Below, piece by piece: positions 1 to 64,000 of a stretch of 64,000 bases of DNA (the first letter of the stretch is position 1; every line of letters begins with the position of its first letter). A program made the position numbers and the translations under genes. This stretch comes from Solirubrobacteraceae bacterium (GTDB lineage: Bacteria; Actinomycetota; Thermoleophilia; Solirubrobacterales; Solirubrobacteraceae), in the NCBI GenBank assembly GCA_024711025.1, contig JANJTP010000070.1, positions 62,001 through 126,000 of the forward strand, given 5' to 3'. The notes below the pieces were generated by a model that did not search any database, was not told the origin of the DNA, and saw nothing but the letters and a program-made list of their open reading frames with translations.

Positions 1-39
1 CGCGGCGATCTGCTCGGTGTCGAGGACCCCGGAGCTCAC
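1..39 (-). CDS. FliM/FliN-like flagellar switch protein, N-terminal fragment
   Basis: Only the first 13 codons are in the window; the gene runs off the left edge. Its GTG start shares a GTGA overlap with the cheD stop, the coupling used throughout this operon. The visible N-terminus, VSSGVLDTEQIAA, resembles the short leading segment of FliM and FliN/FliY (typically ending LSQEEIDAL), which in FliM binds phospho-CheY. A C-ring switch protein would fit a position next to CheC and CheD. Too little is visible to tell FliM from FliN or FliY. Confidence 0.45.
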   Translation of the reverse strand, partial: MSSGVLDTEQIAA

Positions 40-536
40 GCGGCACCGCCCACGAGCAGGGCGACCTCGTCGCCGCCGGCCGCCTTCACCGTGACGCGGC
101 CGTCGGTGCACACGCGGATCGTCCGCCCGCTGCTGCCGCGCGTCGCCGTGGCGACGACGGGGATCCGCAGCTGCGAGAGGGCCGCGCAGACGGCCTCCTC
201 GTTGCGTCGGCCGATGTCGAGCATGCTGTTCGGACCGTGCGAGAACATCTGGGCGCCGCCGACGAGGACCGCCTGCAGGCGGACGTGACGCGCGCCGACC
301 GCCTCGACACCGGCTGCCAGCGCCGGCACCGCCGCGTCGGCGAACTTCGCGAGCGGCTCGGTGGCGGCGCCGCCTGCCGGCAGCATCACGTGGGCAAGGC
401 CGGCGACTCCTCGTGCCCGGTCCAGCATCGCGAGTCCGATGCACGACCCGAGCCCGATCGAGACGAGCACCTGCCCGGCGGTCTTCGAGACCGCCAGCTC
501 ACCCATGCGCACGACGATCTCCGCCGGCTCCGTCAT
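36..536 (-). CDS. cheD: CheD, chemoreceptor glutamine deamidase
   Basis: CheD deamidates specific glutamines on chemoreceptors and is held by CheC, linking receptor adaptation to CheY-P levels. The 166-residue protein has the family signature GLGSCIGLAML with the nucleophile Cys32, and the partner His49 in GLAHVMLP. The Cys-His spacing of 17 residues matches studied CheD enzymes. Ser26 sits where a Thr is usual. The ATG at 536 is chosen because it forms an ATGA overlap with the cheC stop; an open frame continues upstream inside cheC but has no CheD-like sequence. The adjacent cheC supports the assignment. Confidence 0.93.
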   Translation of the reverse strand: MTEPAEIVVRMGELAVSKTAGQVLVSIGLGSCIGLAMLDRARGVAGLAHVMLPAGGAATEPLAKFADAAVPALAAGVEAVGARHVRLQAVLVGGAQMFSHGPNSMLDIGRRNEEAVCAALSQLRIPVVATATRGSSGRTIRVCTDGRVTVKAAGGDEVALLVGGAA

Positions 537-1129
537 GTCTCGACGCCCATGCGGACGAGAAGGTCGTCGACCCCCCCGGCCGCGGGCAGCAGGAGGAACG
601 AGATCGCGCACGACTCGCCCTCGACCTCGAGCTGCGAGTCGAGGATCAGCGCCACGTCGGTGGCCTGCGAGCGCGCCGCGAGCACGGAGGCGACGATCGC
701 CCCGAGCATGTCGCCGGCGGTCTGCGGGGGCTCCGGCTCGAGCGCCAGGCCGGTCAGCGCGGCGAGCGCACCGACGTATGACGAGCCGAGGATGTTGCCG
801 ACCTCGCCGAGCGCCGAGCGCCCGATCTCGCTGTCGGGCTCGACGCCCAGCAGGACGCAGATGCGCTCGGCGTCTTGGACCGGGAAGACCAGCAGAACGA
901 CCGCGTCGAGATCGCCCTGCAGCGGCAGCAGCACCGCCGTCACGGGGGTCTCGGCCGCTCCGACGGCGTCGACGGCGTCCGCCAGCGGGAGCGCCAGAGC
1001 GGCCGGGATGGAGATGTCGACGGGACGGCCGAGCATCTGGGCGAGGGCAGTGCCCGCGGTTCCCGAGCCGATGTTGGCGAGCTCGCGCAGGGCGTCGAGC
1101 TGCATGGCGCTGTATGGCGAGGTGCTCAT
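533..1129 (-). CDS. cheC: CheC, CheY-P phosphatase
   Basis: CheC dephosphorylates CheY-P and binds CheD. The 198-residue protein carries both phosphatase helices of the CheC/CheX/FliY family: ELANIGSG (Glu16, Asn19) and EVGNILGSS (Glu109, Asn112), in the expected pseudo-symmetric layout. It therefore looks like a two-site CheC and not the one-site CheX. It lacks the extra C-terminal FliN-like domain of FliY. An AAAGGA-type ribosome site lies just upstream of the ATG. It sits between cheA and cheD, and the cheD start overlaps its stop. Confidence 0.93.
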   Translation of the reverse strand: MSTSPYSAMQLDALRELANIGSGTAGTALAQMLGRPVDISIPAALALPLADAVDAVGAAETPVTAVLLPLQGDLDAVVLLVFPVQDAERICVLLGVEPDSEIGRSALGEVGNILGSSYVGALAALTGLALEPEPPQTAGDMLGAIVASVLAARSQATDVALILDSQLEVEGESCAISFLLLPAAGGVDDLLVRMGVET

Positions 1130-1145
1130 TGGAGGTCCTTTCGTT

Positions 1146-3131
1146 TCAGGCGACCAGGCGTTCGGCTCCGGCCTCGCTGCGCGAGACGAGCGCGTCGCAG
1201 TCGACGATCAGCGCGATTCGGCCGTCGGACAGAACCGCTCCGCCGGAGACCGCGGCGCTGTCGCCGACGTCCGAGGGCAGGGGGCGCGTCACGAGCTCGC
1301 GCTGTCCCACGAGGCTGGTCACCGCGAGCGCGAGGCGGCGGTCGAGCGCCCGCACGATGACGGCGTGATCGCTGCGCGCGGTGACTGCGCCCGCGGCGGC
1401 GGCGAGCGCCTCGGCGCCGTCCAGCAGCGGCAGCACGCCGTCGTCCATGACGAGCATCCTCCGTCCGGCGACCGAGCGGATCGTGTGGTTGCTCAGGCGG
1501 AGGGTGCGCTCCACGCGCTCGAGCGGGATCGCGTAGGGCTGGCCCGCGGTCTCGACGAGCAGGGCGGCCATGATCGCGAGCGTCAGCGGCAGGCGGATCT
1601 GGGCGATCGTGCCCGCGCCCTGCTCGGACTGCAGCGTCACCTCACCGCCGAGCCCCCGCACGATCGTGCGCACCGCGTCCATGCCGACACCGCGGCCGGA
1701 GATGTCGCTCGTCACCTCGGCCGTCGAGAAGCCCGGGGCGAACAGCAGCTCGACGGCACGCGCCGCGTCGATCGTCGCCGCGACCTCGGGCGCGATCAGA
1801 CCGCGCTCGACGGCGCGGCGCGCGACCTGCGCGGGATCGATCCCGCGCCCGTCGTCGCGGACCTCGATGACGACGTTCCCGCCTGCGTGGCGTGCGGAGA
1901 TCTCGAGCGTCCCGGTCTGGGGCTTGCCGGCGGCGGCGCGCTCTTCGGCGGTCTCGAGGCCGTGGTCGAGCGAGTTGCGGACGAGGTGCACGAGCGGGTC
2001 GCCGAGCGCTTCGACGACCGTCCGATCGAGCTCGGTGTCCTTGCCGACCAGCTGCAGCTCGACCTGCTTGCCGAGCTTGACGGACAGGTCGCGCACGAGC
2101 CGCGGGAAGCGCATGAAGACGGCGTCGACCGGGATCATCCGGACCTGCATCACCATCGCCTGCAGCGCCTGCGACGAGCGCGTCAGCTCCTGCATGGCCT
2201 GCGACAGCCCGGGCACGCTCGCCTCGGCGGCGAGCGACTCGACGAGCGTGCGGTGGACGACGAGCTCGCCCATGTAGTGCATCAGCTGGTCGAGGCGCTC
2301 GGCGTCGACGCGCACCGTCGTGGCGCCCTTGCGCTGAGGCGCCGAGGCGCCGTTCGCGACGGCTGCCGGGATCTCGACCGGCTCGACGGCGGCCTCGGCG
2401 ACACCGGCGGCTCCGTCAGCGGCGGCGGGCTCGATCTCGGCCACCTCCACGGACTGCACGTCCGGCACCTGGGCTGCCGTGGCGGCGAGGACCTCGTGCT
2501 CGTGCTCGCTGACCAGCCAGGCCTCCACGATCGGCCCCTCGAACCCGTCGACGGCGTCGATCGGGGGCGCCGACGCCAGCAGCTCGCCATGGTCGGCGAG
2601 CGCGGAGAGCGCCATGAAGGCGCGCACCGCGGGCATCAGGGCCGCGTCGCTCAACCGCACCGAGACGTGGGCGAGCGGACGCCCGCCGGCGGCCGCGAAC
2701 GCGATCGCGGCGAGATCGTCCACCGTCACCGGCGGGGGCGCCTCGGGCGCCGGGGTGCGCACGAGCGACTCGAGGCGCGGCACCAGCGCCGCGGCGTCGA
2801 GTCGCTCGGCGCCATCCGACTCGATCGCCTCGACCGCGCCGGAGAGCGCATCGATGCACTCGAGCAGCACGCCGATCGCGTCGTGGTCGAGGCCCCCGCG
2901 GCGCTGGCGCAGGATCTCGAAGACGTCCTCCATGTGATGGGTGAGGTCGGCCATGGCCTCAAAGCCCATCGTCGCGCTCATGCCCTTGAGCGAGTGCGCG
3001 GCGCGGAAGATCTCGTCGACGGTCTCGCGGTCGTCGGGCGTCTCCTCGACGCGGACCACTGCGAGGTTCAGCTCCTGGAGGTGCTCTCGCGCCTCGGCGA
3101 GGAACATGGGCAGGTACTCGGCGGTGTCCAT
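1146..3131 (-). CDS. cheA: CheA, chemotaxis histidine kinase
   Basis: CheA autophosphorylates under receptor control and passes phosphate to CheY and CheB. The 661 residues show the standard order: an HPt domain with His46 in AAHSLKG; a region near 150-200 that may be a CheY/CheB-binding P2 domain; a dimerisation helix pair from about 270 (MGELVVHRT); the HATPase with N box HLVRNSLDHG (382-391), G1 DDGRGIDP (426-433) and G2 GRGVGMDAV (479-487); and a CheW-like domain from about 515 to the end. The ATG overlaps the cheR stop by one base (TGATG). All kinase motifs look intact. Confidence 0.96.
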   Translation of the reverse strand: MDTAEYLPMFLAEAREHLQELNLAVVRVEETPDDRETVDEIFRAAHSLKGMSATMGFEAMADLTHHMEDVFEILRQRRGGLDHDAIGVLLECIDALSGAVEAIESDGAERLDAAALVPRLESLVRTPAPEAPPPVTVDDLAAIAFAAAGGRPLAHVSVRLSDAALMPAVRAFMALSALADHGELLASAPPIDAVDGFEGPIVEAWLVSEHEHEVLAATAAQVPDVQSVEVAEIEPAAADGAAGVAEAAVEPVEIPAAVANGASAPQRKGATTVRVDAERLDQLMHYMGELVVHRTLVESLAAEASVPGLSQAMQELTRSSQALQAMVMQVRMIPVDAVFMRFPRLVRDLSVKLGKQVELQLVGKDTELDRTVVEALGDPLVHLVRNSLDHGLETAEERAAAGKPQTGTLEISARHAGGNVVIEVRDDGRGIDPAQVARRAVERGLIAPEVAATIDAARAVELLFAPGFSTAEVTSDISGRGVGMDAVRTIVRGLGGEVTLQSEQGAGTIAQIRLPLTLAIMAALLVETAGQPYAIPLERVERTLRLSNHTIRSVAGRRMLVMDDGVLPLLDGAEALAAAAGAVTARSDHAVIVRALDRRLALAVTSLVGQRELVTRPLPSDVGDSAAVSGGAVLSDGRIALIVDCDALVSRSEAGAERLVA

Positions 3132-3934
3132 CAGAGCTTCCGGTAGGTGAAGGGGCGGGTGAGCTCGAGGCCGCGCGCAGCGGGGTCGCTGACGCGCTCG
3201 GTGGCCCCGACGATCAGGTAGCCGCCGGGACGGAGCGCCGTCGCCAGCCGCGCGTGGACGTCGTCACGAACGTCGTCGGTGAAGTAGATGACGGTGTTGC
3301 GGCAGAGCACCAGGTCGTACGCCTGCTCGCGTGGGCGCAGCTCGAGCAGGTCGCCGACGTCGAAGCGGCAGATCGCACGCAGCTCGGGCCGGGCATCCCA
3401 GCCGCCGTCGTCGCGGGGGGTGAACCAGCGATCGAGCGCCTCCCGCGGCGCGCCGCGGGCATCCGACGCGCTGAAGCGCGCCTGGCGTGCCCGCTCCACC
3501 ATGCGCCGGTCGATGTCGACGCCGGCGATCGTCGTCTTCGCCCGCGGGGCCGCCGTGAGGCACGTCGCCGCGACGGTGAACGCCTCAGCTCCGTAGGAGC
3601 AGCCGGCGCTGAGCGCGCGGATGCGCCCCGCCTGCGCGAGGTCGGGCACGATCTGGCGCTCGAGGAGCTGCCACTGCTCGGGGTTGCGCCACAGCTCCGA
3701 GACGTTGATCGTCACGCGGTCGAGGAACTGCTCGAGCTCCTCTGGCTGCGAGCGCAGGATCTGCAGGTAGCCGGGGAGCTCCGCCGCGCCGCGGCGCTCG
3801 GCGAACGTCCTGATCCGTCGCTCCATCTGGCCGCGCTTGTAGCGCAGCAGGTCGATCGTGGAGAGCCGTTGGATTCCCTTGCAGAAATCGACGTAGTCGT
3901 CGTGCTGCGCGGCGACGCCGGTGGGTGAGGTCAT
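3131..3934 (-). CDS. cheR: CheR, chemoreceptor methyltransferase
   Basis: CheR methylates receptor glutamates with SAM during adaptation. The 267-residue protein has an N-terminal helical domain, SAM motif I SAGCSYGAEAF near 109-119, and the conserved LCRNTVIYF block near 210-218 followed by LRPGGYLIVGATERV. The usual TNxTxFFR segment is varied here to INVSELWRNP. The ATG at 3934 is chosen because it makes an ATGA overlap with the cheB stop; 39 open codons upstream read as cheB in another frame. Together with cheB this gives a full methylation and demethylation pair. Confidence 0.94.
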   Translation of the reverse strand: MTSPTGVAAQHDDYVDFCKGIQRLSTIDLLRYKRGQMERRIRTFAERRGAAELPGYLQILRSQPEELEQFLDRVTINVSELWRNPEQWQLLERQIVPDLAQAGRIRALSAGCSYGAEAFTVAATCLTAAPRAKTTIAGVDIDRRMVERARQARFSASDARGAPREALDRWFTPRDDGGWDARPELRAICRFDVGDLLELRPREQAYDLVLCRNTVIYFTDDVRDDVHARLATALRPGGYLIVGATERVSDPAARGLELTRPFTYRKL

Positions 3935-4998
3935 GCCGCCGCCTCCCGGGCGATCGCGGCCGGCATGTCCTCGAGGTCGAGCACCTCGTCGGCCAGGCCC
4001 GCCTCGACGATCTGGCGCGGCATGCCGTAGATCGTGCAGCTCGCCTCGCACTCGGCGAGGATGCGCCCCCCCTCACGGCGGACCGCGTACGCGCCGGCGA
4101 GGCCGTCGTCCCCCATCCCGGTCAGCACGACGAGCAGCAGGCGCCGGCCGAAGTGCCTGGCGGCGTCGGCGATCGTCAGGTCGGCGCGCGGGCGCAGGCC
4201 GCCGATCGCGTCGTCGTCGCTCAGCTCGACGGCGTGGGGGCCCGCCAGCCGCAGGTGGCGCCCGCCGGGGGCGAGCAGGGCCGTGTCGGGCGCGGGAGCG
4301 TCGCCGTCGCCGGCCTCGACGACGCGCAGGCGCGAGGCCTGGTCGAGGCGTGAGGCGAGCGACCCGGTGAAGCCCGCGGGCATGTGCTGGACGAGCAGCG
4401 TGCCGATGCCGAGCCGCTCGGGCAGCCGCGGCACCAGCGAGGCGAGCGCGCGCGGGCCGCCGGTCGAGCTCGCGATGACCACCAGGCGCCGGCTGCGCGC
4501 GGAGTCCGCCGGCTGGGCCGTTCGCGCGGTGGGCCGCGACGACCTCGGCCCCGCGGTCGCCGGGCGCGACGGCGTCGTGGCGCGCCGCGACGAGGAGGCC
4601 GCGGCCCGCACCTTGGCGGCCAGCTCGGCGGCGAAGGGCTGCAGGCCGGTCCCGGCCGCCGGCTTGGCGACCAGGTCGAAGGCGCCCTCGGCGAGGGCGT
4701 CGACGGCGCGGGCGCCGTGAGCGGGCGAGAAGGCCGAGACGACGACCACCGGGACGTCGAGGCGCACGCCCGCGTTGCGCAGCCGCCGCAGGACGCCGAT
4801 GCCGTCCAGGCCGGGCATCGCCAGGTCGAGCGTCATCGCGTCGGGCCGCAGGCTGCGGCACTGGGCGAGCGCCTCGTCGCCGTCGCGGGCCTCGCCGACG
4901 ACGTCGAGGCCGGCGTCGCGCAGGGCGCGCACGATCACGCGCCGCATCAGGCCCGAGTCGTCGGCGACGACGACGCGCGGTGGTACGTCCGTCGCCAT
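3931..4998 (-). CDS. cheB: CheB, chemoreceptor methylesterase/deamidase
   Basis: CheB removes receptor methyl groups when phosphorylated by CheA. The 355-residue protein has an N-terminal receiver domain (acidic pair Asp13-Asp14, phospho-acceptor Asp58 in TLDLAMP, Lys112). A linker rich in Ser, Arg and Pro (about 135-168) follows, then the methylesterase domain with Ser178 in ASSTGG, His205 in VQHMP and Asp298 in GMGDDG. All catalytic residues are present. The ATG at 4998 begins eight bases after the cheW stop. An open frame upstream of it is the shadow of cheW. Confidence 0.95.
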   Translation of the reverse strand: MATDVPPRVVVADDSGLMRRVIVRALRDAGLDVVGEARDGDEALAQCRSLRPDAMTLDLAMPGLDGIGVLRRLRNAGVRLDVPVVVVSAFSPAHGARAVDALAEGAFDLVAKPAAGTGLQPFAAELAAKVRAAASSSRRATTPSRPATAGPRSSRPTARTAQPADSARSRRLVVIASSTGGPRALASLVPRLPERLGIGTLLVQHMPAGFTGSLASRLDQASRLRVVEAGDGDAPAPDTALLAPGGRHLRLAGPHAVELSDDDAIGGLRPRADLTIADAARHFGRRLLLVVLTGMGDDGLAGAYAVRREGGRILAECEASCTIYGMPRQIVEAGLADEVLDLEDMPAAIAREAAA

Positions 4999-5005
4999 CC
5001 GGCCC

Positions 5006-5449
5006 CTACGCGGCGAGGGCGACCGCGAGGTCTTCGGTGAACATCCGCTCGGGGGCGAGCAGGATGACGAGGCGGTCGTCGATCTTCGCGATCGCCTCGA
5101 TCGGGCCGCCGTCCGATGACGGGACGTCGTCGATCTGCGCGACGTCGACGGTGATGACCTCCTCGACGTCGTCGACGACGATCCCGGCCATATCGGAGCC
5201 GGTCTCGACGATGACGATCTTGCCCGAGGCCTGCTCGCCGCCGGGCAGGCCGAGGCGGGTCGCGAGGTCGTACACCGGCACGATGCGCCCGCGCAGGCTG
5301 ATGACTCCGCGGACCCACCCCGACTCGGCCGCGATCGAGCGCGGCTCCGTGTAGCGGATGATCTCGTGCACCTGGGTGATGGGGAGCGCGTACTCCTCGT
5401 TTCCGAGCGAGAAGACGACGAGCTGGCGGGTGGATGCTTCGGTCGACAT
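5006..5449 (-). CDS. cheW: CheW, chemotaxis coupling protein
   Basis: CheW is the adaptor between receptors and CheA. The 147-residue protein is a single CheW domain: it begins RQLVVFSLGNEEYALPI, contains GWVRGVISLRGRIVPVYDL, and ends in a loop-rich half with VVDDVEEVITV. The ATG at 5449 follows a strong GGAGG ribosome site five bases upstream. It is the first gene of cheW-cheB-cheR-cheA-cheC-cheD. A sigma-28-type promoter lies about 30 bases upstream. No second cheW is visible, although CheA has its own CheW-like domain. Confidence 0.94.
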   Translation of the reverse strand: MSTEASTRQLVVFSLGNEEYALPITQVHEIIRYTEPRSIAAESGWVRGVISLRGRIVPVYDLATRLGLPGGEQASGKIVIVETGSDMAGIVVDDVEEVITVDVAQIDDVPSSDGGPIEAIAKIDDRLVILLAPERMFTEDLAVALAA

Positions 5450-5478
5450 AGGTCCTCCGAGAGGGGTTGCTGGACCGG

Positions 5479-5505
5479 TGATCGGCGCCGGGGGTTCGCT
5501 CTTGA
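5479..5505 (-). promoter_or_regulatory. sigma-28-type promoter for the che operon
   Basis: Reading the minus strand, CTCAA is followed after exactly 15 bases by GCCGATCA, close to the sigma-28/sigma-D pattern TAAA-N15-GCCGATAA. The predicted transcript start is near 5472, giving a leader of about 23 bases with GGAGG before cheW. The same layout recurs at six other places in the cluster. It lies in the 157-base gap between fliI and cheW, where I see no gene. Confidence 0.72.
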
Positions 5506-5606
5506 GGAGCGCCCGACGTCGTGAGCGCGCTTGCAGGCCTGCCACGACGACGGCGGCCGACGCATCCGCGAGCCGGGCGCCCGTCGTTGGTCGCCGGAGC
5601 GCAGGC

Positions 5607-7025
5607 TCAGAGCGACAGGCCGAGCGGCGGCAGCGCGACCGGGCCCGTGAGCGCCGGGACGACGGGGGGAGCGGTGGTCCCGGCGATCGACGCCGTCGGG
5701 GCGCCGTCCGGCGCGACGCCGCAGGCGAGCGCGAGCAGCCCCTCGTCGGCATCCTCGAGCGTGCTCGGCGCGTCCACGCGCTGGCAGAGGAAGGCGTCGA
5801 TCGCATCGCGCTGCGCGAGAGCCCGGTCGAGCACGGGATCGGCCCCCGACTGGTAGGCGCCGATCGCGAGCAGGTCCTCCTTGTCGCGCAGTGCGGCGAG
5901 CTGCCGGCGGACGACGATGCCGGCATCCTGCACCTCGCGGGAGGCGAGCTCGCCCTGCAGGCGCGAGACGCTCTGCAGGACGTCGATCGCCGGGTAGTGG
6001 CCGGCATGCGCGAGTCGGCGGCTCAGCACGACGTGGCCGTCGAGGATCGAGCGGGCCGCGTCGGCGATCGGCTCGTTCATGTCATCGCCGTCGACGAGGA
6101 CCGTGTAGAGCGCGGTGATCGAGCCGGCGGGGCTCGTCCCCGAGCGCTCGAGCAGCCGCGGCAGGAGCGCGAAGACGCTTGGCGTGTAGCCGCGCGTCGC
6201 CGGCGGCTCGCCGACGGCGAGGCCCACCTCGCGCTGCGCCATGGCGACGCGGGTGACCGAGTCCATCATCAGCAGGACGTCGGCCCCGCGGTCGCGGAAG
6301 TGCTCGGCGATCGCGGTGGCCGCGTAGGCGGCCTTGATCCGCACGAGCGCGGGCTGGTCGGACGTGGCGACGACGACGACGCTGCGCTCGAGCGCCTCGC
6401 CGAGGTCGCGCTCGACGAACTCGCGGACCTCGCGACCGCGCTCCCCGACGAGCGCGATCACGTTCACATCGGCGGATGTCGAGCCGGCGATCATGCCGAG
6501 CAGCGACGACTTCCCGACCCCGGATCCGGCGAAGATGCCCAGGCGCTGGCCGCGACCGCATGGCACCAGCGCGTCGAGCGCCCTCACGCCTAGCCGCACC
6601 CGGTCCTTGATCCGGGGGCGCGAGAGCGGGTCGGGCGGGTCGGCCTGCGTCGACCTCGCCTCCATCTCGTCGACCGGCGCCAGGCCGTCGAGCGGGCGCC
6701 CGAGGCCGTCCAGGACCCGTCCGAGCAGCGCGTCGCCGACGGGAACGCGCAGCGCGCGGCCGGTGGCCTGCACGGCCCGGCCCGGTGCGATTCCCTGCAG
6801 ATCGCCGAGCGGCATCAGCAGCGTGCGGCCCTCGCGGAAGCCGACCACCTCGGCCGGAACGGCAGGCCGGTTGCGACCGGCCGCCACCAGGCAGGTCTCA
6901 CCGACCGCCGCCTCGAGCCCGGTCGCCTCGGCGACCAGGCCGATCAGCTCGCGTACGCGCCCGTGCCGCCCGTGCAGGTCGGCGTGCTCCAGCTCCTCGA
7001 CCGCGCGGGCGAGCCGCCCGGTCAC
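5607..7025 (-). CDS. fliI: FliI, flagellar type III export ATPase
   Basis: FliI is the hexameric ATPase that feeds flagellar subunits to the export gate. The 472-residue protein resembles F1-beta: Walker A AGSGVGKSS near 166-174, a Walker B region LLMMDSVTR, and the flagellar/type III signature VGEPPATRGYTPSVF. The GTG start makes a GTGA overlap with the fliH stop, as expected for the FliH regulator. The last 40 or so residues are an Ala/Pro-rich extension (TTAPPVVPALTGPV) beyond the usual family end. The gene closes the flgB-to-fliI block. Confidence 0.95.
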   Translation of the reverse strand: MTGRLARAVEELEHADLHGRHGRVRELIGLVAEATGLEAAVGETCLVAAGRNRPAVPAEVVGFREGRTLLMPLGDLQGIAPGRAVQATGRALRVPVGDALLGRVLDGLGRPLDGLAPVDEMEARSTQADPPDPLSRPRIKDRVRLGVRALDALVPCGRGQRLGIFAGSGVGKSSLLGMIAGSTSADVNVIALVGERGREVREFVERDLGEALERSVVVVATSDQPALVRIKAAYAATAIAEHFRDRGADVLLMMDSVTRVAMAQREVGLAVGEPPATRGYTPSVFALLPRLLERSGTSPAGSITALYTVLVDGDDMNEPIADAARSILDGHVVLSRRLAHAGHYPAIDVLQSVSRLQGELASREVQDAGIVVRRQLAALRDKEDLLAIGAYQSGADPVLDRALAQRDAIDAFLCQRVDAPSTLEDADEGLLALACGVAPDGAPTASIAGTTAPPVVPALTGPVALPPLGLSL

Positions 7026-7663
7026 GGTCGCAGCTCCTCCTCGACCGCCGCGCGGGCGCGCTCGAGCTTGACGGCGAGGCGGGCGTCGATCTCGGCCTCG
7101 ACGGTCCGGACGATCGCGTCGCCCCGAGCGGCACGCCGCTCCTGCAGGATCTCCACGTGCTCGATGCCGCCCAGCTCGGTGGCCAGCTCGTCGATCCCCG
7201 CACGGACGATCGCGAGGTCGTCGGGGTGCACCAGGACCTGTACGCGCTCGCGCTCCGCGAGGCAGCGCAGCGCGCCGCGAACCACCTCGAGGACGCGCTC
7301 CGGCCGGACCTCGAGCGCCCCCGCGACGACCTTCTCCGCGATGCGCAGCGCCAGCTCGACCGCGGCCGTCTCGACACGCTCCGCGACCTCGTCCCTGGCT
7401 GCGTCGAGGGCGCAGGCCGCGGAGGCGAGCGCCGCGACGCCGCTGCGGGCCTGCGCGAGCACCTCTGCGCGGCCCAGCTCGACGCCCTCGGCGTGGCCGG
7501 CGGCGCGCGCCGCCGCGCGGATCGCGTCGGCCTCCGCGCGCGCGGCCTCCAGCAGCTCGAGCGGATCCTCCTCGCTCGCCGGCCCGGCGTCGCGCGCCGG
7601 ATCGCCGGAGGGATCCGGAGGCAGGGTGGCCTCGAGCACGGGCAGCTCGTACGGAACCGCCAT
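7022..7663 (-). CDS. fliH: FliH, export ATPase regulator
   Basis: FliH binds and restrains FliI and docks it at the C-ring and export gate. The 213-residue protein is weakly conserved, as usual for FliH: a low-complexity N-terminus, an Ala/Glu-rich coiled coil (about 45-100), then a globular end with RIAEKVVAGAL and VQVLVHPDDLAIVRAGI, typical of FliH/HrpE. The ATG at 7663 is chosen because it lies two bases after the fliG stop; the longer frame upstream is antisense-free shadow of fliG. Position between fliG and fliI supports the call. Confidence 0.86.
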   Translation of the reverse strand: MAVPYELPVLEATLPPDPSGDPARDAGPASEEDPLELLEAARAEADAIRAAARAAGHAEGVELGRAEVLAQARSGVAALASAACALDAARDEVAERVETAAVELALRIAEKVVAGALEVRPERVLEVVRGALRCLAERERVQVLVHPDDLAIVRAGIDELATELGGIEHVEILQERRAARGDAIVRTVEAEIDARLAVKLERARAAVEEELRP

Positions 7664-7665
7664 CG

Positions 7666-8730
7666 CTAGACCATCTGGTCGTCGTCGGCGGCGCGGCCGA
7701 TGACGACGGCGCCGCTGTCCTCGAGCCTGCGGATGATCGCGACGACGCGACCCTGCGCCTCCTCGACGACGGAGCGCCGCTGCGCGGGCTGGTACTCCAT
7801 CTCCTCGCGCAGGAGCTCGACGCCGCGCTCGGACATGTTCGCGAAGATCCGATCGCGGACCTCGCCGGCGACGCCGCGCAGCGCCAGCGAGAGGTCCTTG
7901 GTGTCGACCTCCTTGAGGACGAGCTGGATCGAGCGATCGTCGAGCTTGACGATGTCCTCGAAGGTGAAGAGCAGGATGCGTACCGACTCGGCCAGCCCGG
8001 CGTCCCGCTCGGCGAGCGTGTCGAGGACGTTGCGCTCCGTCGAGCGGTCGGCGTGACCCAGGATGTCGGCCAGCGACTGCACGCCGTCCGCCGGGCGGTA
8101 GCCCTGCATGACGACGCTCGAGAGCTTCTGCCGCAGGACGCCCTCGACGTCGCGGGTCACGTCGGGGTTGATCTCGCTCATCGTCCCGATGCGCAGCGCG
8201 ATGTCGGCCTGCTGCTCGGGGGTGAGCAGGCACAGGACCTCGGCGGCGAGCGCGGTGTGGAGGTTCGCGACCACGAGCGCCATGGTCTGCGGCGCCTCGT
8301 TGCGCAGGAAGGCGTGGACCTGCTCCGGCGAGGAGCGGCGCAGGAACTCGAACGGGCGTCGCTCGATCGTCGCCGAGAGACGGCCGATCAGCTCTCGGGC
8401 GCGATCGGCTCCCATCGCGCGCTCGAGCACGTCGCGCGCGTAGTCGACGCCGCCCTCGGCTACGTAGGACTCGGCGAGGACCGTGTCGACGAGCTCGCGC
8501 CAGACCGCCTCGCTGGTCGCCTTGGGGACCTGCTGCGTCTTGGCCATCTCGAGCGACAGCGCCTCGATCTCGTCCTCCTTGAGGTGCTTGAAGACGTCGG
8601 CCGCACGCTCGGGCCCGAGGCTCACGAGCAGGACGGCCGCCTTGCGGCGCCCGGAGACCGTCGCGAGCGCCCGGCCGGGCCCGGCCGGCAGGCCGCGGCG
8701 CTCGGGAGGAGCGGCGAGGTCGGCCGTCAC
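7666..8730 (-). CDS. fliG: FliG, flagellar rotor switch protein
   Basis: FliG sits on the MS ring and receives torque from the stator. The 354-residue protein shows the N-terminal FliF-binding domain (RRKAAVLLVSLGPERAADVF), the middle armadillo domain (RNEAPQTMALVVANLHT), and the C-terminal torque domain with the charged helix DDRSIQLVLKEVDTKDL and MSERGVELLREEME. Length is normal for the family. The start is GTG, two bases after the fliF stop. Nothing suggests damage. Confidence 0.96.
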   Translation of the reverse strand: MTADLAAPPERRGLPAGPGRALATVSGRRKAAVLLVSLGPERAADVFKHLKEDEIEALSLEMAKTQQVPKATSEAVWRELVDTVLAESYVAEGGVDYARDVLERAMGADRARELIGRLSATIERRPFEFLRRSSPEQVHAFLRNEAPQTMALVVANLHTALAAEVLCLLTPEQQADIALRIGTMSEINPDVTRDVEGVLRQKLSSVVMQGYRPADGVQSLADILGHADRSTERNVLDTLAERDAGLAESVRILLFTFEDIVKLDDRSIQLVLKEVDTKDLSLALRGVAGEVRDRIFANMSERGVELLREEMEYQPAQRRSVVEEAQGRVVAIIRRLEDSGAVVIGRAADDDQMV

Positions 8731-8732
8731 CG

Positions 8733-10244
8733 CTAGTCCTCCTGCAGCCAGGTCCGAACCTGCTGGGCGACGCGCGCCGGATCGCGCTCGGCGAGATCCT
8801 CGACGCGCCTTCGCGCGGGGTCGCTCACCGGCAGGGGCAACGGCGCCTCGGCGACGGTCGTCTCGTGCTCGAGCTGGGCCAGCGTCGCGGGCGCCTCGAT
8901 CTGGCGCAGCCAGGTGGGCTCACCGAGCGACTCGCCCTCGCGGCGGCGCAGGTGGCGGGTCGCGAGGAACAGGAACGCCAGCAGCCCGAGCGCAAGGGCC
9001 GCGTACTTGGCCCCCGAGAGGATCGTGGCGACCGGTCCGCCGAGCGCGCTCGGCTCCGGCTTGGAGAAGGCGACGCGGCTGACGGTGAGCGTGTCGCCGC
9101 GCGAGGGCACGATGCCCGCCGCCGCGGTGACCGCGTCGCGGAGCTGCTCGACCTGCGCGCCGGGCACGGCCTCGTCGACGACCAGCGCGACGCTGAGGCG
9201 GTTGATCGTCCCGGGCGCGAGCTTGGTGCGCGTGACGGTCTTGTCGACCCCGTAGGTCGTGTCGCTGGTCTCGTGCCTGTAGTCGGACGACCCGCCGGAG
9301 GCACCGCCGCCGGCGTAGCTGGGGATGTTCGAGCCGCTGCCGGCCACGCCGCTCGCGCCGCCGCCGGCGCCCTTCAGGCGCTCGACGTCCTTCTGCTGAC
9401 GCAGCGGGACGCCCTTCTTGGCGTAGCTCAGCTTCTCCTCGGTCGCCTGGTCGACGTTGAGGTCGCTCGTCACCTGCACGCGCGCCTTGTCGGGCCCGAC
9501 CGTCTGAGCAAGCAGGGCCGTCAGCCCACCGGCGAGCTGGGCGTCGTAGCGGCTCTGGGCGGCCTGCTTGGCGGGCACGCCCGCCGCCGCCGTGCCGTCG
9601 ACCTCGCCGGTCGGCCAGACGAGCTGGCCGGAGGCGTCGGTGATCGAGACGTTCTGCGGCTTGAGCCCCTGGACGCTCGACGCGACGAGCGAGGCTATGC
9701 CCCGCACCGCGCCGGGATCGAGCGTCGCGGCCGCGCCGCTCAGGAGCACCGCCGCGGTGGCCGGCGTCTCGCCGTCGGCGAAGAGCTGGTCCTTCGGCAT
9801 GACGAGCTGGACCTGCGCGTCGGTCACGCCCTGCACCTGGCGGATGGTGTTCGCGATCTCGCCTTCGAGCGCGCGCTGGTAGGTCACCTGCTGCTGGAAG
9901 TCCGAGCTGCCCAGCTTCTGCTTGTCGAACAGCTCGAAGCCCGGCTTGCCCGCTCCCGCGAGACCCTGCTCGGCCAGCGCGATGCGCGCCTGTGCGACCT
10001 GCGCCTTCTCGACGGCCAGCGCGGTGCCGTTCGACCTGATCTCGTAGCCGACGCCGCGCTCGTCGAGCGCGGCGGTGATCTTGCCGGTCTGGGCGGGATC
10101 GAGGCCGGTCAGCACGGTCGCGAAGCTCGGCTGCGACGCGAGCTTGAAGACGAGCAGCAGGAAGCCCACGAGGCCCAACGCCACCGCGCCGAGGATCAGG
10201 CGCGACCGGGGCGAGGTGTCTGCGAGCAGCGACTTGATCGGCAC
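8733..10244 (-). CDS. fliF: FliF, MS-ring protein
   Basis: FliF forms the membrane ring on which the basal body is built. The 503-residue protein has a first membrane helix (about 16-36), the YscJ/FliF ring-building domain (QPSFATVLTGLDPAQTGKI; ALEGEIANTIRQVQGVTDA), a glycine-rich loop near 295-320, a second helix near 415-435 (KYAALALGLLAFLFLA), and a C-terminal FliG-binding tail ending in VAQQVRTWLQED. It starts with GTG. Length is slightly short of the 530-560 residues common elsewhere but all parts are present. Confidence 0.95.
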   Translation of the reverse strand: MPIKSLLADTSPRSRLILGAVALGLVGFLLLVFKLASQPSFATVLTGLDPAQTGKITAALDERGVGYEIRSNGTALAVEKAQVAQARIALAEQGLAGAGKPGFELFDKQKLGSSDFQQQVTYQRALEGEIANTIRQVQGVTDAQVQLVMPKDQLFADGETPATAAVLLSGAAATLDPGAVRGIASLVASSVQGLKPQNVSITDASGQLVWPTGEVDGTAAAGVPAKQAAQSRYDAQLAGGLTALLAQTVGPDKARVQVTSDLNVDQATEEKLSYAKKGVPLRQQKDVERLKGAGGGASGVAGSGSNIPSYAGGGASGGSSDYRHETSDTTYGVDKTVTRTKLAPGTINRLSVALVVDEAVPGAQVEQLRDAVTAAAGIVPSRGDTLTVSRVAFSKPEPSALGGPVATILSGAKYAALALGLLAFLFLATRHLRRREGESLGEPTWLRQIEAPATLAQLEHETTVAEAPLPLPVSDPARRRVEDLAERDPARVAQQVRTWLQED

Positions 10245-10257
10245 GGGCGGAGCTCGC

Positions 10258-10566
10258 TCAGACCTGGGTGTGGAAGATGTCCTGCGTCGCTTCGACCGCC
10301 TTCGCGCGGATCTGCGAGGCGAACTGCATCGCGAGTCGCGCCCGCTCGACGGCCATGACGATCGACGCGGGGTCGCCCGCGGTGCCGTCGGCCAGGCTGC
10401 GCGACGCCGCCGCCGCGTCCTCCTGCAGCGCCGAGAGCTGCTCGATCTGGTCGGCCAGCATCGAGCCGAAGCCCCGGCCCGAGGCTTCCTGCCCGGCGGC
10501 GGGCGCCTCCTGGAGGCCGACCTGCCACTCGGGGCCGCCGACGGCGAACGTCGGGTCGATCGCCAT
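10258..10566 (-). CDS. fliE: FliE, MS ring-rod junction protein
   Basis: FliE links the MS ring to the proximal rod. The 102-residue protein has the family pattern: a variable N-terminus, GFGSMLADQIEQLSALQ, then the conserved end VERARLAMQFASQIRAKAV followed by EATQDIFHTQV. Its ATG overlaps the flgC stop by one base (TGATG). The gene order flgB-flgC-fliE-fliF-fliG-fliH-fliI is the classical one. Confidence 0.94.
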   Translation of the reverse strand: MAIDPTFAVGGPEWQVGLQEAPAAGQEASGRGFGSMLADQIEQLSALQEDAAAASRSLADGTAGDPASIVMAVERARLAMQFASQIRAKAVEATQDIFHTQV

Positions 10567-11006
10567 CAGCGCAGCAGCTCGAGCGTCTTGGTGAACATCT
10601 GCTTGGCGGCCTGCATCGCCGTCACGTTCGCCTCGTAGCCACGCGAGGCGGCGATCAGGTCGACCATCTCGGTGACCGTGTTCACGTTCGGCATCCGCAC
10701 GTACCCGCGCGCGTCGGCGTCGGGATGCCCGGGGTCGTAGACCAGCCGATCGGGGGCGCCGTCCTCGACGATCGCCGCGACGCGCACCCCGCGAGATGCG
10801 GATCCGCCCGCACGCGCCGCATCGAGCGCCATCGCGAACGCGCCGCCTCCGGCCTCCTGCAGGACGACCTCCTTGCGGCGGTACGGCCCGCCGCCGGCGC
10901 CGCGCGTGCTCTGGGCGTTCGCCAGGTTCTCGGCGACGACGTCCATCCGCAGGCGCTCGGCGCTGAGGCCGCTGGCGGAGATCTCGAGTGCGTCGAAGAG
11001 CCCCAT
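10566..11006 (-). CDS. flgC: FlgC, proximal rod protein
   Basis: FlgC is a proximal rod subunit. The 146-residue protein begins with the rod/hook motif LEISASGLSAERLRMDVVAENLANAQST and ends with YVRMPNVNTVTEMVDLI followed by a terminal helix (MFTKTLELLR), both diagnostic of FlgC. The start overlaps the flgB stop (TGATG). Length agrees with the family. The motif above is given in two parts: residues 8-17 and 18-35. Confidence 0.94.
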   Translation of the reverse strand: MGLFDALEISASGLSAERLRMDVVAENLANAQSTRGAGGGPYRRKEVVLQEAGGGAFAMALDAARAGGSASRGVRVAAIVEDGAPDRLVYDPGHPDADARGYVRMPNVNTVTEMVDLIAASRGYEANVTAMQAAKQMFTKTLELLR

Positions 11007-11359
11007 CAGCGCACGCCCATCGCCGACTCGAGGATGTCGATGCGGCCGCGCGCCACCGACACGAGCGACTGGTGGTCGAGGCCGTTCTGCGCGACCTGCG
11101 CCGCGGTGGCGTCCACGTCGACGCCGCTGCCGTCGGCCCGCATCACCCCGGGCTGCGACGTCACCGTGAAGGCGGCCGTCGCGACCGCGTCGCGGCCGGA
11201 TGCGAACGCGGCCCGCAGCACGCCGTGGAAGTCGACGTCCTTGGGGGCGTAGCCGGGAGTGTTGGCGTTGGCCAGGTTGCCGGCGAGCGCCTCATGGCGC
11301 TGGGCGGCGCCGGCGATCGCGCGCTCGAGTCCGAGCTGGGTGGTGTCGAAGAGTTCCAT
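11006..11359 (-). CDS. flgB: FlgB, proximal rod protein
   Basis: FlgB is a proximal rod subunit exported by the flagellar type III system. From the ATG at 11359 the protein has 117 residues and begins MELFDTTQLGLERAI, the usual FlgB start, followed by HEALAGNLANANTPGYAPKD. An upstream in-frame ATG at 11410 would add 17 acidic residues with no FlgB similarity and is not preferred. The gene heads the flgB-to-fliI block and has its own sigma-28-type site upstream, inside the end of the fliT-like gene. Confidence 0.92.
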   Translation of the reverse strand: MELFDTTQLGLERAIAGAAQRHEALAGNLANANTPGYAPKDVDFHGVLRAAFASGRDAVATAAFTVTSQPGVMRADGSGVDVDATAAQVAQNGLDHQSLVSVARGRIDILESAMGVR

Positions 11360-11425
11360 GGCAGGCTCCGTTTCGGTGTCCTCCATGGACGACTCGGCGG
11401 GGCCCTCCATGGGCGCCGCCCGGTG

Positions 11426-11452
11426 TCATCGGTCGCCGACGGCCGAACTTGA
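11426..11452 (-). promoter_or_regulatory. sigma-28-type promoter for flgB-to-fliI
   Basis: On the minus strand GCTCAA is followed, after 15 bases, by ACCGATGA. The predicted start is near 11419, about 60 bases before the flgB ATG. The site lies within the last codons of the fliT-like gene. The -10 half departs from GCCGATAA at two positions, so it may be weaker than the other copies. Confidence 0.6.
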
Positions 11453-11740
11453 GCCGGCGGTGGCGCGATAGCCGCGCACGGCCGTGCGGCCGGCCTCGAG
11501 CCGCGAAGCGTCCGCGGCGAGCACGCGCATCGCCGAAGCCACCGCGGCCTCGGTCTCGGCCATGGCGACCGCCGCGATGCGCAGCGAGCGCTCGACGGCC
11601 GGCGACGGCGTGGCCGGCAGCGCCTCGCGCAGCGCGGCGGTCTCCTCCAGCACGCAGGAGAGCTCGTCGAAGCGCCCCTCGGCGGCGAGATGGCTCGCAC
11701 GGCCGGCGAGGTCGGCGAGGCGCTCGTATGCCGCGGTCAT
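11426..11740 (-). CDS. FliT-like flagellar chaperone
   Basis: A 104-residue, Ala/Glu-rich, all-helical protein directly after fliS, with which it shares an ATGA overlap. FliT, the FliD chaperone, is small, helical, poorly conserved and usually encoded straight after fliS, so position is the main argument. Residues 1-85 could form two antiparallel helices (YERLADLAGRASHLAAEGRF; VERSLRIAAVAMAETEAAVA). I recognise no catalytic motif. It could equally be called a FlgN-like or unknown helical protein, but a clearer FlgN lies at 19324. Confidence 0.6.
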   Translation of the reverse strand: MTAAYERLADLAGRASHLAAEGRFDELSCVLEETAALREALPATPSPAVERSLRIAAVAMAETEAAVASAMRVLAADASRLEAGRTAVRGYRATAGSSSAVGDR

Positions 11741-12111
11741 GCGCCGGCGACCTCGGCCCAGGCGTCGCGAAGCTCTCCCATCAGCCGGTTGACCGCTTCC
11801 GCGCGCTCGCTGTCTTGGTGCATGCGCGCCTCGAAGAGGTGGCGCCTGAAGAAGAGGTAGAGGCCCTGCAGCCGCTCAGCGACCTCCCCGGCGGACAGAT
11901 CGAGCGTCTCGAGAAGCTCGTCGATGATCGCCTCGGCGCGTCCGAGGCGGTCGCTCGCCACGTCGTGCCGGCCCTCGGCCATCGCGACCGATGCCTGCGT
12001 GAGGAAGCGGCGCGCCCCGTCGTAGAGCAGGACGACGAGTCGCTCGGGCGAGGCGGTGAGGACAGCGCTCTCACGATAGGCGTTCGGGGCGGGGGCGGCG
12101 TAGGCGCTCAT
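11737..12111 (-). CDS. fliS: FliS, flagellin export chaperone
   Basis: FliS binds the flagellin C-terminus and keeps it unfolded for export; in many bacteria it also interacts with FliW. The 124-residue protein has the family pattern NAYRESAVLTASPERLVVLL, then YDGARRFLTQA, and GEVAERLQGLYLFFRRHLFEA. Length is typical. A sigma-28-type promoter lies 25 bases upstream of the start, with a GGAGAG ribosome site. It is followed by the fliT-like gene. Confidence 0.94.
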   Translation of the reverse strand: MSAYAAPAPNAYRESAVLTASPERLVVLLYDGARRFLTQASVAMAEGRHDVASDRLGRAEAIIDELLETLDLSAGEVAERLQGLYLFFRRHLFEARMHQDSERAEAVNRLMGELRDAWAEVAGA

Positions 12112-12142
12112 GGCTCTCCGTGGACGGGGACGGACGCCACGG

Positions 12143-12169
12143 TGATCGGCCGCAGGCCCCCGGAGTTGA
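12143..12169 (-). promoter_or_regulatory. sigma-28-type promoter for fliS-fliT
   Basis: On the minus strand GCTCAA is followed after exactly 15 bases by GCCGATCA. The predicted start is near 12136, about 25 bases before the fliS ATG. The site occupies the 86-base gap between fliD and fliS. It is one of the best matches to the shared cluster pattern. Confidence 0.72.
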
Positions 12170-12197
12170 GCCGATCCACACCCGGATCGGCCGGGTC

Positions 12198-13550
12198 TCA
12201 GCGATTCAGCGACGCGAGCTGGCCGGAGAGCCAGGAGCCCTGCTGCTGCACCTGCGCGAGTGCCGTCTCCATCGCGGCATACGTCTGCTGGAGCCGGGAC
12301 TGCCTGAGCTCCAGCCGTGCGTCCATGCGCTCGAGCGACTTGCCGATGTCCGCGATCCGACGCCCGACCTCTCCGGTGCGGGCATCCATCGCCCCGTCGG
12401 TGCGGACGAGGGGATCGAGCACGGACGTCACGCGGGCGGCGAGACCAGCGGTCGCGTCGGACAGAAAGGCCCGCACGTCGCCGCGGTGGTCGGCGAGCGC
12501 ACTCGACAGCTTCGCGTCATCGATCACGAGCTTGCCGGCCAGCGAGTCGGCCGTAGCCGCACCGCCGGTGGCGGCGCCGGTCGAGATGCCGAGGTCGGAG
12601 AGCCGCTGGATCGAGCCCCCCAGGCCCGAGACATCGGCGACGATGCCGCGCAGGCTGCTGAGCAGGCCCGTGAGCTGCGTGTCCGCGAACAGGACGCCCT
12701 TCTTGGCGTCCGCCGTCGTCGTGGCGGCCGGCACGCGCTTCTCGGAGGTCGCGCCGCGGATCAGGTCGATCGTCTGGTTGTACTGGTCGACGAACGCCTT
12801 GAGCTTGCCCTTGACGGCCTCGGGGTCGGGAGCAGGGGCCGAGACGTTGACCGTCGCCGCACCGAGGCCCTTGAGCGTCAGCTCGACGCCCGGCAGCGCC
12901 GTCGACACGACGTTCGTCGCCGACGTGGCGGCGACGCCGTCGATCGTGAAGGCCGCGTCCGCCCCCGACTTGAACGTCTCGGGGCCGAGCTGCGGGCCGC
13001 CCACCGTGACGGCACCCGGAGCGTAGACGCCGGTCTGCTTGCGCGTGAGCACCAGGCGGTCCGCGGTCCCACCGGCAGAGCCGTCCAGGAACACGGCGTT
13101 GAACGCGCTCGTCGCGCGAGCGTTGATCGCCGCCGCGACCGCGTTGCCGTCGTCGGTTGCCGAGAACGTGAACTGCTCGCCGCCGACGTCGAGCGTGCCG
13201 GCCGCGGCGGTGAAGTCGTAGCTGCGCTGCTCGGCGCGAGCGAGGGCGCTGACCTCGACGACGTAGCCGCCGATCGCCGCCGCACCGGTGCGACGGACGG
13301 CGAGCTTCGTCGTGTCGGAGACGTCGACCGCCTGGGTGTCCGCCCAGGTCGCGGTGGAGGCGAGGTCCTTGGTGGCGGCGAGCAGGCTCCGCAGTCGCGT
13401 CGTGACCTGCCGCAGCGAGTCCTGCCGGGCCTGCTCGACGGTCTCGCTCATCGCGAGGCGCACCCGGGGACGGCGCTCGAGTTGCATGATCTGGTCGATC
13501 AGCGAGGCCGTGTCCAGTCCGGACGCCAGGCCACCGAGCGCGAGGTTCAT
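12198..13550 (-). CDS. fliD: FliD, filament cap protein
   Basis: FliD caps the growing filament and assists flagellin folding. The 450-residue protein has the N-terminal FliD_N motif GLASGLDTASLIDQIMQLER, central beta-rich D2-D3 sequence, and a C-terminal FliD_C region (VSGLGGSIQRLSDLGIS; RVTSVLDPLVRTDGAMDART) ending in a coiled coil with many Gln residues. Length is normal. It overlaps the flaG stop by ATGA, so the two are co-translated. The downstream fliS has a separate promoter. Confidence 0.95.
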   Translation of the reverse strand: MNLALGGLASGLDTASLIDQIMQLERRPRVRLAMSETVEQARQDSLRQVTTRLRSLLAATKDLASTATWADTQAVDVSDTTKLAVRRTGAAAIGGYVVEVSALARAEQRSYDFTAAAGTLDVGGEQFTFSATDDGNAVAAAINARATSAFNAVFLDGSAGGTADRLVLTRKQTGVYAPGAVTVGGPQLGPETFKSGADAAFTIDGVAATSATNVVSTALPGVELTLKGLGAATVNVSAPAPDPEAVKGKLKAFVDQYNQTIDLIRGATSEKRVPAATTTADAKKGVLFADTQLTGLLSSLRGIVADVSGLGGSIQRLSDLGISTGAATGGAATADSLAGKLVIDDAKLSSALADHRGDVRAFLSDATAGLAARVTSVLDPLVRTDGAMDARTGEVGRRIADIGKSLERMDARLELRQSRLQQTYAAMETALAQVQQQGSWLSGQLASLNR

Positions 13551-13912
13551 GGCAGACGCCCCACAGGTCCGGACTGGGTGAGCAGGTCGAGCGCCCGGCC
13601 CGGCGGTATCCGGTCGAGGACACGTCCGTCGAGGTCGCGGATCTCGATGCGAACGTCGCCGTCGTGGATCTCGAAGTGCAGCTCGCGCCCCTGCTCGTGC
13701 AGCTGCCGGATCGCCCGCTGGGCCGCGTCGAGCAGCTCCCGAGCCTCGCGCGGCGGCGCCGCGTCGAGGGATGCGGGGTGGCCTGCACCCGCCTGCCCGG
13801 TCCGCAGCTCTCCTGGGAAGTCGCCGCCGGGCTGCCCCGAATGGATGGGACCGGTCCTCACCGAGGCAAGGGCCGGGCTGAGCGGGGCGGCGCTGCTGAT
13901 GTTCCAGCTCAT
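13547..13912 (-). CDS. flaG: FlaG-family protein
   Basis: FlaG proteins are small cytoplasmic proteins encoded before fliD that affect filament length. The C-terminal part, LHFEIHDGDVRIEIRDLDGR with IPPGRALDLL after it, matches the FlaG pattern of a short beta-domain ending in IPPxxxLxL. The ATG at 13912 (121 residues) is chosen because it lies about 50 bases after the predicted sigma-28 start; a longer frame reaches 14029 but would run through that promoter. The first 60 residues are low-complexity. Confidence 0.75.
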   Translation of the reverse strand: MSWNISSAAPLSPALASVRTGPIHSGQPGGDFPGELRTGQAGAGHPASLDAAPPREARELLDAAQRAIRQLHEQGRELHFEIHDGDVRIEIRDLDGRVLDRIPPGRALDLLTQSGPVGRLP

Positions 13913-13967
13913 TGCAGGTGCTCTCGCTGTCTTCCCGACGTCGATCGGCGCGGCGCGCCTGCCCCGG

Positions 13968-13994
13968 ATATCGGCGCGATCCCCGAGAAGTTGA
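13968..13994 (-). promoter_or_regulatory. sigma-28-type promoter for flaG-fliD
   Basis: On the minus strand GCTCAA is followed after 15 bases by GCCGATAT, an exact match to the sigma-D style -10 (CCGATAT). Predicted start is near 13961. The site lies just after the glycosyltransferase stop at 14004 and gives a leader of about 49 bases before flaG. Confidence 0.75.
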
Positions 13995-14003
13995 GCCGGG
14001 GTC

Positions 14004-16445
14004 TCATCCGACCACGTGCTCCAGGCCACATTCGGCGGAGCGCTCCAGCTCGCCGATGAGCGAGGACGCCGCGCGGCAGGCCGGATCGAGCGATCCGGCC
14101 TCGCGCGCGAGGGTCAGGGCGTCGTCGAAGATGCCCTTGGCGCGCGCGACGCGCGCCAAGCCGGTGAGCGCGGCGGCGTCGATGCCGTCCTCACGGCAGG
14201 CCGCCGTCCACTCGTCGGCGGCCGAGTCCAGGAAGCCGCGCCGCAGGTAGATGCCGGCCAGCAGCTCGTGGCGCTCGCGTGCCTGCAGCGCGGAGCGCTC
14301 GATCAGCGCCGCGAGCGGCCCGGCCGCGTCGACCTCCCGAACCCGCAGCAGCGCCTCGAGCGCGACGGCCAGCGAAAGCGCGCCCTCGCGCGAGACGACG
14401 TCGGCGCTCGCCCCGGCCGCCGCGCGGCCCCACGCCTCGTAGGCGGCCAGCTCTCCCACCGGGAGGTCGCCGTCGGCAACCACCCCGGTCCGCTGCGCGC
14501 CGGTGAGATCGGCGGCCACGATCCGCGCGAAGAGCTCCGTGCGACGGGCGCTCGACGCGCGCGGATCGCCGGCGGGGACCGCCGCTGCCTCGTCGGCCGC
14601 CTCCGTCCAGCGGCGCAGCGAGAGCAGGCACTCGGCGAGCGCGACGCGCGCCCCGGCGTTGCGCGGCTGGGCGGCGACGACGGCGCGCAGATGCGGCTCG
14701 GCGGCCGCGGCGTGCCCGGCCTCGTAGAGGGCGATCGCGAGCAGGAACCTGGCAGACGGGCCCGGCGTGCCGATCAGCTCGACGATCGCCGCCTCGACGT
14801 CGGGTGCAGCGGCGCCGCTCGCGAGCAGCGCGTCGGCGTACGGGGCGACCGCGCCGGGATAGAGCGGGTGCTCGGTCAGGCAGCGGCGCAGGATCTCGAG
14901 CGTGCTCCGCGTGTCGCCCATCGCCTTGCGCACGTCGGCCAGCCCGACCAGCGCGAGGAAGCTCCCCGCGCCGACCGTCGCCATGTAGCGGCTTGGTGCG
15001 TCGCCCATCTCCAGACAGCGCTCGAAGAGCTCGACGGAGCGTTGGAAATCTCCGGAGCCACCTGCCGCAAGCGCCTGCTCGAGGACGAGGTCGGTGAAGC
15101 CCGGCAGGAAGGACAGCCCCTCGTCGGCCAGCGCGATGGCGTCCTCGGCCCTCCCGACCAGGCGCCGGGCGCGCACGAGCCGCGCGACCAGGGCCGGGAC
15201 GAAGCCGAACGCCTCGCGCTGCGGATCGGCGCGCACGAGGTCCCAGGCACGCTCGAATGTCGCGACGGCCGCCTCGACCTCCCCCGCGGCGCCGTACTCG
15301 GAGCCCAGGTTGAAGTGAAGGAAGATGCTCTCGTCACCTTCGTTCTGCTGGCGCTGCAGCAGCTCGACGTTACGCCGGGCCTTGTCCTTGTCGTGACGCA
15401 CGACGCCGAGGTAGCCGAAGTGGTCGATCCGCACGTCCGAGGCCTCGAGCCGCTCGGGCAGGCCACCCGGGAGCGACTGACCGATCTGCTCGTGGATCCG
15501 GCCCTCGTAGCGGTACTCCGGCCGGTTGCGCAGCAGCCGCAGCGTGTTGTGCGTGACCGCCGTGCCATCGCCGATCTCCCCCGTGTGATTGGTCTCGACG
15601 AGGTAGAACGCCTCGCGCCACGTCCGACCGAGGAGCACCCGCAATCGGGGGGCGTCGCCCTCCACGAGGATCTCGTCGGCGTCGAGCACGAGGATCCAGT
15701 CCCCGGTGGCCGCGTCGAGCGCGACGTTGCGCGCCTGCGCGAACGAGCCGGTCCACTCGCGCTCGATGACGCGTGCGCCGAACGAGCGGGCGATCTCGAT
15801 CGTGCGGTCGGTCGATCCGGTGTCGACGACGACTATCTCGTCGACCGCGGGCCGAGCCGCCGCCAGACAGCGGGGAAGCATCTCCTCCTCGTCCCGCACG
15901 ATCATGCACAGGCTCGCGGTGAGCCCCGAGACGGGCTGGGCACGGCGCGCGCAGGCCCCCGCGCGATAGGCCAGGTCATCCAGGGCGGAGGCGACGCGCG
16001 CCGGCAGTCGGGGTCCCGGCACCCTTGCCGCTCGCCGCCGGCCGGCGGCGACCCGATTGTCCGCGGCGTGGGGAACGGTCGGGCTGAGCCGGAGCGCCGC
16101 GCCGAAGAGGATCTCGGCGGCCGTCCACTGGCCGAGCTCGTAGAGCGCGACGCCCGCCAGGTTCAGGAAGACGGGCTCGCGCGGCTCCTCCTCGAGCAGG
16201 TCGACGGCGGCCTGCGCGACCATCAGCATCCGTTGCGCCACGATCGCCGGCTCGTGCTCTCCGGCGCCCTCGAGCCCGGCCGCGAGCACACCCTTGCGTG
16301 CGGCATACCGCCGATGGCGGTCGGGCTCGACCGCGACCTCCGCGAAGACCCGGCGCCAGCCCGCGAGATCGCGGGCTTCCAGGCATGCCTGGGCGGTCGA
16401 CGTCGCCTGCGCGACGAGGCTCTCGGAATGCTCGGCAGACGACAT
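14004..16445 (-). CDS. TPR-GT2-TPR glycosyltransferase within the flagellar cluster
   Basis: An 813-residue soluble protein with three parts. Residues 1-170 are helical and TPR-like. A GT2 domain (about 175-400) shows SLCMIVRDEEEMLPRCL, VVVDTGSTDRT and the metal-binding stretch LVLDADE. Residues 410-813 are alanine-rich TPR-type repeats (for example FLHFNLGSEYGAAGEVEAAV). Retaining this GT2 plus TPR layout, some family members glycosylate proteins. Lying among flagellar genes behind a sigma-28-type site, it probably glycosylates flagellin or another filament protein; that is inference. The ATG at 16445 is preferred because the promoter lies just upstream. Confidence 0.8.
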   Translation of the reverse strand: MSSAEHSESLVAQATSTAQACLEARDLAGWRRVFAEVAVEPDRHRRYAARKGVLAAGLEGAGEHEPAIVAQRMLMVAQAAVDLLEEEPREPVFLNLAGVALYELGQWTAAEILFGAALRLSPTVPHAADNRVAAGRRRAARVPGPRLPARVASALDDLAYRAGACARRAQPVSGLTASLCMIVRDEEEMLPRCLAAARPAVDEIVVVDTGSTDRTIEIARSFGARVIEREWTGSFAQARNVALDAATGDWILVLDADEILVEGDAPRLRVLLGRTWREAFYLVETNHTGEIGDGTAVTHNTLRLLRNRPEYRYEGRIHEQIGQSLPGGLPERLEASDVRIDHFGYLGVVRHDKDKARRNVELLQRQQNEGDESIFLHFNLGSEYGAAGEVEAAVATFERAWDLVRADPQREAFGFVPALVARLVRARRLVGRAEDAIALADEGLSFLPGFTDLVLEQALAAGGSGDFQRSVELFERCLEMGDAPSRYMATVGAGSFLALVGLADVRKAMGDTRSTLEILRRCLTEHPLYPGAVAPYADALLASGAAAPDVEAAIVELIGTPGPSARFLLAIALYEAGHAAAAEPHLRAVVAAQPRNAGARVALAECLLSLRRWTEAADEAAAVPAGDPRASSARRTELFARIVAADLTGAQRTGVVADGDLPVGELAAYEAWGRAAAGASADVVSREGALSLAVALEALLRVREVDAAGPLAALIERSALQARERHELLAGIYLRRGFLDSAADEWTAACREDGIDAAALTGLARVARAKGIFDDALTLAREAGSLDPACRAASSLIGELERSAECGLEHVVG

Positions 16446-16455
16446 GGCGGACCGG

Positions 16456-16482
16456 TCATCGACACCTGACGACCGTTCTTTA
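16456..16482 (-). promoter_or_regulatory. sigma-28-type promoter for the TPR-glycosyltransferase
   Basis: On the minus strand CCTAAA is followed after 15 bases by GTCGATGA. The predicted start, near 16449, is only about four bases before the ATG, so the transcript may be leaderless. The site lies in the divergent gap shared with fliA. Confidence 0.6.
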
Positions 16483-16532
16483 GGAGGAGCCCACCTCTCA
16501 GCCCAGAAAACTGACCATTCGTCGAATCCGGT

Positions 16533-16559
16533 CAAACCAGCGCAACCGGGCGCCGATGG
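16533..16559 (+). promoter_or_regulatory. possible sigma-28-type autoregulatory promoter of fliA
   Basis: CAAA is followed after 15 bases by GCCGATGG (or TCAA after 16). Predicted start is near 16566, about 40 bases before the fliA ATG, which has a GGAG ribosome site. The -35 half is the weakest of the set. If real, the sigma factor stimulates its own gene. Confidence 0.5.
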
Positions 16560-16606
16560 GACGTCGGCCGGACGAAACAGCCCCTGTATCCCGTGGAGAA
16601 CTAGGC

Positions 16607-17461
16607 ATGGACGCACCGCAGCTCCGTCAGCGCGGCGGCATGGATCCGCTGCAGCCACAGCCCCGCCAACGCTGGATCGCAAGCTCCAGCGCGCAAGACC
16701 TCTGGTACGAGTACCGCCACAGCGGGGACGAGCGGCTGCGCAACCGCCTCGTGATGAGCTACGCCCCGCTCGTCAAGTTCATCGCCTACCGCAAGGCGGC
16801 GGAGCTGCCCGCGAGCTGCGATGTCGAGGACCTCGTCTCGTGCGGCCTGGTGGAGCTGATCGCGGCGATCGACCGCTACGACCCCGAGAAGGGGGCGACG
16901 CTGGAGCAGTACGCGTGGACGCGCATCCACGGAGCGGTGCTCGACCAGCTGCGCAAGCTCGACTGGGCTCCGCGCCCGGTCCGCCGCACCCAGCGCCAGA
17001 TCGAGGTGGCACAGCGCGAGTTCGGCGCGGTCCACCGCAGGCGGGCCTCTTCCGACGAGATCGCCGACATGGTCGGACTGACCGCCGAGGAGCTGCGCCA
17101 GCACGAGCAGCGCCTCGCGACAGCCGACGTCATGTCGCTCAACGAGGTCGTCGGACGCGAGGAGAGCGACCTCAACGTCGAGCGGATCGACACGCTGCTG
17201 AGCTCCGACCACAGGGCCGATCCCGACCGAGCGGCCATCTCGATCGACGCCAAGGCACGGTTCCGCGCCGCATTCGACCGATTGCCTCAGCGCCAGCGCC
17301 AGGTTGCCGTCCTGCTCTACGTCAAGGAGCTGACGCTACGGGAGATCGGCGAGCTGCTCGGCGTGTCCGAGAGCCGCGTCTGCCAGATCCACTCGGAGCT
17401 GCGGCGCTCGCTGCGCTCCTCCCTGGGCGATCACGCGGAGCTGCTCAGCGAGGCCGTGTAG
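16607..17461 (+). CDS. fliA: FliA/WhiG-type RNA polymerase sigma factor (sigma-28)
   Basis: The flagellar sigma factor directs polymerase to late flagellar and chemotaxis promoters. The 284-residue protein has region 2 (RNRLVMSYAPLVKFIAYR, then VEDLVSCGLVELIAAIDRYD and QYAWTRIHGAVLDQLRKLDW), region 3 (RASSDEIADMVGLTAEEL) and region 4 (LPQRQRQVAVLLYVKELTL then GVSESRVCQIHSE), with no region 1 or extracytoplasmic traits. The ATG at 16607 has GGAG eight bases upstream; a longer frame from 16556 crosses the predicted promoter. No anti-sigma FlgM gene is visible in the window. Confidence 0.94.
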   Translation: MDAPQLRQRGGMDPLQPQPRQRWIASSSAQDLWYEYRHSGDERLRNRLVMSYAPLVKFIAYRKAAELPASCDVEDLVSCGLVELIAAIDRYDPEKGATLEQYAWTRIHGAVLDQLRKLDWAPRPVRRTQRQIEVAQREFGAVHRRRASSDEIADMVGLTAEELRQHEQRLATADVMSLNEVVGREESDLNVERIDTLLSSDHRADPDRAAISIDAKARFRAAFDRLPQRQRQVAVLLYVKELTLREIGELLGVSESRVCQIHSELRRSLRSSLGDHAELLSEAV

Positions 17462-17498
17462 CGCCCGCGTCCAAGCCGGTGGGCCCAGATCAGGGACG

Positions 17499-17527
17499 GT
17501 CGTCAGCACCGCATCCGAGCTGACGAC
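17499..17527 (+). terminator. hairpin after fliA
   Basis: Perfect nine-base arms GTCGTCAGC and GCTGACGAC enclose an 11-base loop, 38 bases after the fliA stop and before the flgF promoter. There is no T-run, so it may be an RNA end stabiliser or a weak terminator. Confidence 0.5.
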
Positions 17528-17568
17528 GAGCCGCGGCCCGAGCGGTCCCAGCGCACAGGAGCGGTGGC

Positions 17569-17595
17569 TAAAGGATGGCGGACCGCCGCCGATCA
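17569..17595 (+). promoter_or_regulatory. sigma-28-type promoter for the flgF-to-csrA operon
   Basis: GCTAAA is followed after exactly 15 bases by GCCGATCA, the closest match in the window to TAAA-N15-GCCGATAA. The predicted start, near 17602, falls within a few bases of the ATG at 17604, so the first gene is probably translated without a leader. Confidence 0.78.
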
Positions 17596-17603
17596 CCGGG
17601 CCC

Positions 17604-18284
17604 ATGGATCGCGGGCTATACATCGCCGCCTCGGGGATGGTCGCCGAGATGGCGCGCCAGGACACGCTCGCCAACGACCTCGCCAACGCCTCCACCCCCG
17701 GCTACAAGAGCGATCGCGTCGCGCAGGCGAGCTTCGGCGAGCTCCTGCTCGCCGACCGCTCGTCGGGCGCCGCCGTCGGTCCGCTCGGGCTCGGTGCCGA
17801 GATCCGCCGGCAGGTCACCGACCTCTCGCCCGCGGCGGTGCGCGACAGCGGCGAGCCGCTCGACTTCGCGATCGAGGGCGAGGGCTTCTTCGCCGTCAGC
17901 ACACCCCAGGGCGTGCGCCTCACCCGCAACGGGCAGTTCTCGGCCTCCGCGCGCGGAACGCTCGTCACGGCCGAAGGACACGAGGTGCTGGGCCCCGACC
18001 GCAGACCGGTCGCGGTACGCGACGGCGCCGTGGACGGCACCCGGATCGGGGTCTTCGCCGCGTCCGACGCCCGCAAGGCCGGCGACAACCTCCTTGCGGG
18101 CACGACCTCCGGCGCCGCGACCGGCCGCGTGCGCGCGGGGGCGCTCGAGGCCTCGGGCGCCGACCCCGTCCGTGCCATGGTCGAGATGATCGCCTCGCTG
18201 CGCGCCTTCGAGTCCGGGCAGCGCGTGATCACGACGATCGACGGCACGCTCGGGAAGGCCGTGAACCAGGTCGGCGCGCTCTAG
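17604..18284 (+). CDS. flgF: Flagellar basal-body rod protein, FlgF/FlgG family (first copy)
   Basis: A 226-residue rod protein of the FlgF/FlgG family. It starts MDRGLYIAASGMVAEMARQD with LANDLANASTPGYKSD after it, and ends GALEASGADPVRAMVEMIAS with a terminal helix. It is more divergent than the second copy at 18315, so FlgF (proximal) is the likelier name; in Bacillus the pair is FlhO/FlhP. The ATG lies almost at the predicted transcript start, with no ribosome site, suggesting leaderless translation. The middle domain (LDFAIEGEGFFAVSTPQG) is intact. Confidence 0.85.
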   Translation: MDRGLYIAASGMVAEMARQDTLANDLANASTPGYKSDRVAQASFGELLLADRSSGAAVGPLGLGAEIRRQVTDLSPAAVRDSGEPLDFAIEGEGFFAVSTPQGVRLTRNGQFSASARGTLVTAEGHEVLGPDRRPVAVRDGAVDGTRIGVFAASDARKAGDNLLAGTTSGAATGRVRAGALEASGADPVRAMVEMIASLRAFESGQRVITTIDGTLGKAVNQVGAL

Positions 18285-18314
18285 CGACCGGCGACGCACG
18301 AGGAGCCGATCAGC

Positions 18315-19040
18315 ATGTTCGAAGGCCTGTACTCAGCGGCAAGCGGGATGACCGCGCAGCAGGATCGCCTCGACGCCCTCGCGAACGACGTCGCGAACGT
18401 CTCGACGACCGGCTACAAGCACACGCGCGTCGCATTTCGCGACCTCCTCTACAGCCGCGCCGAGAACGGTCGGACGATGCACGGCGCCGGCGCCGGCGCC
18501 GCGGTGGACGGGCGCTCCATGTCGCAGGGCGCCCTGCGCGAGACCGGCAGGGCGCTCGACGTGGCGATCGAGGGCGACGACTTCATCCGCGTGCGCCGCC
18601 CGGACGGCTCGCTCGCGCTGACGCGCGACGGGTCGCTGCGCGCCGACGCGCGCGGCCGACTGTGCACGGCTCACGGCGATCTCGTCGAGCCGCCCCTGAG
18701 CCTGCCGCCCGGCACATCCGAGGACGACGTGCGGATCGCCTCCGACGGCACGGTCTCGGTCGCAGACCGGGCTCTCGGGCGTCTGCAGCTCTTCACGGTC
18801 CGCGCCCCGCAGGGGCTGCGCGCCGACGGGCAGAGCCGCTTCGTGACGACGGCGGCGAGCGGCGCGGCTCAGGCGGCCACGGGCTCGTCGCTCGTCCAAG
18901 GGGCGCTCGAAGCCTCGAACGTCGACCTCGCGAGCGCGATGGTCGACATGATCGACGCCCAGCGGAGCTTCCAGCTCGCGAGCCGCGCCGTCCAGACCCA
19001 GGACCAGATGCTGCAGATCGCAAACGGGCTGCGCTCGTGA
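18315..19040 (+). CDS. flgG: FlgG, distal rod protein
   Basis: The 241-residue protein starts MFEGLYSAASGMTAQQDRLD with NDVANVSTTGYKHTRVAFRD further on, and ends LEASNVDLASAMVDMIDAQR with QTQDQMLQIANGLRS, the clear FlgG pattern. An AGGAG ribosome site lies nine bases before the ATG. Its stop overlaps the flgJ-like start by GTGA. With flgF it gives two rod paralogues, as in other monoderms. Confidence 0.92.
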   Translation: MFEGLYSAASGMTAQQDRLDALANDVANVSTTGYKHTRVAFRDLLYSRAENGRTMHGAGAGAAVDGRSMSQGALRETGRALDVAIEGDDFIRVRRPDGSLALTRDGSLRADARGRLCTAHGDLVEPPLSLPPGTSEDDVRIASDGTVSVADRALGRLQLFTVRAPQGLRADGQSRFVTTAASGAAQAATGSSLVQGALEASNVDLASAMVDMIDAQRSFQLASRAVQTQDQMLQIANGLRS

Positions 19041-19327
19041 GCGTCCCCGGCGACCTCGGCCCGCTCCCCGCAGCCGCCATCCCGGCGGACGTCCGGCGCG
19101 CCGGCCCGCAGGCCGAGCGGCGCTACGCCGCCGCGCTCTCGTTCGAGCGAGCACTCACGACTGAGCTCACGAAGGTGCTGTCAGCGGGCGCCCTGGGCGA
19201 GGGCGAGACCGCGGCGACCGCCGCCTACCGGGACCTGCTGCCCGGCACGCTCGCCGACGCCCTGACGCGCAGCGGCGGCATCGGCCTCGCGCGCGAGGTC
19301 TACGACGCACTCGGCGGTGAGCGGTGA
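19037..19327 (+). CDS. flgJ: FlgJ-like rod-binding protein without a muramidase domain
   Basis: A 96-residue protein starting at a GTG that overlaps the flgG stop. It has the rod-binding core of FlgJ: SFERALTTELTKVLSAGAL, YRDLLPGTLADALTRSGG and IGLAREVYDAL. The C-terminal peptidoglycan hydrolase domain found in proteobacterial FlgJ is absent. It may chaperone or cap rod subunits; a separate hydrolase would have to open the wall. Its stop overlaps the flgN start by GTGA. Confidence 0.78.
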   Translation: MSVPGDLGPLPAAAIPADVRRAGPQAERRYAAALSFERALTTELTKVLSAGALGEGETAATAAYRDLLPGTLADALTRSGGIGLAREVYDALGGER

Positions 19328-19857
19328 CCGGGGCCCGACCGCACGCCGCGCTCTGCGCCGAGACCCTCAGGCACCTCGACGTCCAGATCGGCTCCGCCGA
19401 GCGGCTGCTGGCCTGCGTCCTGCGCCAGGGCGGAGCGATTCGCGGGCGCGACGTGGGCGCAGTGCTCACCTCGCTCAGCGAGATCCAGGGCGAGATGGGA
19501 GCGCGCGAGCGCCTCGAGGTGCAGCGCAGCGACCTGCTCAGGCGCGCCGGCGCCGCACTCGGCCTGCCTCCCGGCATGGTGACGCTCGAAGCCCTCACCA
19601 CACTGATGACGCCGGCCGAGGGCGAGGCCGCCCGCGCCCGCAGCGCCCAGCTTCGCGGCCTGCTGACCGAGATCGCCCGCGAGCACGGGATGAATCGCGC
19701 GCTCATGCGCCAGGAGCTCTCGTTCCTCGACCACCTGGTCGGCCTGCTCAGCCAGGAGCCGGCGGCCGGCTACAAGCCGCCCGGCGAGGCGCCGGCCGCC
19801 GCGGGCCGGCCCGCCGGCCAGAGCGCTCAGCACCGGATCCTCGACCTCCAGGCCTGA
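19324..19857 (+). CDS. flgN: FlgN-family chaperone of the hook-filament junction proteins
   Basis: FlgN delivers FlgK and FlgL to the export gate. The 177-residue helical protein has the FlgN pattern of two long helices and the C-terminal signature MNRALMRQELSFLDHLVGLL, followed by GYKPPGEAP. It begins at a GTG overlapping the flgJ-like stop and ends three bases before flgK, its expected client. The last 30 residues are Ala/Pro-rich. Confidence 0.85.
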   Translation: MTGARPHAALCAETLRHLDVQIGSAERLLACVLRQGGAIRGRDVGAVLTSLSEIQGEMGARERLEVQRSDLLRRAGAALGLPPGMVTLEALTTLMTPAEGEAARARSAQLRGLLTEIAREHGMNRALMRQELSFLDHLVGLLSQEPAAGYKPPGEAPAAAGRPAGQSAQHRILDLQA

Positions 19858-19860
19858 CCG

Positions 19861-21213
19861 ATGCCGATCTCCACGTTCCTCGGGCTCCAGACGACGCTCC
19901 GCGGGCTGCTGGCCCAGCAGCGTGCGCTGAACACCACCTCCCACAACATCGCCAACGCCCAGACCCCCGGCTACACGCGCCAGGAGGCCGTGCTGTCGGC
20001 GTCCACGCCGCTCATCCTTCCCGCGGGCGCGCTCCCCGACGGCTCCGCGGCGCGGATCGGCACGGGCGTGGACGTGCAGCAGTACCGCCGCATCCGCAAC
20101 GACTTCCTCGACCTGCAGTACCGCGGCCAGGCGATGGAGCTCGGCTACCAGGGGACGCGATCGTCCGCACTGGACCAGATCGAGTCGGCGCTCGCCGAGC
20201 CGGGCGAGAACGGCCTGAGCGCCGAGCTCAGCCGGTTCTGGAGCGCCTGGAACGACCTCGCCAACGCACCGGAGAGCGTGGCCGCCGGGCAGGCGCTGGT
20301 CGAGCGGGGCGCCAACCTCGCCGCGGCGATCAACGACCTGCAGCACAGGCTCGACAGCGCGCGCCTGGAGGCCGGCAACGAGCTCACGACGCTGACGGCG
20401 GCCGGCGGTGCGGTCGACGGCCTCGCGCGCGACCTCGCGGCGACCCTGAACGCGATCCGCGACGCCGAGCGGTCCGGAGCGCAGCCGAACGACCTGTTCG
20501 ATCGGCGCGACCTGCTCCTCGACCAGCTCGCCGAGCTCGGCCAGGTGTCGGTGACCCAGGGCGCGGGCGGCGGCAGCCAGGTCACGCTCGGCTCGGTGCT
20601 GATCGTCGACAGCGACGCGGGCGGCACGGCGTCGGTTCCCGCGGGAACGTTCCCGGTCACGTTCGCGACCGACCCGGGCGGCCGTCTCGGGGCGCTGCGG
20701 GACCTCTCCGGGCCCGCCTCGCAGATCGCCGGCTACCAGGACGAGCTGGCGCAGACGGCGCAGGCCCTCGCGACGTCGGTCAACACCGCCTACTCCCCGA
20801 CCGGCTCGACCTTCTTCAGCTTCACGCTCAGCGCCTCCGGCATCCTCGAGCTCGGCCTGTCCCCCGGAATCGACGGCACCACGGTCCGGGCCGGCGTCGG
20901 CGCAGCGGGCGCGAACGACGTCGCGCTCCAGGTCGCGGCGCTGCGCGGCGGCGCCGCCGACTCCAGGTATGCGCGACTCGTCACGCAGATCGGCAGCGAC
21001 GTGGCCGACGCGACCCGCCGCGAGGCGACGGCACGGGCGCTGACCAACAGTCTCGACGACCGCCGCCAGAGCGTCGCCGGCGTCTCGCTCGACGAGGAGA
21101 TGACCGATCTCGTGCGCTTCCAGCGCGGCTACCAGGCGTCGGCGCGCGCGATGTCGGCGATCGACGGCATGCTCGACACGCTCATCAACCGGACCGGACG
21201 GGTGGGCCTGTAG
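19861..21213 (+). CDS. flgK: FlgK, hook-filament junction protein 1
   Basis: The 450-residue protein starts STFLGLQTTLRGLLAQQRAL, NTTSHNIANAQTPGYTRQEA, and ends SVAGVSLDEEMTDLVRFQRG, YQASARAMSAIDGMLDTLIN, both diagnostic of FlgK. The central domain is shorter than in enteric FlgK (about 550 residues). It joins hook to filament with FlgL, encoded two bases downstream. Confidence 0.95.
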   Translation: MPISTFLGLQTTLRGLLAQQRALNTTSHNIANAQTPGYTRQEAVLSASTPLILPAGALPDGSAARIGTGVDVQQYRRIRNDFLDLQYRGQAMELGYQGTRSSALDQIESALAEPGENGLSAELSRFWSAWNDLANAPESVAAGQALVERGANLAAAINDLQHRLDSARLEAGNELTTLTAAGGAVDGLARDLAATLNAIRDAERSGAQPNDLFDRRDLLLDQLAELGQVSVTQGAGGGSQVTLGSVLIVDSDAGGTASVPAGTFPVTFATDPGGRLGALRDLSGPASQIAGYQDELAQTAQALATSVNTAYSPTGSTFFSFTLSASGILELGLSPGIDGTTVRAGVGAAGANDVALQVAALRGGAADSRYARLVTQIGSDVADATRREATARALTNSLDDRRQSVAGVSLDEEMTDLVRFQRGYQASARAMSAIDGMLDTLINRTGRVGL

Positions 21214-21215
21214 CG

Positions 21216-22112
21216 ATGTCCACCCGGATCACGAACGGGATGCTCGTCCGGTCCGTGCTCGCCGACCTGACGACCGTCGACCAGCGCCTCTCGCTGCTGC
21301 AGCGCAAGCTGTCGTCCACCAAGGAGATCACCAAGCCGTCCGACGACCCGTACGGCGCCGGCCGCGCGATGGCCCTGCGCGGCGAGCTCGAGGCGACGAG
21401 CCAGTACAAGCGCAACGTCCGCGAGGCGCTCGGCTGGGCCTCGGTCACCGACACGGCGCTCTCGAAGATCGGCGACCTCGCGCAGCGTGCCCGCGAGCTG
21501 ATCGTCCGCGGCGCGAACGACCAGGCGCAGACGAGCCGCGACGCGATCGCGGAGGAGATCGACCAGCTCGCCGACGCCATGAAGCAGGAGGCGAGCACCA
21601 CGTACGACGGGCGCTACGTCCTGGGCGGGACGCGCACCGACATCAAGCCGTACGCGATGGGATCGGACCTCTATGCAGGCGACTCCGGCGCGATCGTGCG
21701 CCAGCTCGGGCCGGGCGTCGCGCTCGGCGTCGGCGTCCGCGGCGACGAGGTGCTCGGCGGCTCGGCGACCGCCACCGGCGACCTGCTCCGCGTGATGCGC
21801 GACGCGGCAGCGCACCTCCGCGCCGGCGACGGGGCCTCGCTGGGCACGGTCGACCTTCAGGACATGCAGGGTCAGATCGACCACCTGCTGGGCATCCGCG
21901 CGCGCGTCGGCGCGACCGCCAACCGGCTCGAGACCGCAGGCACGCGGCTCGCCGAGCTCGAGGAGTCGACGATGCAGCTCCTCTCGGAGACCGAGGACGC
22001 CGACATCGCGAGCACGATCGTCGCCTACTCGACCCAGAAGTCTGTCTACCAGGCCGCGCTGCGGTCCGGTGCGGACCTCGTCCAGATGTCGCTGCTCGAC
22101 TTCCTGCGATAG
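21216..22112 (+). CDS. flgL: FlgL, hook-filament junction protein 3
   Basis: The 298-residue protein is flagellin-like at both ends. It begins STRITNGMLVRSVLADLTTV with SSTKEITKPSDDPYGAGRAM, and ends DADIASTIVAYSTQKSVYQA, ALRSGADLVQMSLLDFLR. That end is typical of FlgL; it lacks the long flagellin C-terminus, so it is not the filament gene. Start ATG is three bases after the flgK stop. Confidence 0.94.
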   Translation: MSTRITNGMLVRSVLADLTTVDQRLSLLQRKLSSTKEITKPSDDPYGAGRAMALRGELEATSQYKRNVREALGWASVTDTALSKIGDLAQRARELIVRGANDQAQTSRDAIAEEIDQLADAMKQEASTTYDGRYVLGGTRTDIKPYAMGSDLYAGDSGAIVRQLGPGVALGVGVRGDEVLGGSATATGDLLRVMRDAAAHLRAGDGASLGTVDLQDMQGQIDHLLGIRARVGATANRLETAGTRLAELEESTMQLLSETEDADIASTIVAYSTQKSVYQAALRSGADLVQMSLLDFLR

Positions 22113-22128
22113 ACCCCGGAGCAAGCCG

Positions 22129-22557
22129 ATGACCGAGACCGTGGAGAGCACCCGCTTCGGCACCCTCGAGGTGCCGCCCGAGGCGGTCGTCGAGTTCCCC
22201 AACGGCCTGATCGGCCTGGCCGGCAGGCGCTGGGCCCTCGTGCCGCACGACGAAAGCGGGACCTTCCTCTGGCTGCACTCGCTCGAGGACCCGGCGCTGG
22301 CGCTCCCGGTGACGAGCCCGTGGCGCTTCTTCGCCGACTACGAGGTGGAGCTCTCCGACGCGGAGGCGGAGCGCATCGGCGTCGCGGACCCGCGTGAGGC
22401 GCAGGTCTATGTCACGGTCCGCCCGGAGAGCGGCGAGGGCCGCTTCAGCGCGAACCTGCGCGCGCCGATCATCGTGGCCGGCGACCGCGGCTACCAGGTG
22501 ATCAACGGCGCGGGCGACGCCGCGGTGCGCACGCCGCTGTTCGGCTCGGCCGCCTGA
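22129..22557 (+). CDS. fliW: FliW, flagellar assembly factor
   Basis: FliW binds flagellin and, when freed from it, binds CsrA and relieves CsrA repression of flagellin mRNA. The 142-residue protein has the family pattern TRFGTLEVPPEAVVEFPNGL, IGLAGRRWALV, FLWLHSLEDPALALPVTSPW and LRAPIIVAGDRGYQVI. The ATG at 22129 gives the normal length. It sits directly before csrA, the arrangement known from Bacillus and Campylobacter relatives, which argues for the same partner switch here. Confidence 0.93.
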   Translation: MTETVESTRFGTLEVPPEAVVEFPNGLIGLAGRRWALVPHDESGTFLWLHSLEDPALALPVTSPWRFFADYEVELSDAEAERIGVADPREAQVYVTVRPESGEGRFSANLRAPIIVAGDRGYQVINGAGDAAVRTPLFGSAA

Positions 22558-22586
22558 GCGCGCGGAACCCTGCGAGGATCTGCAAC

Positions 22587-22811
22587 GTGCTCAGGATCAG
22601 GCGCCGCGTCGGCGAGCGGATCGTGATCGGCGACGGGATCATCGTCGAGATCATCGGCGTCGAGCCGAACGCCGTCCGCATCGGGATCGACGCGCCCCGC
22701 GACGTGCCGGTCTACCGCGAGGAGCTGTGGAAGGCCGTCCAGGCCGAGAACCTCGCGGCAGCCTCCCCCGACGTCCGCCTGCCCGCCCCGGACGATCCGC
22801 CGGCAGGCTGA
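22587..22811 (+). CDS. csrA: CsrA, RNA-binding translational regulator
   Basis: CsrA binds GGA-containing hairpins in mRNA leaders and blocks translation, typically of flagellin. The 74-residue protein begins (GTG) MLRIRRRVGERIVIGDGIIV and has VRIGIDAPRDVPVYREELW, the RNA-binding core. The first residues usually read MLVLTRK, so this copy is somewhat divergent. The C-terminal 20 residues are Pro/Ala-rich. It closes the fliA-side operon and is followed by two hairpins. Confidence 0.93.
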   Translation: MLRIRRRVGERIVIGDGIIVEIIGVEPNAVRIGIDAPRDVPVYREELWKAVQAENLAAASPDVRLPAPDDPPAG

Positions 22812-22866
22812 CGGCCCCACTCCGATGCGCCCGCGCCGTCCGTCGGGCCGCGGGGCGACTGACGCC

Positions 22867-22918
22867 GAGCGGCCGGGCCCCCGGCCGCTCGTGCGCTCCT
22901 CGCCATCCGGCTGGCGAG
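22867..22918 (+). terminator. Two tandem hairpins after csrA
   Basis: The first hairpin has perfect ten-base arms GAGCGGCCGG and CCGGCCGCTC around GCCC (22867-22890). The second has seven-base arms CTCGCCA and TGGCGAG around six bases (22899-22918). They separate the flagellar operon from the wzt gene. No long T-run follows, as is common in very GC-rich genomes. Confidence 0.65.
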
Positions 22919-22936
22919 TCTGCGACCCTTTCGCGC

Positions 22937-24187
22937 GTGCCTGAGACCGTCACGCGGCCGGCGGCCGTCGTGGTCGACGGCGTGTCGAAGACGTTCACGC
23001 TGCCCACCGAGAAGGTCCACACGCTCAAGGAGCGTGCTCTGCACCCGTTCCGCCGCGCGGGCTCCGAGCGCCTCGTGGCGCTGCGCGACGTCTCGTTCGC
23101 CGTGGACCAGGGCGAGTTCTTCGGGATCGTCGGCCGCAACGGATCGGGCAAGAGCACGCTGCTGAAGTGCCTGGCCGGCATCTACGCCGTCGATGCCGGC
23201 GGCCTCTACATCAGCGGTCGCCTGTCGACGTTCATCGAGCTCGGAGTCGGCTTCAACCCCGACCTCGCGGCGCAGGACAACGTGACGATCAACGGCGTGA
23301 TGATGGGCCTCACCCCGCGAGAGGCGCGCGAGCGCTTCGAGCGCGTGATCGCGTTCGCCGAGCTCGAGGAGTTCGTCGACATGAAGCTCAAGAACTACTC
23401 GTCCGGCATGCACGTGCGCCTGGCGTTCTCGGTCGCGATCCAGGTCGACGCGGACGTGCTGCTGATCGACGAGGTGCTGGCCGTCGGCGATGCCGCCTTC
23501 CAGCAGAAGTGCTTCGACGTCTTCTACCGGATGCGTGACGAGGGCCGCACGGTGCTGCTCGTCACGCACGACATGGGCGCGGTCACGCGCTTCTGCAACC
23601 GCGCGGTGCTGCTCGACCACGGACGAGTCGTCGACTTCGGCGACCCCGAGCAGGTCGCGCGCAGCTACCTCGAGCTGAACTTCGGCGTGGGACAGGAGGC
23701 CCAGGATCCGGCGCAGGAGGGCGGCGTGGCCGACGATCGCAGCGGCGACGGCGCCGCCGAGATCGTCGACGCCTGGTTCGAGGACTCGCACGGGCAGCGC
23801 GTGGAGACCCTCGGCCAGGGCCGGGCGGTGAGCTTCCGCGTCCGTGCGCGCTTCGCCGAGCGCGTCGAGCACCCCGTGCTCAGCGTGCTGTTCGAGGACG
23901 CCGGCCACCATCCGCTGTTCGCTACGTCGACCGAATGGGGCGCGATCGAGACAGGGGTCGTCAAGGCCGGCGAGTCCGTCGCCTTCCGCGCCGCGTTCGA
24001 CGTGCCGTTCGCTCCGGGGCGCGTCTTCGCGACGCCGGTCATCGCATATCGCGGCGCCGGCGCCAAGCTGATCGACCGTCGCGAGCGGCTCGTCTCCGCC
24101 GTCGTCACCGGCACCCACCACTCCGGCGGCCTCGTCATGGTGCCGCATGACGTCGCCTTCGAGCATGCCGCGGAGGGAGAGCGGTGA
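22937..24187 (+). CDS. wzt: Wzt-like polysaccharide ABC transporter ATPase
   Basis: The ATP-binding subunit of a polysaccharide exporter. The 416-residue protein has Walker A GRNGSGKST (66-74), signature NYSSGMHVRLAFSVA, Walker B VLLIDEVLAVGD, and the switch His in LLVTHDMGAV. Residues from about 270 to the end form an extra beta-rich domain like the Wzt C-terminal domain, which in O-antigen systems reads a chemical mark at the glycan end. GTG start. The permease gene follows. Substrate is unknown; the neighbouring glycosyltransferases suggest a cell-surface glycan. Confidence 0.88.
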   Translation: MPETVTRPAAVVVDGVSKTFTLPTEKVHTLKERALHPFRRAGSERLVALRDVSFAVDQGEFFGIVGRNGSGKSTLLKCLAGIYAVDAGGLYISGRLSTFIELGVGFNPDLAAQDNVTINGVMMGLTPREARERFERVIAFAELEEFVDMKLKNYSSGMHVRLAFSVAIQVDADVLLIDEVLAVGDAAFQQKCFDVFYRMRDEGRTVLLVTHDMGAVTRFCNRAVLLDHGRVVDFGDPEQVARSYLELNFGVGQEAQDPAQEGGVADDRSGDGAAEIVDAWFEDSHGQRVETLGQGRAVSFRVRARFAERVEHPVLSVLFEDAGHHPLFATSTEWGAIETGVVKAGESVAFRAAFDVPFAPGRVFATPVIAYRGAGAKLIDRRERLVSAVVTGTHHSGGLVMVPHDVAFEHAAEGER

Positions 24188-24224
24188 GCTCGTGGGCACG
24201 ACCAGCGCGCCGGGGGGGAAGACG

Positions 24225-25154
24225 ATGAGCTCGCCGTCGACGGCCGCGCGCGAGCCCGGCGCCCAGGCGGGAGCCGAGGCGGCGATCGCCCAGGCGGCGC
24301 GCGCGGCGCGCGCCGCCGCCACCGGGCGCAACGACGCGATCCACGGCCCGGCCGCGATCGGCGTGCCGCTGCGGAGGTTCGCGGCGCTCGTCTGGACGAT
24401 CGCCGTGAGCGACTTCAAGCTGCGCTTCTACGGCTCGGCGCTCGGCTACCTCTGGCAGCTCGTCCACCCGCTCCTGCTGTTCGGCGTCCTCTACCTCTTC
24501 TTCACGCAGATCCTGCGCTTCCCCGACGTCGAGTTCTACCCCGTCGTGCTGCTGCAGGGGATCGTCGTCTTCACGTTCCTCTCACAGGCGACGAGCGGCG
24601 CGGTCGGATCGCTGGTGGAGAAGGAGATCCTCGTCCGCAAGATCCAGTTCCCGCGACTGGCGGTGCCGTTCTCAGTGGTGCTGACGGCCTTCTTCACGCT
24701 CGCGATGAACTACGTCGTCGTCTTCCTCTTCCTGCTGATCCAAGGCGGCGGACCGCACCTCACGTGGCTCTGGGAGCTGCCGCTGATGCTGCTGGCGCTG
24801 ACGGTCCTGGCGACGGCGATCGCGTCGCTGCTGGCGGCGCTCTACGTGCGCTACCGCGACGTGCGGCCGATCTGGGAGGTGGTCCTGCAGGCGCTGTACT
24901 TCGTCTCGCTCGTGCTGATCCCGATCGAGGCGGTCACGAACGACACGCTCGCCAAGCTCCTGCTGCTCAACCCGTTCGCCTGCATCGTCCAGCAGCTCCG
25001 CCACGCGGTCGTCGACCCCAGCGCGCCGTCGACGCTCGACGTCCTCGGCGACCCGCTCCTGCTGGCGATCCCGATCGCGATCTTCGCCGTGATCGTCGTC
25101 GTCGCGTTCAGGACCTTCGACCGCATGGCGCCGAAGATCGCCGAGGAGCTGTAG
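24225..25154 (+). CDS. wzm: Wzm-like polysaccharide ABC transporter permease
   Basis: The membrane subunit of the exporter, 309 residues with about six helices (for example LLFGVLYLFFTQIL, VVFLFLLIQ, LMLLALTVLATAIASLLAAL). It has the ABC-2 family segments FKLRFYGSALGYLWQLVHPL and YVRYRDVRPIWEVVLQALYF. The first 50 residues are Ala-rich and cytoplasmic. The ATG at 24225 is chosen; a GTG at 24192 would add 11 residues and lies closer to the wzt stop. Confidence 0.86.
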   Translation: MSSPSTAAREPGAQAGAEAAIAQAARAARAAATGRNDAIHGPAAIGVPLRRFAALVWTIAVSDFKLRFYGSALGYLWQLVHPLLLFGVLYLFFTQILRFPDVEFYPVVLLQGIVVFTFLSQATSGAVGSLVEKEILVRKIQFPRLAVPFSVVLTAFFTLAMNYVVVFLFLLIQGGGPHLTWLWELPLMLLALTVLATAIASLLAALYVRYRDVRPIWEVVLQALYFVSLVLIPIEAVTNDTLAKLLLLNPFACIVQQLRHAVVDPSAPSTLDVLGDPLLLAIPIAIFAVIVVVAFRTFDRMAPKIAEEL

Positions 25155-25161
25155 GCGAGTA

Positions 25162-25251
25162 GTTCCACATGATCAGGCCGTGAGGTCGGCGAGGGCGCGG
25201 CTGGCGGCCGAGTTGGTGGTCGAACGCGATGGCGGCGGCCAGCGCGAGGGG
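25162..25251 (-). pseudogene. Possible transposase 3' end remnant
   Basis: In the gap between two convergent genes the minus strand reads LALAAAIAFDHQLGR in one frame and SRALADLTA followed by a stop in the next frame. Joined by a one-base shift these resemble the conserved tail of some actinobacterial insertion-sequence transposases (hydrophobic helix, then H-x-L-G-RPSRAL and a stop). It is short and I see no terminal repeats, so the call is tentative. It would fit the arrival of the adjacent toxin-antitoxin pair by transposition. Confidence 0.3.
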
Positions 25252-26100
25252 TCAGCCTTCCGCCGCAGTCAATACCGCCGCGTAGGCGATGCAGATCGCT
25301 TCGACGCGAGCCGCGGGGAGCGCGAGGCGAGTCGCTCGCATCGCCATCTCGATGCCGGGGGCGCCGCGCCGGCCGAAGAACCTGTTCAGGTACGCGATCG
25401 CTGCGGTGGTCACCTCGCCGGCCGTCTCGTCTTGCGTGAGGCGGCGGAGGGTTTGGCCGACTTCCGCCGGCTTGGTGGTCTGCATGAGCCGCAGGACGTC
25501 CGCGGCGTCCTTGTCATCGAGGCGCCCCGCCTTAGTGGACCGCAGCCGATCGTGGAGCTTGTGTGCCTTGGCGATCAGGAGTGCGGCGGGTCCGGCGACC
25601 TCGGCGGTGATCGCGCGCCGATCGTCTGGCTCGAGCGCGGCGATGACCATCGGCGCGTGATCGACGAGACAACCCTCGAGACCGCTCGCCTTGCGTGCGG
25701 CCTGCTTGCCGTGGATGCCGAGCCGCGCGCCCCTGTGCCCCCCGCTGGGCGCGATGGCCTCGGGGACAATCAGGTCGACGGGCACGTCGACGGACTCGGC
25801 GCCGACCTTCACGGTCGCGGTCCAGATCCCGGGCTCGATGTGGCCGTCGTAGAGTGCCAGCGTAAAGCCGGCGTCCTTCATCGCAGCTTCGATCAGAGGA
25901 TCGCGGCTGAGGCGTTGCGGGTTGACGGCGAGGTCGGCGTCGGTGGTGAACGGCGCGATCGACAGGTCGCCGTCGCCGGTGTGCAGGTAGACCGCCTGCG
26001 CGCCGGCGATGACGAGCGCGTCGGCGTGGCCCTGAAGCGCGAACAGCGCGTCGAGGAGGGCGCGCCGAGCGGCGACATAGCGCGGGTCGACGCTGGTCAC
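25252..26100 (-). CDS. AbiEii-like nucleotidyltransferase, probable toxin
   Basis: A 282-residue protein with a nucleotidyltransferase-type N-terminus: IAGAQAVYLHTGDG near 31-44 and TTDADLAVN near 52-60 correspond to the G-(G/S) helix and the DxD metal pair. Later sequence (LLIAKAHKLHDRLR, LDDKDAADVLRLM) matches the C-terminal helical part of AbiEii/type IV toxins. The GTG start lies four bases after the stop of the partner gene. Such pairs act as abortive-infection or plasmid-stability modules. Activity is inference. Confidence 0.7.
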   Translation of the reverse strand: MTSVDPRYVAARRALLDALFALQGHADALVIAGAQAVYLHTGDGDLSIAPFTTDADLAVNPQRLSRDPLIEAAMKDAGFTLALYDGHIEPGIWTATVKVGAESVDVPVDLIVPEAIAPSGGHRGARLGIHGKQAARKASGLEGCLVDHAPMVIAALEPDDRRAITAEVAGPAALLIAKAHKLHDRLRSTKAGRLDDKDAADVLRLMQTTKPAEVGQTLRRLTQDETAGEVTTAAIAYLNRFFGRRGAPGIEMAMRATRLALPAARVEAICIAYAAVLTAAEG

Positions 26101-26104
26101 CCAG

Positions 26105-27214
26105 TCAGCGTAGACGGCGCTGCGGGAGGCTCGCGAGGCGCCATTGATCCTCGCTGTCGGACATCCATCGCAGGATGGCCTCGCCTTCGGCCGGCATGCG
26201 TCCGTTGCCGGTCAGGCAGTCGACGACGAGCTGCGACGCGGCGACGTAGGAGACGCCCGCATCCGTCGACGTGCGCTCCCAGACGACGTCATCGAACGGT
26301 CGCAGCAGGATCACGTTGGCGCCCTCGTCAGCGGGCAGCAGGCCGAGCTGGCCGGCGATCAGCGGGACATCCTCGCAGTAGACGGCCAGCAGGGCCGGCG
26401 CCGCGACGGCCGCCAGGCGCACCGCGGCGAACGATCCGGTCACCGCGGCTCGGCTGGGTGTGTCGGCGAGCGCGGTCAGCGCGCTCGGGCCGCCGGTGGG
26501 TGCGATGAAGCTGATGGCGAAGTCGCGCTTGAAGACGTCGTAGCCGGCGGCCCAGGCGCGAAGCAATGCAGGGACGTCGACATCTTCGACAATGCCGCGG
26601 CGACCGCGGCTGATCAGCGCGTCACGGTCGAGCGCGTCGAGCAGGCGCGAGACGTAGCCGGGGTTGAGATCGGCGGCGGCCGCGATATCGCTGACCGCAT
26701 ATGGCGGCCTGACATCGGCCAGGAGTCGTACCAGCCGGCCCGCTCGTGGCCCGCGGATCGACGCCGGCCCTCGTGGCTTGGGGCTCGGGTTGCGCTCCGC
26801 TCCGTCGGACTTGATGAAGACGACCGGGTTGTCGAGCTTGAGCAGCGCGTTCCCGGTGCCATCGAGGTAGTTGATCTTCTCGTCGGCGAGCAGCTCGCGC
26901 GTGCGCGCGCTGAGCCACGGGGCCACGACGAGCAGTGGGACGTAGCCCGCAAGCGCCCGAAGCGAGCGTGCAATGCCCGGAAGCAAGCCGCCGACTTCGC
27001 GAGGTTCCATCGACGTGCGCGCCTCGACGGCAATCGTCGTGTATGTGCCATTAGGAGCGCGCAACTCGATGAGCGCGTCGGTCGGCGCCTCCGGCACGTT
27101 GATGGCGCCGCGCTTGGCGCGCTCGACGGTCCAGGTCTCCGGCATGCGTTCGGCGAGCCAGGCTGTGGCGGCGTCGATGAGCTCTGTTTCCTGGATTACC
27201 GCGTTTGCGGGCAT
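26105..27214 (-). CDS. AbiEi-like antitoxin/regulator with winged helix
   Basis: A 369-residue protein. Residues 1-150 look like an alpha/beta endonuclease-type fold (IAVEARTSMEPREV; NYLDGTGNALLKL, a motif frequent in AbiEi-family antitoxins). Residues about 165-230 form a winged helix (RLVRLLADVRPPYAVSDIAA, LNPGYVSRLLDALDRDALI). The remainder is a mixed alpha/beta end. It precedes the nucleotidyltransferase gene, the normal antitoxin-toxin order. The ATG at 27214 is chosen because a TAAAAT -10 lies ten bases upstream. A large concentric palindrome upstream suggests autoregulation. Confidence 0.68.
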   Translation of the reverse strand: MPANAVIQETELIDAATAWLAERMPETWTVERAKRGAINVPEAPTDALIELRAPNGTYTTIAVEARTSMEPREVGGLLPGIARSLRALAGYVPLLVVAPWLSARTRELLADEKINYLDGTGNALLKLDNPVVFIKSDGAERNPSPKPRGPASIRGPRAGRLVRLLADVRPPYAVSDIAAAADLNPGYVSRLLDALDRDALISRGRRGIVEDVDVPALLRAWAAGYDVFKRDFAISFIAPTGGPSALTALADTPSRAAVTGSFAAVRLAAVAAPALLAVYCEDVPLIAGQLGLLPADEGANVILLRPFDDVVWERTSTDAGVSYVAASQLVVDCLTGNGRMPAEGEAILRWMSDSEDQWRLASLPQRRLR

Positions 27215-27230
27215 GGCAAAAGAGATTTTA

Positions 27231-27299
27231 GGGGCAGAATTGCCTGATATCAACGATTTGCGTTGGCCGCAAATCATTCTAGACAGGCAATCTTGCCCC
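27231..27299. promoter_or_regulatory. Concentric palindromic operator upstream of the AbiEi-like gene
   Basis: Two nested dyads share one centre at 27265. The inner has perfect arms GATTTGCG (27255-27262) and CGCAAATC (27268-27275). The outer has GGGGCAGAATTGCCTG (27231-27246) against CAGGCAATCTTGCCCC (27284-27299), matching at 14 of 16 positions. Each outer arm is itself a palindrome, GGCA-N4-TGCC. The site is AT-richer than its surroundings and covers the region upstream of the TAAAAT at 27225-27230. Confidence 0.7.
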
Positions 27300-27370
27300 G
27301 CCAGGACGCTGCTAGCGCTTACGCGGCGATCGTGTGCACGCCGTCGACGATCTCGGTGGCGACGCCCCCC

Positions 27371-28078
27371 TCACCCTCGCCCCCGCGTGCGCCGCACCAG
27401 CGGGCCGAGCATCGGGCGTACCGGCGCGAGCGGCGCCGAGCGCCACACGCGGCGGGCCGCCGCCTCGGCGCGGGCCGGGGCGCCGGAGCGCAGCTCGGCG
27501 AGCTCGCGTAGGGCGCGCTCGTGCTCGATCCGCAGCTGGGCGACCGCGGCGGCGAGGTCGGCCATCAGTCGTCGGGGCTCGAGCGCCTCGGCCGGCGGCG
27601 GCTCGGCGGCCAGCTCGCTCACAACGGCGACCAGCGCCTCCGCGGCCTCGGCGCCGTCCGCGGCCGGTGCAGGGATCTCACGGACCCGCGCCTCCGGGCG
27701 CAGCTCGCGCAACAGCGCCGCGGTCGCCGAGCCGACGCCGACGAGGTCGACCGGCAGGTCGACCGCGACGACGTCGAGCAGGCGCTCGGGACGAGCGAGG
27801 TCGATGGCGGCGACCGACGCCGGCCAGACCAGGACCGCGCGACCGTCGGCACGGACGTCGTAGAGGCGCACGGCGTCCGCCGGCCGCAGCGCGAGCGCGA
27901 CGTCGAATCGCTCGCCGCCGAGCTCGTCGAGTGCCGTGCCGATCGCACCGTCGCCGTTCGGGCGCGGCTCCGCCGCCGCGAGGACGACGCCGGCGACGTT
28001 CCCGAGGGCGCGCCAGAGACCGCCCGCCGGCTCCCGCGGCTCGGGGGCCCCGGAGGCCGAGACGACACAGAGGCGCAT
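27371..28078 (-). CDS. Unknown protein of the glycan locus with coiled-coil tail
   Basis: A 235-residue protein I do not recognise. Residues 1-130 look like half of a GT-B Rossmann fold (MRLCVVSASGAPEP; FDVALALRPADAVRLYDV; VVAVDLPVDLVGVGS), without visible sugar-nucleotide site. Residues 165-205 are a coiled coil, and the end (RVWRSAPLAPVRPMLGPLVR) is basic and amphipathic. A similar tail (NALPVLGPLLAARR) ends the GT4 at 30711. It is divergent from the next gene with a 21-base gap. Confidence 0.65.
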   Translation of the reverse strand: MRLCVVSASGAPEPREPAGGLWRALGNVAGVVLAAAEPRPNGDGAIGTALDELGGERFDVALALRPADAVRLYDVRADGRAVLVWPASVAAIDLARPERLLDVVAVDLPVDLVGVGSATAALLRELRPEARVREIPAPAADGAEAAEALVAVVSELAAEPPPAEALEPRRLMADLAAAVAQLRIEHERALRELAELRSGAPARAEAAARRVWRSAPLAPVRPMLGPLVRRTRGRG

Positions 28079-28099
28079 CGCCGGCCATGATCCCACGTC

Positions 28100-28978
28100 G
28101 TGCCCGAGCCCAGCGTCGTCATCGTCGGTCGCCGCAGCTCCTGGGGCACCTGTCTCCCGTCGGTGCAGCCGGACGGCGTGCGGCTCCGCTGGCTGGAGCG
28201 CTCTCCGGGAGGGCGGGCGGCCGGCGGCGCCCTGGACGCGGCGACGCTCGCCGGGGCGCTCGGCCGTGAGTCGCCGGACGCCGCGGGGCTCGTCGTCGCG
28301 CTCGACCCCGAGCCCGGCGACGCGGCGGCGATCGCCGCCGCGGGCGCGCGCTCGGCGGCCTGGCTCCCGTGCCGGCGCAGGGGCCTCGACGAGCTGGCGC
28401 TCGAGGGCTTCGACGTCGTGCTCGCGGCCTCGCTCGACGCCGCCCGAGCCGTCGGGCCGGCCGCTCGGATCGAGCCGCTGCCGGTCGACGACGCGCTGTT
28501 CGCCCCGGTCGGCGAGCCGGCGGTCCCGGTGCGGGCGCTGTTCGACGGCCCGGCGAGCAAGCGCCGCGACGCGCTGCTGAACCCGGCCAAGCACGACTTC
28601 GACCTGCTGCACCTGGCGGGCGGCGCGGGCATCGCCCGGCTCGCCGATCTGCAGGCCCGCTGCGCGGTCGCGGTGGACCTGGCCGAGGAGGACGACCTGC
28701 CCGGCCGCGACCGGATCGGCACGGCGCTTGCCGCCGGGCTGCTGGTGCTCGCCGAGCGCCCGCTCGACCGGCCGGGCGTCGAGCCGGGCGTCGAGCTCGC
28801 GACGTTCGAGGGCCCATGGGAGCTTCGTGAGCTGCTCGGCGAGGTCGGCCGCAACCCCGACGCTTTCCGCTCGACGCGGATTCGCGGGAGGCTCGCCGCC
28901 GAGCCGCTGCGCGCATCCGTCGCCTGGCCGCGCCTGGTGGCGTCGCTGCTGGCAGGCGGCGACCGGAACCGTGGCTGA
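28100..28978 (+). CDS. CgeB-like glycosyltransferase-fold protein
   Basis: A 292-residue protein with a GTG start. Its second half follows the CgeB/GT1-like pattern: IGTALAAGLLVLAERPLDRP, then PWELRELLGEVGRNPDAFRS, TRIRGRLAAEPLRASVAWPR. The same end pattern (RIRGRRKAEIFRAS...PRVLADLL) occurs in the gene at 29682, so the two are related. The first half is shortened. It probably transfers or binds a sugar in surface glycan assembly, but no catalytic residue can be named. Confidence 0.62.
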   Translation: MPEPSVVIVGRRSSWGTCLPSVQPDGVRLRWLERSPGGRAAGGALDAATLAGALGRESPDAAGLVVALDPEPGDAAAIAAAGARSAAWLPCRRRGLDELALEGFDVVLAASLDAARAVGPAARIEPLPVDDALFAPVGEPAVPVRALFDGPASKRRDALLNPAKHDFDLLHLAGGAGIARLADLQARCAVAVDLAEEDDLPGRDRIGTALAAGLLVLAERPLDRPGVEPGVELATFEGPWELRELLGEVGRNPDAFRSTRIRGRLAAEPLRASVAWPRLVASLLAGGDRNRG

Positions 28979-29162
28979 GGCCCGCTCCACCGATCGCGGG
29001 CCCCACCGGCCCGGCGCTCGGTCGATTCGGGCCGAGCTGCGCAGCCACCCGTGGAGCGCCGCCGCGCTCGCCGGGCTCGTGCTGGCGGCGACGCTCGTGC
29101 TCAGCGCGACTCGTACTCGAACGGCAGCGAGCCGGCGATCTCCGAGAGCCGGGGGGCGCTGA
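28971..29162 (+). pseudogene. Truncated membrane-protein ORF
   Basis: A GTG overlapping the end of the previous gene opens a 63-codon frame with one clear membrane helix (SAAALAGLVLAATLVLSA) after a basic segment. It then runs 62 bases into the end of rfbC on the other strand. It looks like the N-terminus of a larger membrane protein cut off by the rfbC junction. It could also be a chance frame. Confidence 0.3.
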
Positions 29163-29667
29163 GATCGCGCTCGGAGACGATGCGCTCACCCGCCGCGATG
29201 GGCCAGTCGATCGCGACGTCCGGGTCGTCGAGCGAGAAGCCGCGCTCGACCTCGGACGAGTAGTAGGCGCTCTGCTGGTAGACGACGTCGGCGACGTCGC
29301 TGAGCACGCAGAAGCCGTGGGCGAAGCCGATCGGCGCGTAGAGGACGTGCAGCCGCTCGTCGGTCAGCTCGAACGCCTCCCACTCGCCGAACGTCGGCGA
29401 GCCGCGGCGCACGTCGACGAGCACGTCGACGATCGCCCCGCGGGCGCAGCGAACGAGCTTCGACGCGCCGGCGCCGATCTGGAAGTGCATCCCGCGGATC
29501 GTGCCGCGGCGCGAGCGCGAGTGGTTGTGCTGGACCATCTCCTCGACGACGCCGAGCTCGGCGAACGTGCGTCGCCGGTAGGTCTCGGCGAAGAACCCGC
29601 GCTCGTCGCCGAAGACGGTCGGAGCGATCAGCAGGGGGCCTTCCAGGCGTGTGGGAAGCAGCTCCAT
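29101..29667 (-). CDS. rfbC: RmlC/RfbC, dTDP-4-dehydrorhamnose 3,5-epimerase
   Basis: Third enzyme of dTDP-L-rhamnose synthesis. The 188-residue cupin has PTVFGDERGFFAETYRRRTF, the catalytic His61 in TIRGMHFQ, the DVLVDVRRGSPTFG strand, YAPIGFAHGFCVLSD and tyrosines at 130-136 (VVYQQSAYY). Length and motifs are normal. RmlA, B and D are not in the window. The ATG at 29667 is chosen; a longer open frame belongs to the antisense of neighbouring genes. It indicates rhamnose or a related deoxysugar in the glycan. Confidence 0.93.
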   Translation of the reverse strand: MELLPTRLEGPLLIAPTVFGDERGFFAETYRRRTFAELGVVEEMVQHNHSRSRRGTIRGMHFQIGAGASKLVRCARGAIVDVLVDVRRGSPTFGEWEAFELTDERLHVLYAPIGFAHGFCVLSDVADVVYQQSAYYSSEVERGFSLDDPDVAIDWPIAAGERIVSERDLSAPRLSEIAGSLPFEYESR

Positions 29668-29681
29668 CGTGGACGTGAACC

Positions 29682-30686
29682 TCAGTGCGTGGTGGCCAGG
29701 AGCCGGTCGGCGGCGCGTGCGAAGCCCGGCCGGGAAGAGGGCAGCGCGCGCAGGTCGGCGAGCAGGTCGGCGAGCACGCGCGGATACACCCGCGATGCGC
29801 GGAAGATCTCGGCCTTGCGCCGACCGCGGATCCGCACGTCGTGCCAGATCCCCGGGAAGCGCTCGAGCATCGTGACGATCTCCGCGAGCTCCCCGGGGGT
29901 CGAGAGCTCCAGCAGGTCGATGCCGGGCTCGAGGCCGTGGCTGGGGCTGAGCGACTCCGTCAGCACGAGGTGACCGGCCGCGAGGTGCAGGCAGACGCGG
30001 TTCTCGAAGCTCGGGTAGGGGTTGTTGTGGACGTTGATCGCGACGTGGTGCTCGTCGAGCAGCTCCTCGAGGTGCGCGGCGTCGACGCCGAACGCGAGGT
30101 GCAGGACCTCTCGGCGCTCGCGGACCTCGGCAAGCATGCGCTCGCGGTGCGGCGTCGAGCGCCCGACGAACAGGACGCGCGGCTCGTCCGGCGGAGGTCC
30201 GACCGGGCGGTAGAAGCGATCCGCGACCGGCAGCGGCAGCGAGCGCCACACCGGGAGGATGGAGCCGGCCGCGCCGGCGATGTATGGATCGAAGGTGACG
30301 ACGCGGTCGACGTTCAGGGGATCGACCTGGCCGAGCTCCCAGAGCCGGCGCTCGAGGTCCTCGTGAGCGGGCGTGCCGCGGCGCGTGCGCGGCAGCGGCT
30401 CGGTGAGGAAGCCCAGGACGACGCCGGGCAGGTCGTGCAGCGCGCCGGCCGGCAGCACCTCGGGGCGGAACACGACGACGGCGTCGGGGGCGTACGCCTC
30501 GAGCTCGGCCAGCAGGCGATCTGCGTCGGCGCCCTGACGGAACTCGACGAAGCGGCTCTCGCAGCCGAGGTCGGCGGCGACGTCGGGCTCGAGCGAGCAG
30601 GCCTCGAAGAACGTGGCCTGGCCGACGAACGCGATGCGGGCGGGGAGCGCCGGCGGGCCGCCGGGGATCTGGGCGCGGGCGTCCAT
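29682..30686 (-). CDS. CgeB-like glycosyltransferase
   Basis: A 334-residue GT-B-fold protein. The C-terminal half has the CgeB pattern INVHNNPYPSFENRVCLHLA, AGHLVLTESLSPSHGLEPG and FPGIWHDVRIRGRRKAE. The N-terminal half has IAFVGQATFFEACSLE and VVFRPEVLPAGAL. Such proteins are found in spore-coat and surface glycan loci. Substrate is unknown. It is divergent from the GT4 at 30711 with a 24-base gap and is followed by rfbC. Confidence 0.75.
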   Translation of the reverse strand: MDARAQIPGGPPALPARIAFVGQATFFEACSLEPDVAADLGCESRFVEFRQGADADRLLAELEAYAPDAVVVFRPEVLPAGALHDLPGVVLGFLTEPLPRTRRGTPAHEDLERRLWELGQVDPLNVDRVVTFDPYIAGAAGSILPVWRSLPLPVADRFYRPVGPPPDEPRVLFVGRSTPHRERMLAEVRERREVLHLAFGVDAAHLEELLDEHHVAINVHNNPYPSFENRVCLHLAAGHLVLTESLSPSHGLEPGIDLLELSTPGELAEIVTMLERFPGIWHDVRIRGRRKAEIFRASRVYPRVLADLLADLRALPSSRPGFARAADRLLATTH

Positions 30687-30696
30687 GGGCCGCGGC

Positions 30697-30702
30697 TACG
30701 AT
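30697..30702 (+). promoter_or_regulatory. -10 element TACGAT of a likely leaderless promoter
   Basis: TACGAT stands eight bases before the GTG at 30711, with no ribosome site between. A TANNNT hexamer seven to nine bases before the start codon recurs at several genes in this window. Confidence 0.45.
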
Positions 30703-30710
30703 ACCCGCGC

Positions 30711-31958
30711 GTGCGGGTGGCCTTCCTCCTCAACGACCTGCAGCTCTCGGGCGGGGTCGGCGTCGTCGTCACGCACGCGCGCAACCTCGCTCGCGACCAC
30801 GGCTTCGACGTGACGCTCGTCCTCGTGCGCGAGCACGCCGAGCCGCACTGGCCCTACGAGCAGCTCGAGCACCTGCACGTGGTGACGCTCGCGCAGGCTC
30901 GCCGCGAGCGCTTCGACGTGGCCGTCTCGACGTGGTGGGAGACCGTCTACACGCTGTTCCTCGTGCCGGCCGAGCGCTATGCATCGTTCGTCCAGAGCCT
31001 CGAGGACCGCTTCTACCCGACCTGGAACCCGGCCGACCGACTCGGCGCCCGTATCGCCCTCGATCTCCCGGTGGCGTTCATCACCGAGGCCGCGTGGATC
31101 GCGCAGACGCTCGCCGAGCTGCGGCCGGAGGCGCCGGTCCATCTCGTCCGCAACGGGATCGACAAGGAGGTCTTCGCCCCGCTCGCCGCACCGCCGGAGC
31201 CCGGCCCGGGGCCGCTGAGGGTGCTCGTCGAGGGCGACCCGCGCTCCTGGTTCAAGGGCGTCGGCGAGGCCATCCACGCGGTACGGGCGATGAGCGAGCC
31301 CGTGGCGCTGACGCTCGTCTGCCCCACTCGCGAGGGGCTCGATCCGCAGGACGCCGCGCGGGCGATCGGACCGCTCGGCCAGCGGGAGCTGGCCGAGCTC
31401 TACGCGCGCACAGACGTGCTGCTGAAGCTCAGCCGCGTCGAGGGCATGTACGGACCGCCGCTGGAGGCGTTCCACATGGGCGCGACCTGCGTGACGACCG
31501 AGGTGACCGGCCACGAGGAGTACGTGCGCCACGGCGTCAACGCGCTCGTCGTCGACTGGGACGACGAGCGCGGCACCGCGCGCCAGCTGGATCTGCTGGC
31601 GCGCGACCGCGCGCTGCTGGGGCGCCTGCGCCGCGGCGCGCTCCGGACGGCTCGCGCCTGGCCCGGCTGGGAGGAGGCGAGCGGCCCGATGGCGACGGCG
31701 CTGCACGAGATCGCCGCGGCGCCGGCGCCCGACCCGTACGCCCACCTGCCGCGGCTGCTCGCCGACATCCGCGCCGGGATCGAGGCCGAGCGCGGCCTCG
31801 TCCACGAGCGCCGTCAGCTCCTGCACGACGCGCGGCGCTGGCAGCGGATCAACGCCCTGCCGGTGCTCGGCCCCCTGCTTGCGGCGCGCCGCAAGGTGAG
31901 GCACAGGCTCACCAGCGCCCGTGACCGCCGGCGCCGCACGACCGTCGGGGGTCGCTGA
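30711..31958 (+). CDS. GT4-family glycosyltransferase with basic tail
   Basis: A 415-residue glycosyltransferase. It has the GT4 start VAFLLNDLQLSGGVGVVV, a nucleotide-sugar domain (PVHLVRNGIDKEVF, VLVEGDPRSWFKGVGEAIHA) and the E-x7-E type motif SRVEGMYGPPLEAFHMG. After a helical linker (residues 340-385) it ends with WQRINALPVLGPLLAARRK, a basic amphipathic tail that may touch the membrane. Stop and next start are one base apart, so it is co-translated with the gene at 31960. Confidence 0.85.
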   Translation: MRVAFLLNDLQLSGGVGVVVTHARNLARDHGFDVTLVLVREHAEPHWPYEQLEHLHVVTLAQARRERFDVAVSTWWETVYTLFLVPAERYASFVQSLEDRFYPTWNPADRLGARIALDLPVAFITEAAWIAQTLAELRPEAPVHLVRNGIDKEVFAPLAAPPEPGPGPLRVLVEGDPRSWFKGVGEAIHAVRAMSEPVALTLVCPTREGLDPQDAARAIGPLGQRELAELYARTDVLLKLSRVEGMYGPPLEAFHMGATCVTTEVTGHEEYVRHGVNALVVDWDDERGTARQLDLLARDRALLGRLRRGALRTARAWPGWEEASGPMATALHEIAAAPAPDPYAHLPRLLADIRAGIEAERGLVHERRQLLHDARRWQRINALPVLGPLLAARRKVRHRLTSARDRRRRTTVGGR

Positions 31959-31959
31959 C

Positions 31960-33207
31960 ATGCGCCGCAGGCTCGGCGCGCTGCTGAACGGCGCCGATCG
32001 CGCCCGCCTGCGCGCCCTGCTCCGCCGCCCCGCGCCCGGGCCGCTGCGGATCTTCACGCCGACCGGCCTGATGGACGTGCTGCGCGAGGGCCCGGCGCCG
32101 CTGGAGCGCGGAGGCGCCGCCGGCGACGGGCCGCTGCGCATCGGCATCGTCGTGCCGTGGTTTCGCGAGGGCAGCGGCGGCCACGGGACGATCGCCAACC
32201 TCGTGCGCGGCCTCGAGACCCGCGGCCATCGCTGCGAGCTGTACGTGCTCGACGACGAGGGCCGCCACGCCGGCCGATCGGCCGAGCAGGTGGCCCGGAG
32301 CTTCGCGAGCTTCTTCGGGCCGCTCGCCGCCCAGGTGCACTTCGGCCTGGGCGACTGGACGGGAGCCGACGTCGCCGTCGCGACCGGGTGGCAGACCGTC
32401 CCGGCGGTGCTGCGCCTGCCGGGCGCGGCGGCGCGCGCGTATCTCGTGCAGGATCACGAGCCCGACTTCCACGGTGCCTCGGCCGAGCGCGAGTGGGCGG
32501 CCTGGACGTACCGCCAGGGCCTGCGCCACATCGCCGCCTCGCATTGGCTGGACCGGCTGCTGCGCGAGCGGTACGGGAGCGCGGGAAGCGCGTTCGACCT
32601 GGCCGTCGACCACGAGCGCTACGCGCCGCCGGCCGGCGGCGAGCGGCGACGCGGCGACCTCGTCGCCTTCTACGCGCGCCCGTCCACTCCGCGCCGCGCG
32701 ACGGCGCTCGGCCTGCTCGCGCTGGGCGAGCTGCGCCGTCGCCGACCGGCCGTCGAGATCGCCCTGTTCGGCGAGTCGCGGGAGATCGCCACGTCGTTTG
32801 CGGCCCGCCGGCTCGGGGTGCTCGACGGCCCGGCGCTCGCGCGGCTCTACGGCGAGGCGACGTGCGGCATGGTGCTCTCGCTGACCAACCCCTCGCTGGT
32901 GCCGCTCGAGATGCTCGCCTGTGGCCTTCCGGTCGTCGACGTGGCGAGCGACAGCATGCGCGGCGAGTTCGGCCCGGACGGGCCGATCGCGCTCGCCGAG
33001 CCGGATCCGCTCGCGCTGGCCGATGCGCTCGAGCGGCTGCTCGACGACCCGGATGCCCGCGCTCGACGCTCCGCGGCCGGGCTCGCGATGGTCGCCGGGC
33101 GGACCTGGGCTGCGGCCGCCGCGCAGGTCGAGGCGGGTCTGCGCGCGGCGGTGGGCGAAGCATGGCCACAGGTCGCGCGCCGCGCCGCCGTCGACGGCAC
33201 GGACTAG
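31960..33207 (+). CDS. WsaF-like rhamnosyltransferase (GT4-type)
   Basis: A 415-residue protein. The block LRIGIVVPWFREGSGGHGTI followed by ANLVRGLETRGHRCELYV, and AYLVQDHEPDFHGASAERE, is the pattern of WsaF-type transferases of S-layer glycan rhamnan synthesis. The C-terminal half has LVAFYARPSTPRRATALGL and LTNPSLVPLEMLACGLPVV. Rhamnose as substrate is inferred from family and from the nearby rfbC. It starts one base after the previous stop. Confidence 0.82.
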   Translation: MRRRLGALLNGADRARLRALLRRPAPGPLRIFTPTGLMDVLREGPAPLERGGAAGDGPLRIGIVVPWFREGSGGHGTIANLVRGLETRGHRCELYVLDDEGRHAGRSAEQVARSFASFFGPLAAQVHFGLGDWTGADVAVATGWQTVPAVLRLPGAAARAYLVQDHEPDFHGASAEREWAAWTYRQGLRHIAASHWLDRLLRERYGSAGSAFDLAVDHERYAPPAGGERRRGDLVAFYARPSTPRRATALGLLALGELRRRRPAVEIALFGESREIATSFAARRLGVLDGPALARLYGEATCGMVLSLTNPSLVPLEMLACGLPVVDVASDSMRGEFGPDGPIALAEPDPLALADALERLLDDPDARARRSAAGLAMVAGRTWAAAAAQVEAGLRAAVGEAWPQVARRAAVDGTD

Positions 33208-33246
33208 GCTTGCGCCTCTTCCAGGAACCGACGGCAAGGAGGCGAG

Positions 33247-33708
33247 ATGGCCACTTCAGCGGATGGGCCGTTACTGCTCTGCTTCGACGGCTCGGACTGC
33301 GCGAGGCAGGCGATCGCACATGCCGGTGAGCTGTTCCCGGGGCGCGCAGCGCTCGTCGCGACGGTCTGGCAGCCCGCCGCCGCGCTGGGCACGTTCGCCT
33401 GGTCGGTCACGATGGGGCCGGTCGAGGAGCTCGATCGCATGTCCGCCAGTGCCGGCGACGAGACCGCCGGGGAGGGCCTCGCCGCGGCGCGCGACGCGGG
33501 CTTCCGGGCCGAGTCGGTCGCGGTCGACGCCAAGGGTCCCGTCTGGAAGACGATCGTCGAGCTGGCGCGCACGCACGACGCCGCCGTGATCGTCATGGGC
33601 TCCCGCGGGCTGAGCGGCGCAGAGTCGATGCTGCTCGGAAGCGTCTCCAGCAGGGTGCTGCACCACGCGGACCGTCCGGTGCTCGTGATCCCCGCGCAAC
33701 GAGCCTGA
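33247..33708 (+). CDS. Universal stress protein, UspA family
   Basis: A 153-residue single-domain protein with LLLCFDGSDCARQAIAHAGE at the start and the ATP-binding motif GSRGLSGAESMLLGSVS (G-x2-G-x9-G-S) near the end, then HHADRPVLVIP. It should bind ATP. A GGAGG ribosome site lies just before the ATG. It is a housekeeping stress gene lodged between glycan genes; I see no link to them. Confidence 0.93.
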   Translation: MATSADGPLLLCFDGSDCARQAIAHAGELFPGRAALVATVWQPAAALGTFAWSVTMGPVEELDRMSASAGDETAGEGLAAARDAGFRAESVAVDAKGPVWKTIVELARTHDAAVIVMGSRGLSGAESMLLGSVSSRVLHHADRPVLVIPAQRA

Positions 33709-33814
33709 TCCGCGCGACGAGCGCACCGGCGCGGCGATGCGCGGCGCGCGCGGGCGGAGCACCCATCGCAGGCGGTCGTGCAGGCCGAGCGACCGTCGGA
33801 GCGCCCGCGACGAC

Positions 33815-34870
33815 TCAGCGACCGCCCGGGCGGCGGATGGCCCGCAGCGGCCTGGTGAGCCTCCAGCTCCTGCTGCCCTCGACGCGGGTGAGACGCGCCC
33901 GCAGCCGCTCGACCTCGGCGAGCAGCTCCTCGCGGTCGACACGCAGCTGCGCCGCGCTGGCCTCGAGGTCGTCGATCCAGGCGCGCTGGTCGGCGATCAG
34001 CGCGTCCTGGCCCGCCCCGGCGCACTGCTCGAGCCGCGCCAGGACCGACCCGGCCGCCGCCTCCTCCTTCCCCAGCCAGCCTCGACCCAGCCGAAGGTTC
34101 GCGCGCCGCAGCTCGCGGTTGGCGCGCTCCAGCCCGAGCATGTAGCGGTTGTGGTTCGGCGCGAGGACCAGGTTCAAACGCGCCGCGGCGGCCTCGACCT
34201 CCTCGCCGGGCGTCCCGATCACCGCCACGAACGTGTTGGCGTACTCCGGCTCGGCCCGCTCGGCCGCGGCCAGCTCGACCTGGGCGCTCGCCGGCGGCAA
34301 CGCGAAGCGATCCTCACGTAGCAGGATCGATCCCTCGGCGAGATGCTGGCTCAGGATCACGACGTCGCCTGCGATCCTCGCGAAGAGCTCATGAGCGGAC
34401 TCGACCCCGAAGTCGGTCAGATGGAACGGGTTCTCCTCCTGGAACGTCTCGCTGTTGGGAACGGAGGCGATGACCCGCACGCCTCGGGCCGCGAGCGGCG
34501 CCAGCCGATCGACCAGGCGGACCGGATCCGGCAGGTGCTCGAGGACCTCGAACGCGACGATCGCATCCAGCTCCCCTGGCTCAAGCGCCTCGACCCAGTC
34601 GAGCGCGTCGCCGCACACGAAGTCGACCGCGTCGGAGCCGAACTCGGCTGACGCCTCGGCGATCGTCGCCGGATCGACGTCGACCCCGACCACGGAGGCG
34701 GCCCCGGCGGCGGCGAGGACGTCCGATCCGTAGCCGACGCCGCAACCGAGATCGGCGACGCGCAGCCCCCGGACGAGCCGGCCGGCGAAGGCGTAGCGGT
34801 GGATGTGGTGAGCCGAGGCGATCGACGCCTCGTTCACCTCGAGGACGTTCAGACGCTCTGATGCACCCAT
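33815..34870 (-). CDS. SAM methyltransferase with coiled-coil and SWRLTRPLR tail
   Basis: A 351-residue protein. The N-terminal half is a class I methyltransferase: VADLGCGVGYGSDVLAAAG, VVGVDVDP, AIVAFEVLEHLPDP. Residues about 285-335 are a coiled coil (QRAWIDDLEASAAQLRVDRE), ending in a basic tail SWRLTRPLRAIRR. The layout of methyltransferase, coiled coil and membrane-touching end recalls chain-terminating WbdD-type proteins, though no kinase domain is present. The tail is nearly duplicated in the protein at 37855. It overlaps the previous gene by 22 bases. Confidence 0.82.
   Translation of the reverse strand: MGASERLNVLEVNEASIASAHHIHRYAFAGRLVRGLRVADLGCGVGYGSDVLAAAGAASVVGVDVDPATIAEASAEFGSDAVDFVCGDALDWVEALEPGELDAIVAFEVLEHLPDPVRLVDRLAPLAARGVRVIASVPNSETFQEENPFHLTDFGVESAHELFARIAGDVVILSQHLAEGSILLREDRFALPPASAQVELAAAERAEPEYANTFVAVIGTPGEEVEAAAARLNLVLAPNHNRYMLGLERANRELRRANLRLGRGWLGKEEAAAGSVLARLEQCAGAGQDALIADQRAWIDDLEASAAQLRVDREELLAEVERLRARLTRVEGSRSWRLTRPLRAIRRPGGR
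33918..33988. repeat. 71-bp segment duplicated at 37955-38025
   Basis: This stretch, coding for the coiled-coil tail of the methyltransferase, matches 37955-38025 in the same orientation at about 65 of 71 positions by hand alignment. Both are read in the same frame. Confidence 0.75.
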
Positions 34871-36825
34871 GGCACGTTCACCTCTCGAAGCAGCGCATTC
34901 ATCTCTTGGTGGATGAGGTCCGTGTTCCGCAGCCCGACCGTGCGGAGCATCGAGTCGCTGCGCACGCGGTACAGCAGCAGTCGCAGCGGGATCACGTCAC
35001 CCCAATGGCCGGCGTGGTGCAGCTCGCGGTAGAAGAACCAGTCTTCGTAGCTCGTCAGCTCCGAGCGATAGCGGAAGCCGAGGTCGTAGACCCGCCGGCG
35101 TACGAGCGCCGTCCCGTCGCCGGCGACGTTCTGGCGGTCGATCAGCCGCGACCAGTTTCCAAGCGGCGTGTAGCCGTTGGCGGGGAGAGCGAGGCGCCGG
35201 CCGTGCTCGTCCACGTACTGCGACCACGTCGTGGCATACGCGAGTCGCCGATCGCGCTCGAGCGCACTGACGCAGCGCTCGACGTACTCGGGCTCGATGA
35301 GGTTGTCGGGGTCGAGCGGCAGGATGTACCGGCCGCGCGCCTGCGAGATCGCGAAGTTGCGTGCCGCGCCGAGACCTGAGTTGGGCTGCGTGACGACCCG
35401 CACCCCGGGTTCGCGGGCCAGATCGAAGAGCATTTCGTCGGCCGCTCGCAGCGACCCATCGTTGGCGATCACGACCTCGAGCCGCCGGTGGCTCTGCGCG
35501 AGCACCGACTCCAGCGTCGCCCGAACGTACTCGTCCATCTTGAAGTAGGGGACGACGACCGAGACGAGCGGCGACCGAGGGGAGCGCCCTCGCGGTCGGG
35601 GGCGCTCCGGCCTCCCGACGAGCCCGACGTAGCCGGAGCGCGTCTCATCAGGGCGATCCACGCGCTCGAGCGCCTCGCGGGTGCCGTTCGATCGACCGAG
35701 CTCGCGAGCGAGCTCCGGCCGCTCGAGCAGCGGCTCGAGCGCATCGAGCAGCTCCTCGGGCGACGTGCCCGGCGCAAGCCAGCCGCTCACTCCCTCTTCG
35801 ACCATCTCGACGAGCCCGCCGACCGGCGATGCGAGGACCGGCCTGCCGTGCAGGAACGCCTCGCGCGCGACGTTCGGCCAGCACTCCCAGAGCGATGGGA
35901 TCGCCACCAGGTCGTGCGCCGCGATCTGAGTGCCCACCTCGCCGCGCGGCACGGGGTCGCGGAAGACGATGCGCGGATCGCCGCCCGCGATCAGCTCGAG
36001 GTAGTGCCGCATCGACCCGCCAAGCGGCGCCGTGCGCGTGTCGGAGCCGAGCAGCGTGAGCCGCCAGTCGGCGTACCCGGTCCGCATCAGCGCGCGTACG
36101 AGGTTGTGGACGCCCTTGCGCCGCTCGAGCCGGCCGAGGTAGAGGATGCGCAACGTCGCCGCCTCGGCCTCCGACGGCTCGGAGCGTCCGTCGGGCTCTC
36201 GCAGGAAGGACTCCGGCACGCGCGCCTCGGGCGCCAGGTCGAGGTCGGCGTAGAAGCGCTCGTACGTCCCACGCACGTCGCCGCCCGAGTGCAGGAGGAA
36301 GTCCGCCTCCCGGAGGCAGTAGCGCTCCATCTCCCAGGTCACCCGGCTCTCGAGGTCGTCATCGACGAGCCCGTTGAGGACCGCGCACATCTCGGCGCTC
36401 GTGTGGGTCCGGATCGCGACCCGCGCGCCGCCCAGCACCGGGTGGCCGGTGCGCGCAGCCTGAAGCGTGACGAAGCCCTCGCCCAGGTAGTCGGGGAACT
36501 CGATGAGGTCCGGCGGCTGCCCGCCGAATCGGTCGGTGATCGCCGCGCAGAGCGCCGCGCTCCAAGCATGCATCCACGAAAGGAACCCCGCGCCGCCGGC
36601 GGGCCCGGTGGGCTCGTCGGCGAAGACCAGCTCGATCCCCTCGAAGAGCCGGGCACGACACCCGGGGTCCAGCGCCTCGAGCTTCTCCCGGTGAGCCGAG
36701 CTGGTGACGACCGTGACGCTCGCGACGTCGCGCAGCGCGCCGACCGTGGCCGTGTGGATCGGCGCGATTCCGCCGCCTACGAACGGGTAGAGCTCACGCG
36801 AGGCGAGCGCGATGCGTGGCGCCAT
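34849..36825 (-). CDS. Fused GT4-GT2 glycosyltransferase
   Basis: A 658-residue fusion. Residues 1-390 are a GT4: PRIALASRELYPFVGGGIAP, LGRLERRKGVHNLVRALM, HDLVAIPSLWECWPNVAREA. After an Arg/Pro linker (RPERPRPRGRSPRSP) comes a GT2 domain: LVSVVVPYFKMDEYVRATLE, VVIANDGSLRA, GRYILPLDPDN, and a C-terminal SYEDWFFYREL. Both active-site regions look intact, so it may add two successive sugars. The start overlaps the stop of the methyltransferase gene at 36825 (TGATG). Confidence 0.87.
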   Translation of the reverse strand: MAPRIALASRELYPFVGGGIAPIHTATVGALRDVASVTVVTSSAHREKLEALDPGCRARLFEGIELVFADEPTGPAGGAGFLSWMHAWSAALCAAITDRFGGQPPDLIEFPDYLGEGFVTLQAARTGHPVLGGARVAIRTHTSAEMCAVLNGLVDDDLESRVTWEMERYCLREADFLLHSGGDVRGTYERFYADLDLAPEARVPESFLREPDGRSEPSEAEAATLRILYLGRLERRKGVHNLVRALMRTGYADWRLTLLGSDTRTAPLGGSMRHYLELIAGGDPRIVFRDPVPRGEVGTQIAAHDLVAIPSLWECWPNVAREAFLHGRPVLASPVGGLVEMVEEGVSGWLAPGTSPEELLDALEPLLERPELARELGRSNGTREALERVDRPDETRSGYVGLVGRPERPRPRGRSPRSPLVSVVVPYFKMDEYVRATLESVLAQSHRRLEVVIANDGSLRAADEMLFDLAREPGVRVVTQPNSGLGAARNFAISQARGRYILPLDPDNLIEPEYVERCVSALERDRRLAYATTWSQYVDEHGRRLALPANGYTPLGNWSRLIDRQNVAGDGTALVRRRVYDLGFRYRSELTSYEDWFFYRELHHAGHWGDVIPLRLLLYRVRSDSMLRTVGLRNTDLIHQEMNALLREVNVPWVHQSV

Positions 36826-37640
36826 CAGGCGATTCGCTGCGCCACCGCGGCCTTCGCCCGACGAAGGGGGGCGGTGAGCCGCCAGCTCGCCGAGGACTGG
36901 ATGGCCCTGTTGGCCGCCTGACAGCGCTCGAGGTCGGCGCGCAGCGCGGCGAGCTCGCCGTCGACCTCGAGACCCCGGCGCATGATCGGGAAGTGCGGGT
37001 GGTAGCGCTGCTGGCTGGCCGACGTGCCGGGGGATCGCGGCCGCTCGGCGTCGCAGACGACCAGGCCGACCCCGGCCCACATCTCGCCCTCGATCGGCGC
37101 GCGGTAGACGCACCCGGCGACCCAGTCGAGATCGACGTACACGACCTTCGGCCAGAGGTCGTAGTTGACGGCCTCGAGCCCGCGACGAACCTCCGGGTTG
37201 AGGGTGTCGTGCATGACGATCGCCGTCCGGCCGACGGCGTCGGAGTCGAGGAGGTCCCGCATGTCGCGGGCGACTCCCTCCGCGGAGTGATCGCCGTCGA
37301 CGAGGACGAAGTCGACGTTCTCGCCACCCTCGGCCAGAACGCGCAGCAGCTCCGGCAGGAGGACGTGGGAGTCGCCGGTGTGCAGCGCGACGTTGCCCAG
37401 CTCGGCGACGTCCAGCTGCGGCTCGACCAGGTCGAACGAGTGCGCCTGCTCGGAGAACCGCGAGATCTGGCGCAGGCTGCCGCCCTCGGCCGTCCCGATC
37501 TCGATCGAGAGCGAGGGCCGCAGGTCGGCCAGCAGGCCGACGATCGCGGCGCGCTCCCCGAGGTTCATCTGCCAGGGGTCCGAGACATCGAGGATCGACG
37601 GGCCGTGGGAGGACACGCCGGCGGGTTGGGGCTTCGTCAC
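36825..37640 (-). CDS. SAM methyltransferase with SWRLTAPLR tail
   Basis: A 271-residue protein. The core SIEIGTAEGGSLRQISRF, VDFVLVDGDHSAEGVARDMR and VMHDTLNPEVRRG matches the CmcI/Methyltransf_24 type of class I methyltransferases common in polysaccharide loci. Residues 225-255 are a short coiled coil, then SSASWRLTAPLRRAKAA. GTG start; a TACTGT -10 lies seven bases upstream. It probably O-methylates a sugar; the target is unknown. Confidence 0.82.
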   Translation of the reverse strand: MTKPQPAGVSSHGPSILDVSDPWQMNLGERAAIVGLLADLRPSLSIEIGTAEGGSLRQISRFSEQAHSFDLVEPQLDVAELGNVALHTGDSHVLLPELLRVLAEGGENVDFVLVDGDHSAEGVARDMRDLLDSDAVGRTAIVMHDTLNPEVRRGLEAVNYDLWPKVVYVDLDWVAGCVYRAPIEGEMWAGVGLVVCDAERPRSPGTSASQQRYHPHFPIMRRGLEVDGELAALRADLERCQAANRAIQSSASWRLTAPLRRAKAAVAQRIA

Positions 37641-37647
37641 CGGCGGG

Positions 37648-37653
37648 ACAGTA
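37648..37653 (-). promoter_or_regulatory. -10 element TACTGT of a likely leaderless promoter
   Basis: On the minus strand TACTGT stands seven bases before the GTG at 37640. A small hairpin (CCCGCC/GGCGGG) lies just upstream. The rest of the 214-base gap to 37854 holds no gene I can support. Confidence 0.45.
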
Positions 37654-37854
37654 CCCGCCGTCCCGGCGGGCGAGGATGCTGCCGCGCCCGGTCAGAGCGC
37701 GGCAGATCCGAGCGGCGGGACGAGATGCGCACCGCCGCCGGCGGGTACGACGAGCGGCCGCACGGCCCGCGGCTCGCGGCTCGCGGCTGTACATGCCGCG
37801 GGCAGGGCGCGGGGGCCGGCGTCTCCCCGCCCCACGAGGGCGCTCGCGCAGCGG

Positions 37855-40701
37855 CTACCCGCGGGAGCGGCGCAGCAGGCGCAGCGGCCGTGTGATCCGC
37901 CAGCTCGTGCTGGCCTCCACACAAGCCGCTCGCCGGCGCATGTCGTCGAGCTCCGCGAGCAGATCCTCGCGGTCGATGCGCAGCTGCGCCGCGGCGGCCT
38001 CCAGGTCGTCGATCCAGGCGCGCTGCTCCAGCAGGCGTGCGTCGCGTCCGGCGAGCTCGCCGCGCGCGCCGCGCAGCAGGCTCAGCAGGTCGATGTCCGC
38101 GCCCGCGGCACCGCCGAACGGGCGCTCGACGCAGAGCCACTGCTCGGCGTCGTATGCCGCTGCGGCCGCTCGAGGCCGGGAGCCCCTCAGATCGGCCCAG
38201 CGACCGGACCGCCGCTTGGTCGCGAGCGGCTCGGGGATGACCTCGACTCGCAGGCCGGCTGCGACGGCCCGGTTCAAGAGCTCGTGATCGACCTCGTCGC
38301 CGCTCGCGTCCGTCGTGAAGCCGCCGATCCGCGCGAGCGCCGCTCGACGAATGACGTAGGGGCCGACGCTGAAAGCGGGGTGCGTGAGCCCCGCGTACGG
38401 AGGGCCGCCGACCGGGACGAACGCGTGGGCCTCGCCGTCATCGCCCGGGTCGCCATCGCGTCCGTCGAGGACCGGGAACGTGTAGACGTCGGCGTCGACG
38501 ACGGCCGCGACTCGCCTGACGCGGGCGGCGAAGGCGGCGAGCGGCACGTCCGCAGAGGGGACGATCGCGACGAGCTCGGCGGTCATCTCGGCGACCGCGG
38601 CGGCGCGAGCGGCGCCATGTCCCGCCCGCACCGCGCGGACGACCTCCGCGCCGAGCGCGGAGGCGAGCGGCGGCAGGTCGTCGCCGGATACGCCCCGGAC
38701 GTCGGCGACGACGACCTCGACCTCACGGTCGGCGCCCTGGGAGGAAAGCGCGTCCAGGCGCCGATCGAGCAGCTCGACGTCCCCCTCGTGGACGAGGCAT
38801 ATGGCGAGCGAGGGAAGCGCGGCGGCCGGCGGCGCGCTCGCGACCGGCGCCGCGGTCGCCGCGGCGGCCGCCGCGCGATGCCAACGGTCGTAGGCCGAGT
38901 CGACCACCGCGGCCGGGACCGTCGGATCGGCCGGCCCGACCCGAGTCGCGAGGCGATTTCTCAGCAGGTCGGCGAGCGGCCGGGGGTCGACCGGCGAAGC
39001 TTCGCGATCCAACGGCAGCGGCCGCACGCGGCAATCGTCCCGATCGCCGAACGTGTGGTCGTCGCGCCGATCCGCGCGGATCAGCTCCCCGGTGCCGCCG
39101 GCTCGGCTCGCGATCAGCGGGATGCCGAGCGCCACCGCCTCGCTGACCGTGTTGGGCGCGTTGTCGACGAGCGAGGGCATCACGGCGAGCACGCCCGGGC
39201 GCCGCAGATACTCGGCGGCGCCCTGCTGGTCGCGGTCGCTGATGATCCTCCACGTCCACGGCCACCGGCGCGCCCTGCCCGCGATGTAGACGTCGCCCTG
39301 CTCCCCCAGGACGTCTGAGACCGGTCCGAGGAACGTCACCTCGACATCGGGGCGATCTGCTCCCGCGGCGAGCAGATCGAGCGCGTCGCACAGGGTCACG
39401 ACTCCCTTGCGCGTCTCAATCCGACCAAAGAAGACGATCTCGTCGGGAAGCCCGGCCACCCCGGCGCGGCTCGACGACCCGGCACCATGCCTGTCGGCTG
39501 CGCTCTCGGCACGCGACCGGACCGCAGCCGGCAAGGCGTACGGCTGCACGTGCACGCGCGCCGGCATCTCCCAGGCTCGATCGCGCATGTACTCGTGGAG
39601 ATATCTGCTCGGGCCGAGCAGCACGTCGGCGTGGGCGACGCTCGAGCGCTCCAGGAAGTCGTTGACGAGGAACTCCTCCCTGGTCAGCGCCGTCCGATTG
39701 GCCTCCGCAGCCCACCTCGTCGGCCCGTGCGTGCCGACGACGAAGGTCGTCTTGGCGAAGTCGGACCCTTGGCGCTTTGCGAGCTGGGGAAAGTAGCCGT
39801 GGCCCAGGTTCTCGGGCACGTGCACGACGTCGAACGGACCCTCGCGCCGCAGCCAGCGGTGGAGCTCGTACGAGCAGCGCACCGAGAAGAACGGGCTCTT
39901 CACCGACGAGGTCCCAGGCTGTCGCAGGATCTCCAAGCGAACGCCGTGCTCGGCGAAGCGCTCGCGCCGGCGCTCGTTGCGCTCTTCGGCGCCGGCCTCC
40001 TGCCAACCGGTGAACAGCAGCACGACGTCGTGCCCGGCCCGCGCCAGGGACTCCGCCAGCGCGGTGCTCGCCGTGCCGATGCCCCCGCCGGTCATTCCGG
40101 CGACCTCGAACGTCGCGACGCACACGCGTGCGGCCGGGGCGGATGCCGCCTCGGCGGCGACGACGATCGGGTCGAGCAGCAGGCTGTGCGGACCGGCCGC
40201 GAGCAGCTCGTGCAGGCGCCGGTCGGCGGACCAGGTCGCAACGACCGTCGCGGCCTCGGTCGGCCGGCCGTCGGCGCTCGCGACCGCCGCAAACGTACTC
40301 AGGGCGACGCTTGCTCCGACCGCGACGACCGCGCGCTCGAGGGCGCGAAGATCGGCGCTCGTCGCGCGACCGGCCGCGCCGACGACGACGACCGCGGGAG
40401 CGCGGCGCAGCCGGGCGACGGGAACCCTCGCAAGAGCGCTCTCGTCCAGGACGACGACGGGGGCGCGATCGCCCTGCGGGGGCTTGACCGACGTTTCGCC
40501 CCGATCGCCGGTCACAGCGTACGACGGCTCACCCCGATCGCCGGTCAGCGGGTCGACGACGAGCAGTGCTGCGCCGAGGCACCGGGCAAGCCGCCGGCCG
40601 ATCACGAGAGGCTCGCCGCCGCGCGGGCCGGACGACGCGGGAGCCTGCGGTGCATCGCCGCTGCGGGCGCGGCGCATCTCCTCCAACGGTGCTCGCATCA
40701 C
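37855..40701 (-). CDS. Large two-domain glycosyltransferase (GT4 plus GT2-like)
   Basis: A 948-residue protein. Residues 1-190 are a divergent Rossmann-like part. A GT4 domain (about 190-600) has VAGMTGGGIGTASTALAESL, DVVHVPENLGHGYFPQLA, EIVFFGRIETRKGVVTLCDA and LVDNAPNTVSEAVALGIPL. A GT2-like domain (about 630-860) has LPSLAICLVHEGDVELLDRR and SVGPYVIRRAALARIGGF. It ends with a coiled coil and STSWRITRPLRLLRRS. The start is GTG at 40701 or the adjacent ATG at 40698. Residues 54-80 contain a TGDRGE repeat. Confidence 0.82.
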   Translation of the reverse strand: MMRAPLEEMRRARSGDAPQAPASSGPRGGEPLVIGRRLARCLGAALLVVDPLTGDRGEPSYAVTGDRGETSVKPPQGDRAPVVVLDESALARVPVARLRRAPAVVVVGAAGRATSADLRALERAVVAVGASVALSTFAAVASADGRPTEAATVVATWSADRRLHELLAAGPHSLLLDPIVVAAEAASAPAARVCVATFEVAGMTGGGIGTASTALAESLARAGHDVVLLFTGWQEAGAEERNERRRERFAEHGVRLEILRQPGTSSVKSPFFSVRCSYELHRWLRREGPFDVVHVPENLGHGYFPQLAKRQGSDFAKTTFVVGTHGPTRWAAEANRTALTREEFLVNDFLERSSVAHADVLLGPSRYLHEYMRDRAWEMPARVHVQPYALPAAVRSRAESAADRHGAGSSSRAGVAGLPDEIVFFGRIETRKGVVTLCDALDLLAAGADRPDVEVTFLGPVSDVLGEQGDVYIAGRARRWPWTWRIISDRDQQGAAEYLRRPGVLAVMPSLVDNAPNTVSEAVALGIPLIASRAGGTGELIRADRRDDHTFGDRDDCRVRPLPLDREASPVDPRPLADLLRNRLATRVGPADPTVPAAVVDSAYDRWHRAAAAAATAAPVASAPPAAALPSLAICLVHEGDVELLDRRLDALSSQGADREVEVVVADVRGVSGDDLPPLASALGAEVVRAVRAGHGAARAAAVAEMTAELVAIVPSADVPLAAFAARVRRVAAVVDADVYTFPVLDGRDGDPGDDGEAHAFVPVGGPPYAGLTHPAFSVGPYVIRRAALARIGGFTTDASGDEVDHELLNRAVAAGLRVEVIPEPLATKRRSGRWADLRGSRPRAAAAAYDAEQWLCVERPFGGAAGADIDLLSLLRGARGELAGRDARLLEQRAWIDDLEAAAAQLRIDREDLLAELDDMRRRAACVEASTSWRITRPLRLLRRSRG
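37955..38025. repeat. 71-bp segment duplicated at 33918-33988
   Basis: Second copy of the tail-coding duplication, here within the 948-residue glycosyltransferase gene. See the entry at 33918 for the match count. Confidence 0.75.
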
Positions 40702-40871
40702 TCGATGAACTCCCCATACCTCCGCGCAGGGAGCTCTCGCGGACGTCCACGAGCTCCTCGTGCCTCAACTGGTCGCGCCTGTCGTATCGCAATCGCCCGC
40801 GCGCGGCCGCCTACATCGGCGGCCACAGCCGGGCACTGGGCGGCACCAGGCGATCGTCGCCGCGCCCGCGC

Positions 40872-41393
40872 TCATGATGGCGCGCGACGGGCCGCCTCCA
40901 GCGCGCCGACGTCGCGCAGGTCTTCCTCGCGCCCGCTCGCGACCTTCATGCTGATCAGCTCGTCGTAGCCGGCGTAGAGCGTTCCGTCGACCTCGACGGC
41001 GCCGGCGCGGAGCCGCTCCCAGCCGTGCAGCCCGGGAACGTCCTGCATGACGTCCAGGCGGCCGAGACGAGTCGACAGCACCCAGTTGCCCCCGGCCGCC
41101 AGGCCCTCCTCGTCCGGTTGGATGCCCAGCTCATCGGCTCGCAGGTCGCCGAGCTCGACCTCGGCGCCGAGCGTCCTCAGCGCCCGGGCCAGGCGGCGGC
41201 GATTGGCGGGCTCCGGGCTCGGCATCACGTCGAGGTCCTTCGTCGCCCGCACGTAGCCGTGTGCGACGACGGCGAAGCCGCCGATGACGACGAAGTCGAC
41301 GCCTTCGCTGCGCAGCGCATCGAGCAGCCCGCGGGGGTCCAGACGGCGCGCGGCCCCGCGCGGCCCACCGGCTGCGCTCTCAGCGCCGCCCAC
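40872..41393 (-). CDS. Nucleotidyltransferase-fold protein, probable toxin of an XRE-linked pair
   Basis: A 173-residue protein with the minimal nucleotidyltransferase motif VVIGGFAVVAHGYVRATKDL then DVMPSP (GG-x-A-x3-H-G-x2-R-x-T-x-D-L-D). It starts at a GTG inside the end of the XRE gene (14-base overlap). Such pairs are found as toxin-antitoxin modules in which the enzyme modifies tRNA or other targets. That function is inferred from family. The 170 bases between it and the gene ending at 40701 show no gene. Confidence 0.72.
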   Translation of the reverse strand: MGGAESAAGGPRGAARRLDPRGLLDALRSEGVDFVVIGGFAVVAHGYVRATKDLDVMPSPEPANRRRLARALRTLGAEVELGDLRADELGIQPDEEGLAAGGNWVLSTRLGRLDVMQDVPGLHGWERLRAGAVEVDGTLYAGYDELISMKVASGREEDLRDVGALEAARRAPS

Positions 41394-41739
41394 CCTCCGC
41401 CCTTCTCGACTCGGCCGCCGACGCCAGCTCGGTGGCGAACCGGCTCAGCTCCATCCCCTGAGCCAGCCGCTCCGAGGCGGTCAGCTCGCGCAGATCCGCA
41501 CGCAGCTCCCGCTCCGAGACGTTGCCGTGTGGAAGCGGCGCAGTCGTCAGCTCCAGCCGCTCGCCGATCGCCGCGAGCAGGCGCGCGAGGCTCCGTATCG
41601 TCGGTGACAGCACGCCGCGCTCGACGCGGCTGACATACGTCTGCGTCGTGCCCGTCCGCCGTGCGAGCTCAGCCTGGCTGAGACCTCGCCGCAGACGGGC
41701 AGCGCGGAGCAGCTCACCCGGCTGTGCCGTCATTCTCAT
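41380..41739 (-). CDS. XRE-family HTH protein, probable antitoxin
   Basis: A 119-residue protein: a Cro/C1 helix-turn-helix (LLRAARLRRGLSQAELARRT, then TYVSRVERGVLSPTIRSLAR) and a charged helical tail. It precedes the nucleotidyltransferase gene, as an antitoxin should. The ATG at 41739 shares ATGA with the stop of the GH65 gene; an ATG at 41733 is the alternative. It may be read through from the phosphorylase transcript. Confidence 0.78.
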   Translation of the reverse strand: MRMTAQPGELLRAARLRRGLSQAELARRTGTTQTYVSRVERGVLSPTIRSLARLLAAIGERLELTTAPLPHGNVSERELRADLRELTASERLAQGMELSRFATELASAAESRRAEGGRR

Positions 41740-44138
41740 ATCTTATCCGACATGGCCTCCTCACTCGATGCGCCCGATCCGGGACGGCGAGCCGCCGCCC
41801 AGCGCCACGGCTCCCGCCCGGGCGGCTGCGACGGCGCCTCGCCGGCGGATGCCGGGGGGATCAAGCGGGCGACCGGCCGTCCGGGGGTCAGCTCGAGCGG
41901 CTCGCCGTGGTGGGCGACCGTGAGCGGCCGGCCGTCGAGCAGCGAGTAGCGAGCCTCCTCGCGCGCGACCTCGACCCTCAGGCTGCGCCCGCGGAACAGC
42001 ATCCCGAAGGCGAGTCGCGTCAGCCGCCGCGGCAGGCGCGGGGCGAAGCTCAGCTCGCCGTCGTGGTCGCGCATCCCGCCGAGGCCCGCGACGGCGGCGA
42101 GCCAGGCGCCCGCGAGCGCCGCGATGTGCAGGCCGTCGCGGGTGTTGCGCTGCAAGTCGTCGAGGTCCATCAGCGCGGCGATCGCGAAGTAGTCGCACGC
42201 CAGTTCGACGTGGCCGACCTCCGCGGCGACGATCGCCTGGGTGCACGCCGAGAGCGACGAGTCGCGGACGGTCAGGGCCTCGTAGTAGGCGAAGTCGCGC
42301 GCCTTCTCCTCGGCGGTGAAGGCGTCGCCGCGCAGGTGCAGCGCGAGCACGAGGTCGGCCTGCTTGACGACCTGCCTGCGGTACAGATCGAAATACGGGT
42401 AGTGCAGCATCAGCGGGTAGCGGTCGGGCGGCGTGCGCTCGAAGTCCCAGGGCTCGTGCTCGGTGAAGCCCTCGGCCTGCGGGTGGACGCCGAGCCGCTC
42501 GTCGTAGGGGACGAGGATCGATCGCGCGGCCTCGCGCCACGCCTGCGCCTCCCCCGCCTCGACGCCGAGCTCGGCCGCACGATCGCCGTGGCGCTCGGCG
42601 GCGTCGGCCGCCAGCAGCAGGTTCCGCTGGGCCATCAGGTTCGTGTAGAGATTGTTGTCGGCCAGCGCGCTGTACTCATCGGGGCCGGTCACGCCATCGA
42701 TGCGAAAGCGCCGCCGCGAGTCCCAGTGGCCGAGCGAGCGCCACAGCCGCGCCGTCTCGACGAGCAGCTCGAGCCCGACCTCGCGCTCGAAGGCGCGATC
42801 GTCGGTCGCCGCCTGGTAGCGCCCGACCGCGTCGGCGATGTCCGCGGCGATGTGGAACGCCGCCGTGCTCGCCGGCCAGTAGCCCGAGCACTCCAGGCCG
42901 TCGATCGTGCGCCAGGGGAAGGCGGCGCCCCTGAGCCCGAGCAGCCGCGCCCGCTCGCGCGCCGCCGGCAGCGTGCTGTGGCGCCAGCGCAGCGCGTCGC
43001 CGGCGGCGCGCGGCAGCGTGTACGTGAGCACCGGCAGGACGAACGACTCGCTGTCCCAGAAGGCGTGGCCGTCGTAGCCGGGCCCGGTGAGGCCCTTGGC
43101 GGCGATCGCGCGCCGCTCGCCGCGCGCGCCGGCCTGGAGCGTGTGGAAGAGCGCGAAGCGGACCGCCTGCTGGAGCTCGGCGTCGCCCTCCAGCTCGATG
43201 TCGGCATGGGCCCAGAAGTCGTCGAGGTACGCGCGCTGCTCGGCGAGCAGCCCCTCCCAGCCGGTGTGGCGCGCCTCGGCTAGCGCGGCGACGACCTGGG
43301 CGAGCAGCGCCGCCGTAGTGCGCCGGCTCGACCAGCCGTACGCGAGCAGCTTGACGATCGTCAGGCGCTGACCGGGCTCGGCGTCGGCGGTCACCGTGAC
43401 GCGGGCGAGGTCGGGGGCGCTCTCGGTCGTCGCCTCGGTCCCCGGCGGGCCGGTGACAAGGTGGTCCATCGCGGCCGCCATCCGCAGGCGGCTCTGCTCG
43501 GTGATGTGGACGAGCACAGCGCGCAGGTCGCGGTCCGAGAACCGCTCGGAGCGCAGCGGCGAGCCGAGCGCCTCGGCGACCCGGGGATCGCTCTCGGCGG
43601 CGGGCATCGGCTCGTTGGCGACCAGCTCGGACTGCACCACGAGCCGCGCGGCGCTCTCCAGCGGCTCGACCTCGTAGAGCACGGCGGCGACCGCGCGCTG
43701 GACGAACGAGACGAGCCGCGTCGAGCTGATCCGCACGCACCGGCCGGTCGGCGAGCGCCAGTCGGCGCGGCGACGCAGCACCCCGGCGCGCAGATCGAGC
43801 GTCCGCTCGTGGCGACGCAGCTCACCGAAGCGCACGTCGAACGGCTCGTCGTCGACGAGCAGCCGGATGATCTTGCCGTTCGTGACGTTGACCGCGGCCT
43901 GCCCAGCCTGCGGGTCGCCGTAGCCGGCCTCGCTGTAGGGCTGGGGCCGGCGCTCGTAGAAGCCGTTCAGGTAGGTGCCGGGGAGGCCCGCCGGCTCGCT
44001 CTCGTCGAGGTTGCCGCGCAGCCCGATGTGCCCGTTGGCGAGTGCGAAGATCGAGCCGGCGCCCTCGAGCACGTCGAGGTGCAGCTCGGTCTCGCGGACC
44101 GCCCACGGCTCGACGGCGAACGCGGGGTGCTCGATCAT
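41736..44138 (-). CDS. GH65 disaccharide phosphorylase (trehalose/maltose/kojibiose type)
   Basis: An 800-residue GH65 enzyme that phosphorolyses an alpha-glucosyl disaccharide to beta-glucose 1-phosphate and glucose. Recognisable blocks are FALANGHIGLRGNLDE, AKGLTGPGYDGHAFWDSE, and the catalytic acid Glu488 in DGVTGPDEYSALADNNLYTN. Length matches the family. The beta-phosphoglucomutase gene lies immediately upstream with an ATGA overlap, the usual pairing. Which disaccharide it uses cannot be told from sequence. The last 50 residues are Pro/Ser-rich. Confidence 0.92.
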   Translation of the reverse strand: MIEHPAFAVEPWAVRETELHLDVLEGAGSIFALANGHIGLRGNLDESEPAGLPGTYLNGFYERRPQPYSEAGYGDPQAGQAAVNVTNGKIIRLLVDDEPFDVRFGELRRHERTLDLRAGVLRRRADWRSPTGRCVRISSTRLVSFVQRAVAAVLYEVEPLESAARLVVQSELVANEPMPAAESDPRVAEALGSPLRSERFSDRDLRAVLVHITEQSRLRMAAAMDHLVTGPPGTEATTESAPDLARVTVTADAEPGQRLTIVKLLAYGWSSRRTTAALLAQVVAALAEARHTGWEGLLAEQRAYLDDFWAHADIELEGDAELQQAVRFALFHTLQAGARGERRAIAAKGLTGPGYDGHAFWDSESFVLPVLTYTLPRAAGDALRWRHSTLPAARERARLLGLRGAAFPWRTIDGLECSGYWPASTAAFHIAADIADAVGRYQAATDDRAFEREVGLELLVETARLWRSLGHWDSRRRFRIDGVTGPDEYSALADNNLYTNLMAQRNLLLAADAAERHGDRAAELGVEAGEAQAWREAARSILVPYDERLGVHPQAEGFTEHEPWDFERTPPDRYPLMLHYPYFDLYRRQVVKQADLVLALHLRGDAFTAEEKARDFAYYEALTVRDSSLSACTQAIVAAEVGHVELACDYFAIAALMDLDDLQRNTRDGLHIAALAGAWLAAVAGLGGMRDHDGELSFAPRLPRRLTRLAFGMLFRGRSLRVEVAREEARYSLLDGRPLTVAHHGEPLELTPGRPVARLIPPASAGEAPSQPPGREPWRWAAARRPGSGASSEEAMSDKI

Positions 44139-44878
44139 CGGCTCTCGAGCAGATCGGCGAGGTCGGCGACGACGATGTCGGCGCCGTGCTCGCGCAGCGC
44201 ACGCGCCTGACCGGCGCGGTCGACGCCGACGACGCAGCCGAAGCGCCCGGCCCGCCCGGCCTCGACGCCGGCGAGCGCGTCCTCGAAGACGGCGGCGCGG
44301 CCCGGCTCGACGCCGAGCGCGCGGGCGCCGGCGAGGAACGTGTCCGGCGCCGGCTTGCCGGCGAGCCGCTCGCGTGCGGCCACGAGGCCGTCGATGCGCT
44401 CCTCGAAGAGGTCCTCGATGCCGGCGGCCGCGAGCACGTCGGCGCAGTTGGCGCTGGACGAGACGACCGCCCGCCGCAGCCCCGCCTCGCGGGCGGCGCG
44501 CACGTAGCGGACCGAGCCCTCGTAGGCCTCGACGCCGCGCTCGCGGATCGCGCGCAGCAGCAGCTCGTTCTTGCGGTTGCCGAGGCCGTCGATCGTCGGA
44601 TTGCCCGGCGGGTCGCTCGGATCGCCGGCCGGCAGCTCGATCCCGCGCGAGGTCAGGAACGAGCGCACCCCCTCGTAGCGGGGCCGGCCGTCGACGTGCT
44701 CGTCGTAGTCGCGAACCGGGTCGAACGGGACGAACCGCTCCCCCGCACTCGCCGCGCGCTCGCGCAGGAAGGCGTCGAACGTCTCCTTCCAGGCGGCGGC
44801 GTGCGCCTCCGCGGTCTTCGTGAGGACGCCGTCGAGGTCGAACAGACAGGCCTTCACGCCGTCGGGCAAGCCGAGCAT
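44135..44878 (-). CDS. Beta-phosphoglucomutase-family HAD phosphatase
   Basis: Converts beta-glucose 1-phosphate to glucose 6-phosphate, completing the phosphorylase route. The 247-residue HAD protein has CLFDLDGVLTKTAEAHAAAW with nucleophile Asp14 and acid/base Asp16, then VVSSSANCADVLAAAG, KPAPDTFLAGARALGVEPG and VFEDALAGVEAGRAG. The cap region fits the beta-PGM subfamily with its larger cap. A TAGGTT -10 lies seven bases before the ATG, without a ribosome site. Confidence 0.9.
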   Translation of the reverse strand: MLGLPDGVKACLFDLDGVLTKTAEAHAAAWKETFDAFLRERAASAGERFVPFDPVRDYDEHVDGRPRYEGVRSFLTSRGIELPAGDPSDPPGNPTIDGLGNRKNELLLRAIRERGVEAYEGSVRYVRAAREAGLRRAVVSSSANCADVLAAAGIEDLFEERIDGLVAARERLAGKPAPDTFLAGARALGVEPGRAAVFEDALAGVEAGRAGRFGCVVGVDRAGQARALREHGADIVVADLADLLESR

Positions 44879-44885
44879 GGTGAAG

Positions 44886-44891
44886 AACCTA
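44886..44891 (-). promoter_or_regulatory. -10 element TAGGTT of a likely leaderless promoter
   Basis: On the minus strand TAGGTT stands seven bases before the ATG at 44878. It would drive the phosphoglucomutase-GH65 pair and possibly the XRE module after them. Confidence 0.45.
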
Positions 44892-44923
44892 CGTGGGCCG
44901 GGCGGCCCGCCGAGCCGAACATT

Positions 44924-44964
44924 GGGCGAGGCCGGGCACGGGCCCGACGCCCGACTCAGGCTCG
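44924..44964. repeat. 41-bp direct repeat, copy 1
   Basis: An exact 41-base match to 46499-46539 in the same orientation. It begins GGGCGAGGCCGGGCACGGGC and ends CCCGACTCAGGCTCG. The copies flank the ATPase gene and are 1575 bases apart. Flanking bases differ on both sides. Confidence 0.9.
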
Positions 44965-44986
44965 GACCGAGTGGGCTGCCCGAGCC
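44959..44986 (-). terminator. Hairpin after the ATPase gene
   Basis: Seven-base arms GGCTCGG and CCGAGCC enclose 14 bases, starting five bases after the ATPase stop on the minus strand. The left arm lies in the 41-bp repeat. There is no T-run. Confidence 0.35.
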
Positions 44987-44990
44987 AGGC

Positions 44991-46397
44991 CTACCCGAGC
45001 ATGTCGGCCGGGGTGAGCAGCTTGATGCGTTCCGGCTGCGCGGCGCTCAAGCGCCGCAGCGCCTCGTCGAACCCGGCGCGAGAGTAGAAGTAGTGGCGTG
45101 CCACGGTCTCGGCGCCGGGGATGTGCTCCTGCATGCGCGTGAGGAACGTCTCCTCGCCGATGCCGAGCGGGGAGCTGGTCCACTTGCAGCTCGCAAGCGC
45201 GACGACCCTCCCGTCGAGGTCGAACGCCACCCCGTCGATCTCCCGCTCCTCGGTGCGGCGCTGGGCGACCCGGACCTGCCCCCACCACGCGCCTACCGAC
45301 CTGGCCTGCTCGGCATTGAGCATGTGCTGCCGGCAGATGAGCTCCCAGGCGGGCTTGGAGACGAAGTGGTCGAGTTGCGGAAGCACGGTCGCCGTGAGGT
45401 GGCGCTCCGCGCCCTCGCGCGTACGCAGCCGCGACCGGTAGGGCTCGACGAACCGGAAGTGGAAGTTCAGGAAGCCGTCGAGGATCGCCCATGAGGTCTT
45501 CGTCGACGTGGGGCTGGCCGTGGCAGGACGGCGCTGCTCGACGAGCTCGAGACGCTCCAAGGCGCGCAGGGTCTGACTGACCTGCGACACACCCAGCCCG
45601 GTCCTGTCCGCGACTTGAGAGGTCCGGGTGGCACCGCGGGCCACCGCCTCGAGCACTGAGAAGTGGTTCAGCGGGTCGGGCAGCTCCTGGCGCAGCAACA
45701 GCTCGGCCTCCTCGTGCAGCAGCCCGCCTCGGTAGAGGATGTTGCGCAGGATGTTCTCCGCGAGCGACCGGTGGTCGGTGAAGGTCGCCAAGTAGTACGG
45801 CATGCCACCGCACACGGCGTAGGTGCGCACCTTGTCGTCCGCGGAGTAGCCCGGGACGAACAGGGTGCTGTCGGCGAAGGAGAACGGGCGAACCGGCAGC
45901 TGACCCGTGCGCCGACCGTAGAGCTGGCCCGTGAGCACCTCGTCGCGAAAGAAGCCGATCTCGCTGCCTGCGATGACGAAGAGCACCGGTAGGCGTCGCC
46001 CGGTCTTGCGCAGCCAGGTGCTCAGCAGAGTCGCGAGCTCCCGACAGCGTGCGGCGAGGAACTGGAACTCGTCGAGCACGACGAGGGTTCGCTGGTCGCC
46101 CACGTACTGCGTGATTCCCTCGAGCGCCGCCGCCCATGACGGGAAGGGCGCCTCGCGATAGAGCTCGTTGCCGCTGGCCGCAGCCAGCTCCTCCGACAGG
46201 TTGCGAAGCTGAGTCAGCTCGGTCGCGTCCGTGGCCTCGAAGTAGAACGCACGCTTGCCCTCGGCGAAGTGGCCCAGCAGCTCCGTCTTGCCGACGCGCC
46301 GACGCCCCCACACGACGAAGAACTGCCCCTGGGATGAGGCCGCTTCCCAGGAGTCCCGTAGCGTCGCCAGATCGTCCGCGCGGTTCAAGAACTCCAT
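44991..46397 (-). CDS. Archaeal-type AAA ATPase (DUF234 family)
   Basis: A 468-residue ATPase: Walker A GRRRVGKT (31-38), Walker B LVVLDEFQFL, sensor-type VIAGSEIGFF. A winged helix follows (GVSQVSQTLRALERLELVEQ), and the C-terminal DUF234 domain has a nuclease-like core (EREIDGVAFDLDGRVVALAS, CKWTSSPLG). These proteins are widespread in archaea and scattered in bacteria; function is unknown, and they move often. It stands alone between two 41-bp repeats, with an AT-rich palindrome before it. Confidence 0.82.
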   Translation of the reverse strand: MEFLNRADDLATLRDSWEAASSQGQFFVVWGRRRVGKTELLGHFAEGKRAFYFEATDATELTQLRNLSEELAAASGNELYREAPFPSWAAALEGITQYVGDQRTLVVLDEFQFLAARCRELATLLSTWLRKTGRRLPVLFVIAGSEIGFFRDEVLTGQLYGRRTGQLPVRPFSFADSTLFVPGYSADDKVRTYAVCGGMPYYLATFTDHRSLAENILRNILYRGGLLHEEAELLLRQELPDPLNHFSVLEAVARGATRTSQVADRTGLGVSQVSQTLRALERLELVEQRRPATASPTSTKTSWAILDGFLNFHFRFVEPYRSRLRTREGAERHLTATVLPQLDHFVSKPAWELICRQHMLNAEQARSVGAWWGQVRVAQRRTEEREIDGVAFDLDGRVVALASCKWTSSPLGIGEETFLTRMQEHIPGAETVARHYFYSRAGFDEALRRLSAAQPERIKLLTPADMLG

Positions 46398-46407
46398 TCA
46401 CACAGAC

Positions 46408-46436
46408 TTATAGCACGATAACTTCTCGTGCGATAA
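46408..46436. promoter_or_regulatory. Palindromic operator and promoter of the ATPase gene
   Basis: TTAT-A-GCACGA (46408-46418) and TCGTGC-G-ATAA (46426-46436) form 11-base arms with one mismatch around seven bases. On the minus strand TATAAG (46407-46412) stands nine bases before the ATG, so the dyad overlaps the -10. The winged helix of the ATPase could be its ligand. Confidence 0.55.
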
Positions 46437-46498
46437 GCATTGGTGCCACCTCGGTAGCGCCGTCGCACTCGGCCCATCTGCGACACTCCCGGGGCTCC

Positions 46499-46539
46499 GG
46501 GCGAGGCCGGGCACGGGCCCGACGCCCGACTCAGGCTCG
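46499..46539. repeat. 41-bp direct repeat, copy 2, overlapping the doc stop
   Basis: Exact copy of 44924-44964. Its last nine bases are the two final codons and the stop of the doc gene (minus strand). The element therefore duplicates the end of doc. Confidence 0.9.
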
Positions 46540-46923
46540 ACGCAGATGCCGGCCGATGGCCTCCGCGATCCGCGGGGCGTCGATGTCGCCCCTCGCGGCG
46601 GCGACCACGAGCGACTCGGCCGCATCGACGTCGATCTCCAGGTCGCGGCCGTTCAGGAGGCAGAAGACGCGCGTCGCAGCCCAGGCCAGGCGCTTGTTCC
46701 CGTCGACGAGCGCGTGATTGCGGGCGAGCGAGTGCATCAGTGCCGCCGCCTTGTCGGCGAACGCCGGGTAGGCGTCCTCACCGAGGACGGTCGCGCGCGG
46801 GCGGGCCGCGGCGGCGGCGAGGAGCCCCATGTCGCGCACGGCCACGTCGTCGAGAACGTCGGCGGCGATGGTGAGCAGGTCCTCGACGCTGAGATGGTCG
46901 ACCGACTCGCCCGCCCCGCTCAC
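46531..46923 (-). CDS. doc: Doc-type Fic-fold toxin
   Basis: A 130-residue Fic-fold protein with the motif HALVDGNKRLAW (His70), the Doc variant of HxFx(D/E)GN(G/K)R. Doc phosphorylates elongation factor EF-Tu and halts translation. Early residues HLSVEDLLTIAADVL and the catalytic helix spacing fit Doc. GTG start overlapping the antitoxin stop (GTGA). The end of the gene lies in the 41-bp repeat. Confidence 0.87.
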   Translation of the reverse strand: MSGAGESVDHLSVEDLLTIAADVLDDVAVRDMGLLAAAAARPRATVLGEDAYPAFADKAAALMHSLARNHALVDGNKRLAWAATRVFCLLNGRDLEIDVDAAESLVVAAARGDIDAPRIAEAIGRHLRRA

Positions 46924-47117
46924 CGGCCGAGCCGGTCGAGCAGCTCGGCGTTCTCGACGCGCACTCGCTCGATCGCCGCACGCAGGCGGGCCGGTCGGTC
47001 GGCTACGTACTCCGCGATGGCCGACCTTGCGACCTCCTGCATCGACCGCCCTTCCTGCTCGGCCCTGCGGCGCAGAGCCGACGCCTCGGCCTCGCTGAGT
47101 CGCAGGTTCATCGCCAT
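46920..47117 (-). CDS. Ribbon-helix-helix antitoxin
   Basis: A 65-residue protein with MNLRLSEAEASALRRRAEQE then GRSMQEVARSAIAEYV, a ribbon-helix-helix DNA-binding domain, and a charged C-terminal tail that would bind Doc. ATG at 47117 is chosen; ATG at 47111 is possible. It precedes doc, as in phd-doc modules, although the DNA-binding fold differs from Phd. Confidence 0.82.
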   Translation of the reverse strand: MAMNLRLSEAEASALRRRAEQEGRSMQEVARSAIAEYVADRPARLRAAIERVRVENAELLDRLGR

Positions 47118-47123
47118 GACGTG

Positions 47124-47142
47124 ATGGTACCAGGATGGCACC
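47124..47142. promoter_or_regulatory. Direct-repeat operator upstream of the RHH-Doc module
   Basis: ATGGTACC (47124-47131) and ATGGCACC (47135-47142) repeat with an 11-base step, one helical turn, starting seven bases before the antitoxin ATG. TGGTACCA-type sites are typical of ribbon-helix-helix regulators. Confidence 0.5.
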
Positions 47143-47190
47143 GCGCGGGTCCGCGTCGCCTATCGGAGATCCGCCTGCGCGTGCCGGCCG

Positions 47191-49344
47191 TCAGGCGTAG
47201 AAGCTCGACAGCGTCAGCAGCCAGCTCGCGACGATCAGCGCCAGCAGCGCGCCGACGAGTCCCGATGCCAGCCGCAGCGCCCAGCGCGGCCCGGCGCCCA
47301 GGCAGCCGGCGACCGCGATCGCCGCGACGGCGGTGATCGCGGTGAAGCCGTAGCGGCCCTGCTCGGGGGTGCCGTCGAGCGGCCAGCCGCCGAGGGTGAA
47401 GAACGCGGCCTCGACGCTGAACACGACCGCCACCGGCACGAGCGCGACGAAGAGCGTCTCCGGCCAGCGCTCGCGCAGCGCGGCGCGGCGCTGCCAGAGG
47501 AGGCGCAGCCCGAGCGCGATCAGCATCGCGCAGACCGCGAGGATGACGACGTAGACCCACTCCCGGAAGAAGATCGCGTACCAGCCGAACGACGCGAACC
47601 CCTCCCGGACGTAGATGTCGTAGAGCGGCCACTTGATGATCGTCTGGTCCTGCAGGAACGGCAGGCGGATCGGCACGAGCGTCTGCCACATCCACGAGAG
47701 GTAGCCGGACGGCTGTTGCCAGGCGGCAAAGCCCGTTCCCGGCGTGATGCCGCCCGGCGTCGTCAGGACGGGGCGGTCGAACAGCGGACTGATCTGCCCC
47801 CATGCCGCCCAGGCGACCGCGAACGCGCCGGCCATGCCCGCCAGCCGCGCCAGGTCGCCGGCGCGGTGGCGTCGCACCAGGTACGCCAGCAGCGCGAGGG
47901 CGACCGGCGGGTAGAGCGCATAGCCGGTCGCCTTCATCAGCGGCATGGCGACGAGCGCGACGCCGAGCCCGATCGCGAGCGGCCAGCTCAGCCCTCGCCG
48001 CAGGGCGCGCACGACGAGGTAGATGACGAGCGCCGCGAGCGCGTTGACGCCCATGTCGTTGTTGATGGCGGCGCCCATGAAGCCGAACATCGGCAGCAGC
48101 CCGACGAACAGCCCCCCGGCGACCGCCGGCGCCCGCCGGCCGGGCAGCAGCTCCAGGACGAGCAGCGCCGCGAGGGCGGCGATGAGCGCCGCGAGCACAC
48201 CGTTGCCCAGGCGGGCGACGGTGAGCTTCGTGAAGACGCTGAAGTCGCGTGTCGCGTAGTAGCCGGGCGCCAGCAGCGCGTAGTAGGCCGGCGTGTGGCT
48301 CCAGATCGCTGGATGGAAGCCGCCGCCGTTGTCGCGCGGCGGCGGCGGCCTGAAGGCGTCGTGGCGGGCGCGCCAAGTGCCCTCGTCGCGGGCCAGCCAC
48401 GGCATCTTCGCCTCGGGGCGCTCGATGACCGACTGCATCCGCGTCGCCTCGAGCCCCAGCACCTCCTCGGACGAGTAGAGCGGCCGGTCACCGGAGCGGT
48501 CGACGGCCTTGCCGGTCTCGGCGAAGTACTGCATGTAGACGAAGTGCTCGGGCTCGTCCGGCGTCTGGAACGGCGGGCTGACGAGCGCCCAGCAGCCGGC
48601 GTGGAGGAACGTCAGAAGCGCCACCCAGGCCGCGAGCCGTCGCGGGCGCCGCCACGGCGCGTCGGCGCGGGCGAGCAGCCGCAGCGAGCCGTAGGCGAGC
48701 AGCGGGAAGGCGACGAAGAGGATCGCCCAGTAGGTCCACGGGCCCACGCCGCGCGGGCGAAACAGGGCGGCGCGCTGCACGATCTGCGGGAGCTGGGCGG
48801 CGATCGAGCGCTCGTCCCGCCCGACCGGGGGACGGAACCAGAGCGCCGCGCGAGAGTCGATCCGCTTTCCGTCGAGCAGCAGCGGGAGCTGGTTGCTCTG
48901 CTTCTGCGAGCGCCCGAGCACGATGATCTTCCCACCGGACGGGCGCAGGCAGATCGTCGCCGGCACCGACGCCGGCGAGGCCGGCGTCACCGGGATCGCG
49001 ATGTCGGCGTCGCGCAGGCCGGTGCGGGCCGATGGCTCGATGCTCCCGTGGAGCGCCGACCGCCCGAGCGGCTCCACCGTCAGGTCGACCCGCGGCGTCG
49101 GGTCTCCCCACGTGTCGAGCCTGACGCGCACCTGGCCGGTGCCGGCCGGCACCGAGACGCGCCGCACGCAGAGCCGCTGGCCGGACTCCACGATCGCGAC
49201 ACCGTCGCGCGCGGAGACGCTGTTCGACCCGGTGAACGCCTCGCGCGGGGCGAGCAGGTAGCCGAGCAGCACGACCAGCAGGATCGCGAGCGCACCGCCT
49301 CCGGTCGCCCAGACGCGCCGCTCGCCGGGGAAGAGGCGGCTCAC
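47191..49344 (-). CDS. DUF2142-type multi-span membrane protein
   Basis: A 717-residue membrane protein. An N-terminal helix (GGALAILLVVLLGYLLA) is followed by a 150-residue beta-rich exterior part, then about ten helices. The segment SPPFQTPDEPEHFVYMQYFA is characteristic of DUF2142 proteins, which resemble GT-C glycosyltransferases. It may transfer a sugar from a polyprenyl-phosphate donor outside the membrane; the polyprenyl-phosphate GT2 gene just upstream overlaps by GTGA and could supply that donor. Confidence 0.8.
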   Translation of the reverse strand: MSRLFPGERRVWATGGGALAILLVVLLGYLLAPREAFTGSNSVSARDGVAIVESGQRLCVRRVSVPAGTGQVRVRLDTWGDPTPRVDLTVEPLGRSALHGSIEPSARTGLRDADIAIPVTPASPASVPATICLRPSGGKIIVLGRSQKQSNQLPLLLDGKRIDSRAALWFRPPVGRDERSIAAQLPQIVQRAALFRPRGVGPWTYWAILFVAFPLLAYGSLRLLARADAPWRRPRRLAAWVALLTFLHAGCWALVSPPFQTPDEPEHFVYMQYFAETGKAVDRSGDRPLYSSEEVLGLEATRMQSVIERPEAKMPWLARDEGTWRARHDAFRPPPPRDNGGGFHPAIWSHTPAYYALLAPGYYATRDFSVFTKLTVARLGNGVLAALIAALAALLVLELLPGRRAPAVAGGLFVGLLPMFGFMGAAINNDMGVNALAALVIYLVVRALRRGLSWPLAIGLGVALVAMPLMKATGYALYPPVALALLAYLVRRHRAGDLARLAGMAGAFAVAWAAWGQISPLFDRPVLTTPGGITPGTGFAAWQQPSGYLSWMWQTLVPIRLPFLQDQTIIKWPLYDIYVREGFASFGWYAIFFREWVYVVILAVCAMLIALGLRLLWQRRAALRERWPETLFVALVPVAVVFSVEAAFFTLGGWPLDGTPEQGRYGFTAITAVAAIAVAGCLGAGPRWALRLASGLVGALLALIVASWLLTLSSFYA

Positions 49345-50525
49345 CGCTCGCGTCGCAGCCCGATGATGCTCAGCAGGAACGAGGAGAAGAAGACCTGCAT
49401 CCCGCAGATCAGCAGCGCCACGGCGAGGATCGCCAGGCGCTCCTCGCCGAGCTCGCCGAAGCCGCGGGAGATCCACTGGACGACGATCGCGACTGCGATC
49501 GCGAAGCCGACGAGCGCCGTCACGCCGCCGAGCAGCAGCCCGTGCTCGAGGCGGAAGCGCGCCCGCATCCGATCGAACCAGGGATCGCGGTCACCCATGA
49601 AGTAAAGGCCATAGGCGTGGGCGCACAGGCCGAGCGAGACGACCTGCACGCCGACGATCACGAGAAGCGCACCGGCGATCTCGCTGTGCAGGTCCCAGGT
49701 GCGGCCGAGGACGGGAACCTGCGCCAGCGCCGCGGCCATCACGAGCACGCCGACCAACGCCATGAGCAGGCCGGGCACGAGGAACAGGTGGTTGGGGCTG
49801 TGGACCAGCAGGAAGCGCAGGTGGCGCCAGCCGTCGCGCCAGGTGGAGAGCTTCGACTCGCCGCCGCGCGGGTGGTAGTCGATCGGGAACTGGCGGATCA
49901 CCAGGCCGCGCTTGGCGGCGCGGATCACCATCTCGCTGGCGAACTCCATGCCGGGGGTGCGCAGGTCGAGCAGCTCGAGCTTGGACCGTCGCAGCGCGCG
50001 CATCCCGCAGTGGGCGTCGCGCACGCCGGTCTTGTAGAGCGCGTTCAGGAAGCCGGACAGCACCGGGTTGCCGACGTAGCGGTGCAGCCACGGCATCGCA
50101 CCCGGCTGGATGTTGTCCATCCGGTCGCCCATCACGAGGTCGGCCCCGTCGTCGAGCTCGGCGACGAACCGCGGGATCTCGTTGAAGTCGTACGTCAGGT
50201 CGGCGTCACCCATCACGATGTAGCGCCCGCGCGCGGCCGCAAAGCCGGCGAGGTAGGCGCTTCCGTAGCCGCGGCGCGGCTCGTGGACGACGCGCGCCCC
50301 GGCGGCGCGCGCCAGCTCGGCGCTGCGGTCCTCGGAGGCGTTGTCGGCGACGAGCACCTCTCCGGGGATCCCGGCGGCGTCGAGCGCCTCGCGCGCGGCG
50401 CGCACGCAGGCCTCGATGTTCTCCTCCTCGTTGAGGCAGGGGATGACGACGCTGACGACGAGGTCCCCGGGCGGGTCGGACGACGCCGGCTCGACTGCGC
50501 TCGTAGTTTGCTCGATCGTGCTCAT
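49341..50525 (-). CDS. Polyprenyl-phosphate GT2 glycosyltransferase
   Basis: A 394-residue membrane-bound GT2 like DPM1/GtrB. The domain has VVSVVIPCLNEEENIEACVR, VLVADNASEDRSAELARAAG, GRYIVMGDADLTYDF and the DxD-like region. Residues 250-390 hold four helices (LVPGLLMALVGVLVMAAALA; ALLVIVGVQVVSLGLCAHAY). It would load a sugar on undecaprenyl phosphate. ATG at 50525 is chosen; an ATG at 50564 would add 13 residues. The 137 bases upstream show no gene. Confidence 0.87.
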   Translation of the reverse strand: MSTIEQTTSAVEPASSDPPGDLVVSVVIPCLNEEENIEACVRAAREALDAAGIPGEVLVADNASEDRSAELARAAGARVVHEPRRGYGSAYLAGFAAARGRYIVMGDADLTYDFNEIPRFVAELDDGADLVMGDRMDNIQPGAMPWLHRYVGNPVLSGFLNALYKTGVRDAHCGMRALRRSKLELLDLRTPGMEFASEMVIRAAKRGLVIRQFPIDYHPRGGESKLSTWRDGWRHLRFLLVHSPNHLFLVPGLLMALVGVLVMAAALAQVPVLGRTWDLHSEIAGALLVIVGVQVVSLGLCAHAYGLYFMGDRDPWFDRMRARFRLEHGLLLGGVTALVGFAIAVAIVVQWISRGFGELGEERLAILAVALLICGMQVFFSSFLLSIIGLRRER

Positions 50526-50662
50526 GCGCTCGGGGACGTACCCGAAGACGGGAGCGCCCGACACCTGGAACGCCGTGCCGACGGCGGAGTTGCGGCCGCG
50601 GACGAAGCGGCAGCATAGCTTCGGGGGTGCGCCGGACGGCGCCCCGCGCGTACCGAGGAAGA

Positions 50663-51118
50663 TCAGGAGCGGTCGTGCATCGCGCTCAGCACGCGAAGCT
50701 CCACGCCCGCGGCCGGCTGCGGCCGGCCCCGGTCCGTCACGACGAGCCGATCCACGTCCGCCGTCACGGCGGCCGTCGCGAGGATCAGCGCATCGGGCAT
50801 CCTGATCGTCGGGCGGCGGCGCCCGCCGGCGCCCTTTTCGGTGTGCGCCGAGCGGATCTCGGCGGCGCGAGCCGCGACGCGCTCGTCGACCGGGATGATC
50901 CGCACGGCGAGCTCCGCCAGAAAGCCGGTTACGAGGACCTCCGGGTGATGCCCGAGCCCGACGCCGGTGAGCAGCTCGGCCTGCGAGACGACGGACAGTG
51001 CGAGGAACCCGCCATCGCCGATCGCCGCCGCGATCGCGTCGTGGGCCGATCGATGGAAGGCATCGTCGCGGTCCAGGAAGCCGATGACCGCACCCGTGTC
51101 CAGCAGCGTCAGTCCCAC
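50663..51118 (-). CDS. vapC: VapC-type PIN-domain toxin
   Basis: A 151-residue PIN-domain ribonuclease with acidic residues Asp7 (LLDTGAVIGFLDRDD), Glu48 (SQAELLTG), Asp109 (RMPDALILATA) and Asp129 (VVTDRG). VapC toxins cut tRNA or rRNA. GTG start inside the end of the antitoxin gene (10-base overlap). All catalytic acids are present, so it should be active. Confidence 0.88.
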   Translation of the reverse strand: MGLTLLDTGAVIGFLDRDDAFHRSAHDAIAAAIGDGGFLALSVVSQAELLTGVGLGHHPEVLVTGFLAELAVRIIPVDERVAARAAEIRSAHTEKGAGGRRRPTIRMPDALILATAAVTADVDRLVVTDRGRPQPAAGVELRVLSAMHDRS

Positions 51119-51414
51119 TCTTCGCGCAGCGCCTCCACCTGCGCGCGGAGGCTCCCCCCGCTGCTCAGGGCGCCCGAATAGCGAGCGATCAGGTCGTCGG
51201 TGCGATCCAGGACGACCTTCCCGGGCGCGATCGCCTGGACTCGCACGACATCGCCGACACGTAGGCCGGCACGGCCGAATGCGTGTCTGCCGATCGTGAT
51301 CTGATGCTTGCTGGAGATCCGCGTCGTCTCGGGGCTCACGCCCGCGCTCTCGGCGCTGCCGTGCCGGCGTGTGGGCAGCGCCTCGGAGCGGGATCTCTTT
51401 ACGTTACGCGCCAT
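51109..51414 (-). CDS. vapB: VapB-type AbrB-fold antitoxin
   Basis: A 101-residue protein. The middle (ISSKHQITIGRHAFGRAGL, then RVGDVVRVQAI and GKVVLDR) is a SpoVT/AbrB swapped-hairpin DNA-binding domain. The C-terminal helix (LRAQVEALREEWD) would bind VapC. The first 30 residues are basic and probably disordered, longer than usual. A CTTTAC/GTAAAG dyad spans its start codon. Confidence 0.82.
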   Translation of the reverse strand: MARNVKRSRSEALPTRRHGSAESAGVSPETTRISSKHQITIGRHAFGRAGLRVGDVVRVQAIAPGKVVLDRTDDLIARYSGALSSGGSLRAQVEALREEWD

Positions 51415-51422
51415 TTGTAAAG
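51397..51422. promoter_or_regulatory. Inverted repeat across the vapB start
   Basis: CTTTAC (51397-51402) and GTAAAG (51417-51422) are perfect arms 14 bases apart around the ATG at 51414. AbrB-fold antitoxins commonly bind such pairs to repress their own operon. Confidence 0.45.
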
Positions 51423-51588
51423 CCTACTGCGGACAAGCGCGTTTCGCCAGCTCGAGCGGTCGCCGACCGCGCGAGCCGGCTCGCGCCGTGTCCTCATCTC
51501 GTCGCTCCGCTGTCGACCGCGATCTCGAGCTGATGCCGGTTGCCGTTCTCCAGGTTGACCGATACCTCGGAGCGCCCGCGCTGGAAAT

Positions 51589-52170
51589 TCAGCACAGGCC
51601 CTCCCGGCTCGGCTCGATCGTCTCTATCAGACGCCAGGAGCTCGTCATTTCCGCGCGATAGAACGCCACCACCGCATCGGTCACCGCCGCCGCCGGCAAG
51701 CGATAGCGAACCAGCGTCGTATAGCCGACGGCGCTTCGGCCCCCTTCGACAAAGAAGGGCGCATCAGTCTTTTCGATTACTCGAGCACCCGGAAAACGTG
51801 GCACTCCCCCCAGGATCCGGTAGTTGGCCACCAAGTACGCGTCTCGGTCGACACGCGATCCGCCCAGGTCGATCCCGCCGAGGACGCCCGCAGCAACCGC
51901 AAGGCTGATGAGGACGCTGAGGACATGCCGCGCGCCTGACGCCGCGTCGGCCCACGGCAAGGCACTCAGCCCGATGTTCAGCAGAAGAGCAGCCATCGCC
52001 AACATCGACAGGGCTGCGCTCAGTCCCCCGACGTCGGCGCCCACCGTCGCGATCAGCCACCCCGCCGCCCCTGCCGACGACATGCCCAGCACGGCCACGA
52101 ACGCCCGCAAGACTCGATCGTTGCGTCTCACTCGATCCCGTCGCGAAAGCAGCCCATCTCTGTCTCCCAC
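51589..52170 (-). CDS. Unknown membrane protein, probably frameshifted near its end
   Basis: A 193-residue protein with three helices (RVLRAFVAVLGMSSAGAAGW; LSMLAMAALLLNIGLSALPW; VLSVLISLAVAAGVLGGI) and a periplasmic-type C-terminal part. I do not recognise the family. It stops at REGLC, but one base out of frame the sequence continues as PVLNFQRGRSEVSVNLENGN then RHQLEIAVDSGATR to a stop at 51494, which reads like a natural end. GTG start. It is alone between vapBC and a glycosyltransferase; the 212 bases upstream show no gene. Confidence 0.6.
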   Translation of the reverse strand: MGDRDGLLSRRDRVRRNDRVLRAFVAVLGMSSAGAAGWLIATVGADVGGLSAALSMLAMAALLLNIGLSALPWADAASGARHVLSVLISLAVAAGVLGGIDLGGSRVDRDAYLVANYRILGGVPRFPGARVIEKTDAPFFVEGGRSAVGYTTLVRYRLPAAAVTDAVVAFYRAEMTSSWRLIETIEPSREGLC

Positions 52171-52382
52171 CGTCGACGAAAGCCCCGTCCGACTCCTCCG
52201 CCGCGAGCTCGCGATGCGCCAAGACTAATCAGGCCACGACGCAAGCGCTCTCGTCTCCCACGAGCCAATGGAGCTCCCGACTGAGCCACCCCGGCGCCGA
52301 CTCCATCTCCAGGAGGACGAGTGACGTCAGGGATGCCGCCGCAGCCGCGCGAGGCCCCGCGCGCTGCCATCCTTGAGCAGCG

Positions 52383-53540
52383 ATGCGGATCTGCCTGGCC
52401 TACGACTGCCTCTACCCGTGGACCGTCGGCGGCGCCGAGCGCTGGTACCGCGGCCTCGCCGAGCGCCTGGCCGCGGACGGGCACGAGATCACGTACCTGA
52501 CGCGCCGCCAGTGGGGGGCGGCCGACCCGCCGCGCATCCCCGGGGTGCGCGTGATCGCCGTCTCGCGCGGCGACGAGCTCTACGGGCCGGACGGGCGTCG
52601 CCGGATCGGACCGCCGCTGCGCTTCGGGCGCGGCGTGCTCGGCCACCTGCTGCGCCACGGACGCCGCTACGACGTCGTGCACCTCGCCTCGTTCCCGTAC
52701 TTCTCCGTGCTCGCCGCGGCGGCCGCACGCCCGCTCGGGCGCTATCGGCTGGTCGTCGACCACCACGAGGTCTGGAGCCGCGAGTACTGGTGCGACTACC
52801 TCGGGCCGCTCGGCGGCGCGCTCGGCTACGCGGTGCAGCGGCTCTGCGTGCGCGTGCCCCAGCAGGCCGTCTGCTTCTCGCGCCTGCACGCCGGGCGCCT
52901 GCGGGCGGAGGGGCTTCGCGGCGAGCCGATCGTGCTCGACGGCGAATACGCCGGCGACCTCGCGCCGCCCCGCCCCCGCCACGCGGAGCCGCTGGTGCTC
53001 GTCGCCGGCCGCCAGATCCCCGAGAAGCGCACGGCGGTCGCCGTCGCCGCGATCGCCCGGGCACGCGCTCGCGGCCTGGACGTCCGCGGGCTGATCCTCG
53101 GCGACGGCCCCGACCGGGCGCTCGTGCTCTCCGAGATCGCCGCTCACGATCTCGAGGACGAGGTCGAGGCGCCCGGGTTCGTCGACCGCGAGGTCGTCGA
53201 CGACGCGCTGCGCCGCGCGCTCTGCCTGCTGCACCCCTCGGCGCGCGAGGGCTACGGGCTGATCGTCGTCGAGGCCGCGGCGCAAGGCACGCCGTCGGTT
53301 GTCGTCGCCGGTCCCGACAACGCCGCCGTCGAGCTGGTGGAGCCCGGCGTCAACGGCCTCGTCGCCCCGTCGCCCGACCCGGACGAGCTGGCCGACGCGC
53401 TCGTCGCGATCGCCGACGCCGGGCTGCCGCTGCGCGAGCGCACATGCGCCTGGTTCGCAGAGAACGCCGAGCGCCTGTCGCTCGACGCCTCGCTCGACGT
53501 CATCGCCGCCGGCTACGAGGGTGGGCCGGCGCATGGCTGA
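52383..53540 (+). CDS. GT4-family glycosyltransferase
   Basis: A 385-residue GT4. It begins RICLAYDCLYPWTVGGAERW with the acceptor-side loop, has the nucleotide-binding stretch LVLVAGRQIPEKRTAVAVAA, and the E-x7-E motif SAREGYGLIVVEAAAQGTPS. Length and layout are normal. Donor and acceptor are unknown. The GT2 gene downstream overlaps by eight bases. Confidence 0.9.
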   Translation: MRICLAYDCLYPWTVGGAERWYRGLAERLAADGHEITYLTRRQWGAADPPRIPGVRVIAVSRGDELYGPDGRRRIGPPLRFGRGVLGHLLRHGRRYDVVHLASFPYFSVLAAAAARPLGRYRLVVDHHEVWSREYWCDYLGPLGGALGYAVQRLCVRVPQQAVCFSRLHAGRLRAEGLRGEPIVLDGEYAGDLAPPRPRHAEPLVLVAGRQIPEKRTAVAVAAIARARARGLDVRGLILGDGPDRALVLSEIAAHDLEDEVEAPGFVDREVVDDALRRALCLLHPSAREGYGLIVVEAAAQGTPSVVVAGPDNAAVELVEPGVNGLVAPSPDPDELADALVAIADAGLPLRERTCAWFAENAERLSLDASLDVIAAGYEGGPAHG

Positions 53541-54387
53541 CCTCGATGTCGGCGCGGCGCCGCCGGCGACCGGGGGGCCGCCCGGCTCCCCGCCGCGCGT
53601 CTCGGTCCTGATCGGGGCCTACGACAACGCCGCCACGCTCGCCGCGGCGATCGACGCCGTGCTCGGCCAGACGGTGAGCGACCTCGAGCTGATCGTCATC
53701 GACGACGGCTCGACCGACTCGAGCGCATCGATCGCACGTGCGGCGGCGGCCGCCGACCCGCGCGTGCGCGTGCTGTCGATGGGCCGCAACGTCGGCATCT
53801 CGCGCTCGCTCAACGAGGGGCTTCACGCGGCGCGAGCGCCCGTCGTCGCCGTGCAGGACGCCGACGACACGTCCGAGCCCCGCCGCCTGGAGCGCCAGCT
53901 CGCGGTGCTCGACGGCGCCCCGGACGTCGCCGTCGTCGGCTGCCGGATGCGCGAGGTCGACGAGCTGGGAGCCGAGCTGACGCCGCGGACCGCGTTCGCG
54001 GCGGGCGACGTGCGCGCCGCGCTGCTGCGCTTCAACCCGATCCCCAACTCGAGCGCCGCCTTCCGCCGCGACGTCGCGATCGAGCTCGGCGGCTACGACC
54101 CGCGCTATCGCTACGCGATGGAGTACGACCTCTGGCTGCGGATCGCCGAGCGTCATCGCGTCGTCGCGCTCGACGAGCTGCTCGCGACCCGCCGGATGAG
54201 CCGAACGAACGTCGCCGCGCGCAAGGAGCGCGCGCAGATCGCCGAGTCGATCGCGATGCGCCTGCGGGCGCTGCGCCGCCGGCGCAGCCTGCGCGGCGCG
54301 GCGTGGCTCGCGGTCCCGGCGCTCTCGTACGTGACGCCGCTGCCGCTCAAGCGCGCGCTGCGCCGGCGGCTCGGGATGGCGCCGTGA
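53533..54387 (+). CDS. GT2-family glycosyltransferase
   Basis: A 284-residue GT2 with RVSVLIGAYDNAATLAAAID, LELIVIDDGSTDSSASIARA and the metal site VVAVQDADDTSEPRRLE, then YAMEYDLWLRIAERHRVVAL. ATG at 53533 is chosen because it overlaps the previous stop. Its last 41 bases overlap the end of the convergent GT4 gene on the other strand, an unusually long tail-to-tail overlap. Confidence 0.9.
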   Translation: MADLDVGAAPPATGGPPGSPPRVSVLIGAYDNAATLAAAIDAVLGQTVSDLELIVIDDGSTDSSASIARAAAAADPRVRVLSMGRNVGISRSLNEGLHAARAPVVAVQDADDTSEPRRLERQLAVLDGAPDVAVVGCRMREVDELGAELTPRTAFAAGDVRAALLRFNPIPNSSAAFRRDVAIELGGYDPRYRYAMEYDLWLRIAERHRVVALDELLATRRMSRTNVAARKERAQIAESIAMRLRALRRRRSLRGAAWLAVPALSYVTPLPLKRALRRRLGMAP

Positions 54388-55417
54388 GGCCGAGCGCGGC
54401 TTCGTAGGCGGCCCGGACCCCCTCGCGCAGACGCCCGACCGTGAACTCCCCCGCCACCCGCTCGCGCGCCGCCGCACCCAGCGCCGCGCGGCGCTCCGGC
54501 TCGCGGGCCAGGCCGCCGAGCGCCGCGGCGAAGGCGTCCACGTCGCCGGCGGGCAGCACGATCCCGGCGTCGCCGACCGCCTCGGGGTTGCCCGGCCCGT
54601 CGGCGACCACCATCGCCAGCCCGTGGCCCATCGCCTCGAGCACCGCGAACGAGATGCCCTCGCGGCGCGAGGGCAGGACGAAGATGTCCGCGGCGGCGAG
54701 CAGGCGCTCGGGATCGGATCGGAAACCGAGCGCTCGGACGCCGGGGCCGGCGGCGTCGTGGACCTGCGCCGCCAGCGGGCCCTCTCCGGCCACGAGCAGC
54801 TCGAGCGGGGCCCCGCCGGACACGGCGGAGCGCGCGGCGCGGACGGCGGTGAGCGGGTCCTTGCGCTCCTCGAGCTGACCGAGGAACAGGGCGGCGGCGA
54901 CGCCGGGCGCGAGGCCGAGCTCCGCGCGGGCCGCGGCGCGCAGGCCCGCGTCCGGCGAGATCGGCGCGATGCCGTTGGGAACGACCGCGAGTCGCGAGTG
55001 CAGCGCCGGCGGCACGAGCGCGCTCAGCTCGCTGCGCTCGGCGGCCGAGCAGCAGAGCGTGACCGAGGTGCGGGCGACGGCCGCCCTCGCGCCGGCGACG
55101 ACCGCACGGGCCGCCGGGCCCTGCGCCCGTCGCAGCAGGTGCAGGCCATGCGTCGTCCACACCGAGGGACGGCGACCGAGCAGCGGCAGGGCGAGGATCG
55201 CCGCCGCGTCGCCGTGGGCGTGGACGACGCTCGCGCGGCGCGCGCGCAGGGCGATCCGCGGCCACTGGGCGGCGATCGACGGCGCCGCCCTCAGCGGGGA
55301 CCGCGCGGCGCTGAGCGCGACGCGCTCCTGCTCGAATCCCTCCAGCCCCTCCAGCAGGTCGAGGTAGGTCTCGGCGCCGCCGCCGCGGTGGGGCAGGACG
55401 TGGAGGACGGCGGACAC
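54347..55417 (-). CDS. GT4-family glycosyltransferase
   Basis: A 356-residue GT4 with AVLHVLPHRGGGAETYLDLL, VVPNGIAPISPDAG, ALFLGQLEERKDPLTAVRAA and the E-x7-E motif SRREGISFAVLEAMGHGLAM. It is shorter at the N-terminal end than some GT4s but the fold parts are all there. GTG start. It follows the methyltransferase gene at 55436 after an 18-base gap. Confidence 0.88.
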   Translation of the reverse strand: MSAVLHVLPHRGGGAETYLDLLEGLEGFEQERVALSAARSPLRAAPSIAAQWPRIALRARRASVVHAHGDAAAILALPLLGRRPSVWTTHGLHLLRRAQGPAARAVVAGARAAVARTSVTLCCSAAERSELSALVPPALHSRLAVVPNGIAPISPDAGLRAAARAELGLAPGVAAALFLGQLEERKDPLTAVRAARSAVSGGAPLELLVAGEGPLAAQVHDAAGPGVRALGFRSDPERLLAAADIFVLPSRREGISFAVLEAMGHGLAMVVADGPGNPEAVGDAGIVLPAGDVDAFAAALGGLAREPERRAALGAAARERVAGEFTVGRLREGVRAAYEAALGLTAPSRAAGAARA

Positions 55418-55435
55418 GGTCGCCGAAGGGCGCGG

Positions 55436-56257
55436 CTAGGAGACGCGCCGCGCGACGACGATCTTCGTCGACGGCCCGGTGCGCGCCAGGCGCATCGCCA
55501 CTCGATCGAGCGCGTACAGCGTCGAGCCGACCACCGCGCCGAGTCGCTCGCGTGGGCCGACGCCCATGTTGAGCGCCTCCCAGTAGCGAAACGCGAGCCG
55601 GTAGGTCCCCGGCCGGCGCGTGTCGATCGTGTTCGCCAGCAGGCAGGTGGCGGGGGTGAGCGACTCGAGCCGCAGCCCGGCGGCCGCGAGGGCATCGGTC
55701 CACTCGCCCAGCGGCCGGGCCTTGCTGTTCGAGCTCTCGTCGAACGGCCGCCCCCACCAGCGATGCACGACCACCGGCTCGGTCAAGAGCAGCACGCCGC
55801 CGGGGGCGAGCGCGGCGCCGAGGTTGGCCACGGCGCGCCGGAAGCGCTCCTCGTCGGTGATGTGGAGCAGCACGCTCATCGCCGAGATCGCGTCGAGCTC
55901 GCCCAGGCCGCCCGGCAGGCGCTCGGCGCCGACGTCCGCCTGCTCGAAGCGGATGCCCGGGAGCCGCTCGCGGAGCCCCTCGACGGCCGCCTGCGTCAGG
56001 TCCAGCCCGATGATCTCGCCTGCCCCGCGCCGCTGCCAGAAGTCGATCCAGTAGCCGGTGCCGCTGCCGACGTCGAGCACGCGGCGCGGCGCGCCGACGC
56101 CGGCGCGATCCAGCGCGGCCGCCGCCGCGACGGCCACCGACCGGTAGAACAGCCGGTTGAACGACGCGGACAGGCCCTGGTAGCCGACGCCACGAAGCGA
56201 GTACTTGCCGCCGAGCAGGCTCTCCCAGTAGGCGCGGGCCTCGTAGGTCGCGTTCAT
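55436..56257 (-). CDS. SAM-dependent methyltransferase
   Basis: A 273-residue class I methyltransferase: VLDVGSGTGYWIDFWQRRG, IIGLDLTQAAVEGLRERLPG, DAISAMSVLLHITDEERFRR and APGGVLLLTEPVV. It probably modifies a sugar. ATG at 56257, eight bases after a TAGACT -10 in a symmetric divergent promoter shared with the next gene. Confidence 0.87.
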   Translation of the reverse strand: MNATYEARAYWESLLGGKYSLRGVGYQGLSASFNRLFYRSVAVAAAAALDRAGVGAPRRVLDVGSGTGYWIDFWQRRGAGEIIGLDLTQAAVEGLRERLPGIRFEQADVGAERLPGGLGELDAISAMSVLLHITDEERFRRAVANLGAALAPGGVLLLTEPVVVHRWWGRPFDESSNSKARPLGEWTDALAAAGLRLESLTPATCLLANTIDTRRPGTYRLAFRYWEALNMGVGPRERLGAVVGSTLYALDRVAMRLARTGPSTKIVVARRVS

Positions 56258-56294
56258 GGCGGGGAGTCTAAGTGGGCGCCTAGACTCCCCCGCC
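56258..56294. promoter_or_regulatory. Symmetric divergent leaderless promoters
   Basis: The 37 bases between two divergent start codons form a dyad: GGGGAGTCTA (56261-56270) and TAGACTCCCC (56281-56290), perfect over ten bases around a ten-base spacer. Each arm supplies a TAGACT -10 eight bases before its own start codon. Neither gene has room for a ribosome site. Confidence 0.6.
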
Positions 56295-57233
56295 GTGCCC
56301 GAAGCTCCGGCGGCGCCCGCCGTCTCCAACTGCCCGGCCTGCGACGCCCCGCTCCCGGACGCGTCGTGCATCCGGGGCGTCGACCGCCTCCACGGCGTAG
56401 CCGGAGCACAAGACGTCGTGGCCTGCGATCGCTGCGGCTCCGGCGCGACCGAGCCGCCCGTCGCGGCCGGCGAGCTGACGAGCCTCTACCCGCAGGCGTA
56501 CGGGCCGTACGACGCCGCGAGCGGACGACTCGTCGGGACCATGTCCGCGGCGATCCGCTGGTGGCAGGGGCGCAGGGCGCTCAGGCGTCCGCCGCTGGCC
56601 TCGCTGCGCGAAGCGCGAGCCGGCTCCCTGGTCGACGTGGGCTGCGGCCGCGGCGACCTGGCGGCGCTGTTCGTCCGCCGTGGCTGGCGGGCGACCGGCA
56701 TCGAGCCCTCGACGGCCGCGGTCGCCGCGGCCCGCGAGCAGGGCGTCGACGCGCGCGTCGGGACGCTCGCCGACACGCCGCTGGAGCCCGGTGCCTACGA
56801 CGCGGCGATCTTCCAGCACTCGCTGGAGCACACGGTGGAGCCGCTCGAGGACCTCGAGCGCATCCGCCGCGCGCTGCGGCCGGGCGGTCTCGTCCTGATC
56901 ACCGTGCCGAACTTCGCGTGCTGGCAGCGGCGGCGCTTCGCCGACCGCTGGTACCACCTGGACCTGCCTCGCCACCGGACCCACTTCTCGCCGGCCGGGC
57001 TGTCGGCCGTGCTGGAGCGCGCCGGCTTCGACGTCCTCTCGATCGGCACGTCGACGAGCACCGTCGGCCTGCCGGCGAGCATCCAGTACGCCCTCGTCGG
57101 GCGCTGCCTGTTCCCGGGCGGGCTGGCGCTGCGCGTCGCCGCCGGGCTCTGCGTGCTCGCCCTCCCGATCGCCCGGCTGCTCGACCGCGTCGGCGGGGGC
57201 GGCGACCAGCTCCACGCGGTGGCCCGCTCCTAG
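56295..57233 (+). CDS. Zinc-finger-led SAM methyltransferase
   Basis: A 312-residue protein. An N-terminal Cys motif (CPACDAPLPDASC, then CDRCGSG) suggests a zinc knuckle, as in C-methyltransferase-type proteins. The core is class I: SLVDVGCGRGDLAALFVRRG, AAIFQHSLEHTVEPLEDLER, RPGGLVLITVPN. A hydrophobic C-terminal helix (ALRVAAGLCVLALPIARLLD) may touch the membrane. Its TAG stop shares CTAG with the stop of the convergent gene at 57230. Confidence 0.84.
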   Translation: MPEAPAAPAVSNCPACDAPLPDASCIRGVDRLHGVAGAQDVVACDRCGSGATEPPVAAGELTSLYPQAYGPYDAASGRLVGTMSAAIRWWQGRRALRRPPLASLREARAGSLVDVGCGRGDLAALFVRRGWRATGIEPSTAAVAAAREQGVDARVGTLADTPLEPGAYDAAIFQHSLEHTVEPLEDLERIRRALRPGGLVLITVPNFACWQRRRFADRWYHLDLPRHRTHFSPAGLSAVLERAGFDVLSIGTSTSTVGLPASIQYALVGRCLFPGGLALRVAAGLCVLALPIARLLDRVGGGGDQLHAVARS

Positions 57234-58516
57234 CGGCTGCGAGCCGCCGCGCTGCGACGGCGAGCGAGCGCCTCCTCGACGAGAGTGGCGATCGCCTCGG
57301 CCGGCCGCGGGTAGAGGTAGCGGCCGGTGTCGTGCGGGGCGAACCGGCGCGCCAGCTCGCCGCTTGCAAGCGCGCGCAGCGCCACCTCGATCGCCTTTGA
57401 GTCGGCGGGCGGCACCGTCATCCCGCTGCCCGTCTCCGCGACGATCCGGGCCGCCGCGTTGCCGTCCGCCAGGGCGATGATCGGCCGGTCGGCCGCCAGG
57501 TATTCGTAGAGCTTGCCGGTCGACTCGCTTCCGCCCTGGGCGGTCACCAGCAGCAGCGCGTCAGCGCAGCGCTGCAGCGCCAGGGAAGCGAGACGTGGCA
57601 CCGAGCCGAGCGTGACGGCGAGGCCGCGCTCGCGTAACGCGGCGAATCGCCGCTCGTCTACATCGATGTGCGGGCCGGCATGCACGAGGGCGATGCGAGC
57701 CGCGACGTCCGGCGCCTCGCGATCGAGTCGGGCGAGCGTGTCCAGCAACGGCCCGGGATCGCGCCCGCGCGGGCCGCTCAGGGCGCCGGTGTGCACGAGC
57801 AGCAGCCGATCGCTCGGCAGCGCGGGCACGGGCGCGCGCGCCACCTCGTCGTCCAGCACCGGGTCGTAGCCGTTGTTGACGGTCCGCACGTCGACGCCGA
57901 GCCGTCGCCGCAGGTCGGCGGCGATCGGCTCGGTCGCCGCGACGACGCCCTCGGCGCCGCGCGCGACCCGGCGCTCCAGCGCGACGTCGAGCCGCCGCTG
58001 CGTGCGCGTGGGGAAGGGCTCGCGCAGCGGCTCGAACGACCACCCGTCGCGGAAGTCGGCGATCCACGCCGGCCGCTGCCGGCCGAGCGCAAGGCCGACC
58101 AGGTGCGCCGAGTCGGGAGGACCGGTGGTCACAAGGCAGTCGACCGCGCCGCTCGCGCACAGCCGCCGCGTCGTCGCGATCGCCCAGGGCAGCCAGCTCA
58201 CGACGTGGGCGTCGGGCACCAGGATCCTCGTGAGCAGGGCCGGGGCGGGCCTCTCGGAGACCGCGCCGGCCCCCGGCGAGGCGAGGTCCCCACGGCGCAG
58301 CACGCGGCGCAGCAGCGCCATCGACTTGAGGTCCCGCGCGCGGGCGACGCGCTGCTCCTCGTCGTCGGGCAGCGTGCCGAAGGCGTCGCTGGCGACGAAC
58401 GCGACCTCGTGGCCGGCGGCGCGCAGATGGCGGCCCATCGACACCCAGCGATTTCCGCCCGACGTTGGGAACGGCGGGTGGAAGTACGACACGACGAGCA
58501 GGCGGCGCGGTGTCAT
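57230..58516 (-). CDS. GT4-type glycosyltransferase
   Basis: A 428-residue protein with RRLLVVSYFHPPFPTSGGNR, a membrane-associated N-terminal half (IADFRDGWSFEPL), and the C-terminal sequence LLLVHTGALSGPRGRDPGPL, GGSESTGKLYEYLAADRPII. It resembles the TuaH/WbuB-like group of GT4s. ATG at 58516 shares ATGA with the stop of the next gene upstream; the longer frame is not needed. Confidence 0.85.
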   Translation of the reverse strand: MTPRRLLVVSYFHPPFPTSGGNRWVSMGRHLRAAGHEVAFVASDAFGTLPDDEEQRVARARDLKSMALLRRVLRRGDLASPGAGAVSERPAPALLTRILVPDAHVVSWLPWAIATTRRLCASGAVDCLVTTGPPDSAHLVGLALGRQRPAWIADFRDGWSFEPLREPFPTRTQRRLDVALERRVARGAEGVVAATEPIAADLRRRLGVDVRTVNNGYDPVLDDEVARAPVPALPSDRLLLVHTGALSGPRGRDPGPLLDTLARLDREAPDVAARIALVHAGPHIDVDERRFAALRERGLAVTLGSVPRLASLALQRCADALLLVTAQGGSESTGKLYEYLAADRPIIALADGNAAARIVAETGSGMTVPPADSKAIEVALRALASGELARRFAPHDTGRYLYPRPAEAIATLVEEALARRRSAAARSR

Positions 58517-59709
58517 GCGATCTCCGCGGGCGCCCGGTCGCGTGAGCGCGGCGCCCGACGATTCCACCTGCCCGCGGGCCTCGGCGCCAGCGAGCGGTAG
58601 AGCGCGTCCCACCGCTCCGCCAGGGGCCCCGGGCCGTAGCGGCGCCGGAGCTCCGCGGCGGCGCTCGCCGGTACTTCGTTGGGCCGGTCGAGCACGCTCG
58701 AGAGCCCCTCGCGAAGCGAGTCGGGATCCCCCGCGCGGACGACCGTGCCGCCGAGCTCGGCGGCGAGCGGCGCCGCGCCGCAGCCGTCGGTCGCCACGAC
58801 CGGCAGGCCGCAGGCCAGCGCCTCGACGACGACGATCCCGAACGTCTCGACGAAGCTGGGAACGACGAGCGCGTCGGCGCTGCGCATCATCGCGGCCACC
58901 TCCGGACGCGGCAGCCTGCCGTGGAAGGTCACGGCACCCGATCCCAGAGCACTCGCCGCAGCCTCCAGCGCGCCGCGCTCCGGCCCGTCGCCGACGACGT
59001 CGAGCACGACCTCGGGACGCTGCTCGCGCAGCCGCTCGAGCGCCGTCAGCAGCACCGGCAGCCCCTTCAGGCGCGTCAGCGAGGCCACGACGAGCAGCCT
59101 TCGCGTCGCCTGCGCGCTTGGCTCCGCCGGCGCGTTCAGACGCTCGACGCTCGCCGGGCCGGCCCCGAAAGCGTCGAGGTCGACGACGTTGGGCACCACC
59201 TCGTAGCGTCCGCGCGGCTCGAGCTCGCGCATGCTCCGCGCCAGCACGTCGCTGACCGGGCAGACCCGATCGGCATGGCGCAGCACGAAGCGGGCGACCC
59301 GCGCGTCCCAGCCGCGCACCGCCCCGACGACGAAGCTCGACAGGTGCTCGCTGACGACGACCGGCACGCCGCGGCGGCGCCCCACGAGCACGGCGAGCAG
59401 CCCTGCCGAGAACACGTGGGCATGAAGGACGTCGGGCCGCAGGTCCCTCGTCGCCGCGTCAAGCGCACGAAGCCGCGCCATGCGCGCGGCCCGGCCGCCT
59501 CGCCGCGACACCGCCGGCGCCAGCTCACGGACGCCGGCCTCGACGACCGAGCCCCTCGCGGAGGCCGACGGCACGAGCACCGTCACGTCGTGCAGGCGGG
59601 CGATCGCACGCGCCTGGTCGCGGACGAAGACGCCGGCGATCGGGTCGTCCGGAGTGGGATACCACTCCGGCACCACGACGACGCGCAGCCGGTCGCTGGG
59701 CGTTCCCAT
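58513..59709 (-). CDS. GT4-family glycosyltransferase
   Basis: A 398-residue GT4 with VVVVPEWYPTPDDPIAGVFV, VVPNVVDLDAFGAG, LLVVASLTRLKGLPVLLTAL and the motif SFVETFGIVVVEALACGLPV. All standard parts are present. A TATCCT -10 lies eight bases before the ATG at 59709, with no ribosome site. The GT4 at 57230 follows by ATGA overlap. Confidence 0.9.
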   Translation of the reverse strand: MGTPSDRLRVVVVPEWYPTPDDPIAGVFVRDQARAIARLHDVTVLVPSASARGSVVEAGVRELAPAVSRRGGRAARMARLRALDAATRDLRPDVLHAHVFSAGLLAVLVGRRRGVPVVVSEHLSSFVVGAVRGWDARVARFVLRHADRVCPVSDVLARSMRELEPRGRYEVVPNVVDLDAFGAGPASVERLNAPAEPSAQATRRLLVVASLTRLKGLPVLLTALERLREQRPEVVLDVVGDGPERGALEAAASALGSGAVTFHGRLPRPEVAAMMRSADALVVPSFVETFGIVVVEALACGLPVVATDGCGAAPLAAELGGTVVRAGDPDSLREGLSSVLDRPNEVPASAAAELRRRYGPGPLAERWDALYRSLAPRPAGRWNRRAPRSRDRAPAEIA

Positions 59710-59717
59710 CGGGCGGC

Positions 59718-59723
59718 AGGATA
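59718..59723 (-). promoter_or_regulatory. -10 element TATCCT of a likely leaderless promoter
   Basis: On the minus strand TATCCT stands eight bases before the ATG at 59709. It overlaps the flippase stop region by position only; the flippase gene ends at 59725, three bases away. Confidence 0.45.
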
Positions 59724-59724
59724 G

Positions 59725-61104
59725 TCAGCGCCTGGCGAGCAGACCGCGACGCCACCGGATCGCGGCCGCCGGCAGCCGCCGGATGTCGGCCAGCTCCGAG
59801 CGAGTCGGCACCAACGTGACCGCCACCCGGCGCCCCGTCGCGCTCCGGTAGAAGAGCGCCGCCAGCACGAAGTTGGCCGTGTAGGAGATCGACGACGCCA
59901 GAGCGGCGCCGGTCGCCTCGAGCCAGGGGATCAGCGCCGCGTACAGGACGATCGTCAGCGGCGTCACGACGACCGCCGTGTACAGCGGGAAGGTCGGCTT
60001 GCCGCGGCCGATGATCGTCGCCTGTAGCACCGCGGCGATCCCGAGCAGCGCCGTTCCCGGGAGCAGGATGAGGCCCAGGCCGATCGCGGGCCGGAACTCC
60101 TCGCCGTAGATCGGCACGACCAGCAGCGGCAGTGCCGCCGCAACCAGGAGCATCACGGCGACCACCGCGAGCGTGACATGACGCAGGCTCTTCACCTCGA
60201 CCATCTCCAGGTGCGCCTTCGCGTCGAGGCCGTCGCCGGCGTGCAGTCGAGCGACGCGCGGGAAGACGACGCCGGACAGCGCCTGCGGCACCAGCCACAG
60301 CAGCGACGCCGCCGCGACCGCCACCGAGTAGCGGCCCACCGCGGTCACCGAGGCGACCGCCGCGAGAACGAACACGTCGAGCCGGTAGTTGACGAGCTGC
60401 AGGGCGTTGGCGGCATAGCTCTTGATCCCGAACGAGACGGCCCTTCGCTCCATGCCGCGCCCGCCGGCGGGGCCGTCGCGCGGGAGTCGCGATCGCGCCC
60501 ATGCCGCGGCGCCGAGGCCGACGACGACATGCGCGGCCGTCAGGCCCACGATGGCGCCGTCGATGCCGAACGCGATCGCCCCCGGCGCCGCCAGGGCCAT
60601 GACGAGCGCCGACTGCACCGCCGGCGGCAGCACGTAGGCCTCGTAGCGGTCGACGGCGAGCGCGACGTACGACATGTAGAGCCAGGCGAGCGCGAACGGC
60701 AGCCCGGCGACGACGACCGCGGTCGTCCACAGCGGAAGCCCGGCGAACGCCGAGGGCACCACCAGCCGTGCGAGGAGGCCCAGCGCAGCCCCGACCAGGC
60801 CGGCGACGAGCGCCATCCGCAGCCCGCTGCGGGCGGCCCGCGACGGCGCCCACTCCCCCGTGCTCACGTAGTAGGCGATCCCGTGCTCGAACCCGAACGC
60901 CATCAGCACGGTGAGCAGCAGCATCACCGACTGGGCGACGAAGTACGTGCCGGAGCCATCGGGCCCGAGCAGGCGCGCGATCAGGATCGTCGTCAGCGCA
61001 CCGGTCAGCGCGACCGTGACGCGGCTGGCCCCCGCCATCACCGCTCCGCCGGTGAGCGGGCGCGGCTCGGGCGCTGCGGACGATGTGCCCGCGCTCGTGC
61101 TCAT
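59725..61104 (-). CDS. Wzx-like polysaccharide flippase
   Basis: A 459-residue membrane protein with about 12-14 helices, starting GGAVMAGASRVTVALTGALT and IARLLGPDGSGTYFVAQSVM, the usual opening of Wzx/MATE-like oligosaccharide flippases. Later AANALQLVNYRLDVFVLAAV is the conserved middle segment. It would turn lipid-linked repeat units across the membrane. It coexists with the Wzt/Wzm exporter at 22937-25154, suggesting two glycans or two routes. Confidence 0.87.
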   Translation of the reverse strand: MSTSAGTSSAAPEPRPLTGGAVMAGASRVTVALTGALTTILIARLLGPDGSGTYFVAQSVMLLLTVLMAFGFEHGIAYYVSTGEWAPSRAARSGLRMALVAGLVGAALGLLARLVVPSAFAGLPLWTTAVVVAGLPFALAWLYMSYVALAVDRYEAYVLPPAVQSALVMALAAPGAIAFGIDGAIVGLTAAHVVVGLGAAAWARSRLPRDGPAGGRGMERRAVSFGIKSYAANALQLVNYRLDVFVLAAVASVTAVGRYSVAVAAASLLWLVPQALSGVVFPRVARLHAGDGLDAKAHLEMVEVKSLRHVTLAVVAVMLLVAAALPLLVVPIYGEEFRPAIGLGLILLPGTALLGIAAVLQATIIGRGKPTFPLYTAVVVTPLTIVLYAALIPWLEATGAALASSISYTANFVLAALFYRSATGRRVAVTLVPTRSELADIRRLPAAAIRWRRGLLARR

Positions 61105-61227
61105 CGCGCCGAGGCCTCGGTCTGCAAGGCCTCGAAGCGTAGCCGCCCTCGACGGATGTCAGGGTACGCCGCGACTTCCTTCTTCGCCGCGGGTTGCTGC
61201 TGCAATAGTGGCCTCCGGTCCACCCCG

Positions 61228-62178
61228 ATGAGCGTCTCCAATCCCGCAAGCCCCGCGCCGGCCTCCGGGGCCGCGCACCCCGCAAGCCCCGCGCCGGCCC
61301 CCGGGGCCGCGCACCCCGCAAGCCCCGCACCGGCCTCCGGGGCCGCGCACCCCGCAAGCCCCGCGCCTGCCTCCCGGGCCGCACACCCCGCAAGCCCACG
61401 AGCCGGGGAGCTGCTCGGCATCCCGCTCGCGCTGGCCGCCTACGACGAGGTGCTCGACTGGATCGACGCCGCGGTGGCGGCCGGCAGCCGCGAGTACGTC
61501 TGCGTCGCGGCGACGCACACCGTAATGGCCTGCCGCGAGGACCCGGAGCTGCGCGCGGCGGTGCTCGGCGCGAGCATGACCGTGCCCGACGGCCAGCCGC
61601 TCGCCTGGGGGCTGCGCGCGCTCGGCCACGAGATCGGCGGACGCGTGTACGGCCCTGAGCTGATGGACCGCGCATGCGCGCGAGCAGCGCGGACCGGCAC
61701 GCGGATGTACCTGTACGGCGGACGCAACGAGGGCACCCTCGTCCAGCTCACGCTCAACCTGCGGCGCCGTCACCCCGGGCTGCGGATCGTCGGCGGCCAG
61801 GCCCCGCCGTTCCGGCCGCTGAGCGAGGCGGAGCTCGAGCAGGTGGCCGACGAGATCGACCGCTCGGACGCCGACGTCGTGTGGGTCGGGATCGGCGTCC
61901 CCAAGCAGGAGAAGTGGATGGCCGCGATGCGCGGACGCCTCCGCGCGCCGGTGCTCGTCGGCGTCGGCGCGGCCTTCGACTTCCACGCCGGGCTCGTGCC
62001 GCAGGCTCCGCCGTGGATGCAGCAGGCCGGACTCGAGTGGGCCTACCGGCTCGGCCGCGAGCCGCGGCGGCTGTGGCGGCGCTACCTGCGCTACAACCCG
62101 CGCTTCGTCGCCGGCTTCGCCCGCCAGTACGCCGTCCACCGGCTCGCCGGCCGGCGCACCGACCGCCCGCAGGGCTAG
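61228..62178 (+). CDS. WecG/TagA/CpsF-family glycosyltransferase with repeat-rich N-terminus
   Basis: A 316-residue GT26-type transferase, membrane-peripheral, which adds a ManNAc-type sugar to a lipid-linked acceptor in teichoic acid or enterobacterial antigen synthesis. The core has VCVAATHTVMACREDPEL, MTVPDGQPLAWGLRALGHE, MYLYGGRNEGTLVQLTLNLR and the signature GIGVPKQEKWMAAMRGR. The first 60 residues are four 12-residue repeats PASPAPASGAAH and are absent from typical family members. A start inside the repeats cannot be excluded. Confidence 0.88.
   Translation: MSVSNPASPAPASGAAHPASPAPAPGAAHPASPAPASGAAHPASPAPASRAAHPASPRAGELLGIPLALAAYDEVLDWIDAAVAAGSREYVCVAATHTVMACREDPELRAAVLGASMTVPDGQPLAWGLRALGHEIGGRVYGPELMDRACARAARTGTRMYLYGGRNEGTLVQLTLNLRRRHPGLRIVGGQAPPFRPLSEAELEQVADEIDRSDADVVWVGIGVPKQEKWMAAMRGRLRAPVLVGVGAAFDFHAGLVPQAPPWMQQAGLEWAYRLGREPRRLWRRYLRYNPRFVAGFARQYAVHRLAGRRTDRPQG
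61243..61396. repeat. 36-bp tandem repeat coding for a Pro/Ala-rich leader
   Basis: Four consecutive 36-base units (61243-61386) plus a partial fifth, each beginning CCCGCAAGCCC. Units differ at a few positions. The phase is kept with the reading frame of the WecG-like gene. Confidence 0.85.
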
Positions 62179-62181
62179 CCT
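62176..62181 (+). promoter_or_regulatory. -10 element TAGCCT of a likely leaderless promoter
   Basis: TAGCCT stands nine bases before the ATG at 62191 and contains the stop codon of the WecG-like gene. Confidence 0.4.
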
Positions 62182-62190
62182 GGCGAAGCG

Positions 62191-63480
62191 ATGGCTGCCC
62201 ACGACGTCGCGATCATCGGCTGCGGCCGGGTCGGCCTGCCGCTCGCGCTCGCGTTCGCGGATCGCGGGCTGCAGACGCTCGGGATCGACAACGACCCGGC
62301 ACTGCTCGATGCGGTTCGCGGCGGACGAATGCCCTTCCGCGAGCCCGGCGCGCAGGAGGCGCTCGACCGAGTCGACCCGACCGGCGCGATCGCCTGGTCC
62401 GAGCACGTCGCCGACGCCGCACAGGCCGACGCGATCGTCATCACGCTCGGCACCCCCTCGCACGCCCATATCGAGATCGACCTGAGCGACATCCGCTCGG
62501 TGCTCGACGACCTGCTGCCGGTGCTGCGCGAGGGCCAGCTGCTCGTGCTGCGCTCGACGATCGCGCCCGGGACGACCGAGTTCGTCGCCGGGTACCTCGA
62601 GAAGCACCGCGGGCTCGCGGTAGGCGAGGACCTCTTCGTGGCGCACGTGCCGGAGCGGATCGCGGCAAGCCGCTTCTTTGCGGAGATCGGCACGCTGCCG
62701 TGCATCGTCGGCGGTGTCGGCGAGCGCTCCGGCGCCGCCGCGGCGGCGCTGTTCGAGGCGCTCGGGGCGCCGATCGTCCAGACGACGCCGATCGCGGCCG
62801 AGCTGGCGAAGGTCTGGACGAACGTCCTGCGCTACACGATGTTCGCGCTGCCCAACCGGCTGATGATCGAGTGCGAGCAGTTCGGCGCGAACGTGTTCGA
62901 GGTCATCGACCTCATCAACCGCGACTACCCGCGCGGTGGCATGGCGCAGCCCGGGCTGACCGCCGGGACCTGCCTGCGCAAGGACTTCGCCTTCAGCGAG
63001 GAGCGCTCGAACGCCCCGGGCATGCTGCTCGCGGTCTCGCGCGTCCACGAGTCGGTGCCGCTGTTCCTCGTCGAGGGGCTCAAGAGCAGGCTCGGCTCGC
63101 TGCGCGGGCGCAAGATCGCCGTGCTCGGCCTGGCGTTCAAGGCCGACACCGACGACGAGCGCGACTCGCTCTCGACGAAGCTGATCCGGCTGCTGGAGCG
63201 CGAGCTCGCCGACGTCAGCGTGCACGACCCGCTCGTCGTGACGCCGACCTCACCGTTCGAGGACGCGGTGCTCGACGCCGACGCGATCGTCATCGCGACG
63301 AACCACTCGGTGTTCCGCGGGCGCGACGTGGCGCGGGCGATCGCCGACAGCGCCCGGGGCGAGGCCGTCGTCGCCGACCCGTGGAACACGTTCGGCCAGG
63401 GCGACGTCTTCTCGCCCGCGGCCTGGCTGGTCGACGCCGGGCGGCGCTCCGCGGGCGACGCACCGCGACAGCCACGCTGA
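62191..63480 (+). CDS. UDP-glucose/GDP-mannose dehydrogenase family protein (WecC/UDP-ManNAc type)
   Basis: A 429-residue NAD-dependent four-electron dehydrogenase that makes a uronic acid sugar nucleotide. It has the Rossmann motif VAIIGCGRVGLPLALAFADR, LVLRSTIAPGTTE, the catalytic Lys207 and Asn211 (ELAKVWTNVLRY), the nucleophile Cys261 in GLTAGTCLRKDF, and the C-terminal domain IAVLGLAFKADTDDERDS. Next to a WecG-like gene, UDP-N-acetylmannosamine is a plausible substrate. Substrate is not settled by sequence. Confidence 0.88.
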   Translation: MAAHDVAIIGCGRVGLPLALAFADRGLQTLGIDNDPALLDAVRGGRMPFREPGAQEALDRVDPTGAIAWSEHVADAAQADAIVITLGTPSHAHIEIDLSDIRSVLDDLLPVLREGQLLVLRSTIAPGTTEFVAGYLEKHRGLAVGEDLFVAHVPERIAASRFFAEIGTLPCIVGGVGERSGAAAAALFEALGAPIVQTTPIAAELAKVWTNVLRYTMFALPNRLMIECEQFGANVFEVIDLINRDYPRGGMAQPGLTAGTCLRKDFAFSEERSNAPGMLLAVSRVHESVPLFLVEGLKSRLGSLRGRKIAVLGLAFKADTDDERDSLSTKLIRLLERELADVSVHDPLVVTPTSPFEDAVLDADAIVIATNHSVFRGRDVARAIADSARGEAVVADPWNTFGQGDVFSPAAWLVDAGRRSAGDAPRQPR

Positions 63481-63652
63481 ACCGCGGATCGCGCCGGGCC
63501 GGCGGGTGCCGCTGCGGGTGCTGGTCCGCCGGCCCACGCTGAGCCGCGGATCGCGCCGGGCCGGCGGGTGCCGCTGCGGGTGCTGGTATGCCGGACCGAA
63601 GGGCCGGCGGGGGCCGCTGCGGGTGCTGGTATGCCGAACCGAAGGGCCGGCG
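63473..63652. repeat. Tandem repeats after the dehydrogenase gene
   Basis: Two 62-base units starting CACGCTGA (63473 and 63535) match at 52 of the first 53 bases; the first unit contains the stop codon of the dehydrogenase. The second overlaps a 43-base unit repeated at 63558 and 63601 with two differences. A shorter partial copy follows. No gene is apparent from 63481 to 63703. Confidence 0.8.
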
Positions 63653-63703
63653 CGTGCGCCGGGGGGCGGAAGGTGTGGTGCGCCAAACGCCGGGCGGTAG
63701 GAC

Positions 63704-64000
63704 TCAGGCGTCGAGCGCCGGGGGCTCGCCGTCGGGCTCGGGGAAGCCGGCCAGGCGCGCGCGCCGGCGATCGAGGGCGTGCAGGAGCCACGTGTGGCGC
63801 TCGCGCGGGTCGCCGTGCCGGGGCAGCTCGCCGAGGTCGAGGTTCGCATCGACCTCGACGTCGGCCGGCGGATCGCCGCCGACGCGCGCCAGCGGGACGT
63901 CGAGCTCCGCGAGCAGGCGCAGCTTGCGCCCGCCGACCTCGCCCGCGAGCAGCGCGGCATCCGGGACCATCCGCGACGCCCCGCCCCACAGATCCTCCGG
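63704..64000 (-). CDS. Unidentified protein, C-terminal part
   Basis: An open frame enters from the right edge (start outside the window) and ends at 63704; 98 codons are visible. The sequence is charged and soluble: GEVGGRKLRLLAELDVPLAR, VEVDANLDLGELPRHGDPRE and RHTWLLHALDRRRARLAG. I recognise no domain. An internal ATG at 63970 exists, but the frame stays open upstream of it. Position after surface-glycan genes gives no firm hint. Confidence 0.5.
   Translation of the reverse strand, partial: PEDLWGGASRMVPDAALLAGEVGGRKLRLLAELDVPLARVGGDPPADVEVDANLDLGELPRHGDPRERHTWLLHALDRRRARLAGFPEPDGEPPALDA

What the first reader, a model, noticed from the sequence alone, without database searches (positions are those of the whole stretch)
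14004..16482. Sigma-28-controlled TPR-glycosyltransferase inside the flagellar cluster
A GT2 flanked by TPR-type repeats has its own flagellar promoter and lies between flaG and fliA. This points to post-translational glycosylation of filament protein in an actinobacterium, with the TPR part as protein-substrate reader.
Basis: inference. Interest (0 to 1): 0.55.

Follow-up and report, generated by a model that had tools for sequence, protein, structure and literature searches.

The report
Flagellin sugar-transferase in flagellated soil actinobacteria
A large enzyme encoded among the flagellum genes of an actinobacterium very probably attaches a sugar to the flagellum's filament protein; the idea is known from Listeria and clostridia, but the version here has extra parts and is carried by almost every flagellated relative examined.

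Summary
Window 14004-16445 (minus) encodes one 813-aa protein: N-terminal TPR, a GT-A/GT2 domain with intact DxD, and a long C-terminal TPR superhelix (AlphaFold pLDDT 93.8). Its own sigma-28 promoter lies at 16456-16482 and is conserved upstream of orthologs.

In the order, 43 of 151 genomes have a long ortholog; all 43 have a flagellin-family hit (42 a flagellin proper), and 0 of 102 genomes without such a hit have it. Where gene and flagellin share a contig (30 of 43) they lie within 42.3 kb; in three genomes it follows flagellin after about 200 bp. Four flagellated genomes lack it; in the two inspected, the cluster is otherwise syntenic, so it is an accessory.

The closest solved relative is GmaR, the Listeria flagellin O-GlcNAc transferase (profile E 2.8e-51). 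Best reading: cytoplasmic O-glycosylation of flagellin before export, with a housekeeping nucleotide sugar and TPR as substrate reader.

New here: the N-terminal TPR module, the spread through flagellated members of this order, and an N-terminal tag Met-Ala-Leu-Arg-Leu (30 of 33 loci) resembling the flagellin start. The window's own protein lacks the tag. Verdict: new variant of a known kind.

The parts
14004..16445 (-). TPR-GT2-TPR protein, 813 aa, putative flagellin O-glycosyltransferase
16456..16482 (-). sigma-28 type promoter TAAA-N15-GTCGATGA; 10 nt lie between the -10 box and the ATG, so the transcript is probably leaderless (inference)
15942..16442 (-). N-terminal helical/TPR module, residues 2-168
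   Evidence: AlphaFold model, Pfam TPR_2 at 93-123
15420..15917 (-). GT-A/GT2 catalytic domain, residues 177-342
15675..15683 (-). D255-A256-D257, DxD motif; both Asp invariant in 36 aligned homologs
15489..15494 (-). H318-E319 of the HEQ motif (H318 invariant, E319 in 90% or more of 36), kept in GmaR (HEQ) and SunS (HEE); catalytic role inferred
14031..15407 (-). C-terminal TPR superhelix, residues 347-805
13547..13912 (-). FlaG-like protein (start chosen by eye)
   Evidence: PF03646 E 0.013, below cut-off; syntenic in G123 and G117
13968..13994 (-). sigma-28-like site (2 mismatches) before flaG, just downstream of the glycosyltransferase stop
12198..13550 (-). FliD filament cap
11737..12111 (-). 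FliS flagellin chaperone
16533..16559 (+). sigma-28-like site (3 mismatches) before fliA, divergent from the glycosyltransferase promoter
16607..17461 (+). FliA/WhiG-family sigma factor
22129..22557 (+). FliW, last flagellar gene recognised on this side

Best explanation
The gene encodes a cytoplasmic protein glycosyltransferase for the flagellar filament. Sigma-28 (FliA/WhiG) switches it on together with flagellin. The GT2 domain takes a common nucleotide sugar, most likely UDP-GlcNAc or another UDP-hexose, and attaches it O-linked to Ser/Thr of flagellin before FliS-assisted export. The N- and C-terminal TPR arrays hold the flagellin chain and set specificity. Shown: gene, domains, intact DxD signature, promoter match and its conservation, exclusive co-occurrence and linkage with flagellin in the order. 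Inferred: substrate, sugar, order of events, TPR as reader.
For: GmaR catalytic domain is the best solved-structure match (phmmer E 3.1e-36; profile E 2.8e-51); GmaR's C-terminal construct (7x9r) also matches over its TPR part (E 1.3e-23). SunS and ThuS, peptide S-glycosyltransferases, are the best folds (Z 25-27). All 43 long orthologs of 151 genomes sit in genomes with a PF00669 hit (42 with a flagellin-class one; in G121 the only hit looks like FlgL), 0 of 102 genomes without one; in four genera with both states in the sample (g1, g8, g13, g14) the gene follows the flagellum. 30 of 43 share a contig with flagellin, all within 42.3 kb, 19 within 15 kb. In G069, G027 and G075 the gene follows flagellin on the same strand after about 170-220 bp, and in G259 of another order after about 120 bp. 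Promoter conserved. No sugar-nucleotide biosynthesis gene among the cluster genes scanned (not every gene of the cluster was scanned), which fits a housekeeping donor. [quoted passage not shown]
Against: No direct evidence of a glycan. Four flagellated genomes with FliD lack the gene (G060, G117, G147, G123). At phylum level 10 of 37 genomes with a homolog at E<=1e-20 have no PF00669 hit at that threshold, among them three of eight from the same class outside this order (G445, G454, G463). Ser/Thr fraction of the exposed flagellin segment does not differ between genomes with and without the gene (0.259 in 36 vs 0.240 in 5). 58 of the 80 homolog loci fetched show no FliC, FliD or FliS hit in the DNA held, so the wider family has other roles.
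Confidence: 0.78

Rival explanations
1. It glycosylates another flagellar protein (FliD cap, FlaG-like protein or a hook-associated protein) rather than flagellin.
For: In this genome it lies beside flaG-fliD, and flagellin is 36 kb away.
Against: In four genomes of two orders it follows flagellin directly; the GT2-TPR relative GmaR modifies flagellin (PMC9638930, passages).
Confidence: 0.1
2. It is an envelope-polysaccharide enzyme that happens to sit in the flagellar cluster.
For: Wzt/Wzm-type exporter genes start just after fliW at 22.7 kb, and other glycosyltransferase genes lie at 32 kb and 52-60 kb; many homologs elsewhere are not near flagellin.
Against: Strict co-occurrence with flagellin in the order, conserved sigma-28 promoter, TPR arrays on both sides.
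Confidence: 0.06
3. Its main role is regulatory, like the antirepressor half of GmaR, with glycosylation secondary.
For: Relative of GmaR, long helical C-terminus, divergent from fliA.
Against: No MogR DNA-binding domain (PF12181) found in the genome (the control genomes gave no match over the cut-off either, so sensitivity is unproven); the profile match to 7x9r covers chain 8-244 of 503 only; both DxD Asp invariant in 36 homologs.
Confidence: 0.06

Closest known systems
GmaR (Listeria monocytogenes), flagellin O-GlcNAc transferase and MogR antirepressor
   Same: GT2 domain followed by TPR; best sequence match in PDB; flagellar role (PMC9638930, passages)
   Different: GmaR has its GT domain at the N-terminus (about 180 residues, PMC9638930) and no TPR module before it; no MogR domain found here; in the tree GmaR falls in a Bacillota flagellin-linked clade (97*) and this protein in a separate clade (98*), not supported as sisters
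GT2-TPR flagellin glycosyltransferases predicted in Clostridium (PMC13317340, passages)
   Same: GT2 plus TPR beside flagellin, same predicted role
   Different: there among other flagellar glycosylation genes; here alone, with its own sigma-28 promoter
FlmG (Caulobacter crescentus)
   Same: N-terminal TPR that binds flagellin plus a glycosyltransferase domain (PMC7591256, passages)
   Different: FlmG has a GT-B domain and adds pseudaminic acid; here GT-A/GT2 and a second, C-terminal TPR array
SunS/ThuS glycocin S-glycosyltransferases
   Same: best structural matches, same GT2 fold with following helical repeats
   Different: small bacteriocin substrates (recalled); NCBIfam SunS model 57 bits against cut-off 350

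Membership tests
GT2 (GT-A) glycosyltransferase, Pfam PF00535 | Match over curated cut-off and DxD motif | tested here: met
   74.1 bits vs 23.3; D255 and D257 invariant in 36 homologs
GmaR | GT2 domain followed by TPR region homologous to GmaR | tested here: met
   22ao E 2.8e-51 and 7x9r E 1.3e-23, chain 8-244
GmaR | C-terminal antirepressor domain | tested here: inconclusive
   profile match stops at chain residue 244 of 503; Foldseek aligns 489 columns, TMt 0.54, rmsd 8.8
GmaR | Partner repressor MogR present | tested here: not met
   PF12181: no match at E<=1 in a genome 97% complete; no control genome over the cut-off
GmaR | Clusters with GmaR in a tree of GT domains | tested here: not met
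   separate starred clades, quick method; relation between them unresolved
GmaR | Transfers GlcNAc to flagellin | not testable with these tools
   needs mass spectrometry or enzyme assay
SunS (TIGR04195) | Score over the curated cut-off | tested here: not met
   57 bits vs 350
FlmG | GT-B fold glycosyltransferase domain | tested here: not met
   domain is GT-A/GT2 by Pfam and fold
Sigma-28 regulon | Intergenic TAAA/GCCGATAA promoter with <=2 mismatches within 200 bp of the start (criteria of PMC8325347, passages) | tested here: met
   2 mismatches, 10 nt before the ATG
Sigma-28 regulon | Transcription start mapped and dependent on FliA | not testable with these tools
   needs RNA data

The most novel reading that the evidence does not exclude
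The conserved N-terminal pentapeptide Met-Ala-Leu-Arg-Leu is a flagellin-like address: a flexible tether that sends the enzyme to the same chaperone or export-gate site as flagellin (start Met-Ser-Leu-Arg-Ile-Asn), so that glycosylation is coupled to export. The window's own protein would have lost the tag.
Probability: 0.15. Interest if true: 0.72.

Novelty: new variant of a known kind. Interest (0 to 1): 0.5.

Why it matters
I found no report of flagellin glycosylation in this group: the listings (titles and opening abstracts) of five searches of a partial, open-access library show none (one search listed 20 of 36 papers and 8 of 19; one search found no paper), and a genomic survey of actinobacterial flagella has no word beginning 'glycos' in its main text (PMC10746217). 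If right, cytoplasmic flagellin O-glycosylation is common in the flagellated members of this order, with a natural control set: relatives with the same cluster minus this gene. Two TPR arrays around a small GT2 domain are a tractable system for how a glycosyltransferase chooses a whole-protein substrate.

Tried and rejected
Flagellin composition: the Ser/Thr fraction of the exposed segment does not separate genomes with and without the gene (41 of 45 genomes tried, those of G096, G139, G144 and G146 were missed by the motif filter; the five without the gene include the orphan flagellin of G024). Inconclusive.

Flagellin mimicry by the tag: conserved as amino acids with free synonymous codons in 30 of 33 loci (start codons were set to the tag where it occurs in frame; two are TTG). 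Of 7 further loci 4 carry it, one with Met as fifth residue; the other 3 of the 43 ortholog genomes were not looked at. Of six homologs from the same class outside this order, four carry Met-(Ala/Gly)-(Leu/Ile)-Arg-Ile and two have Lys for Arg, one of these with a GTG start. In the loci scanned, the printed hits to this start pattern (ATG, at least 100 aa, codon-composition filter) read as flagellins or this enzyme only (the ORFs screened were not counted). Against mimicry: in genus g13 flagellins have lost the Arg (MALYVN, MSLFIN and others) while the enzymes keep it. AlphaFold gives the tag of L064 low confidence (pLDDT about 37), so docking cannot be judged.

GmaR orthology: not claimed. 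G024 and G073 as counter-examples: dropped, they have no FliD hit; near G024's flagellin no flagellar structural gene was recognised in the 14 kb held. PF00669 also matches FlgL, so 'flagellin-positive' can mean FlgL alone, as in G121 and perhaps some phylum rows. Three of the 43 ortholog matches show one stop inside the match (G150, G111, G075), and some are cut or split.

The homolog set is capped (80 kept of at least 584) and includes three close orthologs. Plasmids: 223 records with partial matches, none covering 80%. Viral contigs and the viral fold library were not searched.

The co-occurrence p value (1.3e-31) ignores shared ancestry; the four within-genus contrasts are the fair part and alone give only 1 in 16. 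The degenerate promoter consensus was chosen after seeing sequences; one search repeats the test with the canonical one. Gene starts come from a simple caller of my own. The 'flagellar' labels were set by me: ortholog rows of this order were all labelled so, also those on a contig without flagellin, and rows without flagellar DNA in view were labelled 'other'.

Full report
What is there. The window is G000:C15:62001-126000 of a 3.1-Mb genome. The closest named orthologs include Solirubrobacterales MAGs (L064, L065), so the class is taken to be Thermoleophilia (inference). The gene runs 14004-16445 on the minus strand and codes for 813 aa. Pfam finds GT2 at 178-268 and TPR matches before and after it. 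AlphaFold2 with 36 aligned sequences gives pLDDT 93.8 and pTM 0.87: helical N-terminal module (2-168), GT-A domain (177-342), C-terminal superhelix (347-805). It is the only full-length copy in the genome; one weak partial match follows at E 9.8e-8.

Promoter. TAAA-N15-GTCGATGA lies at 16456-16482, with 10 nt between the -10 box and the ATG. Three other sites in this cluster leave 8-9 nt (flgF at 17604, and the CHAP and EAL/HDOD genes next to flagellin), which suggests leaderless transcripts; flagellin, fliS and flgB leave 31-66 nt. In 33 ortholog loci, the window's own included, the canonical consensus is met with <=3 mismatches in 16 of 33 and with <=4 in 28 of 33, against 1.2% and 5.8% of 9900 control windows. 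The flaG-like gene downstream has a site of its own (13968-13994), so the enzyme is probably transcribed alone (inference).

Distribution. In 151 genomes of the order, 52 have some match at E<=1e-10; 43 have the long one (E<=1e-130), the other 9 only weak matches. A PF00669 hit is found in 49 of 151. All 43 are among the 49 (in G121 the hit looks like FlgL); 0 of 102 genomes without a hit have the gene. Six positive genomes lack it: G024 and G073 have no FliD hit; G060, G117, G147 and G123 have one. In G123 and G117 the flaG-like gene is followed by fliA, here turned to the other strand, and the stretch from FliF to FliW is otherwise in the same order, so the gene is dispensable for having the cluster. 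In genera g1, g8, g13 and g14, which hold both kinds of genome in the sample, the gene follows the flagellum. In the phylum sample of 346 genomes, 27 of 51 PF00669-positive and 10 of 295 negative genomes have a homolog at E<=1e-20; 19 of the 27 have both on one contig, 16 of them within about 22 kb.

Linkage. In the order 30 of 43 genomes have gene and a flagellin on one contig: 19 within 15 kb, all within 42.3 kb; for 13 no flagellin-class hit on the same contig is listed. In G069, G027 and G075 the gene follows flagellin after about 170-220 bp, and in G259, from another order, flagellin (MALRINNN...) is followed after about 120 bp by the enzyme (MAIRISQ...).

Relatives. By sequence the best solved match is GmaR; by fold SunS and ThuS. 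Of 80 loci fetched, three of them close orthologs, 22 hold a FliC, FliD or FliS hit in the DNA held. In a GT-domain tree of 101 rows (quick method), this protein belongs to a clade of 15 from this order and two further families of the class (98*), GmaR to a clade of 10 flagellin-linked Bacillota enzymes (97*); their relation is unresolved. Homologs of a third family of the same class (f5) fall outside, with other actinobacteria (95*). The flagellin-linked label needs 11 changes against 32 for shuffled labels. No MogR domain was found. So it works like GmaR's catalytic half, but membership in GmaR is not claimed.

Mechanism. GmaR transfers GlcNAc to flagellin, and its authors propose that TPR recognises flagellin (PMC9638930, passages). 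[quoted passage not shown] GT2-TPR proteins are already predicted as flagellin glycosyltransferases in Clostridium (PMC13317340, passages). With no sugar-nucleotide genes among the cluster genes scanned, a housekeeping donor such as UDP-GlcNAc is the simplest guess (inference). Sigma-28 co-expression and a protein without export features that I recognised place the reaction in the cytoplasm before export (inference).

The tag. 30 of 33 ortholog loci start Met-(Ala/Gly/Pro)-(Leu/Ile)-Arg-(Leu/Ile), with four codons used for Ala2, five for Leu3 and four for Arg4, while residues 6 and 7 vary freely. This points to selection on the peptide. It is absent from the window's protein, which starts MSSAEHSE. 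It resembles the flagellin start (MSLRIN). Evidence that it mimics flagellin is mixed (see Tried and rejected); its function is unknown and it is the most novel feature.

Noticed in passing
L006-L034, L040, L054, L062 (first five codons of the gene): Conserved N-terminal peptide MALRL before a variable stretch; similar to the flagellin start; lost in the window's own protein.
   Followed up: partly
window 16456-16482, 17569-17595; L003 8017-8043, 8679-8705: Four sigma-28 sites leave only 8-10 nt before the start codon, so these transcripts are probably leaderless.
   Followed up: partly
L144, L145, L150 (genomes G117, G060, G147): Genomes of 7.1-7.7 Mb of genus g15 carry runs of 5 to 9 tandem flagellins of 278-287 aa in the stretches read and lack the glycosyltransferase.
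   Followed up: partly
L067 6899-12046, L071 6821-12007, L159: In other actinobacteria the homolog is the end of a frame of about 1,720 aa near flagellin (just downstream in L067 and L071); the start of the L159 frame reads like a second GT2 domain.
   Followed up: no
G024 C21:4173-4589 (L146): Flagellin gene without recognised flagellar structural neighbours in a genome with no FliD hit: an orphan flagellin.
   Followed up: partly
genus g1: The window's genome (3.1 Mb) is the only one of the 8 sampled of its genus with a flagellin hit; the others are 1.6-2.1 Mb.
   Followed up: no
window 22727-25154, 31960-33207 and 52383-59709: Wzt/Wzm-type polysaccharide exporter genes follow fliW; other glycosyltransferase genes lie further on.
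   Followed up: no
G000:C70:47006-47128: FlgM-like anti-sigma factor (E 1.7e-6) on another contig than the flagellar cluster.
   Followed up: no
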